NCBI GenBank assembly: GCA_964036665.1
Contig: OZ038530.1
Span: forward strand, 18,374,001 to 18,438,000
Length of the DNA: 64,000 bases
From: Gordius sp. MW1
Taxonomy: Eukaryota > Nematomorpha > Gordioida > Gordea > Gordiidae
Direction of reading: 5' to 3'
The position numbers and the translations under genes were made by a program. How positions within the stretch are numbered: position 1 is the first letter of the stretch; every line of letters starts with the position of its first letter. Positions 1 to 64,000 of this stretch are shown here, in pieces. Under the pieces are notes generated by a model that worked only from the letters and a program-made list of their open reading frames with translations, was not told the origin of the DNA and made no database searches.

Positions 1-855
1 ATTTGTTTGACTAGGAATTAATTTCATATATTGTTAAAATATTATGGTCATTTTTAAATCAAGACATGGATGGAATGAATTTGCAATATTAACAAATCAT
101 CGGTAATGCTCCTACTTCAGGTGAAATCTCAAAAGACAATTGCTTGGGGAAAAATTTAAATGACTATTTATTTCATTCCACATTTTATACTCAAAATTAA
201 TACTTTATCATTCATCATATTTGCCTAAATCTTTCTGCCAAAACACATACGGTCTTATAATTACCCGCGAGGGCTCCCCCAAACCCTTGTAGGAGTCCGC
301 CCGGCCATGCATAAATTAATAGGGCATGGCCAATTGCCGCACAAAATGATGATTATAATTTTCAAGCACTAACTTGTCATATTTTTAAAACTTTTTAATT
401 ATTCACAAATTTTTTAATAAAATCGAGACAAAACATTGCCATGGTGCCCTCGCGGATCTATTTAAAACCTAAATTTACGACGGTCACCTGCCCGGCCTTT
501 TGGCCGAGAGGGCCCGATTTTGGGTTGTTTACATTTTTATTTATTATTACAATAAAATTGTTTAAAATTTTTTTGGAGCTTCTCCCTTCTTGAGAAAATT
601 CTGGCTAAGCGCCTACCTACAATATTACCGATTTCATTGGCTCAACCAAATGAAATGGGTGACCAGGGAATAACAGTTTCGTTATAAGGAAGATTTTGGA
701 AAATTTTTTTAATCTTATTTTTTTGACTAAATTCTAGACAGCGCCCATGTTCTTTTTCCTAATAGCATCAAAATGAATGAAAATTTATCCTAGTGCATAA
801 CAAAGTTATCAATTCCATGCTTTTTTATTAAATTTTCCTGACGCAATTCGGTTTT
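1..855. other. Upstream region of IleRS fragment
   Basis: No coding sequence is seen. It must contain the IleRS promoter if the stub is transcribed. A perfect 10 bp inverted repeat (CCGCGAGGGC at 265-274, complement at 446-455) and a GGCC-TTTT-GGCC hairpin near 497-508 stand out from the AT-rich background and may mark an old MITE. Same sequence at 26354-27208 and 55735-56589. Confidence 0.5.
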
Positions 856-2184
856 ATGGAGCAACCACCACCGACTATAAATTTTCCTTTAGAAGAAAAA
901 AATATACTAGAATACTGGGAAAAAATTAAGCCTCTAGAGCTTAGCCTTCAGCAGTCAAAGAATAAACCAAGGTTTAATTGTTATTTATGACTAATTTTGT
1001 TATTATATGAATGTATTTTTATAAATGAAAAGTAAATGTAATGTTTGTTTAATATCTGTAAAAAAATTTTATGCAGTTTACATGTTATACTTTACAATTT
1101 AGGTTTACATTTTATGATGGCCCTCCATTTGCAACAGGCCTACCTCATTATGGCCATATATTGGCTGGAACAATAAAAGATATTATAACAAGATTTGCAC
1201 ATCAAAATGGGTATCATGTAGAAAGACGTTTTGGATGGGATTGCCATGGTTTACCCATTGTAATATAACAGATTCTTAATAATTTATAAATGTACTCTAC
1301 TATAAGCTGTACTTGATGTATTAATTCTTTGATGAGAGTAGTTTACATTAATTAACCCTTATGTGAAAAACTTTTAAATATGTTTGTTATAATTCATAAA
1401 GGAATATGAAATTGATAAATTGTTGGAAATCAAGAACCCAGATCAAGTTTTAGCAATGGGCATTGATAAATACAATGACGAATGTCGTAAAATTGTTATG
1501 AGATACTCAGCAGATTGGAGAAATTGTATAAATAGGCTAGGACGCTGGATAGATTTTGATAATGATTATAAAACACTTTATCCATGGTTTATGGAGTCTG
1601 TATGGTGGGTTTTTAAGCAACTCTTTAACAAAGGCCTCGTGTATCGTGGATTTAAAGTAATCTATTTACTTGTATTATAGTTAATGTATTATGACTTTTA
1701 TTAAATATTATCATGTTTATTATTAGCAAATTTACATGAATTTTGAACTTTTTGTCATGCTTTTATCTGATATGATATCCAACTTTAGACATAATGTTTA
1801 AAATTTAATTATTAAAAATGTTATAATCAAAGAGGATCAGTGTTAGAGGGAGGCAGCCGCCCCTCCCTGCCCCCCCCCCCTTGGCTAAGCCATCTTTAAT
1901 AATTTTAGACAACATACCCTAAACAGACACAATTCAAAAACTGATTTCACTTCGTGTAAAATTCCAATAGGTCATGCCCTTTTCAACTGCGTGCCATACT
2001 CCCTTGTCTAATTTTGAGTCTGGGCTCAATTATAAAGATGTAGTGGACCCTGCTGTAACAGCCGAATTTATTTTGGAAGAAGATCCTGAAGTGAATTTAT
2101 TAGCTTGGACCACTACCCCTTGGACCTATCCCAGCAATATGTTTTTGTGTGTTAACGAAAACTTGACTTACGTGAAAGTTTTGG
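856..2184 (+). CDS. IleRS: Isoleucyl-tRNA synthetase, 5' fragment (exons 1-4), unit 0
   Basis: This is the N-terminal part of a cytosolic isoleucyl-tRNA synthetase, which charges tRNA-Ile with isoleucine. Four exons join in frame: 856-971, 1103-1259, 1402-1656 and 1971-2184, each with GT..AG borders. They encode about 247 residues of a protein usually over 1,100 long. The protein starts [10 protein letters not shown]. Exon 2 has the class I Rossmann motif [20 protein letters not shown], where HYGH is the HIGH signature, and WDCHGLPI. Exon 3 continues EYEIDKLL. Exon 4 has [16 protein letters not shown] and [11 protein letters not shown], the threonine-rich start of the CP1 editing domain. No further exon is seen before Dicer-2 begins on the other strand, so the KMSKS loop and the tRNA-binding region are absent. 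Splice sites and frame are intact, which argues for recent truncation by the duplication rather than slow decay. Exon 4 ends in an open donor (GGTACAT), so any transcript would read into intron and stop at 2211-2213. Confidence 0.95.
1840..1895. mobile_element. MITE remnant in IleRS intron 3
   Basis: A G/C-rich relic resembling the distal part of the CATGGGCGTAGCCAG hAT MITE family: AGGCAGCCGCCCCTCCCTG, a C run, then TTGGCTAAGCC. The other terminal repeat is not recognisable. Repeated at about 28193-28248 and 57574-57629. Confidence 0.6.
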
Positions 2185-2653
2185 GTACATTTATAACGTT
2201 ATTTTCATTATGATTTTTAAAATAAAGGAATATTAACTTTTTGAAAGATTTGAAACTAAACTTATAAAATTTTATGTTTATAACATTTCAATTATTATTT
2301 GTCACTTGCAATATTTTGAGGCTTGATAAGTTGATATATAACAATTATTATTATTGTAATTGCGTTTATATATTTGAACACGTTTATTAATGCATTTCTA
2401 CATAATTTTAATTCTAAATTATTTAAATTTTAGGGTCGTAGCGTTTTAAACTTTAATAATACCTAAATTTTAACTACTTTTGGTGGTAAACATTTTACTA
2501 AAAAGAAATGCGATGTTATCTTTGTTTGTTTGTTTGATAGATAAAACCAATGGGAAAAAATATAAAATTTTCTTCAAATAAATTAGTGCTTTTAAAATTA
2601 CAAATAATATTATTATATACGTCTAAATATAAAACTACTTGATAGGTTTCAAA

Positions 2654-3172
2654 TTAAGTTTCCCATCTATTTTTGTCCCAAAAATCAACTGCCATTGAAC
2701 CAGTGTATTGCCCTATCAACAGATCTGTGTGATCTTTTATATACTGTCCTTGTTGCATAACCAATGGTACTAGAATATCAAAATCATATTTTTTTATAAC
2801 GCAAAAATAGTTGTTGAGTACTATTTTGAAAAAAGAGTTAAAACAGTTTAATCAATAAAATATTTAGGATTAAAGAATAATCTTATATTGAACAAAAATG
2901 CACCTGAATTCACGAGAAAAAATGTACGTTTTCCACCTTCTGCCCAAGGCTTTCGTATTTCTTGAGACTTTTCTTTAATTAACATAATTGCTATATATGT
3001 TTTTCCAGTTCCAGTTTTAAGGTAGGCAATCACATTTTTTTTCTTTGCTTTTGACATCAGTTCAAGCTATTAATTAAGTTAAGGTTAGAATTAACAAAGT
3101 TACCTGATAGGATCTTGGAGTAAATTGTGAGGAATCATTCATTTTTTTATCTGCCTTCACTTGAGTTGACAT
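2654..3172 (-). CDS. Dcr-2: Dicer-2 5' fragment (exons 1-3), unit 1
   Basis: This is the N-terminal helicase part of an insect Dicer, the RNase III enzyme that cuts long dsRNA to siRNA. Exon 1 is 3172-3104 (MSTQVKADKK... ending PRSYQ), exon 2 is 3066-2904 and exon 3 is 2769-2654. All have GT..AG borders in frame (69, 163 and 116 nt with a stop; 115 residues). Exon 2 carries helicase motif I, AYLKTGTGKTYIAIMLIKE (Walker A GTGKT), then KRTFFLVNS. Exon 3 has VPLVMQQGQY, HTDLLIGQY and VDFWDKNRW. An intact Walker A favours Dicer-2 over insect Dicer-1, whose helicase is degenerate (family knowledge). Homology ends at about NRW, three codons before an in-frame TAA with no donor, so the duplication breakpoint probably lies inside this exon. 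The DExH box, PAZ, RNase III and dsRBD domains are missing. A pyrimidine-rich acceptor (TTTCTCTAG) just 5' of the start suggests a non-coding leader exon upstream. Confidence 0.93.
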
Positions 3173-5243
3173 GACGTTCAATTGTTTGCTAGAGAAAAGT
3201 AAACCTTACAATAATAAAAAATCATAATAACACCTAATTATTAGCTCATTATTCTTATTAGAAAGTTTGTAATAGATTAGAGATTTGCTAGATTTGAAAT
3301 AATGTGCTAAAATAATTTAGGTTTAAATGATTTGGGGCACATTTAGGTGTAAAAGATAAAATTAAGAAGCTTAGGTACTTACTTGACACTTTTTAGTAAA
3401 AAGTTGTATTATAAATATACCGCATATTTTAAATGGATAGCCACTAGGTACATTTCCTACTTACAAATTTATTGAGAACCTTCTAGATATATCATATCGC
3501 TAATCGCTACTCGAAAATTGGAGTGCTCTACCATCACAAAACTCCGAATCTGAAATTATTATTCAAATGACTTGAAATTAAGTTCGGTAATGTAAATGGC
3601 ATCTGTAATGTTTTGGCAAAAAAGTAGGCTTTTCCTTTAATTTACATATAAAAATAGACTTTTAGAATATCATATAGAGCAAAGTTTTATTTCTTGTTTT
3701 TATCGCCTTTGCTTCATCTAAATTTTTAAGTAGAAGAATTTTTTAAATAAACTAAGTTAAATTTTTGACTTATTGTTTTTATAATATAATAAATATGACA
3801 TTATTAACCTATTTATTTCTTATTATGATTATATTAATATATTAAAATAAATCTAGTTAATATTTTAAATAATCTTATGGGAAATTGGGACTGTGTACCA
3901 TGTTAAATTTATCCACGCTAAAAACTAATGTAATTTAAAATATATCTGAAGGAATAAATGTGTATAGTTAAATTTTAAAACATTTATAATGATAAAAATT
4001 TAATTGGGTCTTTAGTGAAAGGGGTTGAAATATAATTTTTTAAATAGGAAAAAGCAACAATGATAACGAATCTATAAATCGCGAGTTTATATACCAATAG
4101 ATAACGATAAACATTCAAATTAAAGTTAATTCTTTTCGTGTATTCTTTCTCTTTTCGCCTTGTGCGTATCACAACCAAATCTCTTCCAAGGTAAATGAAT
4201 ATGTTTCACTACAAGCCAATAATCAGGTTAAATCATAGTATGTAAAACAAATACAATTATTAAAAATCATTAAAAAGTAAATCATACTTACAAAGGCGTT
4301 GCAATAGAGAGGAATGCCGCCCACACCGAGTTGTCAAACAAACTGGTCCATAAAAGGGGCGTAGGTTTGTGTACACATTAGCCTAGATAAGGGAGAAGAA
4401 AAATGGAGTTGTCGGAGTTCCCTAAAATAGTCAAAAACGGGACGCGTTGAATTTAATCCAAGACAGAAAAGTGATCGAATAATGGAAATGATATATTAGG
4501 GAACTTATGAATATTGCAAATGACAAAGATTCCAACAAACAATAGGATTGTGTTAAAAATGTTAATAAAAATAAGTTAAAAAGAAAAAATTGGTAATTCC
4601 CGGTCACTCGAGTTCTTCTATCTTTTAAGAAACGACCTACATGGAAAATTTATACATAAAACCATATATACAAAGTAAACTTTAAAACCCTTATGGTTAT
4701 AATGTCTTAATAAAAATACTCAGATTCTTTGCTTTGCCACCATTTTAAATAATTAGGTTATTGCTATAAAATGAGAAAACAGTGATAAAAATAACTTGAG
4801 GAAATAAATTTTAGGATTTGTTTTTAAATTTGTTAATGATGATGAGTGTATAAATTTTGGCGTTTGGCCGGGTCAGATAAAGTATAAGTTAGCAACGGTC
4901 AGCATTGATTTACAGGGAATTATTTAGCCAGTTTCGCATTCATCCGTTATAAATTAACAACCTAAATTGCCAAACCAAATTTAAATAAAGGTAATCAGTC
5001 AGGCACAAAAACACTAATGGAATTTGAGCTTATGCAAGGTCGGAAAAAGTAAAGCCAATCAGCGGTTAGCTAAATAAAAGTCTTTCACAGAAGCATAAGT
5101 CCACAGCCATTAAAAACCCGTAAAAGTTTTCGCGACAATTATTGAAAAATTACAAGTTGGACAGGACAGGACGGATAACCAAAAGACATTGCATAGCAAT
5201 TTAAATAAAAAATAATATTAAATTAATTCACTCAATATTGCTA
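3173..5243. other. Non-coding stretch upstream of Dicer-2
   Basis: AT-rich with no recognised gene. It should hold the Dicer-2 promoter. A weak exon candidate lies on the - strand at 4342-4292, coding LFDNSVWAAFLSIATPL, with a CAG acceptor and a consensus GTAAGTAT donor; I do not recognise it. A perfect half-palindrome TTGCATAGCAATT at about 5189 recurs around 12.5-14.8 kb. Unit 2 carries the LTR element in this stretch, after about 31058. Confidence 0.4.
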
Positions 5244-5370
5244 GAGGGTATAAATGGGGAGGCAAATATGTGCAGCTGCACCCCTCCAAATCCAAAAATT
5301 CCTGATGAAAAAAACATTTTTTGCCCTATTTAAACTGCCCCCTCCAATTTAAATTATCTCCGCCCATGGG
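5244..5370. mobile_element. Short MITE relic, unit 1
   Basis: A GC-rich patch: GGGGAGGC, CAGCTGCACCCCTCC, AAATCCAAAAATTCC, then TGCCCCCTCCAATTTAAA and CCGCCCATGGG. This is the body and right end of the GGGCGTAGCC MITE family, with a decayed left end. The unit 3 copy is at about 60978-61104. In unit 2 this relic is split by the hAT element at 34105-35260. Confidence 0.55.
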
Positions 5371-6149
5371 ATCACGTGTATAAATTATCTTTAACATTAA
5401 TAATGCATGTTGAGCTATTGATGAATTAATGAGCTAGGATGGAAACAAAATTTAACTTTCCTTGTTAATTTAATATAAATAAAATAATTACAAATTATAA
5501 CATTATAAAACACCTTCTTTTATACAAAATCTAATAAATTTTAAAACGGCTTTTAACGGGCCTTAAGTATAACTAGGCGCGACCCGAGCCTGTTACGTTA
5601 TATATCGGCCGGTCAGGCCCGACCTGTTGTTTTATTTTTAAGCATAAGCCCGTCCAAGACCGGTGTAGGGTTATCAGATTCACATGTTATCAGATTCATG
5701 TGCGTTATAGAACGCAATCATTGGCTACAAACGTAAAAATAAACAAGATCACGTGATTTTCGCCACATCGCCATTGGTTATGAACTTTATACAGAACAAT
5801 TGAACGCGTAAAAAACACTCGTTACGAGATTAATAAACAACTGTTACCATTTTCAAGCTAATTAACCTACAAACAACTCTAACTCATGTCACCGCCATTT
5901 TCCGAATTGGAAATTGGTAGGACTATAATAAGTTGTTAAGTAAGTAATATATAACATGTTTTATATAAAGTTTTAGATATTAAAGAGTGATATACTTGTG
6001 TTTACAAAATGTATAACATTTTTCTGGAAATATGTGAGGGTTATAAGAAATGAAGAGGAGAAATAAATAGTAATAAAGAGTTATCACGATGGCCCAACAA
6101 ACTCTATCAAGGAAATCTAAAAAGTCACATGGGGATTAATAAAACTAGG

Positions 6150-6760
6150 AACAAAATATCTGAAAAGTGCAGCATATTTCTAATCATTGTAAATATGCTC
6201 ATTTAGGTATTGGTGTCCCAATATGTGTTCAGACATGGGCGTACGGAGGGGGGGGAAGCCCTAATTAAAAAAAATTTCAATACAAAAACCCTAACAAATT
6301 AAAAAAAATATGTTTTGACCCCGCCCCCTATTTAGCGAGGGGGCAGCCGAACCCCCCCCCCCCCCCCCCCTTTTTTGCTCTTAGGAAAATTTCGAGCAAA
6401 ATTTTTTTAAAAATCTGCCCCCCCCCCCCTAATTCAAAACCTGCGCGCCCATGTGTTCAGATATAAATGATTATTAGCATCTCATAACCATTTTGATGTA
6501 ATGATATTTATTTAAATAAAATTTATATCCATTGTATTATAAACTTAAGCAAAAATTAAGTCATAACTTAGTCTATGGTCATAACTTTAAAATAAACAAG
6601 GAACAAAATATCTGAAAAGTACATCACATTTCTAATCAAAGTAAATATGTGCATTTAGGTATGGGTGTCCCAATATGTGTTCAGATATAAATGATTATAT
6701 AGCACCTCATAACCATTTTGATGTAATAAATGATATTTATTTAAATTAAAAAAAATTATA
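6150..6760. repeat. Local tandem duplication split by a MITE
   Basis: A segment of about 165 bp (GAACAAAATATCTGAAAAG through TGTCCCAATATGTGTTCAGA to AACCATTTTGATGTAATGA) occurs twice, at about 6150-6233 joined to 6462-6530, and at about 6599-6760. The first copy is interrupted by the MITE at 6234-6453. The second serves as its empty site and proves the insertion and its target duplication. Confidence 0.75.
6234..6453. mobile_element. hAT-type MITE (CATGGGCG family), unit 1
   Basis: Ends are CATGGGCGTACGG and CGCGCCCATG, flanked by the 8 bp target duplication TGTTCAGA (6226-6233 and 6454-6461). The nearby second copy of the flanking sequence has a single TGTTCAGA. The 8 bp duplication and CA..TG ends fit the hAT superfamily. 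No coding capacity. Long G and C runs vary in length between units. Confidence 0.85.
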
Positions 6761-6915
6761 GTATACTGTGCTAAACTTAAGCAATAGCTATCAATGGAAA
6801 TTACATATTATAAAACTAGGTCTCATAATATAATTTCAATGATCTTTATCAAATCAAAAGACTTATTATAAATGAGCAAATAAAAAATAGCTATTATCAA
6901 TATATATTTATATAT

Positions 6916-7467
6916 AAGAATAACTCTAATTTATATGTCATCTAGGACACATTTTAAATTAGAGACTAATTTGACTAAATTATCCCTATCTCTTTTAGAA
7001 TGTGACTTGAAAATGAAAACAGACATATAACGTTTTCGCTCTTATTGGAGCTCATCAGCATGCCATAGTTGATTCTCTAGTCACATAGTAATCGAGATAG
7101 CTATATATAAGGCCAAATTAGATTTTCACGTTTACGGTGTTTAAGGATAAAACTCATTAAACCCACCGTAATTGTTGCGTAAATAATATTTGTTTGAAAT
7201 TTTGTTGAAATAAAGATTTATAATACGATTCCGGTTGGGGTTTTTGTCTGTTTTCATTTTCAAGTCACATTCTAAAAGAGATAGGGATAATTTAGTCAAA
7301 TTAGTCTCTAATTTAAAATGTGTCCTAGATGACATATAAATTAGAGTTATTCTTATTTGATTCGCGGTTTCCACCCGTCGTAAATCGGGCCCTCTTTATA
7401 AAAACCCCAACCGGAATCGTATTATAAATCTTTATTTCAACAAAATTTCAAACAAATATTTATATAT
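6916..7467. repeat. Unit 1-specific 552 bp segment with interleaved inverted repeats
   Basis: Absent from units 2 (empty site near 36830-36841) and 3 (near 62640). It is bordered by a 12 bp direct repeat ATATTTATATAT (6904-6915 and 7456-7467). Inside are two perfect inverted repeats in the order A-B-A'-B': A 6916-7026 pairs with A' 7245-7355 (111 bp), and B about 7185-7245 pairs with B' about 7400-7460. A' directly abuts B. No ORF of note. It may be a foldback or Helitron-like insertion, a template-switch product, or ancestral sequence deleted from the other units through the 12 bp repeats. Confidence 0.8.
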
Positions 7468-7654
7468 GTCATTAATTTTGATAACAAATTTAAAAATGGC
7501 TGTCAATTACGACATACCTCAATCAAAGTCAGATTGACACTTGAATCTGATCATACTTGAATATAATAACCTGACACCTGTTGGACGGAATTTAAAATTA
7601 TATCAAATATATCTAGTAGAGTAACAATTACAATTTTGAAGGAATAGATAGGGA

Positions 7655-9286
7655 ATTACGGGTTTCCAGAAATAGTTGTTACGGATAATGGTAAAGCTTT
7701 TATTAGCAACGAATTTAAACAATTTTGATTAAAATATTAAATAAACCATAATTAAACTCCACCGTTCCTTTCAAGCTCTAATGGTCAGGTAGAAAGGTAT
7801 GTAGGTATTGTTAAAAAATGGTTAAACATAGCTAAAGTAACGAAGGACGGAACGTGGTTATCTAAACTTTATCACAATATGTCACCACGGTATAACCGTG
7901 CTCCGGTTAGCTATGAATTTTTAAATCGTAAATTAATGTACCCACCCGATTTTTTAAAGTTCACTGAGCACCAAACTTCACCCAGTATTAGTGTGCCAAA
8001 GTTTGAGTTAAACCAAAGAGTTTGGTATCGGAACTATTTGAATGGGTGTTAGGTGTAATTATTGAACAATTAGGGACAAAAGTCATAAAGTTAAGGACTT
8101 AACGGAAAATAAATTTGAAATTAGGATGCTATATAATTATATTCAACGTTTATTCCTAGTTAGATGAGGATAAATGCAGCATGGTGCGACGTGGAGTTAA
8201 AAGTGACATCCACGGCATCTAGGAACAAAAGGGTTTCGCTATACATTTTAATAAAAGTGGAAACGGACTGGAGGTCAAGGCTATTAAACTTGACTCTCTG
8301 GGTCCGCCGGGCCAGGTCGGGAGGGCATACACACAACACCCAAGATCTCCAAGACGACCAAGACAGGAGGGGGCTGCGGTCAGAGGAAACAGAGATACGA
8401 GCGGAGCAACGACGAAATGTGTCTGGAAGTCAACCGTTACTCCGGCCTCCAATCGAAGCGAAAGAAGTGTTGGGGATGTAAAGCCAAACATTTGCCCCCG
8501 ATGTGTTTCAAAGTGAAATCCGGTTTAGGAAAGGTTCCTCAACCCAATAATGTCGCAGAGCTGGAGTCCAGGGTGACTATGGACACCCTGACTTTTGACA
8601 ACCCCGGACCTTCAATTTCTTAATAAAAGGGAAAGGTGTGGTATACGTATATACCACGTTACCACCATGTGTTATTATACCACGTTTTAATGTCCTCGGT
8701 ATACTTTAATCTTACCTAGATTTGTTTTATAAATATTAATGTAAAAGGGTTAAAGAACGGTTCTGCAATCCTTATAATTAAAAAAAGGAATTGGTCAAAG
8801 GAAGGCATTTTTACCGCGGGTTAACCTAGACGCGGAAGTGGCTAAGTTTCTTTGACGCTCTCTTTTTTTAATTACTTTTTATTTTTAACTCACAACATCT
8901 GGTACTCATTTTCGCAGCCCCGTCTGAAGATTTCCAGTACGTTGCTCGTTCAATCAAGCCCACCACTCTGGAAAGATTCAACAACTTTAAAAGCCAGATC
9001 TCACATCAATATTTCAGCCCTTGTAAATTATCCCCCAATCCTTGTAAATTTTTCACAAATTTTTGTACTTATTCAAATCTTTGTAAATATTCCCCAATCA
9101 CTACGTTTTCCCCCAATTATTGTAATTTTACAAAATATAATTTTACCTTCGCAAATGATTCTAATTATAAAATTTCCTTTATTGTTGTAATATTTAGTCG
9201 TATTGGCGTTAATAAAGTAAATTCGTATTTTTCTTGGTAAAGTTTTTTACTTACATCGCTACCCACCCTTTCCGTCGGCTATTACA
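7655..9286 (+). mobile_element. Gypsy-like LTR retrotransposon remnant, unit 1
   Basis: The 3' end of a decayed LTR retrotransposon. Frame 3 from about 7655 reads GITGFPEIV-type integrase sequence: YGFPEIVVTDNGKAFISNEF (catalytic D in TDNG), then stops, TPPF, SSNGQVERYVGIVKKWL (catalytic E in QVERY) and RVWYRNYLNG. A frameshift then leads to EQLGTK and KVKDL, typical of an integrase C-terminus. Several in-frame stops show it is dead. Between integrase and LTR (8060-8620) short ORFs include KRKKCWGCKAKHLPPMCF, vaguely like a zinc knuckle but with wrong spacing. A polypurine tract (AAAAGGGAAAGG, 8625-8636) precedes the LTR. Gag, protease, RT and the 5' LTR are missing. Confidence 0.85.
8637..9286 (+). 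repeat. 3' LTR of the Gypsy-like remnant, unit 1
   Basis: 650 bp beginning TGTGGTATACG right after the polypurine tract and ending GGCTATTACA, so it has TG..CA ends. AATAAA at 9211-9216 is a likely polyadenylation signal. A partial palindrome GTGGTATACGTATATACCAC sits at its start. The ORF inside (8852-9190) is AT-rich and unlikely to be coding. Confidence 0.8.
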
Positions 9287-10653
9287 GAAATATGTTTGTT
9301 GATTTTATATTGACGTTGCTAATATGTTCTCTTTATCTAAAATAAATTAATGATATTTTAACATATGTTATCATTTATAATAGTGTTCATTACATCCCAA
9401 ACATTGGATATTTTCTCAGCAACCTCAGCGGTTCGAATAAAATTTAGATTTAAATATATTTATTTGCCTATATAACTTGCTTTGTTGAGTCCTTCCATAT
9501 TTATGGATAAATTTTGGTGGCAGTACACTGTTGAGATCCAAAAGAAAATACTAAAATATTGAGTCACAAAAGACATATAAACCTGTATATTTGCCAACTG
9601 AAATACATGGGTTTCGTTTCACCTAAAAACAGAAATAAAAATGAGAATTATATTAATTACTTGATGATGTTAAGTCTATATTTAGCACATTAAGATCTTG
9701 TTCTTTTGTTTCAGTGGTAGACTTAAGGGTGCCCCTCCCCCCTTTGGGTAAGTGAGAGAGTAAAAGGGAGGGTGGTAAATCACTCCTCCACTCTGGGGGA
9801 GGGAGAGGGTGGGGGAAGGGGGCAAAAAAGGGGGGCGGACAGTCTATGTGCAAAAATGAAGAAAAACTCTGTATATTGGATTTTTCTGGTGAACTAATTA
9901 ATATAAGGTCAAAATTATTAAAGATTCAAATTTCGTTCGAACCTGAGCTTAATATTTTATAGATCTTTTAACATATCTATTCTTACACTATTGCCTTTCA
10001 TCACATTACCTGACTGCTCTAAAAAATGTAAAATTATTATACTGAATCTAATGTATTTAATAAAATTTACCTAATTTTGTTATCATTTTGAAATCTGCTG
10101 TTTTTTAACAAACTTCAACACATATTATAATGAATAAATAGGCATATCATATCATTGGATACTTCTCGTTTTAAAAGTCAAATATCTTATTAGATTAGAG
10201 CTGTAAGTTAGTTACAACAAATAAAAATAAGCAATCTTAAATTTCGTTTTCGGTGAATTTGTTTATGTAAAATTAAAATAAAATGGAATGATTTATATTG
10301 GATCCTTGGCCTTAGAACAAATGAAATACAGCGCCTTTACATTTTTATAATTGCAAGCACTTCGAAATATTATTATTTCATCCAAAGAATGCAAATCTTT
10401 AAATTATTAAATTCAGATCAGTAAATTTTATTTATCATTTTAGCTAAATATTTCATTTTCATTTTGAAGATTTTGGAACGCATAAAAAATACATTAAATT
10501 TATAAAAATTTAAATTAAATCCAGCTCTTTAAAAATTCACGTTATTAGACAACATATCAAAAAATTTCAGATATTTACTAAATTTTTTAAAAACAACATT
10601 TATTTCTCCACCCCCCCCCCTTCCATAAAACAAATTCTAGTTTCGTTGGATAC
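9287..10653. other. Non-coding stretch with purine/pyrimidine-skewed island
   Basis: No gene recognised. A G- and C-run island at about 9728-9842 (CCCCTCCCCCC, GGGGGAGGGAGAGGG, GGGGGGCGGAC) interrupts AT-rich sequence and may be a MITE relic. The rest shows nothing I can name. Unit 2 equivalent is 38662-40029. Confidence 0.35.
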
Positions 10654-10822
10654 CATGGGCGTAGCCAGGGGGTGGCAGGGAGGGGCGGCTGCCCCCTCTA
10701 AATCCAAATCTTCTTCAAAATATAAAATAATTACGTCAAAAACTACTAAATATTCTCGTTTTGCCCCTCCCTAAATCATTATTGCCCCCCCCCCACTCTA
10801 AATCCAATGCTAACTATTATGG
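10654..10822. mobile_element. hAT-type MITE (CATGGGCG family), decayed right end, unit 1
   Basis: The left end CATGGGCGTAGCCAGG and body GCAGGGAGGGGCGGCTGCCCC with CTCTAAATCC are typical of the family. The right end reads CCAATGCTAACTATTATGG, so its terminal repeat has decayed and no target duplication is seen. Unit 2 copy is 40030-40197. Confidence 0.8.
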
Positions 10823-12400
10823 AATTGTTTCCACCTCATTACACCGCGGACATATAATTGTAGGAAAAAGAGTTAGTCGCACCAGTTAAAACACATTGTA
10901 GATGGCAGCATATTTTTAAATACACATGCATTAATTCTATCAAATAAAATGATATTTTATTAGAGAGTAAAAATTTATAGATTATATAGATAATTTGCTA
11001 TTAAAATAAATTATTTGAACTAGTTTTAATATATATATATATATAAACTTAATAAATTTTTCTTGTTAGAGACTATGATTTAGTCGTAAAATGAAGATAT
11101 AAAAGATGAAGCATAAGAGTTGAAACCTAGAGATGACCTAACCTCGGACCTGAAACCTTGAGGTCGTTATAAACCTCAAACCTAACCTCAAGGTTAGGTG
11201 TTAGGTTGATTGACAACCTCAGGTTGACCTGAGGTTCACCTGACCTAAGGTTTTCCCCACCATTACTCTCACGGATTATATGCCTCGTATAAATATGTAT
11301 ACATAGCGATTATTTAAGGAGATTATTAAGTGATTATACCAACGAATTAAATAAAGGTTTTATACTTGGTGTTGTTGGGTTGCTTAAGAGTTTTATTATT
11401 TCTTTAAAAGATTTGTATTTCACTATAATTTGACCGGGTATGAAATCAAAATTTGATGAGTTAGCTTATTATACAATTTTTCCTCTTGGTTGTGATTAAT
11501 ATCTTTTTTATAATTTTTAGAGGAAGCGTTTCTAGTGTAATTTAGATGTGTGAATTTACTTGAAAACTTTAACTATAATATCATTCAAGGCGCTAACACA
11601 TTTTAAGCATGTTCAAAATATTTTTGCCCTCTTCAACTCCATTTTACATTAAAAACTTGCAAAAGGTTATGGTTCAATATTAAGGTATAGATTTGAGCTG
11701 ATTTCTTATGTCGATTTTTTATTCGGATTCGATTAGCGTCTTATTTAAACCCAGTTTAATTCAAAATTTTAAATGAAATTGTAGTCCTGCACGAATCATA
11801 GGATTAGAAGTCAAATAATATAAATTAGGAATAATTTCAAATTTAGAATTAAATGAACTTAGGAAAGGTTTGAATAAAAAGTGTAGTTTAAATTTAAGGT
11901 TACAAAAATTTAAATTGCACAATTATATTTTTGAAGTAACCAAATTTAATTAAATTATGTGGTTGTAGTATATTACGTTTATCAATATACTATATATTTA
12001 TATAAATTCAGTAATTTTTATGTTAAGAGTTTTATTTGGGTTAAGATTTTATTATAATAAGTTGGTCGCCTTCCCATTGATTCTTTAAAATCAATTTTAT
12101 CGGGTGCGCTGTAAAATCGACTAAACCAAACTGCTTTCCAAGCAATACTTGTTTGGCGAAATTATATTAAAAATGTTCTGACATGTATAGGTTTTTGCTA
12201 GGAGCCATCCTTTTTACTTAAACAAAGACTTGGTATTCTTATCTTATATCCAAGTACAATTTTAAATCGTTCGCGGGTACTTGGCCAATTTTGGAAGATC
12301 CCTCGATGATGCTATATCAGAGTAGTTTATCATTTTATTTGACGCATTTTGTCTTTTTTGTTTGTTTAAAAACTTAAATGTTTATTAAATGGTATACAAA
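10823..12400. other. Non-coding stretch with ACCTCAGGT-type palindromes
   Basis: No gene seen. At 11125-11262 a cluster of AACCTCA/TGAGGTT words forms nested short palindromes (CCTAACCTCAAGGTTAGG, ACCTCAGGTTGACCTGAGGT). Unit 2 has 7 extra bases in this cluster (near 40617), consistent with slippage. A short TA run lies near 11030. Unit 2 equivalent is 40198-41782. Confidence 0.45.
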
Positions 12401-12659
12401 AACTCGGGCCTTCGGCCCTCGTGGGAAGGGGGAGAAGGGAAGGGGAGTAGGGGAAGGGAAGAGGGGAAGGGGGAACTCTTCTATACTCCGTATAAACGTA
12501 GCATATTTGCTATGCAATTTATGGGCGAGAAAGGTGGGAAGGGGCGAGAATGCCTATAGGGGGTATTAGATGCAAAATAATTAGTTAATTAGTTATAGGC
12601 CCTTGTAGGGGAGGACATAGGGTAATTATCAATGTTAACCAATTCAAAAACGAAAAAAA

Positions 12660-14250
12660 ATTTCGATTTATTTGGCCAATGGTCATTTTTTTATTGGTCA
12701 GTAGCCAGCGGACGGTCAAAAATTCATATTATCATTGGTATTAACATGAACAAATATTAATTTAATTTAAAAAAATTTTAAAAAAAAATTGTCCCCTCCC
12801 TGACTTGAACCCCACACCTCCAGTTCACAAGCCGGCGCTATAACCACTATACCATGCTGGCTTTAAAATAGTTGAAGTTATTATGTTATTTATATAAATA
12901 ATGAAATAATAAAGTTGTGTTTTATGTTTAGAAAATCAATATATTTCGTCGGTCAGTAGCCAGCGGACGGTCAAAAAGTCATATTATCAATGGTATTAAC
13001 AAAAACAAAATATTAATTTAATGTAAAAAAAAATTAAAAAAAAAAGTTTTTTTTTAGTTTTAAAAAAGGGCTAAATTCTTAAACTACCAGCCCGATTCGC
13101 TCGAAACTTTACCCGTAGGTGCCCAGGGCGGCCGGGGGTAAAATAACCTTTTCAGATTCCTAAAATACCTTTTCATTTTAAAATCGGACATTTCCCTGAC
13201 ACACGTGCGGTGTAATATCTATGACACGTACAAAAATTTTACTAATTATATAAACTTACGCGCGCCATCTAATAAAGTACAATTCGTGTTTGAGTTTAAT
13301 AGTAGATTCAATTTAATTAGAAATAACGGGCTATGATTATACCTTTGAAGGAGGTTTCGAATTTTGTGTTAGTTTCTATCGATATATTTTATCGTAAATT
13401 AGAATCTAATACCTATATTATTTTTTTAAATATTACTTTTTAGGTTTTCTATGAAATCACAATCTAATTAAATGAAATATATTAACCCAATAAAAAAATA
13501 TATATGCATTTATAAGGTTAAAAATATATATTACATAGTTGGCTGTCTGTTAGACCATCTATAATAAATTTTTAGGTTATATATAAAATTTGGCCAATGG
13601 TCATTTTTTTTCATTGGTAAGCAGCCAGGACACGGTAAAAGTGGATATAAATTCATAAGTCAAAAAAAACGAAAAAAAAAAATTTCGAATCACATTTTGG
13701 CCAATGGTCATTTTTTTCCATTGGTCAGCAGCCAGGACACGGTAAAAGTGGATATAAACTTATAATAAAAAAACTAAAAAAAAATTTCGAATCACATTTT
13801 GGCCAATGGTCATTTTTTTCCATTGGTCAGCAGCCAGGACACGGTAAAAGTGGATATAAATTCATAATAGTCAAAAAAAAACTAAAAAAAAATTTTCGAA
13901 TTACATTTTGGCCAATGGTCATTTTTTTCCATTGGTCAGCAGCCAGGACACGGTAAAAAGGGATATAAATTCATAATAGTCAAAAAAAACAAAAACAAAA
14001 AATTCGAATCACATTTTGGCCAATGGTGATTTTTTTCCATTGGTCAGCAGCCAACGGACGGTCAAAAAGGCATAATAGCAATGGTAGTAATAGGAACAAT
14101 CATAATAGTCAAAAAAAAAACGAAAAAATAAACTCGGATTCACATTTTGGCCAATGGTCATTTTTTTCATTGGTCAGCAGCCAGCGGACGGCCAAAAAGT
14201 CTTATTATCAATGATAGTAACAAGAACAATCATAAGAGTCAAAAAAAACT
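12660..14250. repeat. Hairpin satellite, 105-130 bp period, unit 1
   Basis: The phrase TTTGGCCAATGGTCATTTTTTT followed by CCATTGGTCAGCAGCC (or CAGTAGCC) and GGACACGGTAAAAG or GGACGGTCAAAAA recurs near 12670, 12950 (half), 13592, 13698, 13799, 13907, 14014 and 14145. CCAATGG and CCATTGG pair across a T-rich loop, so each unit can form a small hairpin. Runs of A and AAACGAAAAAA separate the units. Two subtypes alternate (GGACACGG and GCGGACGG). Confidence 0.85.
12791..12861 (-). pseudogene. tRNA-like sequence (tRNA pseudogene or SINE head), unit 1
   Basis: Read on the - strand it begins GCCAGCATGGTATAGTGG, contains an A-box-like TGGTATAGTGGTTA, an anticodon-region CCGGCTTGTGAACTGG and a B-box-like GGGTTCAAGTC. 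The layout resembles a tRNA-Thr(UGU), or His if the loop is read one base on. The acceptor and T stems do not pair, so it is not a functional tRNA. It sits between two satellite subunits. A Pol III-derived SINE head is the main alternative. Confidence 0.5.
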
Positions 14251-14354
14251 CCGGGATTCTAACCCCAAAACTAGTTAAATTGCATAGCAATTACCAAAAT
14301 TTAAATATAGATATACTTATGCATTAATTTAACGTAGCAATTAAAACCCGACCC

Positions 14355-14545
14355 CGCCCGAAAGCGAGGGAGATAGAGATGAGGGGTGGGGCACCTCTTG
14401 ATAGAGATGAGGGGTGGGGCACCTCTTTCTCATGCATTAATTTAAAAAATCGATAACCTAATATACCCAATGCAAATAGATAGGGAGGGTAACGGACGGA
14501 CAACGGACAGACAACGGACAACGGACAGACAACGGACAACCAAAA
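14355..14545. repeat. Short tandem repeats (33 bp x2 and GACAACGGACA)
   Basis: GATAGAGATGAGGGGTGGGG with CACCTCTT occurs twice in tandem at about 14365-14428. At about 14490-14540 the words ACAACGGAC and AGACAACGGACA repeat five to six times. Unit 2 equivalent is 43737-43927. Confidence 0.75.
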
Positions 14546-14812
14546 ACGAGCCCATAAATTGCATAGCAATTAAAAAAATTACATACAGGACTAAAAAAAT
14601 ATGAAAACGCGTTATAACTAAACGGATGGCATTGATCCGTGTATGGAAATCGTGTTGGAAACGATTTCCATTGTGATCTTTTGCTTGATTTCATGTATTT
14701 ATAATATATTACTGCCAACGGATTTTTAACAAATAAACTTTAAAAAAAACAAAACAATATTGACTAATTTTTAGGTCGGGTGAAAATTTATAATATCAAT
14801 TGCTATGCAATT

Positions 14813-15360
14813 TTTTGATTTGAGATCGATTATGTTAGACTCTAGCTTATATATAGAAATGCAAAAATTTAAATGATAAAAGACTGATTTTTGAAAAAAC
14901 TCATTTATTAAATTCTTATATTTTTACACAAATTTGTTTTAATTTTTCCAAATTTGAATCAGCTTAACAATGGCCAAAATCTTCGAAAATATTTGCAGTA
15001 TTTTTCAATTCCGAATATAAAATCTATCAATTTAATTTAAAAGCCCATTACCAAATATTTTAGCAATAACTCCTCATTACAATTTATCCAATCAAAAATC
15101 ATTATCTATCATCTTCAATGTCTTCAATGGGCATAAATCAATATTCAATACTTAACGAGGTCGTTTATTAGCAATATTTATTGGAAAAAATAATATTAAC
15201 AAAACATAATTTATGAAGCTTAAGAATACGTGTTCTTTCAGTGTTAATTTTATGCAGGGTCAAGGCCAAATATGAATCATTCAGCAAATGAATAAAAATG
15301 ATTATAATAGGTTTAGTTTAAGTAATATTATGAAAGTAGTGAATATCAATAAATACATTT
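14813..15360. other. Non-coding stretch
   Basis: AT-rich with nothing recognised beyond simple A/T runs. Unit 2 equivalent is 44195-44742. Confidence 0.3.
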
Positions 15361-15368
15361 AAGGGACA

Positions 15369-15690
15369 CATAGGCGTAGCCAGGTTTTAAATTGGGGGGG
15401 GGGCAGATTAAAAAAAAATTCCTGAGAGCAAAAAAAAAAAAGGTCTCGACTAATCAAAATCCAAAAATTTTCCTGAGAGCATACGCAACTCCCCTAATTA
15501 GGCAGTGGGGGCAGCCAGACCCCCTGCCCCCCTGGCAAATTAGGAGGAGCAGGGGGTCAGGCTGCCCCCCTCTGGCTAATTAGGGGGGGGGCAAATCATA
15601 TTTTTTTTTAATTTCTAAGGGTTTTTGTATTGAAATTTTTTTTTAATTAGGGGGGGGGGGGGCCCGCCCCCCCCCCTGCCTACGCCCATG
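15369..15690. mobile_element. hAT-type MITE, 322 bp, with 8 bp target duplication, unit 1
   Basis: Terminal repeats CATAGGCGTAGCCAGG and CCTGCCTACGCCCATG, flanked exactly by AAGGGACA (15361-15368 and 15691-15698). The interior holds several G and C runs and two direct copies of TTCCTGAGAGCA. This copy gives the clearest definition of the family: CATGGGCGTAGCCAG ends plus an 8 bp duplication, as in hAT transposons. Confidence 0.9.
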
Positions 15691-15698
15691 AAGGGACA

Positions 15699-16932
15699 TC
15701 ACATTAAGTCTATCAAACATTTTTAAACAAAATTTATTGTAGAAGTCACTCCTTATTTTGCAATTCATTATTGCCAAACTCTAGGCCCGTCCCAAATCTA
15801 TTTAATATTTGATGACCATTACACAATAAGCAATATTTGATAACTTTTTTTTTGGCTTTTCCCTAGATTAATTTTTTTAGCATTTGTTTTGTTATATAAA
15901 AGTTTAAGCCCCCACATCTAATCAGGTCAGCGAACTTTTTTCAACCGCATTTTCTTATAAATAATAATTGAGCAAAAAATGAAATTTTAATTCAAAGGTA
16001 ATTTTCAATTTGTTAACAACCTTAATAAGTTAACATATATATGCCTTTCATTATATTTCTTTTTTTTTGGGGGGGGGGGGGGGGAAAGAAATCAATTTTG
16101 TATGTAGGACGTAGACCCAACTAATAATAATGATCGAACGATGATCAGGTAATCCTTGCGCCCTACAGTAAAAATCAATAAAGGTATACCTAGCATTCCA
16201 GTACGGAGCACTTCAAAAGCCCACAAAGTTTTCGAGAATTATTCAGCAAATATTAACATTTTTGGTTTATGGGACTCTTAAACGAAACATATATCTATTT
16301 TATTAACATACGATTTGGCAAAGAACGCGGCAATAAGGCTTTAATATATATTTGGCGCATTTCAAAATAAATATAAAACAATTATGTACAAACAGGTAAC
16401 CATTATAGATACTTTAAGCGAAAACGGTAACCGTTCACATTATAAGTAAATCATATTTTAGTTTGGGTATTTTAAGGCATGTCATTATTATTATAACAAT
16501 TTCTAAAAAATATATTAGTTACAGATCGTAATCGCGTTGCATTGCACCTTTCGAGTTATCGACTAAAACTAAGCAATATATTTGACAAATAAACACGTCA
16601 GTTGGCTACAACCCCGCGACATAAAATCGATTGAATAATTAATAAGGCAACAAATTTTAATGTTTATGGCAGAGCGGCACGACGACAATTACAACAGTTT
16701 AAGTCGATTCTAAATTAGGCACTAATTACCAAAATTTAAAACGAAATTCGCCCATATGCGTTGTAATGGTAGATTTCCTTCTTTAATTAAAGTTTCAAAA
16801 TTATAATGTGAGTCGATTGTCAAGGCAAATAGGTGAGTTATACTGAGTGTGGCCAACTTTAATATAGTGCAAAACAAACGTTTTTCAGTCACATAAAATC
16901 GTATGACAATGGAATGCATTTAGAAAACAAAA
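15699..16932. other. Non-coding stretch
   Basis: No gene is recognised. A T run followed by a G run lies at about 16063-16084. The - strand ORF at 16722-16919 (KRLFCTILKLATLSITHLF) has no family I know. Unit 2 equivalent is 45076-46314. Confidence 0.3.
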
Positions 16933-17060
16933 CTATTTGGACTCAAAGGGTTGCAAAAATTTCACCTGGTTCTCGTGAGTAAACCACTTGTAGGCATCAG
17001 AGAGAAAAGCCACCAGCATTTTCGGTTGAGGATCCCACTTTGCTATTGCTACCACCACTC
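16933..17060 (-). pseudogene. Unidentified terminal exon (WDPQPK), unit 1
   Basis: On the - strand a TTTTACAG acceptor at 17061-17068 opens a frame that reads VVVAIAKWDPQPKMLVAFLS then DAYKWFTHENQVKFLQPFESK and stops at 16935-16933. Codon content is richer in G and C than the surroundings and the sequence looks protein-like, but I do not recognise the family. It lies 0.5 kb downstream of the last TMCO4 exon on the same strand. It could be a further exon of that gene or the last exon of a neighbour. Confidence 0.5.
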
Positions 17061-17267
17061 CTGTAAAAGTCCGAGTGATAACCTAATAATTCGTATTCTC
17101 AATTAATACTTACTATATGAATTGTTAGTAGATTTAAAATCAATTTTTTTCTATATGTTATCAAACCAAGATGATTGATTATCAGTTCAAACCTCAGCCT
17201 ATAGTTTCCCAATAAATTTTGATATGTACCACTTTGTATGCGTCTCAATAAGGTGAATAATACCCAA

Positions 17268-17515
17268 TGTTCTAGGATTGGATTTAGAGGGGGATAGTCG
17301 CCCCTTCCTGCCACCCCCTGGCTGCGTCCAAGACTGTAATATTATTATTTTAATGTCACTCATTAATATATTAGCCTAGGGGAGGGGGGGGGGGAAAGGG
17401 GCGGCTGCCCCGATTTATAAAGTAAGGAGGGGAAAACTGATATCTTTTCTTAATTTTATTCATATTTAAATTAAACGTTAAAAATTTTCATAAACTAAGG
17501 CAGGGACGTGAGGAA
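17268..17515. mobile_element. Two decayed MITE relics
   Basis: GGATTTAGAGGGGGATAGTCGCCCC to CCCCCTGGCTGCGTCC (about 17275-17330), and a G run with AAAGGGGCGGCTGCCCCG (about 17378-17416), match the interior of the CATGGGCGTAGCCAG family. Ends and target duplications are lost. Unit 2 equivalents lie at about 46650-46900. Confidence 0.6.
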
Positions 17516-17962
17516 AAATGATAATTTTACTTGGATTTAGCCACATTTTATCAAGTTTTAAGGATTTAATCCAATAAAATAGGTTGTATCCTCACATGTA
17601 ATATATATCAAAACTAAAAAAGCCATAATGAAAACCTAACGTTTTGAGAAGGTCCCCCATCCTACCCACGTAGTCGTTATGCCCAGTTACTATGCTAGAC
17701 GCGTCCACGTTCAATATTCTGGGGTGATTTGTTTTCCCAGGCCCGGTCATTAGCTCAATGGGTTGTAGGCCGGCCACGCTTATTTGGGCCGAACCTGTGC
17801 GGTATAAAAATTTGAGAATCCAATCGGTGCTGCAATAGCAATTGGTGAATTGTCCGGCCACCACATCGAGCCAGGCCGTATAAGTTTCGTCGTGGCTGGT
17901 AAGGGCGCCCCTAGGAATGAGAAATGATGTTAAACAAGTCTAGATTTTTCCACACTTATAGT

Positions 17963-18128
17963 CATGGGCGTAGCCAATGGGAGGGGGGGGGGGGCAGGGA
18001 GGGGCGGCTGCCCCCTCTAAATCCAAAAATTTGTTGAAATTTATTAAAATCATGGCTAAAATTTTAAAATTTATTTTTCGTCCCTCTCTAAATCATTCTC
18101 CTCTAATTCCAATGCGGCTAAGCCCATG
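17963..18128. mobile_element. hAT-type MITE (CATGGGCG family) in TMCO4 intron, unit 1
   Basis: Ends are CATGGGCGTAGCCAATGG and GCGGCTAAGCCCATG, with the interior GGCGGCTGCCCCCTCTAAATCC. I see no target duplication, so this copy may be old or formed by recombination between relatives. Unit 2 copy is 47346-47509, with a shorter G run. Confidence 0.85.
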
Positions 18129-18156
18129 GCCCACAATTAGCCTATCTGAGCGGGTC

Positions 18157-18356
18157 GTGTTGTAAAAACAGCTGGGTTTTGTCTAGTCGACTTTTGGTTT
18201 CAGTCGACTAAACACGAGCAGACCATAGCTTTTTTGGTCTGTTTTTCTTAGTCGACCTCTAGGATTAGTCAAAATTTGAAAAACATACCAGAAGCTACCG
18301 TTAGTCTTAGTAAAACCAAAGGTGGACCAAACAAAACCCAGCCGTTTTTACAACAC
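18157..18356. mobile_element. Second MITE family (GTGTTGTAAAAAC ends), unit 1
   Basis: A 200 bp element with 26 bp terminal inverted repeats, GTGTTGTAAAAACAGCTGGG at the left and the complement of GTGTTGTAAAAACGGCTGGG at the right. TAGTCGAC words and AGTCGACT palindromes lie inside. No clear target duplication. It lies 28 bp from the preceding MITE in the same TMCO4 intron. Unit 2 copy is 47538-47737. Confidence 0.85.
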
Positions 18357-18784
18357 TTCGAGTATGGTAAAAAACGCCATTGTAGACACAAACCAAAATA
18401 AAAAAACGGTCAAAATCTTATGGCAATCACAGTCAGTCGTATATGGAATTTTTTGGGATATTGACCAACAAACTATAATATTAAATCAAAAATATCTTTA
18501 TTCCTAGGCAAAACTAGGAGGTCGATCCTATTACCTATAAGTATGACGTCCTCTATAATGCCTCTGGGGTCTTGATTACCATCCTCAGTTAGCTCAGATT
18601 CTGGAATTCCTGGAGCATCGGTTTCGCTGCGAGATGGCGTAGAAGAACGACTACCCACAGATTTAGAGGTCGGCCGATTCCTGTCTAAATTGCCAACCCT
18701 ACGTAAGCCACATAAGTCGTAAACTATTTAAGACTTATTGCTCGACAAAAACAGGAAAAAACTTGATGTCCAAAACATTATGCG

Positions 18785-18988
18785 CATGGGCGTAGCCAGG
18801 GGGTGGCAAGGAGGGTCGGCCTTCCCTCTAAATTGAAAAAGTCTAAGGGGGAGGCAGGGAGGGGCGGTTGCCCCCCTCTAAATCCAAAAAATTTATTAAA
18901 CTTATGGCTAAATTTCAAAAAAAATTTATATTGCCCCTCCCTAAATCATTATTGCCCCCCTCTAATTCCAATGCTGGCTATGCCCATG
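18785..18988. mobile_element. hAT-type MITE (CATGGGCG family), unit 1
   Basis: Ends CATGGGCGTAGCCAGG and TGGCTATGCCCATG. The interior has GGGAGGCAGGGAGGGGCGG and TGCCCCTCCCTAAATCATT. No target duplication found. Unit 2 copy is 48166-48369. Confidence 0.88.
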
Positions 18989-19374
18989 GGTCGGATCTTT
19001 AATTTGCAGAACTGCACATTGCTAACAAAAATTTAAAAGAAGGTTATAAATTAATTTTTTTATGCTTAGTTTTTAAGAGCTAATAATAATTAAAATCATA
19101 TTTTAGGTATACATATTTTTTATCAAAAATTTTGTTCTTTAAATTTAATAACCATTAAATACGAACAATTTCAATATAAACAAAGTATCTCTAACATTTA
19201 ATTTCTATTTTAGCATTAATTTAATCATTGTTTTTAATCAGTATATACAATGTTTTGTTTAAGGTTAAATAAAAAGTCTTGAGATGTATAACAAATTTTA
19301 TTTGTTAACACTCAAAAGAAATTTCAATCATCCTTCCTCGAATTACACAAAGTATCTGACAATGCTAATCCAGG

Positions 19375-19528
19375 CATGGGCGTAGCCAGCATTGGAATTA
19401 TAGGGGGGGGAAAAATTATTAAAGGAGGGTAAAAAAATAAATATTTTTCATAATTCTAATAAATTTTAACAAATTTGGATTAAGAGGGGGGCAGCCGCCC
19501 CTCCCTGCGCCCCTTGGCCACGCTAACG
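19375..19528. mobile_element. hAT-type MITE with AATCCAGG target duplication, unit 1
   Basis: A 154 bp element with ends CATGGGCGTAGCCAGC and TTGGCCACGCTAACG (right end partly decayed). It is flanked by AATCCAGG at 19367-19374 and 19529-19536. Unit 2 copy is 48756-48911. Confidence 0.88.
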
Positions 19529-19793
19529 AATCCAGGCAACTAATTTGCATGTATAGATCAGCTGTAGATATTTCAGTTTTACTACTAATTATATTAACAT
19601 ATTAGAAAAAAAAATTATGGCAAACTTTGTGATCTAATACGTAAATTTTTTTATTGTTGCGTGATTTACTCTTTCTAAGCATGAATTGAATCATCATTCA
19701 TTTACTTTTTTTCTCTTAATGTTTTCGTAATGTTTTATGTTATATTTCGATGGCTTTATTTTAAGTTGATTTAACGTTTTAATCTATAAAGTT

Positions 19794-21189
19794 ATGTTAA
19801 CTATCCACCCACCGGTAGCTACGAAAGATATGGGCTCTTCTATATTAGGTTATGTGTGTAAAGCGTGCATTTCTCGCATCCTAAAAGATAAATTTTTAAT
19901 GCCATCTAGTGAAAATAAAAACAAGGACTTCACCAATGCCAATAGAGATGGTGATAAGGGACCGCCTGTAAATGAGGAAAACAAAGATTTTACCCCAGAA
20001 TCTGATTATGAAAACGATTCTCCAGTGCCTAATTTCACTAAGCTGGTCAACTCGAGAAAGCGGGAGGCCAAAGTGTTTGATATATGGAGCTATTCTTAAG
20101 CTAGTCCCAACAGCGGACGGTATGTGTTTGAAAACACATTCTAGTTCGGGTAGTGTCGGGCCGAGAGGAAGAGAGGATTCTGTCGTTGAAATGAAACGCG
20201 ATTTCGCTCTTTCCATGATCAGTTGTCCTATGTGTGATCGGAAATCTCTAAGAGCCGTTCAAGCCACTAGAGGAAGCCCGCCCGGGTTAGATCATCGCAT
20301 TTTGTGGGCGGACACTTTGGTGATCAGGGAGAAAGCGGGGAGCAAGATGAAACACAAGTTAGAACGTTGTGAATGCTCTACATATCTGGGCAAGGATGGA
20401 TCTTTTACTAAATCCATGATAATGGCACAAGAAGATCGCCTCTTCTCTCCACCCATACCTATTAAATTGATGAATGCTCCCCAACAACAACAACCACTAC
20501 AGTATACACAGCTCACTCCCATTCCAAAGTTTTCACAAAATTATCCATTCGTTGAAACAAAATGTCCTAAGTCACCATTGGAATCGGGTTTTCTTAGTAA
20601 GAGAGTTTGTCCGAGATGTCATTTACCCTTAAACTCCCCCTACGAATCTAGAGGAACCGTACCAACGCCCATGCAGCCAGCTCCCTAAACTGTTCCGGGT
20701 ATACTAGCGACGCAGGTCAATAAAATTAGGAGTATTATGAAATCAATTTCTCCCAACCCGTTAGGATCAACCTCCTGCAATTCACAATGGGCCCGACCGC
20801 AAATGATGGGTGATATGGCTTTTAGAACCTCAACTAATACTCTGCCAATTTTTTATGGACCAATTCCTAAATCACCACGATTTTTCTCAATCAATTACGC
20901 ATCAGTTCAAAAATCAATTTGCCCATATAATCAGGTGGTAAGAGGTCCTAGATGTTGCGGAACTTGTAAAGTCCCTTATACACCCGTCCCTTCGCCACAA
21001 CCCCCACCTGCACCAACATTCTCCAGCATTAATAGGAACATAAGTTTTGCACTAATCAGTCCAGTAAGATGTGTTGGCTCTTAATCCGTCAGTAGGTTCC
21101 CTGGATGTGGTCAGCCTAACGCCTCTCAAACCTCAACTATCCTTTCTCAATCTCAATATAATTATCCTGGTAATTCATTCCCAACTTAA
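19794..21189 (+). pseudogene. Cys-rich protein of unknown function, broken ORF, unit 1
   Basis: One long protein-like frame without introns. It starts MLTIHPPVATKDMGSS at 19794 and reads YVCKACISRILKDKF. An acidic, Asn/Lys-rich stretch follows, then REAKVFDIWSYS. One extra base near 20097 shifts frame, and it continues KLVPTADGMCLKTHSSSGS, VEMKRDFALSMISCPMCDRK, LDHRILWADTLVIREKAG, KHKLERCECSTYLGKDGSF, IKLMNAPQQQQPLQYTQLTP and KRVCPRCHLPL. In-frame stops at 20686-20688 and 21082-21084 break the rest (GPRCCGTCKVPYTPVP, GCGQPNASQTST) before a final TAA at 21187-21189. Paired cysteines (CKAC, CPMC, CEC, CPRC, CGTC) suggest metal-binding treble-clef or ribbon folds. I do not recognise the family. 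Lack of introns over 1.4 kb allows a retrocopy, but no poly(A) tail is seen. All lesions are shared with unit 2. Confidence 0.65.
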
Positions 21190-21266
21190 GCCAAAAAACT
21201 TTAGCAGTATAAATGGGATCTATAGTTCTTATAGTCAACCTTTGAGGCCTTGTAGCAATCCCACTA

Positions 21267-22936
21267 ATTACAAGTAATTATAAAGAGACTTTTTTTTAAA
21301 TTGTAATTCACTATTGCTCTTCTTCCAATTTATAGAGACCTCACATTTGGGCTCGTAAAATCACATGAATGCGTTTCTAAAAGAAGAGCAAAGTGTTTTT
21401 ATGACGTCACATGAAATTCAATATATGTTAGATCTATGTTTATATTAGTATTTAATCAATGAAGTCGTGATTTATTTATTTATTTATTGCATATTTTGTA
21501 TGCAGGCAAAATGATCAAGTTTTAGAAGTTGAGGTTAAACCAGGTTCGTGTGCATACGAGAGATTGACGTTTTATAAAGCGGGAAATCAGATGCCTGGCC
21601 GAACACTACCAGCCGATATAGTATTTATCGTGAAAGAAAAACCAGACCCAAACTTTAAGCGCCAGGGTATTCACAATCAAGATCTTAAATATCTAGCTAA
21701 AATATCGCTTAAAGAAGCCTTGTGTGGAACCATCATAAATGTTCCCCTACTGAGTGGACAGTTTCAAAGGTTAGATTTATCTGATAAAATCATTAATCCC
21801 AAAACAGAAGTGGGAATAAAAGGTAAAGGTTTACCTTATAAAAGTCAAAAAGTCAATGGGCTCGATTTTAGGGGATTACAAGTAGAAGTCACGCTAAATG
21901 AAATTTTTACCGGTGTAACCAAGAAGATGCGAGTTCAAAGCAAGGTGTAAACGCCGATGGCACAGATTACAAGTAATTATAAAGAGACTTTTTTTAAATT
22001 GTAATTCACTATTGCTCTCCTTCCAATTTATAGAGACCTCCCATTTGGGCTCGTAAAATCACATGAATGCGTTTCTAAAAGAAGAGCAAAGTGATTTTAT
22101 GACGTCACATGAAATTCTATATATGTTTGATCTATGTTTTTATTAGCATTTAATCAATGCAGTCGTGATTTATTTATTTATTGCATATTCTGTATGCAGG
22201 TAAAATGATCAAGCTTTAGAAGTTGAGGTTAAACCTGGTTAGTGTGCAAACGAGAGATTGACGTTTTATAAAGAAGGAAATCAGATGCCTGGCCGAACAC
22301 TACCAGCCGATATAGTATTTATCGTGAAAGAAAAACCAGACCCAAACTTTATCACAATCAAGATCTTAAATATCTAGCTAAAATATCGCTTAAAGAAGCC
22401 CTGTGTGGAACCATCATAAATGTTCCCCTACTCAATGGACAGTTTCAAAGGTTAGATTTATCTGATAAAATCATTAATCCCAAAACAGAAGTGAGAACAA
22501 AAGGTAAAGGCTTACCTTATAAAAGTCAAAAGGTCAATGGGCTCGATTTTAGGGGATGATCATTAGATTTACAAGTAGAAGTCACGCTAAATGAAATTTT
22601 TACCGGTGTAACCAAGGGAAATCAGATGCCTGGCCGAACACTACCAGCCGATACAGTATTTATCGTGAAAGAAAAACCAGACCCAAACTTTAAGCGCCAG
22701 GGTATTCACAATCAAGATCTTAAATATCTAGCTAAAATATTGCTTAAAGAAGCCCTGTGTGGAACCATCATAAATGTTCCCCTACTGAATGGACAGTTTC
22801 AAAGATTAGATTTATCTGATAAAATGATTAATCGAAAACAGAAGTGAGAATAAAAGGTTGGTTTACCCTATAAAAGTCAATGGGCTCGATTTTAGGGGAT
22901 CATCATTTAATTTACAAGATCAAACTCGCAGCGGGT
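21267..22936. repeat. Local tandem duplication of a DnaJ exon (period about 699 bp), unit 1
   Basis: ATTACAAGTAATTATAAAGAG begins at 21267 and again at 21966, and the following intron plus exon repeat with few changes. A third copy begins directly within the exon at 22617 (GGAAATCAGATGCCTGGCCG) without its intron. Unit 2 equivalent is 50650-52319. Confidence 0.88.
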
Positions 22937-22941
22937 CTATG

Positions 22942-25097
22942 GTAGGTCTGGTGATCAAAACCTAGGTTTGGTTTGGATTGGATTAAGGTTGGAAAAAGAC
23001 CTTTAAGGTCTTTTAGCCTCCCCAACCCAAACATGGGGTGGAACCCCAAAAAAGACCTTAAAAACCTTAAGGTCTTTTATACCCCCAAACCTTTGACGCG
23101 GGGTTGGGGTTAGGTTGACCTGGGGATAATGTTTTGTTGTATAGAGGTTAAATAAGAGCATATTATTTTTTAGATATTAATATATTTGTTTTTTAAGGAA
23201 TAAATTAATTATTTTTGAATAATTAAATTTAAAATGAAGAGGAAATGTTTTCTTATTGATATAAATTTAATTTCATAATATAATATGGGTAGCTAAATTA
23301 AAAAAATTATTGTGGTTATTGTTTTAGCACCATCTAGTTTGTAAAAAAATTACATTATTGTATAGCGTATGCGTAATATTGCATTGCTGTTTGAGGCTGA
23401 ATTGGGTGTGTGTGTTGTGTGTTATATACTAGCCTTACGCAACCTAATACACCCCAACACAACCACCCCAACACAACCACCCCAACACAACCACCCCAAC
23501 ACAACCACACTCCAACACAACCTAATACACCCCAACACAACCTAATACACTCCAACACAACCTAATACACCCCAACACAACCTAATACACCTTAACACAA
23601 CCTAATACACTCCAGCACAACCTAATACACCCCAACACAACCTAATACACCCCAACACAACCTAATACACCCCAATGCAACCACCCCAACACAACCTAAT
23701 ACACCCCAACACAACCACCCCAACACAACCTAATCCACCCCAAAACCTAATACACCCAGCACAACCTAATACACCCCAACGCAACAAAATACACTCCAAC
23801 ACACTCTAATCCACCCCAACACAACCTAATACACCCAAACACAACCAGCCCAACACAACCTAATACACCCCAACACAACCACCTCAACACAACCTAATAC
23901 ACCCCAACACAACCAGCCCAACACACCCTAATACACCCCAACACAACCTAATACACTCCAACACAACCTAATACACCCCAACACAACCTAATACACCTTA
24001 ACACAACCTAATACACCCCAACGCAACAAAATACACTCCAACACACTCTAATCCACCCCAACACAACCTAATACACCCCAACACAACCTAATACACTCCA
24101 ACACACCCTAATACACCCCAACACAACCTAATACACCCAAAGACAACCTAATACACCCCAAGACAACCTAATACACCCCAACGCAACCACCCCAACACAA
24201 CCACCCCAACACAACCTAATACACCCCAACACAACAAAATACACCCCAACACAACCTAATACACCCCACACAACCACCCCAACACAACCTAATCCACCCC
24301 AAAACCTAATACACCCCAGCACAACCTAATACACCCCAACGCAACAAAATACACTCCAACACACTCTAATACACCCCAACACACTCTAATCCACCCCAAC
24401 ACAACCTAATACACCCCAACACAACAAAATACACCCCAACACAACAACCCTAACACAACAACCCCAACACAACCTAATCCACCCCAAAACCTAATACACC
24501 CCAACACAACCTAATACACCCCAACACAACCTAATACACCCCAACACAACCTAATACACTCCAACACAACCTAATACACCCCAAATGTATTAGGTTGCGT
24601 AAGGCTAGTATATAACACACACAACACACACACCCAATTCAGCCTTACACAGCAATGCAATATTACGCATACGCTATGCAATAATGTAATTTTTTTACAA
24701 CCTTGATGGGGCTAGAACAATAATCCCAATAATTTTCTTAATTTAGCTACCCATTGATTATATTATTAAATTAAATTTGTATCAATAAGAAAACATTTCC
24801 TCTTCATTTTAAATTTAATTATCCAAAAATAATTATTTTATTCCTTAAAAACAAATATATTAATATCTAAAAAATAATTTGCTCTTATTTCACCTCTACA
24901 CTATGAAACATTATCCCCAGGTCAACCTAACCCCAACCCCGGGTTAAGGTTTAGGTCTATAAAAGACCTTATTGTTTTTAAGGTATTTTTTGGGGTTCTA
25001 CCCCAGGTTTTGGTTGGGGAAGTTAAAAGACCTTAAAGGTCTTTTACCAATGACCTCGGGAAAACCCAACCTAGGTTTTGATCATCACTAATCCTAC
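22942..25097. mobile_element. Foldback element with long inverted repeats and minisatellite core, unit 1
   Basis: About 500 bp terminal inverted repeats (22942-23440 and 24584-25097) face each other. Shared landmarks are GTGATCAAAACCTAGGTT at the outer ends, GACCTTTAAGGTCTTTT palindromes, TTGACCTGGGGATAATGTTT, and GCGTATGCGTAATATTGCA next to the core. The arms differ by substitutions and small indels, so they are not recent copies of each other. The target duplication is CTATG (22937-22941 and 25098-25102). It is supported independently because removing the element rejoins the DnaJ frame (RVY-GDIVV). The core is a 1.1 kb minisatellite. No transposase is visible. Confidence 0.87.
23441..24583. 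repeat. Minisatellite CCTAATACACCCCAACACAA, unit 1
   Basis: About 55 irregular copies of a 20 bp unit (CCTAATACACCCCAACACAA) mixed with a 13 bp variant (CCACCCCAACACAA) and AAAATACAC variants. One strand is nearly free of G. The opposite strand reads TTAGG, the insect telomere word, within TTGTGTTGGGGTGTATTAGG, but the unit itself is not telomeric. ORFs on the - strand here are repeat artefacts. Confidence 0.95.
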
Positions 25098-25188
25098 CTA
25101 TGGTGACATAGTAGTCTGTTTCGATATCGTGCTTCCAGATCAATTAAACCAAAACGATATAAAGAAGTTAAATTCGGCCTTACCCTAA

Positions 25189-25985
25189 TGTACGATTTAG
25201 TTATGAGGCACACCATATCAAGAAACGAATAAGTTGCACAACTGAATTTGATTTAATATCATATTGAAATACAAAACAAAATAATTGTATTATTTAACAA
25301 TTCAATATACGTGCTTGTAGCTAATAAGTACAGTTGTTTTAATTCTAAACCTAAAGAACATATAGTCATAACCTTTAAATAGTTATATTATTGTATTAAA
25401 CATTTTTGGTGTTCCCAAACTCTGTAAGTTCATTAAAAATGATCTATTTGTTAAGTGAGCTTGGCTTTAAATTCAAGCTGTGTTCCTAATAAGGTGTAGC
25501 AATTGTATTGACACTTCTTAATAGAGCTGTTAAGTAGCGAGCAAGATTTTTTGAGTAACCATATGTAGGCATATCACATTAAAAGGGAGTTGTAGCTATA
25601 GCGCTGTACATTTTACCAATCGTTATATAAAATGAATATTTGCTTTCTCGCTTTAAATATAACATTCGATAACTACCATTTATAGATTAGCTACGTAGTT
25701 ATCTATATATTAGTATATATACCGTTTCAAGAGTTTTTAACTTGGGTCTAATGAAACTAAGATAGACAAAGAAACATGATTTAACTTAATAATTATACCA
25801 CCATCTAGAATTTTGCAACACTTTTAATTCAAAACATTATTTAATTTGGCAAAAAATGATTAAAAATTCATTTAAGAAACGGGCCAAAAATTATACCTGA
25901 GAACAGAATGATCAATCTTTAATAAGAGAACATATGCACATAAGCTGTTACTACAATTGTCAAAAAAGAAAGTCTATTTTATCAT
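25189..25985. other. Non-coding stretch
   Basis: Between the DnaJ stop and the next ORF there is AT-rich sequence in which I see no gene or element. Unit 2 equivalent is 54570-55366. Confidence 0.3.
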
Positions 25986-26297
25986 TCAAAAAGACATTTT
26001 ATAATCCATTATAACAGCAAAAATGGTGATGAAAGTTAGAACCGACACAACGCCAAACAAAATTTCGATATACCTTCTATTGAGTTTATTAAAATTATGA
26101 TTAATTGATTCATCAAATAAATCGTGATGGCGATGCATGCCATCCAATATTAGAATGTCACTTAAGGCCCTAGGTTAAGAATTGCCTGCGTTAATTTTAC
26201 GCCGTTTAGTTTCTTTAATTTGTTGCGTCGCAAACAAGACTTTTAATATGGCCAGTATTTCGGATGAGGTAGGTCCTATTTGACCCTGGGGAAGCAT
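25986..26297 (-). pseudogene. Small membrane-protein ORF with one in-frame stop, unit 1
   Basis: From ATG at 26297 the - strand reads MLPQGQIGPTSSEILAILKV, LFATQQIKETKRRKINAGNS, then TAA at 26177-26175. It continues in the same frame PRALSDILILDGMHRHHDLF, DESINHNFNKLNRRYIEILF, GVVSVLTFITIFAVIMDYKMSF to TGA at 25988-25986. The second half has a cytosolic-looking basic/acidic part and one hydrophobic segment (ILFGVVSVLTFITIFAVI), the layout of a tail-anchored or single-pass protein. I do not recognise the family. The stop could be a disabling mutation or, if an intron or another start is used, outside the real frame. It lies 0.9 kb upstream of the IleRS start, head to head with it. Confidence 0.55.
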
Positions 26298-27208
26298 AAA
26301 AGTGTATTTATTTGTGTTTCTTAGCTCGATTACCGTAATTAGAAAACGAAGCGATTTGTTTGACTAGGAATTAATTTCATATATTGTTAAAATATTATGG
26401 TCATTTTTAAATCAAGACATGGATGGAATGAATTTGCAATATTAACAAATCATCGGTAATGCTCCTACTTCAGGTGAAATCTCAAAAGACAATTGCTTGG
26501 GGAAAAATTTAAATGACTATTTATTTCATTCCACATTTTATACTCAAAATTAATACTTTATCATTCATCATATTTGCCTAAATCTTTCTGCCAAAACACA
26601 TACGGTCTTATAATTACCCGCGAGGGCTCCCCCAAACCCTTGTAGGAGTCCGCCCGGCCATGCATAAATTAATAGGGCATGGCCAATTGCCGCACAAAAT
26701 GATGATTATAATTTTCAAGCACTAACTTGTCATATTTTTAAAACTTTTTAATTATTCACAAATTTTTTAATAAAATCGAGACAAAACATTGCCATGGTGC
26801 CCTCGCGGATCTATTTAAAACCTAAATTTACGACGGTCACCTGCCCGGCCTTTTGGCCGAGAGGGCCCGATTTTGGGTTGTTTACATTTTTATTTATTAT
26901 TACAATAAAATTGTTTAAAATTTTTTTGGAGCTTCTCCCTTCTTGAGAAAATTCTGGCTAAGCGCCTACCTACAATATTACCGATTTCATTGGCTCAACC
27001 AAATGAAATGGGTGACCAGGGAATAACAGTTTCGTTATAAGGAAGATTTTGGAAAATTTTTTTAATCTTATTTTTTTGACTAAATTCTAGACAGCGCCCA
27101 TGTTCTTTTTCCTAATAGCATCAAAATGAATGAAAATTTATCCTAGTGCATAACAAAGTTATCAATTCCATGCTTTTTTATTAAATTTTCCTGACGCAAT
27201 TCGGTTTT

Positions 27209-28537
27209 ATGGAGCAACCACCACCGACTATAAATTTTCCTTTAGAAGAAAAAAATATACTAGAATACTGGGAAAAAATTAAGCCTCTAGAGCTTAGCCT
27301 TCAGCAGTCAAAGAATAAACCAAGGTTTAATTGTTATTTATGACTAATTTTGTTATTATATGAATGTATTTTTATAAATGAAAAGTAAATGTAATGTTTG
27401 TTTAATATCTGTAAAAAAATTTTATGCAGTTTACATGTTATACTTTACAATTTAGGTTTACATTTTATGATGGCCCTCCATTTGCAACAGGCCTACCTCA
27501 TTATGGCCATATATTGGCTGGAACAATAAAAGATATTATAACAAGATTTGCACATCAAAATGGGTATCATGTAGAAAGACGTTTTGGATGGGATTGCCAT
27601 GGTTTACCCATTGTAATATAACAGATTCTTAATAATTTATAAATGTACTCTACTATAAGCTGTACTTGATGTATTAATTCTTTGATGAGAGTAGTTTACA
27701 TTAATTAACCCTTATGTGAAAAACTTTTAAATATGTTTGTTATAATTCATAAAGGAATATGAAATTGATAAATTGTTGGAAATCAAGAACCCAGATCAAG
27801 TTTTAGCAATGGGCATTGATAAATACAATGACGAATGTCGTAAAATTGTTATGAGATACTCAGCAGATTGGAGAAATTGTATAAATAGGCTAGGACGCTG
27901 GATAGATTTTGATAATGATTATAAAACACTTTATCCATGGTTTATGGAGTCTGTATGGTGGGTTTTTAAGCAACTCTTTAACAAAGGCCTCGTGTATCGT
28001 GGATTTAAAGTAATCTATTTACTTGTATTATAGTTAATGTATTATGACTTTTATTAAATATTATCATGTTTATTATTAGCAAATTTACATGAATTTTGAA
28101 CTTTTTGTCATGCTTTTATCTGATATGATATCCAACTTTAGACATAATGTTTAAAATTTAATTATTAAAAATGTTATAATCAAAGAGGATCAGTGTTAGA
28201 GGGAGGCAGCCGCCCCTCCCTGCCCCCCCCCCCTTGGCTAAGCCATCTTTAATAATTTTAGACAACATACCCTAAACAGACACAATTCAAAAACTGATTT
28301 CACTTCGTGTAAAATTCCAATAGGTCATGCCCTTTTCAACTGCGTGCCATACTCCCTTGTCTAATTTTGAGTCTGGGCTCAATTATAAAGATGTAGTGGA
28401 CCCTGCTGTAACAGCCGAATTTATTTTGGAAGAAGATCCTGAAGTGAATTTATTAGCTTGGACCACTACCCCTTGGACCTATCCCAGCAATATGTTTTTG
28501 TGTGTTAACGAAAACTTGACTTACGTGAAAGTTTTGG
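27209..28537 (+). CDS. IleRS: Isoleucyl-tRNA synthetase, 5' fragment, unit 1 end
   Basis: Second copy of the four-exon IleRS stub, with exons 27209-27324, 27456-27612, 27755-28009 and 28324-28537. I see no coding difference from the copy at 856-2184. It is followed by the Dicer-2 stub of unit 2, not by IleRS exon 5. Confidence 0.95.
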
Positions 28538-29006
28538 GTACATTTATAACGTTATTTTCATTATGATTTTTAAAATAAAGGAATATTAACTTTTTGAAAG
28601 ATTTGAAACTAAACTTATAAAATTTTATGTTTATAACATTTCAATTATTATTTGTCACTTGCAATATTTTGAGGCTTGATAAGTTGATATATAACAATTA
28701 TTATTATTGTAATTGCGTTTATATATTTGAACACGTTTATTAATGCATTTCTACATAATTTTAATTCTAAATTATTTAAATTTTAGGGTCGTAGCGTTTT
28801 AAACTTTAATAATACCTAAATTTTAACTACTTTTGGTGGTAAACATTTTACTAAAAAGAAATGCGATGTTATCTTTGTTTGTTTGTTTGATAGATAAAAC
28901 CAATGGGAAAAAATATAAAATTTTCTTCAAATAAATTAGTGCTTTTAAAATTACAAATAATATTATTATATACGTCTAAATATAAAACTACTTGATAGGT
29001 TTCAAA

Positions 29007-29525
29007 TTAAGTTTCCCATCTATTTTTGTCCCAAAAATCAACTGCCATTGAACCAGTGTATTGCCCTATCAACAGATCTGTGTGATCTTTTATATACTGT
29101 CCTTGTTGCATAACCAATGGTACTAGAATATCAAAATCATATTTTTTTATAACGCAAAAATAGTTGTTGAGTACTATTTTGAAAAAAGAGTTAAAACAGT
29201 TTAATCAATAAAATATTTAGGATTAAAGAATAATCTTATATTGAACAAAAATGCACCTGAATTCACGAGAAAAAATGTACGTTTTCCACCTTCTGCCCAA
29301 GGCTTTCGTATTTCTTGAGACTTTTCTTTAATTAACATAATTGCTATATATGTTTTTCCAGTTCCAGTTTTAAGGTAGGCAATCACATTTTTTTTCTTTG
29401 CTTTTGACATCAGTTCAAGCTATTAATTAAGTTAAGGTTAGAATTAACAAAGTTACCTGATAGGATCTTGGAGTAAATTGTGAGGAATCATTCATTTTTT
29501 TATCTGCCTTCACTTGAGTTGACAT
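29007..29525 (-). CDS. Dcr-2: Dicer-2 5' fragment, unit 2
   Basis: Second copy: exon 1 at 29525-29457, exon 2 at 29419-29257, exon 3 at 29122-29007. The coding sequence looks identical to unit 1. It lies about 1.5 kb from the unit 2 LTR insertion, which sits upstream of its start and could affect promoter activity. Confidence 0.93.
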
Positions 29526-31058
29526 GACGTTCAATTGTTTGCTAGAGAAAAGTAAACCTTACAATAATAAAAAATCATAATAACACCTAATTATTAGCTC
29601 ATTATTCTTATTAGAAAGTTTGTAATAGATTAGAGATTTGCTAGATTTGAAATAATGTGCTAAAATAATTTAGGTTTAAATGATTTGGGGCACATTTAGG
29701 TGTAAAAGATAAAATTAAGAAGCTTAGGTACTTACTTGACACTTTTTAGTAAAAAGTTGTATTATAAATATACCGCATATTTTAAATGGATAGCCACTAG
29801 GTACATTTCCTACTTACAAATTTATTGAGAACCTTCTAGATATATCATATCGCTAATCGCTACTCGAAAATTGGAGTGCTCTACCATCACAAAACTCCGA
29901 ATCTGAAATTATTATTCAAATGACTTGAAATTAAGTTCGGTAATGTAAATGGCATCTGTAATGTTTTGGCAAAAAAGTAGGCTTTTCCTTTAATTTACAT
30001 ATAAAAATAGACTTTTAGAATATCATATAGAGCAAAGTTTTATTTCTTGTTTTTATCGCCTTTGCTTCATCTAAATTTTTAAGTAGAAGAATTTTTTAAA
30101 TAAACTAAGTTAAATTTTTGACTTATTGTTTTTATAATATAATAAATATGACATTATTAACCTATTTATTTCTTATTATGATTATATTAATATATTAAAA
30201 TAAATCTAGTTAATATTTTAAATAATCTTATGGGAAATTGGGACTGTGTACCATGTTAAATTTATCCACGCTAAAAACTAATGTAATTTAAAATATATCT
30301 GAAGGAATAAATGTGTATAGTTAAATTTTAAAACATTTATAATGATAAAAATTTAATTGGGTCTTTAGTGAAAGGGGTTGAAATATAATTTTTTAAATAG
30401 GAAAAAGCAACAATGATAACGAATCTATAAATCGCGAGTTTATATACCAATAGATAACGATAAACATTCAAATTAAAGTTAATTCTTTTCGTGTATTCTT
30501 TCTCTTTTCGCCTTGTGCGTATCACAACCAAATCTCTTCCAAGGTAAATGAATATGTTTCACTACAAGCCAATAATCAGGTTAAATCATAGTATGTAAAA
30601 CAAATACAATTATTAAAAATCATTAAAAAGTAAATCATACTTACAAAGGCGTTGCAATAGAGAGGAATGCCGCCCACACCGAGTTGTCAAACAAACTGGT
30701 CCATAAAAGGGGCGTAGGTTTGTGTACACATTAGCCTAGATAAGGGAGAAGAAAAATGGAGTTGTCGGAGTTCCCTAAAATAGTCAAAAACGGGACGCGT
30801 TGAATTTAATCCAAGACAGAAAAGTGATCGAATAATGGAAATGATATATTAGGGAACTTATGAATATTGCAAATGACAAAGATTCCAACAAACAATAGGA
30901 TTGTGTTAAAAATGTTAATAAAAATAAGTTAAAAAGAAAAAATTGGTAATTCCCGGTCACTCGAGTTCTTCTATCTTTTAAGAAACGACCTACATGGAAA
31001 ATTTATACATAAAACCATATATACAAAGTAAACTTTAAAACCCTTATGGTTATAATGT

Positions 31059-31576
31059 TGTTGTAGTCGCTGACTACATTATGAGTAGAAAGCACAGCTG
31101 CGCTTGCAAGAGAGTACGGGAAATGTATGCTCTTTGTGGAGAATGTTGTATCATGGCACACTCACACAAAACCCCCCCCTCATCTTAGTTTGCATATTTA
31201 TTAAAGTCTGTATACGCGTAGTCCCTCTCCCCCTCCCCATTGCTCTTACGCATTTTAACTCGGATCTATATCCAGACGCGTAGATATACATCACGTGTAG
31301 ATGTAGATATCCATACGCGCGTTTTCATTGGTCAATTATAATCTTTTGTTCAGAACATAACATAAGATGTGGGTTTTTTCTCGTTTCTAAAATTATCCAT
31401 AATTATTATATATTCGCGCGATTCTAGGAGAATGGGAGAATAAATTCTTTTTATCACATAATAATAAATAAAAGTTAAGGTAAGAAAATATATACAAGAG
31501 TTAATAAACATAAATCATAATAAACTTTTATCATAATTAATCCAAATTGATATAATCATGTTTTTTGGTTATTACA
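31059..31576 (+). repeat. 5' LTR (518 bp)
   Basis: Starts TGTTGTAGTCGCTGACTACA and ends TTATTACA. It matches the 3' LTR almost exactly for about the first 300 bp, up to TTTTTTCTCGTT, and then becomes clearly different. Confidence 0.9.
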
Positions 31577-33014
31577 GTGGTGTCAGAAAAAATGGATACA
31601 TTTGAATTTAATAAGCTTTAAATATGAAAAGATAATGTTTATTGTGTTTATTTATTTTATTTTTGGTTGGTGTAATGTTAATCCAGAAATATTAGGATTA
31701 AAATATAAAGAATGCAACGATTTAGATTGCTATTTTAACATTCATTTTTGGGTATTAAGAAGGGTGTGGCAATATTTTTAATTTTTAAATACGATGAGTA
31801 TGGCAGTATTTTGAAACTTTATAAATTAGTGCTTAAGTCCCAATAGAATCGCGCGAAGGTAATCATTTTTTATAATGCATGTTTTATTCCTTCAAATTTT
31901 TTCGCTTTTGCTTTTTTCGCATGGAATTTATTTAATATTTTTTAAATATGATTGACGCGCATGTGACCGTCAATCGCTATCCGTCATTGTCCTTGATTGA
32001 TCAGCTGGTATCTGACAGTGCGAAATAGAGCGCCGAGAGTATGTGATTCCGGTGCTGTAGAACGCTATTGCAGTTCTGGAAAATTCTGTCGGTACCTGCT
32101 GGTGGACAAGATGACGCGGTGGTATTTAACGTGTAGAACGAGGTTTCGGATATTAATGTATTTTTGCATGAGCGCACGTGTGTATCCCAGAAGCGAATTA
32201 ATTAGTTTTTCGACGTAAATCGTCGGTACCCTTCTTGGGTGGCGCCTACGGGTGCGACGTCTACGGACGTGTTTAATTAATTCGGAGGCTTAGTGCCTGT
32301 TATGACCTGTTTTTTTGGCTTTATGCCCTATCACCTTTATATTAGGTTTGATGAGGTCGAGTTTTCTGGGTGGGCAAATTGCCCGTGCGCATGATTGATT
32401 AATTTGTTGGAGTTAATTACCTCGCATGTGCGAAGGGAAGTTAATACCATCGTTGTCAGGTCCAAGGTTACCGTTATGGAGTTCATAGCTCCCAGGTGAT
32501 TATGGTAGGCGGAGTTGCATTTATGCGAGATACGCCTGACGACAGTTTTTTTACACTTAGTGATGTCGCTGGTGCCTATGTCGGCGCCGATAGCTGATAT
32601 GTGGTATAGCGACGTCACCTATAATTTACCGGAGATATCGTACGCTTTGGTCGAGAGGCTAGCGGCTCTTATAGAGGAGCGGCCTGGACGACTTAGAGTG
32701 ACGAAGATGTTTCTGTCTTGCTCGTATGGGGGAAAATCAAAGAAACAATTGGGGTGGAGTATCCTATCCCGAACCCAACGACGCTCAGATGCTCTGGCCA
32801 AAACGCTCTCCCCCTAGCAAGCTTGAAGGGTATGGTGCGTTTGCGTTTCAATTTTTACGGTCAACGACGAAATTAAATCGAGAAGACCAATCAAGACCGA
32901 ACAGGAAAACGAGCCTGGTAATGTTCAATACAAATCGAGGTCAACAACTCAAATTCGACGACAGGGCTTAGAAGTTAACGATCAGGTCGGTGGAGGTTAT
33001 CGTGAAGGGTATGG

Positions 33015-33469
33015 TGTTGTAGTCGCTGACTACATTATGAGTAGAAAGCACAGCTGCGCTTGCAAGAGAGTACGGGAAATGTATGCTCTTTGTGGAGAAT
33101 GTTGTATCATGGCACACTCACACAAAACCCCCCCCTCATCTTAGTTTGCATATTTATTAAAGTCTGTATACGCGTAGTCCCTCTCCCCCTCCCCATTGCT
33201 CTTACGCATTTTAACTCGGATCTATATCCAGACGCGTAGATATACATCACGTGTAGATGTAGATATCCATACGCGCGTTTTCATTGGTCAATTATAATCT
33301 TTTGTTCAGAACATAACATATGATGTGGTTTTTTTCTCGTTATAACATATAATATTCCTCGCCGATTCTTATTGGGAAAATAAATTATTCTATGAAATAA
33401 ATTATGAGTAAAGTAATTGTAAGGTAAGAAACAGACATTGTCTTTATAATAATAACGTAGGTTATTACA
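33015..33469 (+). repeat. 3' LTR (455 bp)
   Basis: Starts TGTTGTAGTCGCTGACTACA and ends GTTATTACA. Its last 155 bp or so are 60 bp shorter than in the 5' LTR and only loosely similar (shared words such as CGATTCT, GGTAAGAAA). Confidence 0.9.
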
Positions 33470-34104
33470 AATGTCTTAATAAAAATACTCAGATTCTTTG
33501 CTTTGCCACCATTTTAAATAATTAGGTTATTGCTATAAAATGAGAAAACAGTGATAAAAATAACTTGAGGAAATAAATTTTAGGATTTGTTTTTAAATTT
33601 GTTAATGATGATGAGTGTATAAATTTTGGCGTTTGGCCGGGTCAGATAAAGTATAAGTTAGCAACGGTCAGCATTGATTTACAGGGAATTATTTAGCCAG
33701 TTTCGCATTCATCCGTTATAAATTAACAACCTAAATTGCCAAACCAAATTTAAATAAAGGTAATCAGTCAGGCACAAAAACACTAATGGAATTTGAGCTT
33801 ATGCAAGGTCGGAAAAAGTAAAGCCAATCAGCGGTTAGCTAAATAAAAGTCTTTCACAGAAGCATAAGTCCACAGCCATTAAAAACCCGTAAAAGTTTTC
33901 GCGACAATTATTGAAAAATTACAAGTTGGACAGGACAGGACGGATAACCAAAAGACATTGCATAGCAATTTAAATAAAAAATAATATTAAATTAATTCAC
34001 TCAATATTGCTAGAGGGTATAAATGGGGAGGCAAATATGTGCAGCTGCACCCCTCCAAATCCAAAAATTCCTGATGAAAAAAACATTTTTTGCCCTATTT
34101 AAAC

Positions 34105-35260
34105 TAGTGATGCGGAAAAACCGAGAAAAATCTCGGTCTCGTCTCGTCTCGTCTCGAAAAACCGAGACGAGACGAGACGAGAATTCGGAAAAGGGAGTCG
34201 AGATCGAGACGAGAATTTTGATGTCGAGACGAGACGAGACGAGATTTTTTCGGCGAGATCTCGACTTTTTATTGATCGTAAATTTTAGTAAATTATTGAT
34301 TATTTTAATTTGCATGATACATTTAAGGTAATAAGTGTAAATCAATATGTATGAAATATATTTGATATACAAAAAAATTTTAAGTGTAGTAAATTTTATA
34401 CATCTTTGCAAAAATTAAAATTTGGCAATCATTTAGATTTACCTAAATATGGTTGACCCTTAGGGTATGTGAATACTTTTATAATGAAAATGTTAGGCTT
34501 AGAATAAGTTCTAATGGAATAGTAAATATTACTAAAGCATATTTGAATTTCGCAGTTCTCATCCTGCATAATGCGTTAATTATAAATTGGTGTTCAATCT
34601 TTGAACAATTATACAACTTGAACTAAGGTGGCTCGAGGTTTTTGAGCACCCGCCTAACGATTTCAAAAGTTAAAATATTAAATGACACAGTAATAGATTA
34701 AATCTTGAGTCATAAGTTTTTTAACTGTTTTTATGCTTAAACTAAAAGTATACCTCCCAAATTTTTGAACCTTAATAAGACATTATGTGAATACATAGTT
34801 TTGACGTATGCATTACTGTTCATATTATAAACAGGGTTGGCAGGTCCATTCAAATTTACTATAATTTCTCTAATTATGCAATATAAAATAAATACACGAA
34901 CCTGTACTTTCCATATAAAATGTTATCTTTATGAATTAATTCATATTTTTCTATTGTCAATGAGAGTCCTGTCCCGCTAAATCTTTAAAAAGTTTGTGTA
35001 TTAAAATTTTTCCAAAAATATTAAAGTTTACCGTTTGGATTTTTTTACACTGATTTAATATTTTTAAAAACACTCGACAAATTTTTATTCCGTATTTATA
35101 TTTTTTAAAAGTCGAGACGAGACGAGAATTCTCGTCGAGACGAGACGAGACCGAGATTTTTCTAGACCGAGACGAGACGAGATCGAGATTTTCTTAATCG
35201 CTCCCGAGACGAGACGAGATTTTGTTTTCGAGACCGAGACGAGACGAGATCGAAACACTA
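34105..35260. mobile_element. Non-autonomous hAT element with GAGAC arrays, unit 2 only
   Basis: A 1,156 bp insertion with ends TAGTGATGCGG and CGAAACACTA (TAGTG..CACTA), flanked by the 8 bp target duplication ATTTAAAC (34097-34104 and 35261-35268). Units 1 and 3 have one ATTTAAAC. The 8 bp duplication and TAGTG ends indicate hAT. Both sub-terminal regions (about 34128-34265 and 35110-35252) are arrays of GAGACGAGACGAGA and its complement TCTCGTCTCGTCTC, partly as inverted pairs. The 0.85 kb middle has no transposase. The element sits inside the older MITE relic equivalent to 5244-5370. Confidence 0.92.
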
Positions 35261-36166
35261 ATTTAAACTGCCCCCTCCAATTTAAATTATCTCCGCCCAT
35301 GGGATCACGTGTATAAATTATCTTTAACATTAATAATGCATGTTGAGCTATTGATGAATTAATGAGCTAGGATGGAAACAAAATTTAACTTTCCTTGTTA
35401 ATTTAATATAAATAAAATAATTACAAATTATAACATTATAAAACACCTTCTTTTATACAAAATCTAATAAATTTTAAAACGGCTTTTAACGGGCCTTAAG
35501 TATAACTAGGCGCGACCCGAGCCTGTTACGTTATATATCGGCCGGTCAGGCCCGACCTGTTGTTTTATTTTTAAGCATAAGCCCGTCCAAGACCGGTGTA
35601 GGGTTATCAGATTCACATGTTATCAGATTCATGTGCGTTATAGAACGCAATCATTGGCTACAAACGTAAAAATAAACAAGATCACGTGATTTTCGCCACA
35701 TCGCCATTGGTTATGAACTTTATACAGAACAATTGAACGCGTAAAAAACACTCGTTACGAGATTAATAAACAACTGTTACCATTTTCAAGCTAATTAACC
35801 TACAAACAACTCTAACTCATGTCACCGCCATTTTCCGAATTGGAAATTGGTAGGACTATAATAAGTTGTTAAGTAAGTAATATATAACATGTTTTATATA
35901 AAGTTTTAGATATTAAAGAGTGATATACTTGTGTTTACAAAATGTATAACATTTTTCTGGAAATATGTGAGGGTTATAAGAAATGAAGAGGAGAAATAAA
36001 TAGTAATAAAGAGTTATCACGATGGCCCAACAAACTCTATCAAGGAAATCTAAAAAGTCACATGGGGATTAATAAAACTAGGAACAAAATATCTGAAAAG
36101 TGCAGCATATTTCTAATCATTGTAAATATGCTCATTTAGGTATTGGTGTCCCAATATGTGTTCAGA

Positions 36167-36380
36167 CATGGGCGTACGGAGGGGGGGGGGAAGCCCTAAT
36201 TAAAAAAAATTTCAATACAAAAACCCTAACAAATTAAAAAAAATATGTTTTGACCCCGCCCCCTATTTAGCGAGGGGGCAGCCGAACCCCCCCCCCCCTT
36301 TTTTGCTCTTAGGAAAATTTCGAGCAAAATTTTTTTAAAAATCTGCCCCCCCCCCCTAATTCAAAACCTGCGCGCCCATG
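36167..36380. mobile_element. hAT-type MITE (CATGGGCG family), unit 2
   Basis: Same insertion as at 6234-6453 with the same target duplication TGTTCAGA. It is 6 bp shorter, all in the homopolymer runs. Confidence 0.85.
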
Positions 36381-37029
36381 TGTTCAGATATAAATGATTA
36401 TTAGCATCTCATAACCATTTTGATGTAATGATATTTATTTAAATAAAATTTATATCCATTGTATTATAAACTTAAGCAAAAATTAAGTCATAACTTAGTC
36501 TATGGTCATAACTTTAAAATAAACAAGGAACAAAATATCTGAAAAGTACATCACATTTCTAATCAAAGTAAATATGTGCATTTAGGTATGGGTGTCCCAA
36601 TATGTGTTCAGATATAAATGATTATATAGCACCTCATAACCATTTTGATGTAATAAATGATATTTATTTAAATTAAAAAAAATTATAGTATACTGTGCTA
36701 AACTTAAGCAATAGCTATCAATGGAAATTACATATTATAAAACTAGGTCTCATAATATAATTTCAATGATCTTTATCAAATCAAAAGACTTATTATAAAT
36801 GAGCAAATAAAAAATAGCTATTATCAATATATATTTATATATGTCATTAATTTTGATAACAAATTTAAAAATGGCTGTCAATTACGACATACCTCAATCA
36901 AAGTCAGATTGACACTTGAATCTGATCATACTTGAATATAATAACCTGACACCTGTTGGACGGAATTTAAAATTATATCAAATATATCTAGTAGAGTAAC
37001 AATTACAATTTTGAAGGAATAGATAGGGA

Positions 37030-38661
37030 ATTACGGGTTTCCAGAAATAGTTGTTACGGATAATGGTAAAGCTTTTATTAGCAACGAATTTAAACAATTT
37101 TGATTAAAATATTAAATAAACCATAATTAAACTCCACCGTTCCTTTCAAGCTCTAATGGTCAGGTAGAAAGGTATGTAGGTATTGTTAAAAAATGGTTAA
37201 ACATAGCTAAAGTAACGAAGGACGGAACGTGGTTATCTAAACTTTATCACAATATGTCACCACGGTATAACCGTGCTCCGGTTAGCTATGAATTTTTAAA
37301 TCGTAAATTAATGTACCCACCCGATTTTTTAAAGTTCACTGAGCACCAAACTTCACCCAGTATTAGTGTGCCAAAGTTTGAGTTAAACCAAAGAGTTTGG
37401 TATCGGAACTATTTGAATGGGTGTTAGGTGTAATTATTGAACAATTAGGGACAAAAGTCATAAAGTTAAGGACTTAACGGAAAATAAATTTGAAATTAGG
37501 ATGCTATATAATTATATTCAACGTTTATTCCTAGTTAGATGAGGATAAATGCAGCATGGTGCGACGTGGAGTTAAAAGTGACATCCACGGCATCTAGGAA
37601 CAAAAGGGTTTCGCTATACATTTTAATAAAAGTGGAAACGGACTGGAGGTCAAGGCTATTAAACTTGACTCTCTGGGTCCGCCGGGCCAGGTCGGGAGGG
37701 CATACACACAACACCCAAGATCTCCAAGACGACCAAGACAGGAGGGGGCTGCGGTCAGAGGAAACAGAGATACGAGCGGAGCAACGACGAAATGTGTCTG
37801 GAAGTCAACCGTTACTCCGGCCTCCAATCGAAGCGAAAGAAGTGTTGGGGATGTAAAGCCAAACATTTGCCCCCGATGTGTTTCAAAGTGAAATCCGGTT
37901 TAGGAAAGGTTCCTCAACCCAATAATGTCGCAGAGCTGGAGTCCAGGGTGACTATGGACACCCTGACTTTTGACAACCCCGGACCTTCAATTTCTTAATA
38001 AAAGGGAAAGGTGTGGTATACGTATATACCACGTTACCACCATGTGTTATTATACCACGTTTTAATGTCCTCGGTATACTTTAATCTTACCTAGATTTGT
38101 TTTATAAATATTAATGTAAAAGGGTTAAAGAACGGTTCTGCAATCCTTATAATTAAAAAAAGGAATTGGTCAAAGGAAGGCATTTTTACCGCGGGTTAAC
38201 CTAGACGCGGAAGTGGCTAAGTTTCTTTGACGCTCTCTTTTTTTAATTACTTTTTATTTTTAACTCACAACATCTGGTACTCATTTTCGCAGCCCCGTCT
38301 GAAGATTTCCAGTACGTTGCTCGTTCAATCAAGCCCACCACTCTGGAAAGATTCAACAACTTTAAAAGCCAGATCTCACATCAATATTTCAGCCCTTGTA
38401 AATTATCCCCCAATCCTTGTAAATTTTTCACAAATTTTTGTACTTATTCAAATCTTTGTAAATATTCCCCAATCACTACGTTTTCCCCCAATTATTGTAA
38501 TTTTACAAAATATAATTTTACCTTCGCAAATGATTCTAATTATAAAATTTCCTTTATTGTTGTAATATTTAGTCGTATTGGCGTTAATAAAGTAAATTCG
38601 TATTTTTCTTGGTAAAGTTTTTTACTTACATCGCTACCCACCCTTTCCGTCGGCTATTACA
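37030..38661 (+). mobile_element. Gypsy-like LTR retrotransposon remnant, unit 2
   Basis: Same decayed integrase and LTR as at 7655-9286, with the same stops and frameshift. The LTR is at 38012-38661. Confidence 0.85.
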
Positions 38662-40029
38662 GAAATATGTTTGTTGATTTTATATTGACGTTGCTAATAT
38701 GTTCTCTTTATCTAAAATAAATTAATGATATTTTAACATATGTTATCATTTATAATAGTGTTCATTACATCCCAAACATTGGATATTTTCTCAGCAACCT
38801 CAGCGGTTCGAATAAAATTTAGATTTAAATATATTTATTTGCCTATATAACTTGCTTTGTTGAGTCCTTCCATATTTATGGATAAATTTTGGTGGCAGTA
38901 CACTGTTGAGATCCAAAAGAAAATACTAAAATATTGAGTCACAAAAGACATATAAACCTGTATATTTGCCAACTGAAATACATGGGTTTCGTTTCACCTA
39001 AAAACAGAAATAAAATTGAGAATTATATTAATTACTTGATGATGTTAAGTCTATATTTAGCACATTAAGATCTTGTTCTTTTGTTTCAGTGGTAGACTTA
39101 AGGGTGCCCCTCCCCCCTTTGGGTAAGTGAGAGAGTAAAAGGGAGGGTGGTAAATCACTCCTCCACTCTGGGGGAGGGAGAGGGTGGGGGAAGGGGGCAA
39201 AAAAGGGGGGCGGACAGTCTATGTGCAAAAATGAAGAAAAACTCTGTATATTGGATTTTTCTGGTGAACTAATTAATATAAGGTCAAAATTATTAAAGAT
39301 TCAAATTTCGTTCGAACCTGAGCTTAATATTTTATAGATCTTTTAACATATCTATTCTTACACTATTGCCTTTCATCACATTACCTGACTGCTCTAAAAA
39401 ATGTAAAATTATTATACTGAATCTAATGTATTTAATAAAATTTACCTAATTTTGTTATCATTTTGAAATCTGCTGTTTTTTAACAAACTTCAACACATAT
39501 TATAATGAATAAATAGGCATATCATATCATTGGATACTTCTCGTTTTAAAAGTCAAATATCTTATTAGATTAGAGCTGTAAGTTAGTTACAACAAATAAA
39601 AATAAGCAATCTTAAATTTCGTTTTCGGTGAATTTGTTTATGTAAAATTAAAATAAAATGGAATGATTTATATTGGATCCTTGGCCTTAGAACAAATGAA
39701 ATACAGCGCCTTTACATTTTTATAATTGCAAGCACTTCGAAATATTATTATTTCATCCAAAGAATGCAAATCTTTAAATTATTAAATTCAGATCAGTAAA
39801 TTTTATTTATCATTTTAGCTAAATATTTCATTTTCATTTTGAAGATTTTGGAACGCATAAAAAATACATTAAATTTATAAAAATTTAAATTAAATCCAGC
39901 TCTTTAAAAATTCACGTTATTAGACAACATATCAAAAAATTTCAGATATTTACTAAATTTTTTAAAAACAACATTTATTTCTCCACCCCCCCCCCCTTCC
40001 ATAAAACAAATTCTAGTTTCGTTGGATAC

Positions 40030-40197
40030 CATGGGCGTAGCCAGGGGGTGGCAGGGAGGGGCGGCTGCCCCCTCTAAATCCAAATCTTCTTCAAAATATA
40101 AAATAATTACGTCAAAAACTACTAAATATTCTCGTTTTGCCCCTCCCTAAATCATTATTGCCCCCCCCCACTCTAAATCCAATGCTAACTATTATGG
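40030..40197. mobile_element. hAT-type MITE (CATGGGCG family), unit 2
   Basis: Copy of 10654-10822 with the C run one base shorter. Confidence 0.8.
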
Positions 40198-42041
40198 AAT
40201 TGTTTCCACCTCATTACACCGCGGACATATAATTGTAGGAAAAAGAGTTAGTCGCACCAGTTAAAACACATTGTAGATGGCAGCATATTTTTAAATACAC
40301 ATGCATTAATTCTATCAAATAAAATGATATTTTATTAGAGAGTAAAAATTTATAGATTATATAGATAATTTGCTATTAAAATAAATTATTTGAACTAGTT
40401 TTAATATATATATATATATAAACTTAATAAATTTTTCTTGTTAGAGACTATGATTTAGTCGTAAAATGAAGATATAAAAGATGAAGCATAAGAGTTGAAA
40501 CCTAGAGATGACCTAACCTCGGACCTGAAACCTTGAGGTCGTTATAAACCTCAAACCTAACCTCAAGGTTAGGTGTTAGGTTGATTGACAACCTCAGGTT
40601 GACCTGAGGTTCACCTGAGACCTGACCTAAGGTTTTCCCCACCATTACTCTCACGGATTATATGCCTCGTATAAATATGTATACATAGCGATTATTTAAG
40701 GAGATTATTAAGTGATTATACCAACGAATTAAATAAAGGTTTTATACTTGGTGTTGTTGGGTTGCTTAAGAGTTTTATTATTTCTTTAAAAGATTTGTAT
40801 TTCACTATAATTTGACCGGGTATGAAATCAAAATTTGATGAGTTAGCTTATTATACAATTTTTCCTCTTGGTTGTGATTAATATCTTTTTTATAATTTTT
40901 AGAGGAAGCGTTTCTAGTGTAATTTAGATGTGTGAATTTACTTGAAAACTTTAACTATAATATCATTCAAGGCGCTAACACATTTTAAGCATGTTCAAAA
41001 TATTTTTGCCCTCTTCAACTCCATTTTACATTAAAAACTTGCAAAAGGTTATGGTTCAATATTAAGGTATAGATTTGAGCTGATTTCTTATGTCGATTTT
41101 TTATTCGGATTCGATTAGCGTCTTATTTAAACCCAGTTTAATTCAAAATTTTAAATGAAATTGTAGTCCTGCACGAATCATAGGATTAGAAGTCAAATAA
41201 TATAAATTAGGAATAATTTCAAATTTAGAATTAAATGAACTTAGGAAAGGTTTGAATAAAAAGTGTAGTTTAAATTTAAGGTTACAAAAATTTAAATTGC
41301 ACAATTATATTTTTGAAGTAACCAAATTTAATTAAATTATGTGGTTGTAGTATATTACGTTTATCAATATACTATATATTTATATAAATTCAGTAATTTT
41401 TATGTTAAGAGTTTTATTTGGGTTAAGATTTTATTATAATAAGTTGGTCGCCTTCCCATTGATTCTTTAAAATCAATTTTATCGGGTGCGCTGTAAAATC
41501 GACTAAACCAAACTGCTTTCCAAGCAATACTTGTTTGGCGAAATTATATTAAAAATGTTCTGACATGTATAGGTTTTTGCTAGGAGCCATCCTTTTTACT
41601 TAAACAAAGACTTGGTATTCTTATCTTATATCCAAGTACAATTTTAAATCGTTCGCGGGTACTTGGCCAATTTTGGAAGATCCCTCGATGATGCTATATC
41701 AGAGTAGTTTATCATTTTATTTGACGCATTTTGTCTTTTTTGTTTGTTTAAAAACTTAAATGTTTATTAAATGGTATACAAAAACTCGGGCCTTCGGCCC
41801 TCGTGGGAAGGGGGAGAAGGGAAGGGGAGTAGGGGAAGGGAAGAGGGGAAGGGGGAACTCTTCTATACTCCGTATAAACGTAGCATATTTGCTATGCAAT
41901 TTATGGGCGAGAAAGGTGGGAAGGGGCGAGAATGCCTATAGGGGGTATTAGATGCAAAATAATTAGTTAATTAGTTATAGGCCCTTGTAGGGGAGGACAT
42001 AGGGTAATTATCAATGTTAACCAATTCAAAAACGAAAAAAA

Positions 42042-43632
42042 ATTTCGATTTATTTGGCCAATGGTCATTTTTTTATTGGTCAGTAGCCAGCGGACGGTCA
42101 AAAATTCATATTATCATTGGTATTAACATGAACAAATATTAATTTAATTTAAAAAAATTTTAAAAAAAAATTGTCCCCTCCCTGACTTGAACCCCACACC
42201 TCCAGTTCACAAGCCGGCGCTATAACCACTATACCATGCTGGCTTTAAAATAGTTGAAGTTATTATGTTATTTATATAAATAATGAAATAATAAAGTTGT
42301 GTTTTATGTTTAGAAAATCAATATATTTCGTCGGTCAGTAGCCAGCGGACGGTCAAAAAGTCATATTATCAATGGTATTAACAAAAACAAAATATTAATT
42401 TAATGTAAAAAAAAATTAAAAAAAAAAGTTTTTTTTTAGTTTTAAAAAAGGGCTAAATTCTTAAACTACCAGCCCGATTCGCTCGAAACTTTACCCGTAG
42501 GTGCCCAGGGCGGCCGGGGGTAAAATAACCTTTTCAGATTCCTAAAATACCTTTTCATTTTAAAATCGGACATTTCCCTGACACACGTGCGGTGTAATAT
42601 CTATGACACGTACAAAAATTTTACTAATTATATAAACTTACGCGCGCCATCTAATAAAGTACAATTCGTGTTTGAGTTTAATAGTAGATTCAATTTAATT
42701 AGAAATAACGGGCTATGATTATACCTTTGAAGGAGGTTTCGAATTTTATGTTAGTTTCTATCGATATATTTTATCGTAAATTAGAATCTAATACCTATAT
42801 TATTTTTTTAAATATTACTTTTTAGGTTTTCTATGAAATCACAATCTAATTAAATGAAATATATTAACCCAATAAAAAAATATATATGCATTTATAAGGT
42901 TAAAAATATATATTACATAGTTGGCTGTCTGTTAGACCATCTATAATAAATTTTTAGGTTATATATAAAATTTGGCCAATGGTCATTTTTTTTCATTGGT
43001 AAGCAGCCAGGACACGGTAAAAGTGGATATAAATTCATAAGTCAAAAAAAACGAAAAAAAAAAATTTCGAATCACATTTTGGCCAATGGTCATTTTTTTC
43101 CATTGGTCAGCAGCCAGGACACGGTAAAAGTGGATATAAACTTATAATAAAAAAACTAAAAAAAAATTTCGAATCACATTTTGGCCAATGGTCATTTTTT
43201 TCCATTGGTCAGCAGCCAGGACACGGTAAAAGTGGATATAAATTCATAATAGTCAAAAAAAAACTAAAAAAAAATTTTCGAATTACATTTTGGCCAATGG
43301 TCATTTTTTTCCATTGGTCAGCAGCCAGGACACGGTAAAAAGGGATATAAATTCATAATAGTCAAAAAAAACAAAAACAAAAAATTCGAATCACATTTTG
43401 GCCAATGGTGATTTTTTTCCATTGGTCAGCAGCCAACGGACGGTCAAAAAGGCATAATAGCAATGGTAGTAATAGGAACAATCATAATAGTCAAAAAAAA
43501 AACGAAAAAATAAACTCGGATTCACATTTTGGCCAATGGTCATTTTTTTCATTGGTCAGCAGCCAGCGGACGGCCAAAAAGTCTTATTATCAATGATAGT
43601 AACAAGAACAATCATAAGAGTCAAAAAAAACT
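42042..43632. repeat. Hairpin satellite, unit 2
   Basis: Copy of 12660-14250 with the same number and order of subunits. Confidence 0.85.
42173..42243 (-). pseudogene. tRNA-like sequence, unit 2
   Basis: Copy of the tRNA-like stretch at 12791-12861. Confidence 0.5.
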
Positions 43633-44750
43633 CCGGGATTCTAACCCCAAAACTAGTTAAATTGCATAGCAATTACCAAAATTTAAATATAGATATACTT
43701 ATGCATTAATTTAACGTAGCAATTAAAACCCGACCCCGCCCGAAAGCGAGGGAGATAGAGATGAGGGGTGGGGCACCTCTTGATAGAGATGAGGGGTGGG
43801 GCACCTCTTTCTCATGCATTAATTTAAAAAATCGATAACCTAATATACCCAATGCAAATAGATAGGGAGGGTAACGGACGGACAACGGACAGACAACGGA
43901 CAACGGACAGACAACGGACAACCAAAAACGAGCCCATAAATTGCATAGCAATTAAAAAAATTACATACAGGACTAAAAAAATATGAAAACGCGTTATAAC
44001 TAAACGGATGGCATTGATCCGTGTATGGAAATCGTGTTGGAAACGATTTCCATTGTGATCTTTTGCTTGATTTCATGTATTTATAATATATTACTGCCAA
44101 CGGATTTTTAACAAATAAACTTTAAAAAAAACAAAACAATATTGACTAATTTTTAGGTCGGGTGAAAATTTATAATATCAATTGCTATGCAATTTTTTGA
44201 TTTGAGATCGATTATGTTAGACTCTAGCTTATATATAGAAATGCAAAAATTTAAATGATAAAAGACTGATTTTTGAAAAAACTCATTTATTAAATTCTTA
44301 TATTTTTACACAAATTTGTTTTAATTTTTCCAAATTTGAATCAGCTTAACAATGGCCAAAATCTTCGAAAATATTTGCAGTATTTTTCAATTCCGAATAT
44401 AAAATCTATCAATTTAATTTAAAAGCCCATTACCAAATATTTTAGCAATAACTCCTCATTACAATTTATCCAATCAAAAATCATTATCTATCATCTTCAA
44501 TGTCTTCAATGGGCATAAATCAATATTCAATACTTAACGAGGTCGTTTATTAGCAATATTTATTGGAAAAAATAATATTAACAAAACATAATTTATGAAG
44601 CTTAAGAATACGTGTTCTTTCAGTGTTAATTTTATGCAGGGTCAAGGCCAAATATGAATCATTCAGCAAATGAATAAAAATGATTATAATAGGTTTAGTT
44701 TAAGTAATATTATGAAAGTAGTGAATATCAATAAATACATTTAAGGGACA

Positions 44751-45075
44751 CATAGGCGTAGCCAGGTTTTAAATTGGGGGGGGGGGGCAGATTAAAAAAA
44801 AATTCCTGAGAGCAAAAAAAAAAAAGGTCTCGACTAATCAAAATCCAAAAATTTTCCTGAGAGCATACGCAACTCCCCTAATTAGGCAGTGGGGGCAGCC
44901 AGACCCCCTGCCCCCCTGGCAAATTAGGAGGAGCAGGGGGTCAGGCTGCCCCCCTCTGGCTAATTAGGGGGGGGGCAAATCATATTTTTTTTTAATTTCT
45001 AAGGGTTTTTGTATTGAAATTTTTTTTTAATTAGGGGGGGGGGGGGGCCCGCCCCCCCCCCTGCCTACGCCCATG
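44751..45075. mobile_element. hAT-type MITE, unit 2
   Basis: Copy of 15369-15690 with the same AAGGGACA duplication. It is 3 bp longer through G runs. Confidence 0.9.
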
Positions 45076-46314
45076 AAGGGACATCACATTAAGTCTATCA
45101 AACATTTTTAAACAAAATTTATTGTAGAAGTCACTCCTTATTTTGCAATTCATTATTGCCAAACTCTAGGCCCGTCCCAAATCTATTTAATATTTGATGA
45201 CCATTACACAATAAGCAATATTTGATAACTTTTTTTTTGGCTTTTCCCTAGATTAATTTTTTTAGCATTTGTTTTGTTATATAAAAGTTTAAGCCCCCAC
45301 ATCTAATCAGGTCAGCGAACTTTTTTCAACCGCATTTTCTTATAAATAATAATTGAGCAAAAAATGAAATTTTAATTCAAAGGTAATTTTCAATTTGTTA
45401 ACAACCTTAATAAGTTAACATATATATGCCTTTCATTATATTTCTTTTTTTTTGGGGGGGGGGGGGAAAGAAATCAATTTTGTATGTAGGACGTAGACCC
45501 AACTAATAATAATGATCGAACGATGATCAGGTAATCCTTGCGCCCTACAGTAAAAATCAATAAAGGTATACCTAGCATTCCAGTACGGAGCACTTCAAAA
45601 GCCCACAAAGTTTTCGAGAATTATTCAGCAAATATTAACATTTTTGGTTTATGGGACTCTTAAACGAAACATATATCTATTTTATTAACATACGATTTGG
45701 CAAAGAACGCGGCAATAAGGCTTTAATATATATTTGGCGCATTTCAAAATAAATATAAAACAATTATGTACAAACAGGTAACCATTATAGATACTTTAAG
45801 CGAAAACGGTAACCGTTCACATTATAAGTAAATCATATTTTAGTTTGGGTATTTTAAGGCATGTCATTATTATTATAACAATTTCTAAAAAATATATTAG
45901 TTACAGATCGTAATCGCGTTGCATTGCACCTTTCGAGTTATCGACTAAAACTAAGCAATATATTTGACAAATAAACACGTCAGTTGGCTACAACCCCGCG
46001 ACATAAAATCGATTGAATAATTAATAAGGCAACAAATTTTAATGTTTATGGCAGAGCGGCACGACGACAATTACAACAGTTTAAGTCGATTCTAAATTAG
46101 GCACTAATTACCAAAATTTAAAACGAAATTCGCCCATATGCGTTGTAATGGTAGATTTCCTTCTTTAATTAAAGTTTCAAAATTATAATGTGAGTCGATT
46201 GTCAAGGCAAATAGGTGAGTTATACTGAGTGTGGCCAACTTTAATATAGTGCAAAACAAACGTTTTTCAGTCACATAAAATCGTATGACAATGGAATGCA
46301 TTTAGAAAACAAAA

Positions 46315-46442
46315 CTATTTGGACTCAAAGGGTTGCAAAAATTTCACCTGGTTCTCGTGAGTAAACCACTTGTAGGCATCAGAGAGAAAAGCCACCAGCA
46401 TTTTCGGTTGAGGATCCCACTTTGCTATTGCTACCACCACTC
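46315..46442 (-). pseudogene. Unidentified terminal exon (WDPQPK), unit 2
   Basis: Copy of 16933-17060 without visible change. Confidence 0.5.
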
Positions 46443-47345
46443 CTGTAAAAGTCCGAGTGATAACCTAATAATTCGTATTCTCAATTAATACTTACTATAT
46501 GAATTGTTAGTAGATTTAAAATCAATTTTTTTCTATATGTTATCAAACCAAGATGATTGATTATCAGTTCAAACCTCAGCCTATAGTTTCCCAATAAATT
46601 TTGATATGTACCACTTTGTATGCGTCTCAATAAGGTGAATAATACCCAATGTTCTAGGATTGGATTTAGAGGGGGATAGTCGCCCCTTCCTGCCACCCCC
46701 TGGCTGCGTCCAAGACTGTAATATTATTATTTTAATGTCACTCATTAATATATTAGCCTAGGGGAGGGGGGGGGGGGAAAGGGGCGGCTGCCCCGATTTA
46801 TAAAGTAAGGAGGGGAAAACTGATATCTTTTCTTAATTTTATTCATATTTAAATTAAACGTTAAAAATTTTCATAAACTAAGGCAGGGACGTGAGGAAAA
46901 ATGATAATTTTACTTGGATTTAGCCACATTTTATCAAGTTTTAAGGATTTAATCCAATAAAATAGGTTGTATCCTCACATGTAATATATATCAAAACTAA
47001 AAAAGCCATAATGAAAACCTAACGTTTTGAGAAGGTCCCCCATCCTACCCACGTAGTCGTTATGCCCAGTTACTATGCTAGACGCGTCCACGTTCAATAT
47101 TCTGGGGTGATTTGTTTTCCCAGGCCCGGTCATTAGCTCAATGGGTTGTAGGCCGGCCACGCTTATTTGGGCCGAACCTGTGCGGTATAAAAATTTGAGA
47201 ATCCAATCGGTGCTGCAATAGCAATTGGTGAATTGTCCGGCCACCACATCGAGCCAGGCCGTATAAGTTTCGTCGTGGCTGGTAAGGGCGCCCCTAGGAA
47301 TGAGAAATGATGTTAAACAAGTCTAGATTTTTCCACACTTATAGT

Positions 47346-47509
47346 CATGGGCGTAGCCAATGGGAGGGGGGGGGGCAGGGAGGGGCGGCTGCCCCCTCTA
47401 AATCCAAAAATTTGTTGAAATTTATTAAAATCATGGCTAAAATTTTAAAATTTATTTTTCGTCCCTCTCTAAATCATTCTCCTCTAATTCCAATGCGGCT
47501 AAGCCCATG
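47346..47509. mobile_element. hAT-type MITE in TMCO4 intron, unit 2
   Basis: Copy of 17963-18128. The shortened G run changes the reading frame of the spurious ORF across it, which confirms that this ORF is not coding. Confidence 0.85.
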
Positions 47510-47537
47510 GCCCACAATTAGCCTATCTGAGCGGGTC

Positions 47538-47737
47538 GTGTTGTAAAAACAGCTGGGTTTTGTCTAGTCGACTTTTGGTTTCAGTCGACTAAACACGAGC
47601 AGACCATAGCTTTTTTGGTCTGTTTTTCTTAGTCGACCTCTAGGATTAGTCAAAATTTGAAAAACATACCAGAAGCTACCGTTAGTCTTAGTAAAACCAA
47701 AGGTGGACCAAACAAAACCCAGCCGTTTTTACAACAC
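47538..47737. mobile_element. Second MITE family (GTGTTGTAAAAAC ends), unit 2
   Basis: Copy of 18157-18356 with the same length and ends. Confidence 0.85.
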
Positions 47738-48165
47738 TTCGAGTATGGTAAAAAACGCCATTGTAGACACAAACCAAAATAAAAAAACGGTCAAAATCTT
47801 ATGGCAATCACAGTCAGTCGTATATGGAATTTTTTGGGATATTGACCAACAAACTATAATATTAAATCAAAAATATCTTTATTCCTAGGCAAAACTAGGA
47901 GGTCGATCCTATTACCTATAAGTATGACGTCCTCTATAATGCCTCTGGGGTCTTGATTACCATCCTCAGTTAGCTCAGATTCTGGAATTCCTGGAGCATC
48001 GGTTTCGCTGCGAGATGGCGTAGAAGAACGACTACCCACAGATTTAGAGGTCGGCCGATTCCTGTCTAAATTGCCAACTCTACGTAAGCCACATAAGTCG
48101 TAAACTATTTAAGACTTATTGCTCGACAAAAACAGGAAAAAACTTGATGTCCAAAACATTATGCG

Positions 48166-48369
48166 CATGGGCGTAGCCAGGGGGTGGCAAGGAGGGTCGG
48201 CCTTCCCTCTAAATTGAAAAAGTCTAAGGGGGAGGCAGGGAGGGGCGGTTGCCCCCCTCTAAATCCAAAAAATTTATTAAACTTATGGCTAAATTTCAAA
48301 AAAAATTTATATTGCCCCTCCCTAAATCATTATTGCCCCCCTCTAATTCCAATGCTGGCTATGCCCATG
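48166..48369. mobile_element. hAT-type MITE (CATGGGCG family), unit 2
   Basis: Copy of 18785-18988, apparently identical. Confidence 0.88.
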
Positions 48370-48755
48370 GGTCGGATCTTTAATTTGCAGAACTGCACAT
48401 TGCTAACAAAAATTTAAAAGAAGGTTATAAATTAATTTTTTTATGCTTAGTTTTTAAGAGCTAATAATAATTAAAATCATATTTTAGGTATACATATTTT
48501 TTATCAAAAATTTTGTTCTTTAAATTTAATAACCATTAAATACGAACAATTTCAATATAAACAAAGTATCTCTAACATTTAATTTCTATTTTAGCATTAA
48601 TTTAATCATTGTTTTTAATCAGTATATACAATGTTTTGTTTAAGGTTAAATAAAAAGTCTTGAGATGTATAACAAATTTTATTTGTTAACACTCAAAAGA
48701 AATTTCAATCATCCTTCCTCGAATTACACAAAGTATCTGACAATGCTAATCCAGG

Positions 48756-48911
48756 CATGGGCGTAGCCAGCATTGGAATTATAGGGGGGGGGGAAAAATT
48801 ATTAAAGGAGGGTAAAAAAATAAATATTTTTCATAATTCTAATAAATTTTAACAAATTTGGATTAAGAGGGGGGCAGCCGCCCCTCCCTGCGCCCCTTGG
48901 CCACGCTAACG
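48756..48911. mobile_element. hAT-type MITE with AATCCAGG duplication, unit 2
   Basis: Copy of 19375-19528 with two extra G residues in the run. Confidence 0.88.
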
Positions 48912-49176
48912 AATCCAGGCAACTAATTTGCATGTATAGATCAGCTGTAGATATTTCAGTTTTACTACTAATTATATTAACATATTAGAAAAAAAAATTA
49001 TGGCAAACTTTGTGATCTAATACGTAAATTTTTTTATTGTTGCGTGATTTACTCTTTCTAAGCATGAATTGAATCATCATTCATTTACTTTTTTTCTCTT
49101 AATGTTTTCGTAATGTTTTATGTTATATTTCGATGGCTTTATTTTAAGTTGATTTAACGTTTTAATCTATAAAGTT

Positions 49177-50572
49177 ATGTTAACTATCCACCCACCGGTA
49201 GCTACGAAAGATATGGGCTCTTCTATATTAGGTTATGTGTGTAAAGCGTGCATTTCTCGCATCCTAAAAGATAAATTTTTAATGCCATCTAGTGAAAATA
49301 AAAACAAGGACTTCACCAATGCCAATAGAGATGGTGATAAGGGACCGCCTGTAAATGAGGAAAACAAAGATTTTACCCCAGAATCTGATTATGAAAACGA
49401 TTCTCCAGTGCCTAATTTCACTAAGCTGGTCAACTCGAGAAAGCGGGAGGCCAAAGTGTTTGATATATGGAGCTATTCTTAAGCTAGTCCCAACAGCGGA
49501 CGGTATGTGTTTGAAAACACATTCTAGTTCGGGTAGTGTCGGGCCGAGAGGAAGAGAGGATTCTGTCGTTGAAATGAAACGCGATTTCGCTCTTTCCATG
49601 ATCAGTTGTCCTATGTGTGATCGGAAATCTCTAAGAGCCGTTCAAGCCACTAGAGGAAGCCCGCCCGGGTTAGATCATCGCATTTTGTGGGCGGACACTT
49701 TGGTGATCAGGGAGAAAGCGGGGAGCAAGATGAAACACAAGTTAGAACGTTGTGAATGCTCTACATATCTGGGCAAGGATGGATCTTTTACTAAATCCAT
49801 GATAATGGCACAAGAAGATCGCCTCTTCTCTCCACCCATACCTATTAAATTGATGAATGCTCCCCAACAACAACAACCACTACAGTATACACAGCTCACT
49901 CCCATTCCAAAGTTTTCACAAAATTATCCATTCGTTGAAACAAAATGTCCTAAGTCACCATTGGAATCGGGTTTTCTTAGTAAGAGAGTTTGTCCGAGAT
50001 GTCATTTACCCTTAAACTCCCCCTACGAATCTAGAGGAACCGTACCAACGCCCATGCAGCCAGCTCCCTAAACTGTTCCGGGTATACTAGCGACGCAGGT
50101 CAATAAAATTAGGAGTATTATGAAATCAATTTCTCCCAACCCGTTAGGATCAACCTCCTGCAATTCACAATGGGCCCGACCGCAAATGATGGGTGATATG
50201 GCTTTTAGAACCTCAACTAATACTCTGCCAATTTTTTATGGACCAATTCCTAAATCACCACGATTTTTCTCAATCAATTACGCATCAGTTCAAAAATCAA
50301 TTTGCCCATATAATCAGGTGGTAAGAGGTCCTAGATGTTGCGGAACTTGTAAAGTCCCTTATACACCCGTCCCTTCGCCACAACCCCCACCTGCACCAAC
50401 ATTCTCCAGCATTAATAGGAACATAAGTTTTGCACTAATCAGTCCAGTAAGATGTGTTGGCTCTTAATCCGTCAGTAGGTTCCCTGGATGTGGTCAGCCT
50501 AACGCCTCTCAAACCTCAACTATCCTTTCTCAATCTCAATATAATTATCCTGGTAATTCATTCCCAACTTAA
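49177..50572 (+). pseudogene. Cys-rich protein of unknown function, broken ORF, unit 2
   Basis: Copy of 19794-21189 with the same frameshift (near 49480) and the same stops (50069-50071 and 50465-50467). Confidence 0.65.
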
Positions 50573-52324
50573 GCCAAAAAACTTTAGCAGTATAAATGGG
50601 ATCTATAGTTCTTATAGTCAACCTTTGAGGCCTTGTAGCAATCCCACTAATTACAAGTAATTATAAAGAGACTTTTTTTTAAATTGTAATTCACTATTGC
50701 TCTTCTTCCAATTTATAGAGACCTCACATTTGGGCTCGTAAAATCACATGAATGCGTTTCTAAAAGAAGAGCAAAGTGTTTTTATGACGTCACATGAAAT
50801 TCAATATATGTTAGATCTATGTTTATATTAGTATTTAATCAATGAAGTCGTGATTTATTTATTTATTTATTGCATATTTTGTATGCAGGCAAAATGATCA
50901 AGTTTTAGAAGTTGAGGTTAAACCAGGTTCGTGTGCATACGAGAGATTGACGTTTTATAAAGCGGGAAATCAGATGCCTGGCCGAACACTACCAGCCGAT
51001 ATAGTATTTATCGTGAAAGAAAAACCAGACCCAAACTTTAAGCGCCAGGGTATTCACAATCAAGATCTTAAATATCTAGCTAAAATATCGCTTAAAGAAG
51101 CCTTGTGTGGAACCATCATAAATGTTCCCCTACTGAGTGGACAGTTTCAAAGGTTAGATTTATCTGATAAAATCATTAATCCCAAAACAGAAGTGGGAAT
51201 AAAAGGTAAAGGTTTACCTTATAAAAGTCAAAAAGTCAATGGGCTCGATTTTAGGGGATTACAAGTAGAAGTCACGCTAAATGAAATTTTTACCGGTGTA
51301 ACCAAGAAGATGCGAGTTCAAAGCAAGGTGTAAACGCCGATGGCACAGATTACAAGTAATTATAAAGAGACTTTTTTTAAATTGTAATTCACTATTGCTC
51401 TCCTTCCAATTTATAGAGACCTCCCATTTGGGCTCGTAAAATCACATGAATGCGTTTCTAAAAGAAGAGCAAAGTGATTTTATGACGTCACATGAAATTC
51501 TATATATGTTTGATCTATGTTTTTATTAGCATTTAATCAATGCAGTCGTGATTTATTTATTTATTGCATATTCTGTATGCAGGTAAAATGATCAAGCTTT
51601 AGAAGTTGAGGTTAAACCTGGTTAGTGTGCAAACGAGAGATTGACGTTTTATAAAGAAGGAAATCAGATGCCTGGCCGAACACTACCAGCCGATATAGTA
51701 TTTATCGTGAAAGAAAAACCAGACCCAAACTTTATCACAATCAAGATCTTAAATATCTAGCTAAAATATCGCTTAAAGAAGCCCTGTGTGGAACCATCAT
51801 AAATGTTCCCCTACTCAATGGACAGTTTCAAAGGTTAGATTTATCTGATAAAATCATTAATCCCAAAACAGAAGTGAGAACAAAAGGTAAAGGCTTACCT
51901 TATAAAAGTCAAAAGGTCAATGGGCTCGATTTTAGGGGATGATCATTAGATTTACAAGTAGAAGTCACGCTAAATGAAATTTTTACCGGTGTAACCAAGG
52001 GAAATCAGATGCCTGGCCGAACACTACCAGCCGATACAGTATTTATCGTGAAAGAAAAACCAGACCCAAACTTTAAGCGCCAGGGTATTCACAATCAAGA
52101 TCTTAAATATCTAGCTAAAATATTGCTTAAAGAAGCCCTGTGTGGAACCATCATAAATGTTCCCCTACTGAATGGACAGTTTCAAAGATTAGATTTATCT
52201 GATAAAATGATTAATCGAAAACAGAAGTGAGAATAAAAGGTTGGTTTACCCTATAAAAGTCAATGGGCTCGATTTTAGGGGATCATCATTTAATTTACAA
52301 GATCAAACTCGCAGCGGGTCTATG

Positions 52325-54478
52325 GTAGGTCTGGTGATCAAAACCTAGGTTTGGTTTGGATTGGATTAAGGTTGGAAAAAGACCTTTAAGGTCTTTTAGC
52401 CTCCCCAACCCAAACATGGGGTGGAACCCCAAAAAAGACCTTAAAAACCTTAAGGTCTTTTATACCCCCAAACCTTTGACGCGGGGTTGGGGTTAGGTTG
52501 ACCTGGGGATAATGTTTTGTTGTATAGAGGTTAAATAAGAGCATATTATTTTTTAGATATTAATATATTTGTTTTTTAAGGAATAAATTAATTATTTTTG
52601 AATAATTAAATTTAAAATGAAGAGGAAATGTTTTCTTATTGATATAAATTTAATTTCATAATATAATATGGGTAGCTAAATTAAAAAAATTATTGTGGTT
52701 ATTGTTTTAGCACCATCTAGTTTGTAAAAAAATTACATTATTGTATAGCGTATGCGTAATATTGCATTGCTGTTTGAGGCTGAATTGGGTGTGTGTGTTG
52801 TGTGTTATATACTAGCCTTACGCAACCTAATACACCCCAACACAACCACCCCAACACAACCACCCCAACACAACCACCCCAACACAACCACCCCAACACA
52901 ACCTAATACACCCCAACACAACCTAATACACTCCAACACAACCTAATACACCCCAACACAACCTAATACACCTTAACACAACCTAATACACTCCAGCACA
53001 ACCTAATACACCCCAACACAACCTAATACACCCCAACACAACCTAATACACCCCAATGCAACCACCCCAACACAACCTAATACACCCCAACACAACCACC
53101 CCAACACAACCTAATCCACCCCAAAACCTAATACACCCAGCACAACCTAATACACCCCAACGCAACAAAATACACTCCAACACACTCTAATCCACCCCAA
53201 CACAACCTAATACACCCAAACACAACCAGCCCAACACAACCTAATACACCCCAACACAACCACCTCAACACAACCTAATACACCCCAACACAACCAGCCC
53301 AACACACCCTAATACACCCCAACACAACCTAATACACTCCAACACAACCTAATACACCCCAACACAACCTAATACACCTTAACACAACCTAATACACCCC
53401 AACGCAACAAAATACACTCCAACACACTCTAATCCACCCCAACACAACCTAATACACCCCAACACAACCTAATACACTCCAACACACCCTAATACACCCC
53501 AACACAACCTAATACACCCAAAGACAACCTAATACACCCCAAGACAACCTAATACACCCCAACGCAACCACCCCAACACAACCACCCCAACACAACCTAA
53601 TACACCCCAACACAACAAAATACACCCCAACACAACCTAATACACCCCACACAACCACCCCAACACAACCTAATCCACCCCAAAACCTAATACACCCCAG
53701 CACAACCTAATACACCCCAACGCAACAAAATACACTCCAACACACTCTAATACACCCCAACACACTCTAATCCACCCCAACACAACCTAATACACCCCAA
53801 CACAACAAAATACACCCCAACACAACAACCCTAACACAACAACCCCAACACAACCTAATCCACCCCAAAACCTAATACACCCCAACACAACCTAATACAC
53901 CCCAACACAACCTAATACACCCCAACACAACCTAATACACTCCAACACAACCTAATACACCCCAAATGTATTAGGTTGCGTAAGGCTAGTATATAACACA
54001 CACAACACACACACCCAATTCAGCCTTACACAGCAATGCAATATTACGCATACGCTATGCAATAATGTAATTTTTTTACAACCTTGATGGGGCTAGAACA
54101 ATAATCCCAATAATTTTCTTAATTTAGCTACCCATTGATTATATTATTAAATTAAATTTGTATCAATAAGAAAACATTTCCTCTTCATTTTAAATTTAAT
54201 TATCCAAAAATAATTATTTTATTCCTTAAAAACAAATATATTAATATCTAAAAAATAATTTGCTCTTATTTCACCTCTACACTATGAAACATTATCCCCA
54301 GGTCAACCTAACCCCAACCCCGGGTTAAGGTTTAGGTCTATAAAAGACCTTATTGTTTTTAAGGTATTTTTTGGGGTTCTACCCCAGGTTTTGGTTGGGG
54401 AAGTTAAAAGACCTTAAAGGTCTTTTACCAATGACCTCGGGAAAACCCAACCTAGGTTTTGATCATCACTAATCCTAC
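52325..54478. mobile_element. Foldback element, unit 2
   Basis: Copy of 22942-25097 with the same CTATG duplication (52320-52324 and 54479-54483). The arms agree. Small changes are confined to the core. Confidence 0.87.
52819..53964. repeat. Minisatellite core, unit 2
   Basis: Same array as 23441-24583. It differs near the left end, where unit 1 reads ACCACACTCCAACACAACC and unit 2 has another CCACCCCAACACAA copy. This is a single small change in over 1.1 kb of array. Confidence 0.95.
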
Positions 54479-55366
54479 CTATGGTGACATAGTAGTCTGT
54501 TTCGATATCGTGCTTCCAGATCAATTAAACCAAAACGATATAAAGAAGTTAAATTCGGCCTTACCCTAATGTACGATTTAGTTATGAGGCACACCATATC
54601 AAGAAACGAATAAGTTGCACAACTGAATTTGATTTAATATCATATTGAAATACAAAACAAAATAATTGTATTATTTAACAATTCAATATACGTGCTTGTA
54701 GCTAATAAGTACAGTTGTTTTAATTCTAAACCTAAAGAACATATAGTCATAACCTTTAAATAGTTATATTATTGTATTAAACATTTTTGGTGTTCCCAAA
54801 CTCTGTAAGTTCATTAAAAATGATCTATTTGTTAAGTGAGCTTGGCTTTAAATTCAAGCTGTGTTCCTAATAAGGTGTAGCAATTGTATTGACACTTCTT
54901 AATAGAGCTGTTAAGTAGCGAGCAAGATTTTTTGAGTAACCATATGTAGGCATATCACATTAAAAGGGAGTTGTAGCTATAGCGCTGTACATTTTACCAA
55001 TCGTTATATAAAATGAATATTTGCTTTCTCGCTTTAAATATAACATTCGATAACTACCATTTATAGATTAGCTACGTAGTTATCTATATATTAGTATATA
55101 TACCGTTTCAAGAGTTTTTAACTTGGGTCTAATGAAACTAAGATAGACAAAGAAACATGATTTAACTTAATAATTATACCACCATCTAGAATTTTGCAAC
55201 ACTTTTAATTCAAAACATTATTTAATTTGGCAAAAAATGATTAAAAATTCATTTAAGAAACGGGCCAAAAATTATACCTGAGAACAGAATGATCAATCTT
55301 TAATAAGAGAACATATGCACATAAGCTGTTACTACAATTGTCAAAAAAGAAAGTCTATTTTATCAT

Positions 55367-55678
55367 TCAAAAAGACATTTTATAATCCATTATAACAGCA
55401 AAAATGGTGATGAAAGTTAGAACCGACACAACGCCAAACAAAATTTCGATATACCTTCTATTGAGTTTATTAAAATTATGATTAATTGATTCATCAAATA
55501 AATCGTGATGGCGATGCATGCCATCCAATATTAGAATGTCACTTAAGGCCCTAGGTTAAGAATTGCCTGCGTTAATTTTACGCCGTTTAGTTTCTTTAAT
55601 TTGTTGCGTCGCAAACAAGACTTTTAATATGGCCAGTATTTCGGATGAGGTAGGTCCTATTTGACCCTGGGGAAGCAT
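55367..55678 (-). pseudogene. Small membrane-protein ORF with one in-frame stop, unit 2
   Basis: Copy of 25986-26297 with the same internal TAA (55558-55556). Confidence 0.55.
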
Positions 55679-56589
55679 AAAAGTGTATTTATTTGTGTTT
55701 CTTAGCTCGATTACCGTAATTAGAAAACGAAGCGATTTGTTTGACTAGGAATTAATTTCATATATTGTTAAAATATTATGGTCATTTTTAAATCAAGACA
55801 TGGATGGAATGAATTTGCAATATTAACAAATCATCGGTAATGCTCCTACTTCAGGTGAAATCTCAAAAGACAATTGCTTGGGGAAAAATTTAAATGACTA
55901 TTTATTTCATTCCACATTTTATACTCAAAATTAATACTTTATCATTCATCATATTTGCCTAAATCTTTCTGCCAAAACACATACGGTCTTATAATTACCC
56001 GCGAGGGCTCCCCCAAACCCTTGTAGGAGTCCGCCCGGCCATGCATAAATTAATAGGGCATGGCCAATTGCCGCACAAAATGATGATTATAATTTTCAAG
56101 CACTAACTTGTCATATTTTTAAAACTTTTTAATTATTCACAAATTTTTTAATAAAATCGAGACAAAACATTGCCATGGTGCCCTCGCGGATCTATTTAAA
56201 ACCTAAATTTACGACGGTCACCTGCCCGGCCTTTTGGCCGAGAGGGCCCGATTTTGGGTTGTTTACATTTTTATTTATTATTACAATAAAATTGTTTAAA
56301 ATTTTTTTGGAGCTTCTCCCTTCTTGAGAAAATTCTGGCTAAGCGCCTACCTACAATATTACCGATTTCATTGGCTCAACCAAATGAAATGGGTGACCAG
56401 GGAATAACAGTTTCGTTATAAGGAAGATTTTGGAAAATTTTTTTAATCTTATTTTTTTGACTAAATTCTAGACAGCGCCCATGTTCTTTTTCCTAATAGC
56501 ATCAAAATGAATGAAAATTTATCCTAGTGCATAACAAAGTTATCAATTCCATGCTTTTTTATTAAATTTTCCTGACGCAATTCGGTTTT

Positions 56590-57918
56590 ATGGAGCAACC
56601 ACCACCGACTATAAATTTTCCTTTAGAAGAAAAAAATATACTAGAATACTGGGAAAAAATTAAGCCTCTAGAGCTTAGCCTTCAGCAGTCAAAGAATAAA
56701 CCAAGGTTTAATTGTTATTTATGACTAATTTTGTTATTATATGAATGTATTTTTATAAATGAAAAGTAAATGTAATGTTTGTTTAATATCTGTAAAAAAA
56801 TTTTATGCAGTTTACATGTTATACTTTACAATTTAGGTTTACATTTTATGATGGCCCTCCATTTGCAACAGGCCTACCTCATTATGGCCATATATTGGCT
56901 GGAACAATAAAAGATATTATAACAAGATTTGCACATCAAAATGGGTATCATGTAGAAAGACGTTTTGGATGGGATTGCCATGGTTTACCCATTGTAATAT
57001 AACAGATTCTTAATAATTTATAAATGTACTCTACTATAAGCTGTACTTGATGTATTAATTCTTTGATGAGAGTAGTTTACATTAATTAACCCTTATGTGA
57101 AAAACTTTTAAATATGTTTGTTATAATTCATAAAGGAATATGAAATTGATAAATTGTTGGAAATCAAGAACCCAGATCAAGTTTTAGCAATGGGCATTGA
57201 TAAATACAATGACGAATGTCGTAAAATTGTTATGAGATACTCAGCAGATTGGAGAAATTGTATAAATAGGCTAGGACGCTGGATAGATTTTGATAATGAT
57301 TATAAAACACTTTATCCATGGTTTATGGAGTCTGTATGGTGGGTTTTTAAGCAACTCTTTAACAAAGGCCTCGTGTATCGTGGATTTAAAGTAATCTATT
57401 TACTTGTATTATAGTTAATGTATTATGACTTTTATTAAATATTATCATGTTTATTATTAGCAAATTTACATGAATTTTGAACTTTTTGTCATGCTTTTAT
57501 CTGATATGATATCCAACTTTAGACATAATGTTTAAAATTTAATTATTAAAAATGTTATAATCAAAGAGGATCAGTGTTAGAGGGAGGCAGCCGCCCCTCC
57601 CTGCCCCCCCCCCCTTGGCTAAGCCATCTTTAATAATTTTAGACAACATACCCTAAACAGACACAATTCAAAAACTGATTTCACTTCGTGTAAAATTCCA
57701 ATAGGTCATGCCCTTTTCAACTGCGTGCCATACTCCCTTGTCTAATTTTGAGTCTGGGCTCAATTATAAAGATGTAGTGGACCCTGCTGTAACAGCCGAA
57801 TTTATTTTGGAAGAAGATCCTGAAGTGAATTTATTAGCTTGGACCACTACCCCTTGGACCTATCCCAGCAATATGTTTTTGTGTGTTAACGAAAACTTGA
57901 CTTACGTGAAAGTTTTGG
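56590..57918 (+). CDS. IleRS: Isoleucyl-tRNA synthetase, 5' fragment, unit 2 end
   Basis: Third copy of the stub, with exons 56590-56705, 56837-56993, 57136-57390 and 57705-57918. Truncation is at the same point, facing the Dicer-2 stub of unit 3. An intact IleRS would be expected only at the right edge of the whole array, outside this window. Confidence 0.95.
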
Positions 57919-58387
57919 GTACATTTATAACGTTATTTTCATTATGATTTTTAAAATAAAGGAATATTAACTTTTTGAAAGATTTGAAACTAAACTTATA
58001 AAATTTTATGTTTATAACATTTCAATTATTATTTGTCACTTGCAATATTTTGAGGCTTGATAAGTTGATATATAACAATTATTATTATTGTAATTGCGTT
58101 TATATATTTGAACACGTTTATTAATGCATTTCTACATAATTTTAATTCTAAATTATTTAAATTTTAGGGTCGTAGCGTTTTAAACTTTAATAATACCTAA
58201 ATTTTAACTACTTTTGGTGGTAAACATTTTACTAAAAAGAAATGCGATGTTATCTTTGTTTGTTTGTTTGATAGATAAAACCAATGGGAAAAAATATAAA
58301 ATTTTCTTCAAATAAATTAGTGCTTTTAAAATTACAAATAATATTATTATATACGTCTAAATATAAAACTACTTGATAGGTTTCAAA

Positions 58388-58906
58388 TTAAGTTTCCCAT
58401 CTATTTTTGTCCCAAAAATCAACTGCCATTGAACCAGTGTATTGCCCTATCAACAGATCTGTGTGATCTTTTATATACTGTCCTTGTTGCATAACCAATG
58501 GTACTAGAATATCAAAATCATATTTTTTTATAACGCAAAAATAGTTGTTGAGTACTATTTTGAAAAAAGAGTTAAAACAGTTTAATCAATAAAATATTTA
58601 GGATTAAAGAATAATCTTATATTGAACAAAAATGCACCTGAATTCACGAGAAAAAATGTACGTTTTCCACCTTCTGCCCAAGGCTTTCGTATTTCTTGAG
58701 ACTTTTCTTTAATTAACATAATTGCTATATATGTTTTTCCAGTTCCAGTTTTAAGGTAGGCAATCACATTTTTTTTCTTTGCTTTTGACATCAGTTCAAG
58801 CTATTAATTAAGTTAAGGTTAGAATTAACAAAGTTACCTGATAGGATCTTGGAGTAAATTGTGAGGAATCATTCATTTTTTTATCTGCCTTCACTTGAGT
58901 TGACAT
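58388..58906 (-). CDS. Dcr-2: Dicer-2 5' fragment, unit 3
   Basis: Third copy: exon 1 at 58906-58838, exon 2 at 58800-58638, exon 3 at 58503-58388. Same open frames and same truncation at NRW. Under the tandem duplication model the one intact Dicer-2 should sit at the left edge of the array, outside the window. Confidence 0.93.
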
Positions 58907-61900
58907 GACGTTCAATTGTTTGCTAGAGAAAAGTAAACCTTACAATAATAAAAAATCATAATAACACCTAATTATTAGCTCATTATTCTTATTAGAAAGT
59001 TTGTAATAGATTAGAGATTTGCTAGATTTGAAATAATGTGCTAAAATAATTTAGGTTTAAATGATTTGGGGCACATTTAGGTGTAAAAGATAAAATTAAG
59101 AAGCTTAGGTACTTACTTGACACTTTTTAGTAAAAAGTTGTATTATAAATATACCGCATATTTTAAATGGATAGCCACTAGGTACATTTCCTACTTACAA
59201 ATTTATTGAGAACCTTCTAGATATATCATATCGCTAATCGCTACTCGAAAATTGGAGTGCTCTACCATCACAAAACTCCGAATCTGAAATTATTATTCAA
59301 ATGACTTGAAATTAAGTTCGGTAATGTAAATGGCATCTGTAATGTTTTGGCAAAAAAGTAGGCTTTTCCTTTAATTTACATATAAAAATAGACTTTTAGA
59401 ATATCATATAGAGCAAAGTTTTATTTCTTGTTTTTATCGCCTTTGCTTCATCTAAATTTTTAAGTAGAAGAATTTTTTAAATAAACTAAGTTAAATTTTT
59501 GACTTATTGTTTTTATAATATAATAAATATGACATTATTAACCTATTTATTTCTTATTATGATTATATTAATATATTAAAATAAATCTAGTTAATATTTT
59601 AAATAATCTTATGGGAAATTGGGACTGTGTACCATGTTAAATTTATCCACGCTAAAAACTAATGTAATTTAAAATATATCTGAAGGAATAAATGTGTATA
59701 GTTAAATTTTAAAACATTTATAATGATAAAAATTTAATTGGGTCTTTAGTGAAAGGGGTTGAAATATAATTTTTTAAATAGGAAAAAGCAACAATGATAA
59801 CGAATCTATAAATCGCGAGTTTATATACCAATAGATAACGATAAACATTCAAATTAAAGTTAATTCTTTTCGTGTATTCTTTCTCTTTTCGCCTTGTGCG
59901 TATCACAACCAAATCTCTTCCAAGGTAAATGAATATGTTTCACTACAAGCCAATAATCAGGTTAAATCATAGTATGTAAAACAAATACAATTATTAAAAA
60001 TCATTAAAAAGTAAATCATACTTACAAAGGCGTTGCAATAGAGAGGAATGCCGCCCACACCGAGTTGTCAAACAAACTGGTCCATAAAAGGGGCGTAGGT
60101 TTGTGTACACATTAGCCTAGATAAGGGAGAAGAAAAATGGAGTTGTCGGAGTTCCCTAAAATAGTCAAAAACGGGACGCGTTGAATTTAATCCAAGACAG
60201 AAAAGTGATCGAATAATGGAAATGATATATTAGGGAACTTATGAATATTGCAAATGACAAAGATTCCAACAAACAATAGGATTGTGTTAAAAATGTTAAT
60301 AAAAATAAGTTAAAAAGAAAAAATTGGTAATTCCCGGTCACTCGAGTTCTTCTATCTTTTAAGAAACGACCTACATGGAAAATTTATACATAAAACCATA
60401 TATACAAAGTAAACTTTAAAACCCTTATGGTTATAATGTCTTAATAAAAATACTCAGATTCTTTGCTTTGCCACCATTTTAAATAATTAGGTTATTGCTA
60501 TAAAATGAGAAAACAGTGATAAAAATAACTTGAGGAAATAAATTTTAGGATTTGTTTTTAAATTTGTTAATGATGATGAGTGTATAAATTTTGGCGTTTG
60601 GCCGGGTCAGATAAAGTATAAGTTAGCAACGGTCAGCATTGATTTACAGGGAATTATTTAGCCAGTTTCGCATTCATCCGTTATAAATTAACAACCTAAA
60701 TTGCCAAACCAAATTTAAATAAAGGTAATCAGTCAGGCACAAAAACACTAATGGAATTTGAGCTTATGCAAGGTCGGAAAAAGTAAAGCCAATCAGCGGT
60801 TAGCTAAATAAAAGTCTTTCACAGAAGCATAAGTCCACAGCCATTAAAAACCCGTAAAAGTTTTCGCGACAATTATTGAAAAATTACAAGTTGGACAGGA
60901 CAGGACGGATAACCAAAAGACATTGCATAGCAATTTAAATAAAAAATAATATTAAATTAATTCACTCAATATTGCTAGAGGGTATAAATGGGGAGGCAAA
61001 TATGTGCAGCTGCACCCCTCCAAATCCAAAAATTCCTGATGAAAAAAACATTTTTTGCCCTATTTAAACTGCCCCCTCCAATTTAAATTATCTCCGCCCA
61101 TGGGATCACGTGTATAAATTATCTTTAACATTAATAATGCATGTTGAGCTATTGATGAATTAATGAGCTAGGATGGAAACAAAATTTAACTTTCCTTGTT
61201 AATTTAATATAAATAAAATAATTACAAATTATAACATTATAAAACACCTTCTTTTATACAAAATCTAATAAATTTTAAAACGGCTTTTAACGGGCCTTAA
61301 GTATAACTAGGCGCGACCCGAGCCTGTTACGTTATATATCGGCCGGTCAGGCCCGACCTGTTGTTTTATTTTTAAGCATAAGCCCGTCCAAGACCGGTGT
61401 AGGGTTATCAGATTCACATGTTATCAGATTCATGTGCGTTATAGAACGCAATCATTGGCTACAAACGTAAAAATAAACAAGATCACGTGATTTTCGCCAC
61501 ATCGCCATTGGTTATGAACTTTATACAGAACAATTGAACGCGTAAAAAACACTCGTTACGAGATTAATAAACAACTGTTACCATTTTCAAGCTAATTAAC
61601 CTACAAACAACTCTAACTCATGTCACCGCCATTTTCCGAATTGGAAATTGGTAGGACTATAATAAGTTGTTAAGTAAGTAATATATAACATGTTTTATAT
61701 AAAGTTTTAGATATTAAAGAGTGATATACTTGTGTTTACAAAATGTATAACATTTTTCTGGAAATATGTGAGGGTTATAAGAAATGAAGAGGAGAAATAA
61801 ATAGTAATAAAGAGTTATCACGATGGCCCAACAAACTCTATCAAGGAAATCTAAAAAGTCACATGGGGATTAATAAAACTAGGAACAAAATATCTGAAAA

Positions 61901-61967
61901 GTGCAGCATATTTCTAATCATTGTAAATATGCTCATTTAGGTATTGGTGTCCCAATATGTGTTCAGA

Positions 61968-62183
61968 CATGGGCGTACGGAGGGGGGGGGGAAGCCCTAA
62001 TTAAAAAAAATTTCAATACAAAAACCCTAACAAATTAAAAAAAATATGTTTTGACCCCGCCCCCTATTTAGCGAGGGGGCAGCCGAACCCCCCCCCCCCC
62101 CTTTTTTGCTCTTAGGAAAATTTCGAGCAAAATTTTTTTAAAAATCTGCCCCCCCCCCCTAATTCAAAACCTGCGCGCCCATG
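61968..62183. mobile_element. hAT-type MITE (CATGGGCG family), unit 3
   Basis: Same insertion as at 6234-6453. Only the G and C run lengths differ. Confidence 0.85.
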
Positions 62184-62832
62184 TGTTCAGATATAAATGA
62201 TTATTAGCATCTCATAACCATTTTGATGTAATGATATTTATTTAAATAAAATTTATATCCATTGTATTATAAACTTAAGCAAAAATTAAGTCATAACTTA
62301 GTCTATGGTCATAACTTTAAAATAAACAAGGAACAAAATATCTGAAAAGTACATCACATTTCTAATCAAAGTAAATATGTGCATTTAGGTATGGGTGTCC
62401 CAATATGTGTTCAGATATAAATGATTATATAGCACCTCATAACCATTTTGATGTAATAAATGATATTTATTTAAATTAAAAAAAATTATAGTATACTGTG
62501 CTAAACTTAAGCAATAGCTATCAATGGAAATTACATATTATAAAACTAGGTCTCATAATATAATTTCAATGATCTTTATCAAATCAAAAGACTTATTATA
62601 AATGAGCAAATAAAAAATAGCTATTATCAATATATATTTATATATGTCATTAATTTTGATAACAAATTTAAAAATGGCTGTCAATTACGACATACCTCAA
62701 TCAAAGTCAGATTGACACTTGAATCTGATCATACTTGAATATAATAACCTGACACCTGTTGGACGGAATTTAAAATTATATCAAATATATCTAGTAGAGT
62801 AACAATTACAATTTTGAAGGAATAGATAGGGA

Positions 62833-64000
62833 ATTACGGGTTTCCAGAAATAGTTGTTACGGATAATGGTAAAGCTTTTATTAGCAACGAATTTAAACAA
62901 TTTTGATTAAAATATTAAATAAACCATAATTAAACTCCACCGTTCCTTTCAAGCTCTAATGGTCAGGTAGAAAGGTATGTAGGTATTGTTAAAAAATGGT
63001 TAAACATAGCTAAAGTAACGAAGGACGGAACGTGGTTATCTAAACTTTATCACAATATGTCACCACGGTATAACCGTGCTCCGGTTAGCTATGAATTTTT
63101 AAATCGTAAATTAATGTACCCACCCGATTTTTTAAAGTTCACTGAGCACCAAACTTCACCCAGTATTAGTGTGCCAAAGTTTGAGTTAAACCAAAGAGTT
63201 TGGTATCGGAACTATTTGAATGGGTGTTAGGTGTAATTATTGAACAATTAGGGACAAAAGTCATAAAGTTAAGGACTTAACGGAAAATAAATTTGAAATT
63301 AGGATGCTATATAATTATATTCAACGTTTATTCCTAGTTAGATGAGGATAAATGCAGCATGGTGCGACGTGGAGTTAAAAGTGACATCCACGGCATCTAG
63401 GAACAAAAGGGTTTCGCTATACATTTTAATAAAAGTGGAAACGGACTGGAGGTCAAGGCTATTAAACTTGACTCTCTGGGTCCGCCGGGCCAGGTCGGGA
63501 GGGCATACACACAACACCCAAGATCTCCAAGACGACCAAGACAGGAGGGGGCTGCGGTCAGAGGAAACAGAGATACGAGCGGAGCAACGACGAAATGTGT
63601 CTGGAAGTCAACCGTTACTCCGGCCTCCAATCGAAGCGAAAGAAGTGTTGGGGATGTAAAGCCAAACATTTGCCCCCGATGTGTTTCAAAGTGAAATCCG
63701 GTTTAGGAAAGGTTCCTCAACCCAATAATGTCGCAGAGCTGGAGTCCAGGGTGACTATGGACACCCTGACTTTTGACAACCCCGGACCTTCAATTTCTTA
63801 ATAAAAGGGAAAGGTGTGGTATACGTATATACCACGTTACCACCATGTGTTATTATACCACGTTTTAATGTCCTCGGTATACTTTAATCTTACCTAGATT
63901 TGTTTTATAAATATTAATGTAAAAGGGTTAAAGAACGGTTCTGCAATCCTTATAATTAAAAAAAGGAATTGGTCAAAGGAAGGCATTTTTACCGCGGGTT
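62833..64000 (+). mobile_element. Gypsy-like LTR retrotransposon remnant, unit 3 (cut by window end)
   Basis: Third copy of the decayed integrase. The LTR starts at 63815 and is truncated by the window edge. Confidence 0.85.

Follow-up and report, generated by a model that had tools for sequence, protein, structure and literature searches.

The analysed window, a stretch of 64,000 nucleotides (C4:18374001-18438000, within a genome assembly of 211.8 Mb in 12 contigs), lies inside an array of seven head-to-tail units of approximately 25.8 kb each, which span C4:18273362-18458102 and are all placed on the same strand. The units were compared on a 230-kb region around and including the window, the sequence of which contains no N. 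From left to right they measure 25,797, 25,801, 25,796, 25,803, 26,353, 29,381 and 25,810 bp, and where two units match over more than 20 kb, their identity amounts to 99.79-99.92%. Being direct, near-identical and contiguous, the units form a tandem segmental duplication. The first 3000 positions of the window occur in six copies, all in the same orientation on C4, of which five measure 3000 bp and one 2998 bp; a rightmost partial copy contains window positions 1-2564 only and a leftmost partial copy 2559-3000 only. The features at the border between the units, termed "seam" in the following, are (window positions):

856..971, plus strand: exon 1 of isoleucyl-tRNA synthetase (IleRS), from the ATG, with consensus splice sites
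1103..1259, plus strand: IleRS exon 2, with consensus splice sites and a PF00133 match
1402..1656, plus strand: IleRS exon 3, with consensus splice sites and a PF00133 match
1971..2184, plus strand: IleRS exon 4, with consensus splice sites, donor gtacat
2541..2564, plus strand: remainder of IleRS exon 5, namely its first 24 nt out of 85, preceded by the acceptor ttgatag; the exon was identified by aligning exons 4-6 with cytoplasmic IleRS
2562..2564: duplication seam, ATA common to both parents, IleRS exon 5 to its left and Dicer intron 3 to its right
2565..2581, plus strand: foreign sequence by which the predicted chimeric last exon is extended, encoding KIFFK up to a stop at 2579-2581, with AATAAA as a possible poly(A) signal starting at 2577 (translation and motif scan only)
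2639..2769, minus strand: Dicer exon 3, with its donor at 2638-2637 and, in truncated copies, a TAA at 2656-2654
2904..3066, minus strand: Dicer exon 2, contains TGTGKT (coordinates from the start of the open reading frame and the exon length)
3104..3172, minus strand: Dicer exon 1, from the ATG
2559..28911: array unit 5 of seven, 26,353 bp, including a 540-bp insert private to this unit
28915..28917: second seam copy in the window (copy at C4:18400354, seam sequence at 18402914)
58296..58298: third seam copy in the window (copy at C4:18429735, seam sequence at 18432295)

The 230-kb region contains six seams, every one of which joins 5' IleRS sequence to 5' Dicer sequence. Five of them are identical over a 30-mer and the remaining one carries a single base change. 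This new junction is present between units only, and the parent sequence continues once beyond each outer edge. The right-edge match (18458102) ends at window position 2564 and the left-edge match (18273362) starts at 2559, the BLAST overlap between the two edges at 2559-2564 carrying one mismatch at 2561. As the seam is equal to the left flank from 2562 on and to the right flank up to 2564, the ATA is shared by both parents. When the 2 kb surrounding one original breakpoint were compared with those surrounding the other, no long homology was revealed (best E 0.041; 17 bp at 94%, 14 bp exact). We also considered a founding event by recombination between dispersed repeats and rejected it, because the breakpoint regions of 2 kb each share no long homologous repeat and the seam has just 3 bp in common.

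The exons 1-4 on the plus strand, when joined, match the entry "Isoleucine--tRNA ligase, cytoplasmic" 9w01_B, a chain which we take to be the human cytoplasmic IleRS, with an E-value of 2.1e-127. The score is 427 bits for cytoplasmic IleRS versus 49.5 bits for the best LeuRS and 43 bits for ValRS, and by this comparison the gene is a cytoplasmic isoleucyl-tRNA synthetase. Exon 5 is found in full at the right edge of the array (18458079-18458163), where its 85 nt lie between the acceptor ...tgtttgatag and the donor GTAACG. Exon 6 begins at 18458256, and the joined exons 4-5-6 align to 9w01_B with one residue as the sole gap. The seam cuts the gene 24 nt into exon 5. A first-pass annotation of the window had let IleRS stop after exon 4, which has to be corrected, since the 24 nt of exon 5 and their acceptor remain at 2541-2564. 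The PF00133 exons in front of the seam were found seven times each, one per unit, and those behind it (18464284, 18465237 and 18466829) once each, right of the array; a frame with KMSKR is located at 18466751-18466921. No SNP distinguishes the units in IleRS exons 1-4. Upstream of the gene, window positions 59-614 are occupied by a dispersed repeat, for which at least about 40 partial matches of 68-83% identity were found at other places of the genome.

In frame after exon 4 the remnant of exon 5 reads DKTNGKKY, followed by KIFFK and a stop. By this prediction, the truncated IleRS uses a chimeric last exon in splicing, which would yield a fragment of 260 amino acids composed of 255 native residues and KIFFK. 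Two observations count against this prediction: intron 4 contains a second AATAAA, at 2221, and the hexamer is generally frequent here, with four plus-strand occurrences in 1.2 kb. The 260-residue fragment would have the HIGH-type motif and not the KMSKS loop, and without the latter no synthetase activity would be expected.

On the minus strand, Dicer exon 3 ends in CAA with the donor GTAGTT, and 74 bp of intron 3 follow up to the seam. The codon at 2656-2654 is TAA in six out of six truncated copies and GAA in the copy at the edge (the variant column has C at the edge and A in all six others). The translation of exon 3 is WETEFETYQ for the edge copy and WET-stop-FETYQ for the copy of the window. 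Over the initial 1301 bp of the unit, five truncated copies are identical to one another, and the edge copy differs from the truncated ones at 2561, which belongs to the left-flank sequence, and at 2656 only. Edge and truncated copies agree over 2562-3859 with the exception of 2656. Counted from the first ATG, the truncated Dicer piece would encode at most 115 residues. The exons had earlier been described as otherwise intact, which does not hold for this one codon in exon 3 of Dicer.

Left of the array the edge copy of Dicer continues on the minus strand with a DExH exon (18271312-18271623) and helicase-C frames recognized by eye, and further left with matches to Dicer_dimer (18258425), PAZ (18250172) and RNase III (18242356 and 18234909). 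The RNase III match at 18242356 spans two stops, which probably mark an intron. Judged by this order of domains on one strand (helicase, dimerisation, PAZ, two RNase III), the edge gene appears to be a full-length animal Dicer. The first-pass annotation had expected an intact Dicer at the left array edge and IleRS exon 5 at the right edge. Judged by domains and exons, both predictions held: the Dicer domains continue leftward on the minus strand, and on the right exons 5 and 6 and then the PF00133 exons were found. By domain order, both parent genes are cut at each seam, and each runs through once, at an edge. As the units are arranged head to tail, the leftmost unit joins the remaining Dicer and the rightmost the remaining IleRS, and this order keeps one continuous copy of each gene at any copy number.

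To which class this Dicer belongs was addressed by comparison with Dicers of solved structure, the chains of which we presume to represent vertebrate-type Dicer, Dcr-1 and Dicer-2. The RNase III exons score 205 bits with the vertebrate-type "Endoribonuclease Dicer", 199 with Dcr-1 and 109 with Dicer-2, where the Dicer-2 match spans query positions 3-99 only and the others 3-156. For the dimer domain 53, 44 and 26 bits were obtained in the same order, and for the helicase part 157, 34 and 117 bits. The helicase scores favor Dicer-2 over Dcr-1; fly Dcr-1 is described as having no helicase domain in one source (PMC2395250). The top match of both helicase and dimer domain among the Dicers with solved structure is AncD1D2, by its name a reconstructed ancestor. 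The name Dicer-2 given to the gene in the first pass is not supported by the scores of the RNase III and dimer domains, which are lowest for Dicer-2, and we dropped it. Since the fly Dicer-2 evolves fast, it may serve poorly as a reference, and the class itself is not thereby excluded.

A second, diverged Dicer was observed left of the array at C4:18173219-18182224 on the minus strand, in the same orientation as the edge Dicer. It has a Dicer_dimer match of 43.9 bits, and its helicase exons share 55 and 64% protein identity with the edge Dicer in two strong matches and 33% in a weak third one. A profile search returned no RNase III match at this locus; the RNase III matches on C7 look like Drosha by eye, which is our assumption. 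With helicase parts of 55/64% protein identity, the occurrence of two related Dicers in one animal resembles dicer-2a and dicer-2b of the Colorado potato beetle, for which 60% nucleotide identity is given in PMC5792627. The present pair differs from that case in the animal and, by score, in the class of Dicer, and the duplication that led to two Dicers is separate from the array.

As for the origin of the genome, a query of five TTAGGG units gave 24,188 matches, and those among the matches listed are all placed at the start of C1; a query of six TTAGG units gave zero matches in the genome. The telomere repeat of insects is TTAGG, with exceptions. The telomere-type TTAGGG repeats argue against an insect genome, and with TTAGGG present and TTAGG arrays absent an insect origin was rejected.

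We regard it as very probable that the array goes back to a single tandem duplication with breakpoints in IleRS and Dicer, followed by multiplication of the unit, where the reading frames at the edges were judged by their domains. A break in exon 5 of IleRS (plus strand) would have been joined to a break in intron 3 of Dicer (minus strand), which is located approximately 25.8 kb left of the IleRS break, with 3 bp common to both at the seam. The seam would then have been copied, presumably by recombination between identical units, up to the seven units and six seams that are assembled. Since the promoters of both broken genes lie inside the unit, two partial genes face each other, and at each seam two promoter-proximal gene ends are opposed. 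The tail-to-tail arrangement of IleRS and Dicer had been recognized in the first pass and is found with exons 1-4 facing exons 1-3 at six seams; the tandem duplication proposed to explain it, with its left end in Dicer and its right end in IleRS, fits the array, the seams and both edges. The array as a whole is an unusually clear case of an ordinary class of event, namely a tandem duplication with gene-spanning breakpoints. Its likeliest effect would be none or a mild cost.

A possible but rather unlikely addition, which is compatible with this origin, is that selection for the dosage of the unit content keeps the amplification, and that the truncated genes are bystanders. To judge the content, a Pfam scan was performed on 20 frames picked by eye. 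Above the cut-off, DUF726 was found in one frame and DnaJ_C in three. An uninterrupted frame of 238 amino acids is identical in seven of seven units and has paralogues on C3, C4, C6 and C7, of which all but the C6 ones are located close to DnaJ_C matches. It therefore seems that a member of a DnaJ-related family, whether intact or not, is part of the unit. The identical frame, the DnaJ_C pieces and the number of seven copies are in favor of dosage. This has to be weighed against the fact that DUF726 is partial in each unit, covering profile positions 261-342 only (nearly the whole profile is covered at the loci at 18.76 and 20.70 Mb of C4), and that some DnaJ_C matches in the units contain stops. 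A complete known gene as obvious cargo was rejected, as the recognized content of the 20 frames looks fragmentary. With only this number of eye-picked frames scanned, a gene inside the unit may have been missed.

Several repeats were observed inside the unit. The DnaJ-related region at window positions 19770-22844 includes, besides the 238-residue frame, an internal direct repeat of 92% (21267-21923 and 21966-22616). Approximately 60 copies of a 20-bp minisatellite of the CACCCCAACA type occupy positions 23440-24584 and 52823-53965, and the former stretch is flanked by an inverted pair of approximately 465 bp (22989-23451 and 24586-25050, 91%). Tandem repeats of approximately 109 bp are found at 13589-14248; as similar frames occur both to the right of the array and in the vicinity of the edge Dicer, this is probably a dispersed repeat.

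To estimate the age of the array we counted the differences between the units. Of 33 variable columns 17 were kept as SNPs and 16 were dropped, the latter being located at the seam (2561, 28908), beside G/C runs (15661-15663, 16069, 19397-19402) and in the minisatellite (23511-23551). The SNP column 13036 inside an A-rich run was kept, and this choice of columns is our own. By the 17 SNPs, two units differ on average at 5.2 sites per 25.8 kb (0.2 per kb; range 1-11, n = 21 pairs), and the units 3, 4 and 5 differ from each other by just 1-2 retained SNPs. The mutation rate of insects is approximately 3e-9 per site per generation, a value that is perhaps wrong here. The array looks young on this basis, with a putative age of tens of thousands of generations that is subject to homogenisation, consensus error and the insect-derived rate. 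Three insertions are private to single units (window positions):

6916..7455: 540-bp insert private to unit 5, with a 12-bp AT-rich flanking duplication
31059..33469: repeat element of 2411 bp, present in unit 6 only and flanked by a 5-bp duplication
34106..35260: insert of 1155 bp with CGAGA-rich ends, likewise present in unit 6 only and flanked by a 9-bp duplication

For the 2411-bp element at least 92 matches were found across the genome (40 of 486 candidates scored), the longest of which are 84-96% identical.

The low divergence also raises the question of whether one or a few real units were written seven times by the assembly, be it from haplotypes or from unresolved repeats. The identity of the matches above 20 kb and the single retained SNP between some units would be expected from such an artefact, and most indels between units sit in homopolymers or tandem repeats such as the minisatellite and could be consensus errors. 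On the other hand, of the three insertions with their flanking duplications one occurs in unit 5 alone and two in unit 6 alone, the SNP patterns describe seven different units and not two haplotype classes, and each edge is single and consistent with the other. We consider an artefact, in part or in whole, to be improbable. The private inserts, SNPs and edges argue against a wholly false array and less so against a wrong count; the count of seven and the order of the units come from one assembly, of which a purely artificial array is an unlikely reading.

Another conceivable role of the seam is that of a functional regulatory locus, in which convergent truncated transcripts yield double-stranded RNA or short proteins acting on Dicer or IleRS. 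The promoter-proximal ends of both genes do converge at six seams, and with an AATAAA at 2577 on the plus strand and at 2388 on the minus strand the predicted ends overlap by approximately 200 bp. However, the overlap expected from these motifs (approximately 2370-2600) contains 24 nt of IleRS exon 5 and no Dicer exon. Being almost without exon of the intact mRNAs, it could hardly give rise to siRNAs that silence either gene, barring far read-through. AATAAA is moreover common in the AT-rich DNA here, with the four plus-strand copies per 1.2 kb mentioned above, and the array is young, so that we give the regulatory reading very little credence. A young self-targeting locus, where the promoters of truncated Dicer and IleRS converge at the six seams and read-through leads to double-stranded RNA over Dicer exons 1-3, seems slightly less probable still. 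If it were true, full-length Dicer would dice this RNA into siRNAs against its own mRNA, and a higher copy number of the array would lower the level of Dicer. The exact version of the first pass, with a breakpoint at 2657-2664 and IleRS interrupted in the intron that follows exon 4, can practically be dismissed: the Dicer reading frame does stop near 2657, but at the nonsense codon 2656-2654, exon 3 continues to 2639, edge and truncated copies are the same over 2562-3859 save 2656, IleRS exon 5 begins before the seam, and the seam at 2562-2564 is approximately 95 bp off.

The single tandem duplication with subsequent multiplication of the unit has counterparts in other systems. In Drosophila yakuba and D. 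simulans, as far as described in PMC4503668 and PMC5460883, tandem duplications joined 5' gene fragments to new sequence, and some of the products are transcribed. The present array is like these cases in that a breakpoint inside a gene leaves a 5' partial copy which keeps its promoter and gains neighboring ("recruited non-coding") sequence. It is unlike them in that both breakpoints are located in genes with promoters inside the unit, by which two partial genes are opposed, and in that seven units are assembled. A further likeness exists to the tandem gene amplification by unequal sister-chromatid exchange that is mediated by short repeats and starts from short similarity, as outlined in PMC8831618, whereas the seam reported here shares 3 bp only and its expansion by recombination is presumed. 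In a literature search among PubMed Central papers, none of the titles and abstract openings listed dealt with an array of IleRS and Dicer.

We report a clean young example of an array that multiplies without the loss of either gene cut by the breakpoints, as continuous copies are kept at the edges. A random seam can supply a truncated gene with a ready-made last exon, which the truncated IleRS may use, probably without any function. Provided that transcription takes place at the seams, six copies of a Dicer-antisense arrangement would be present on the assembled chromosome.
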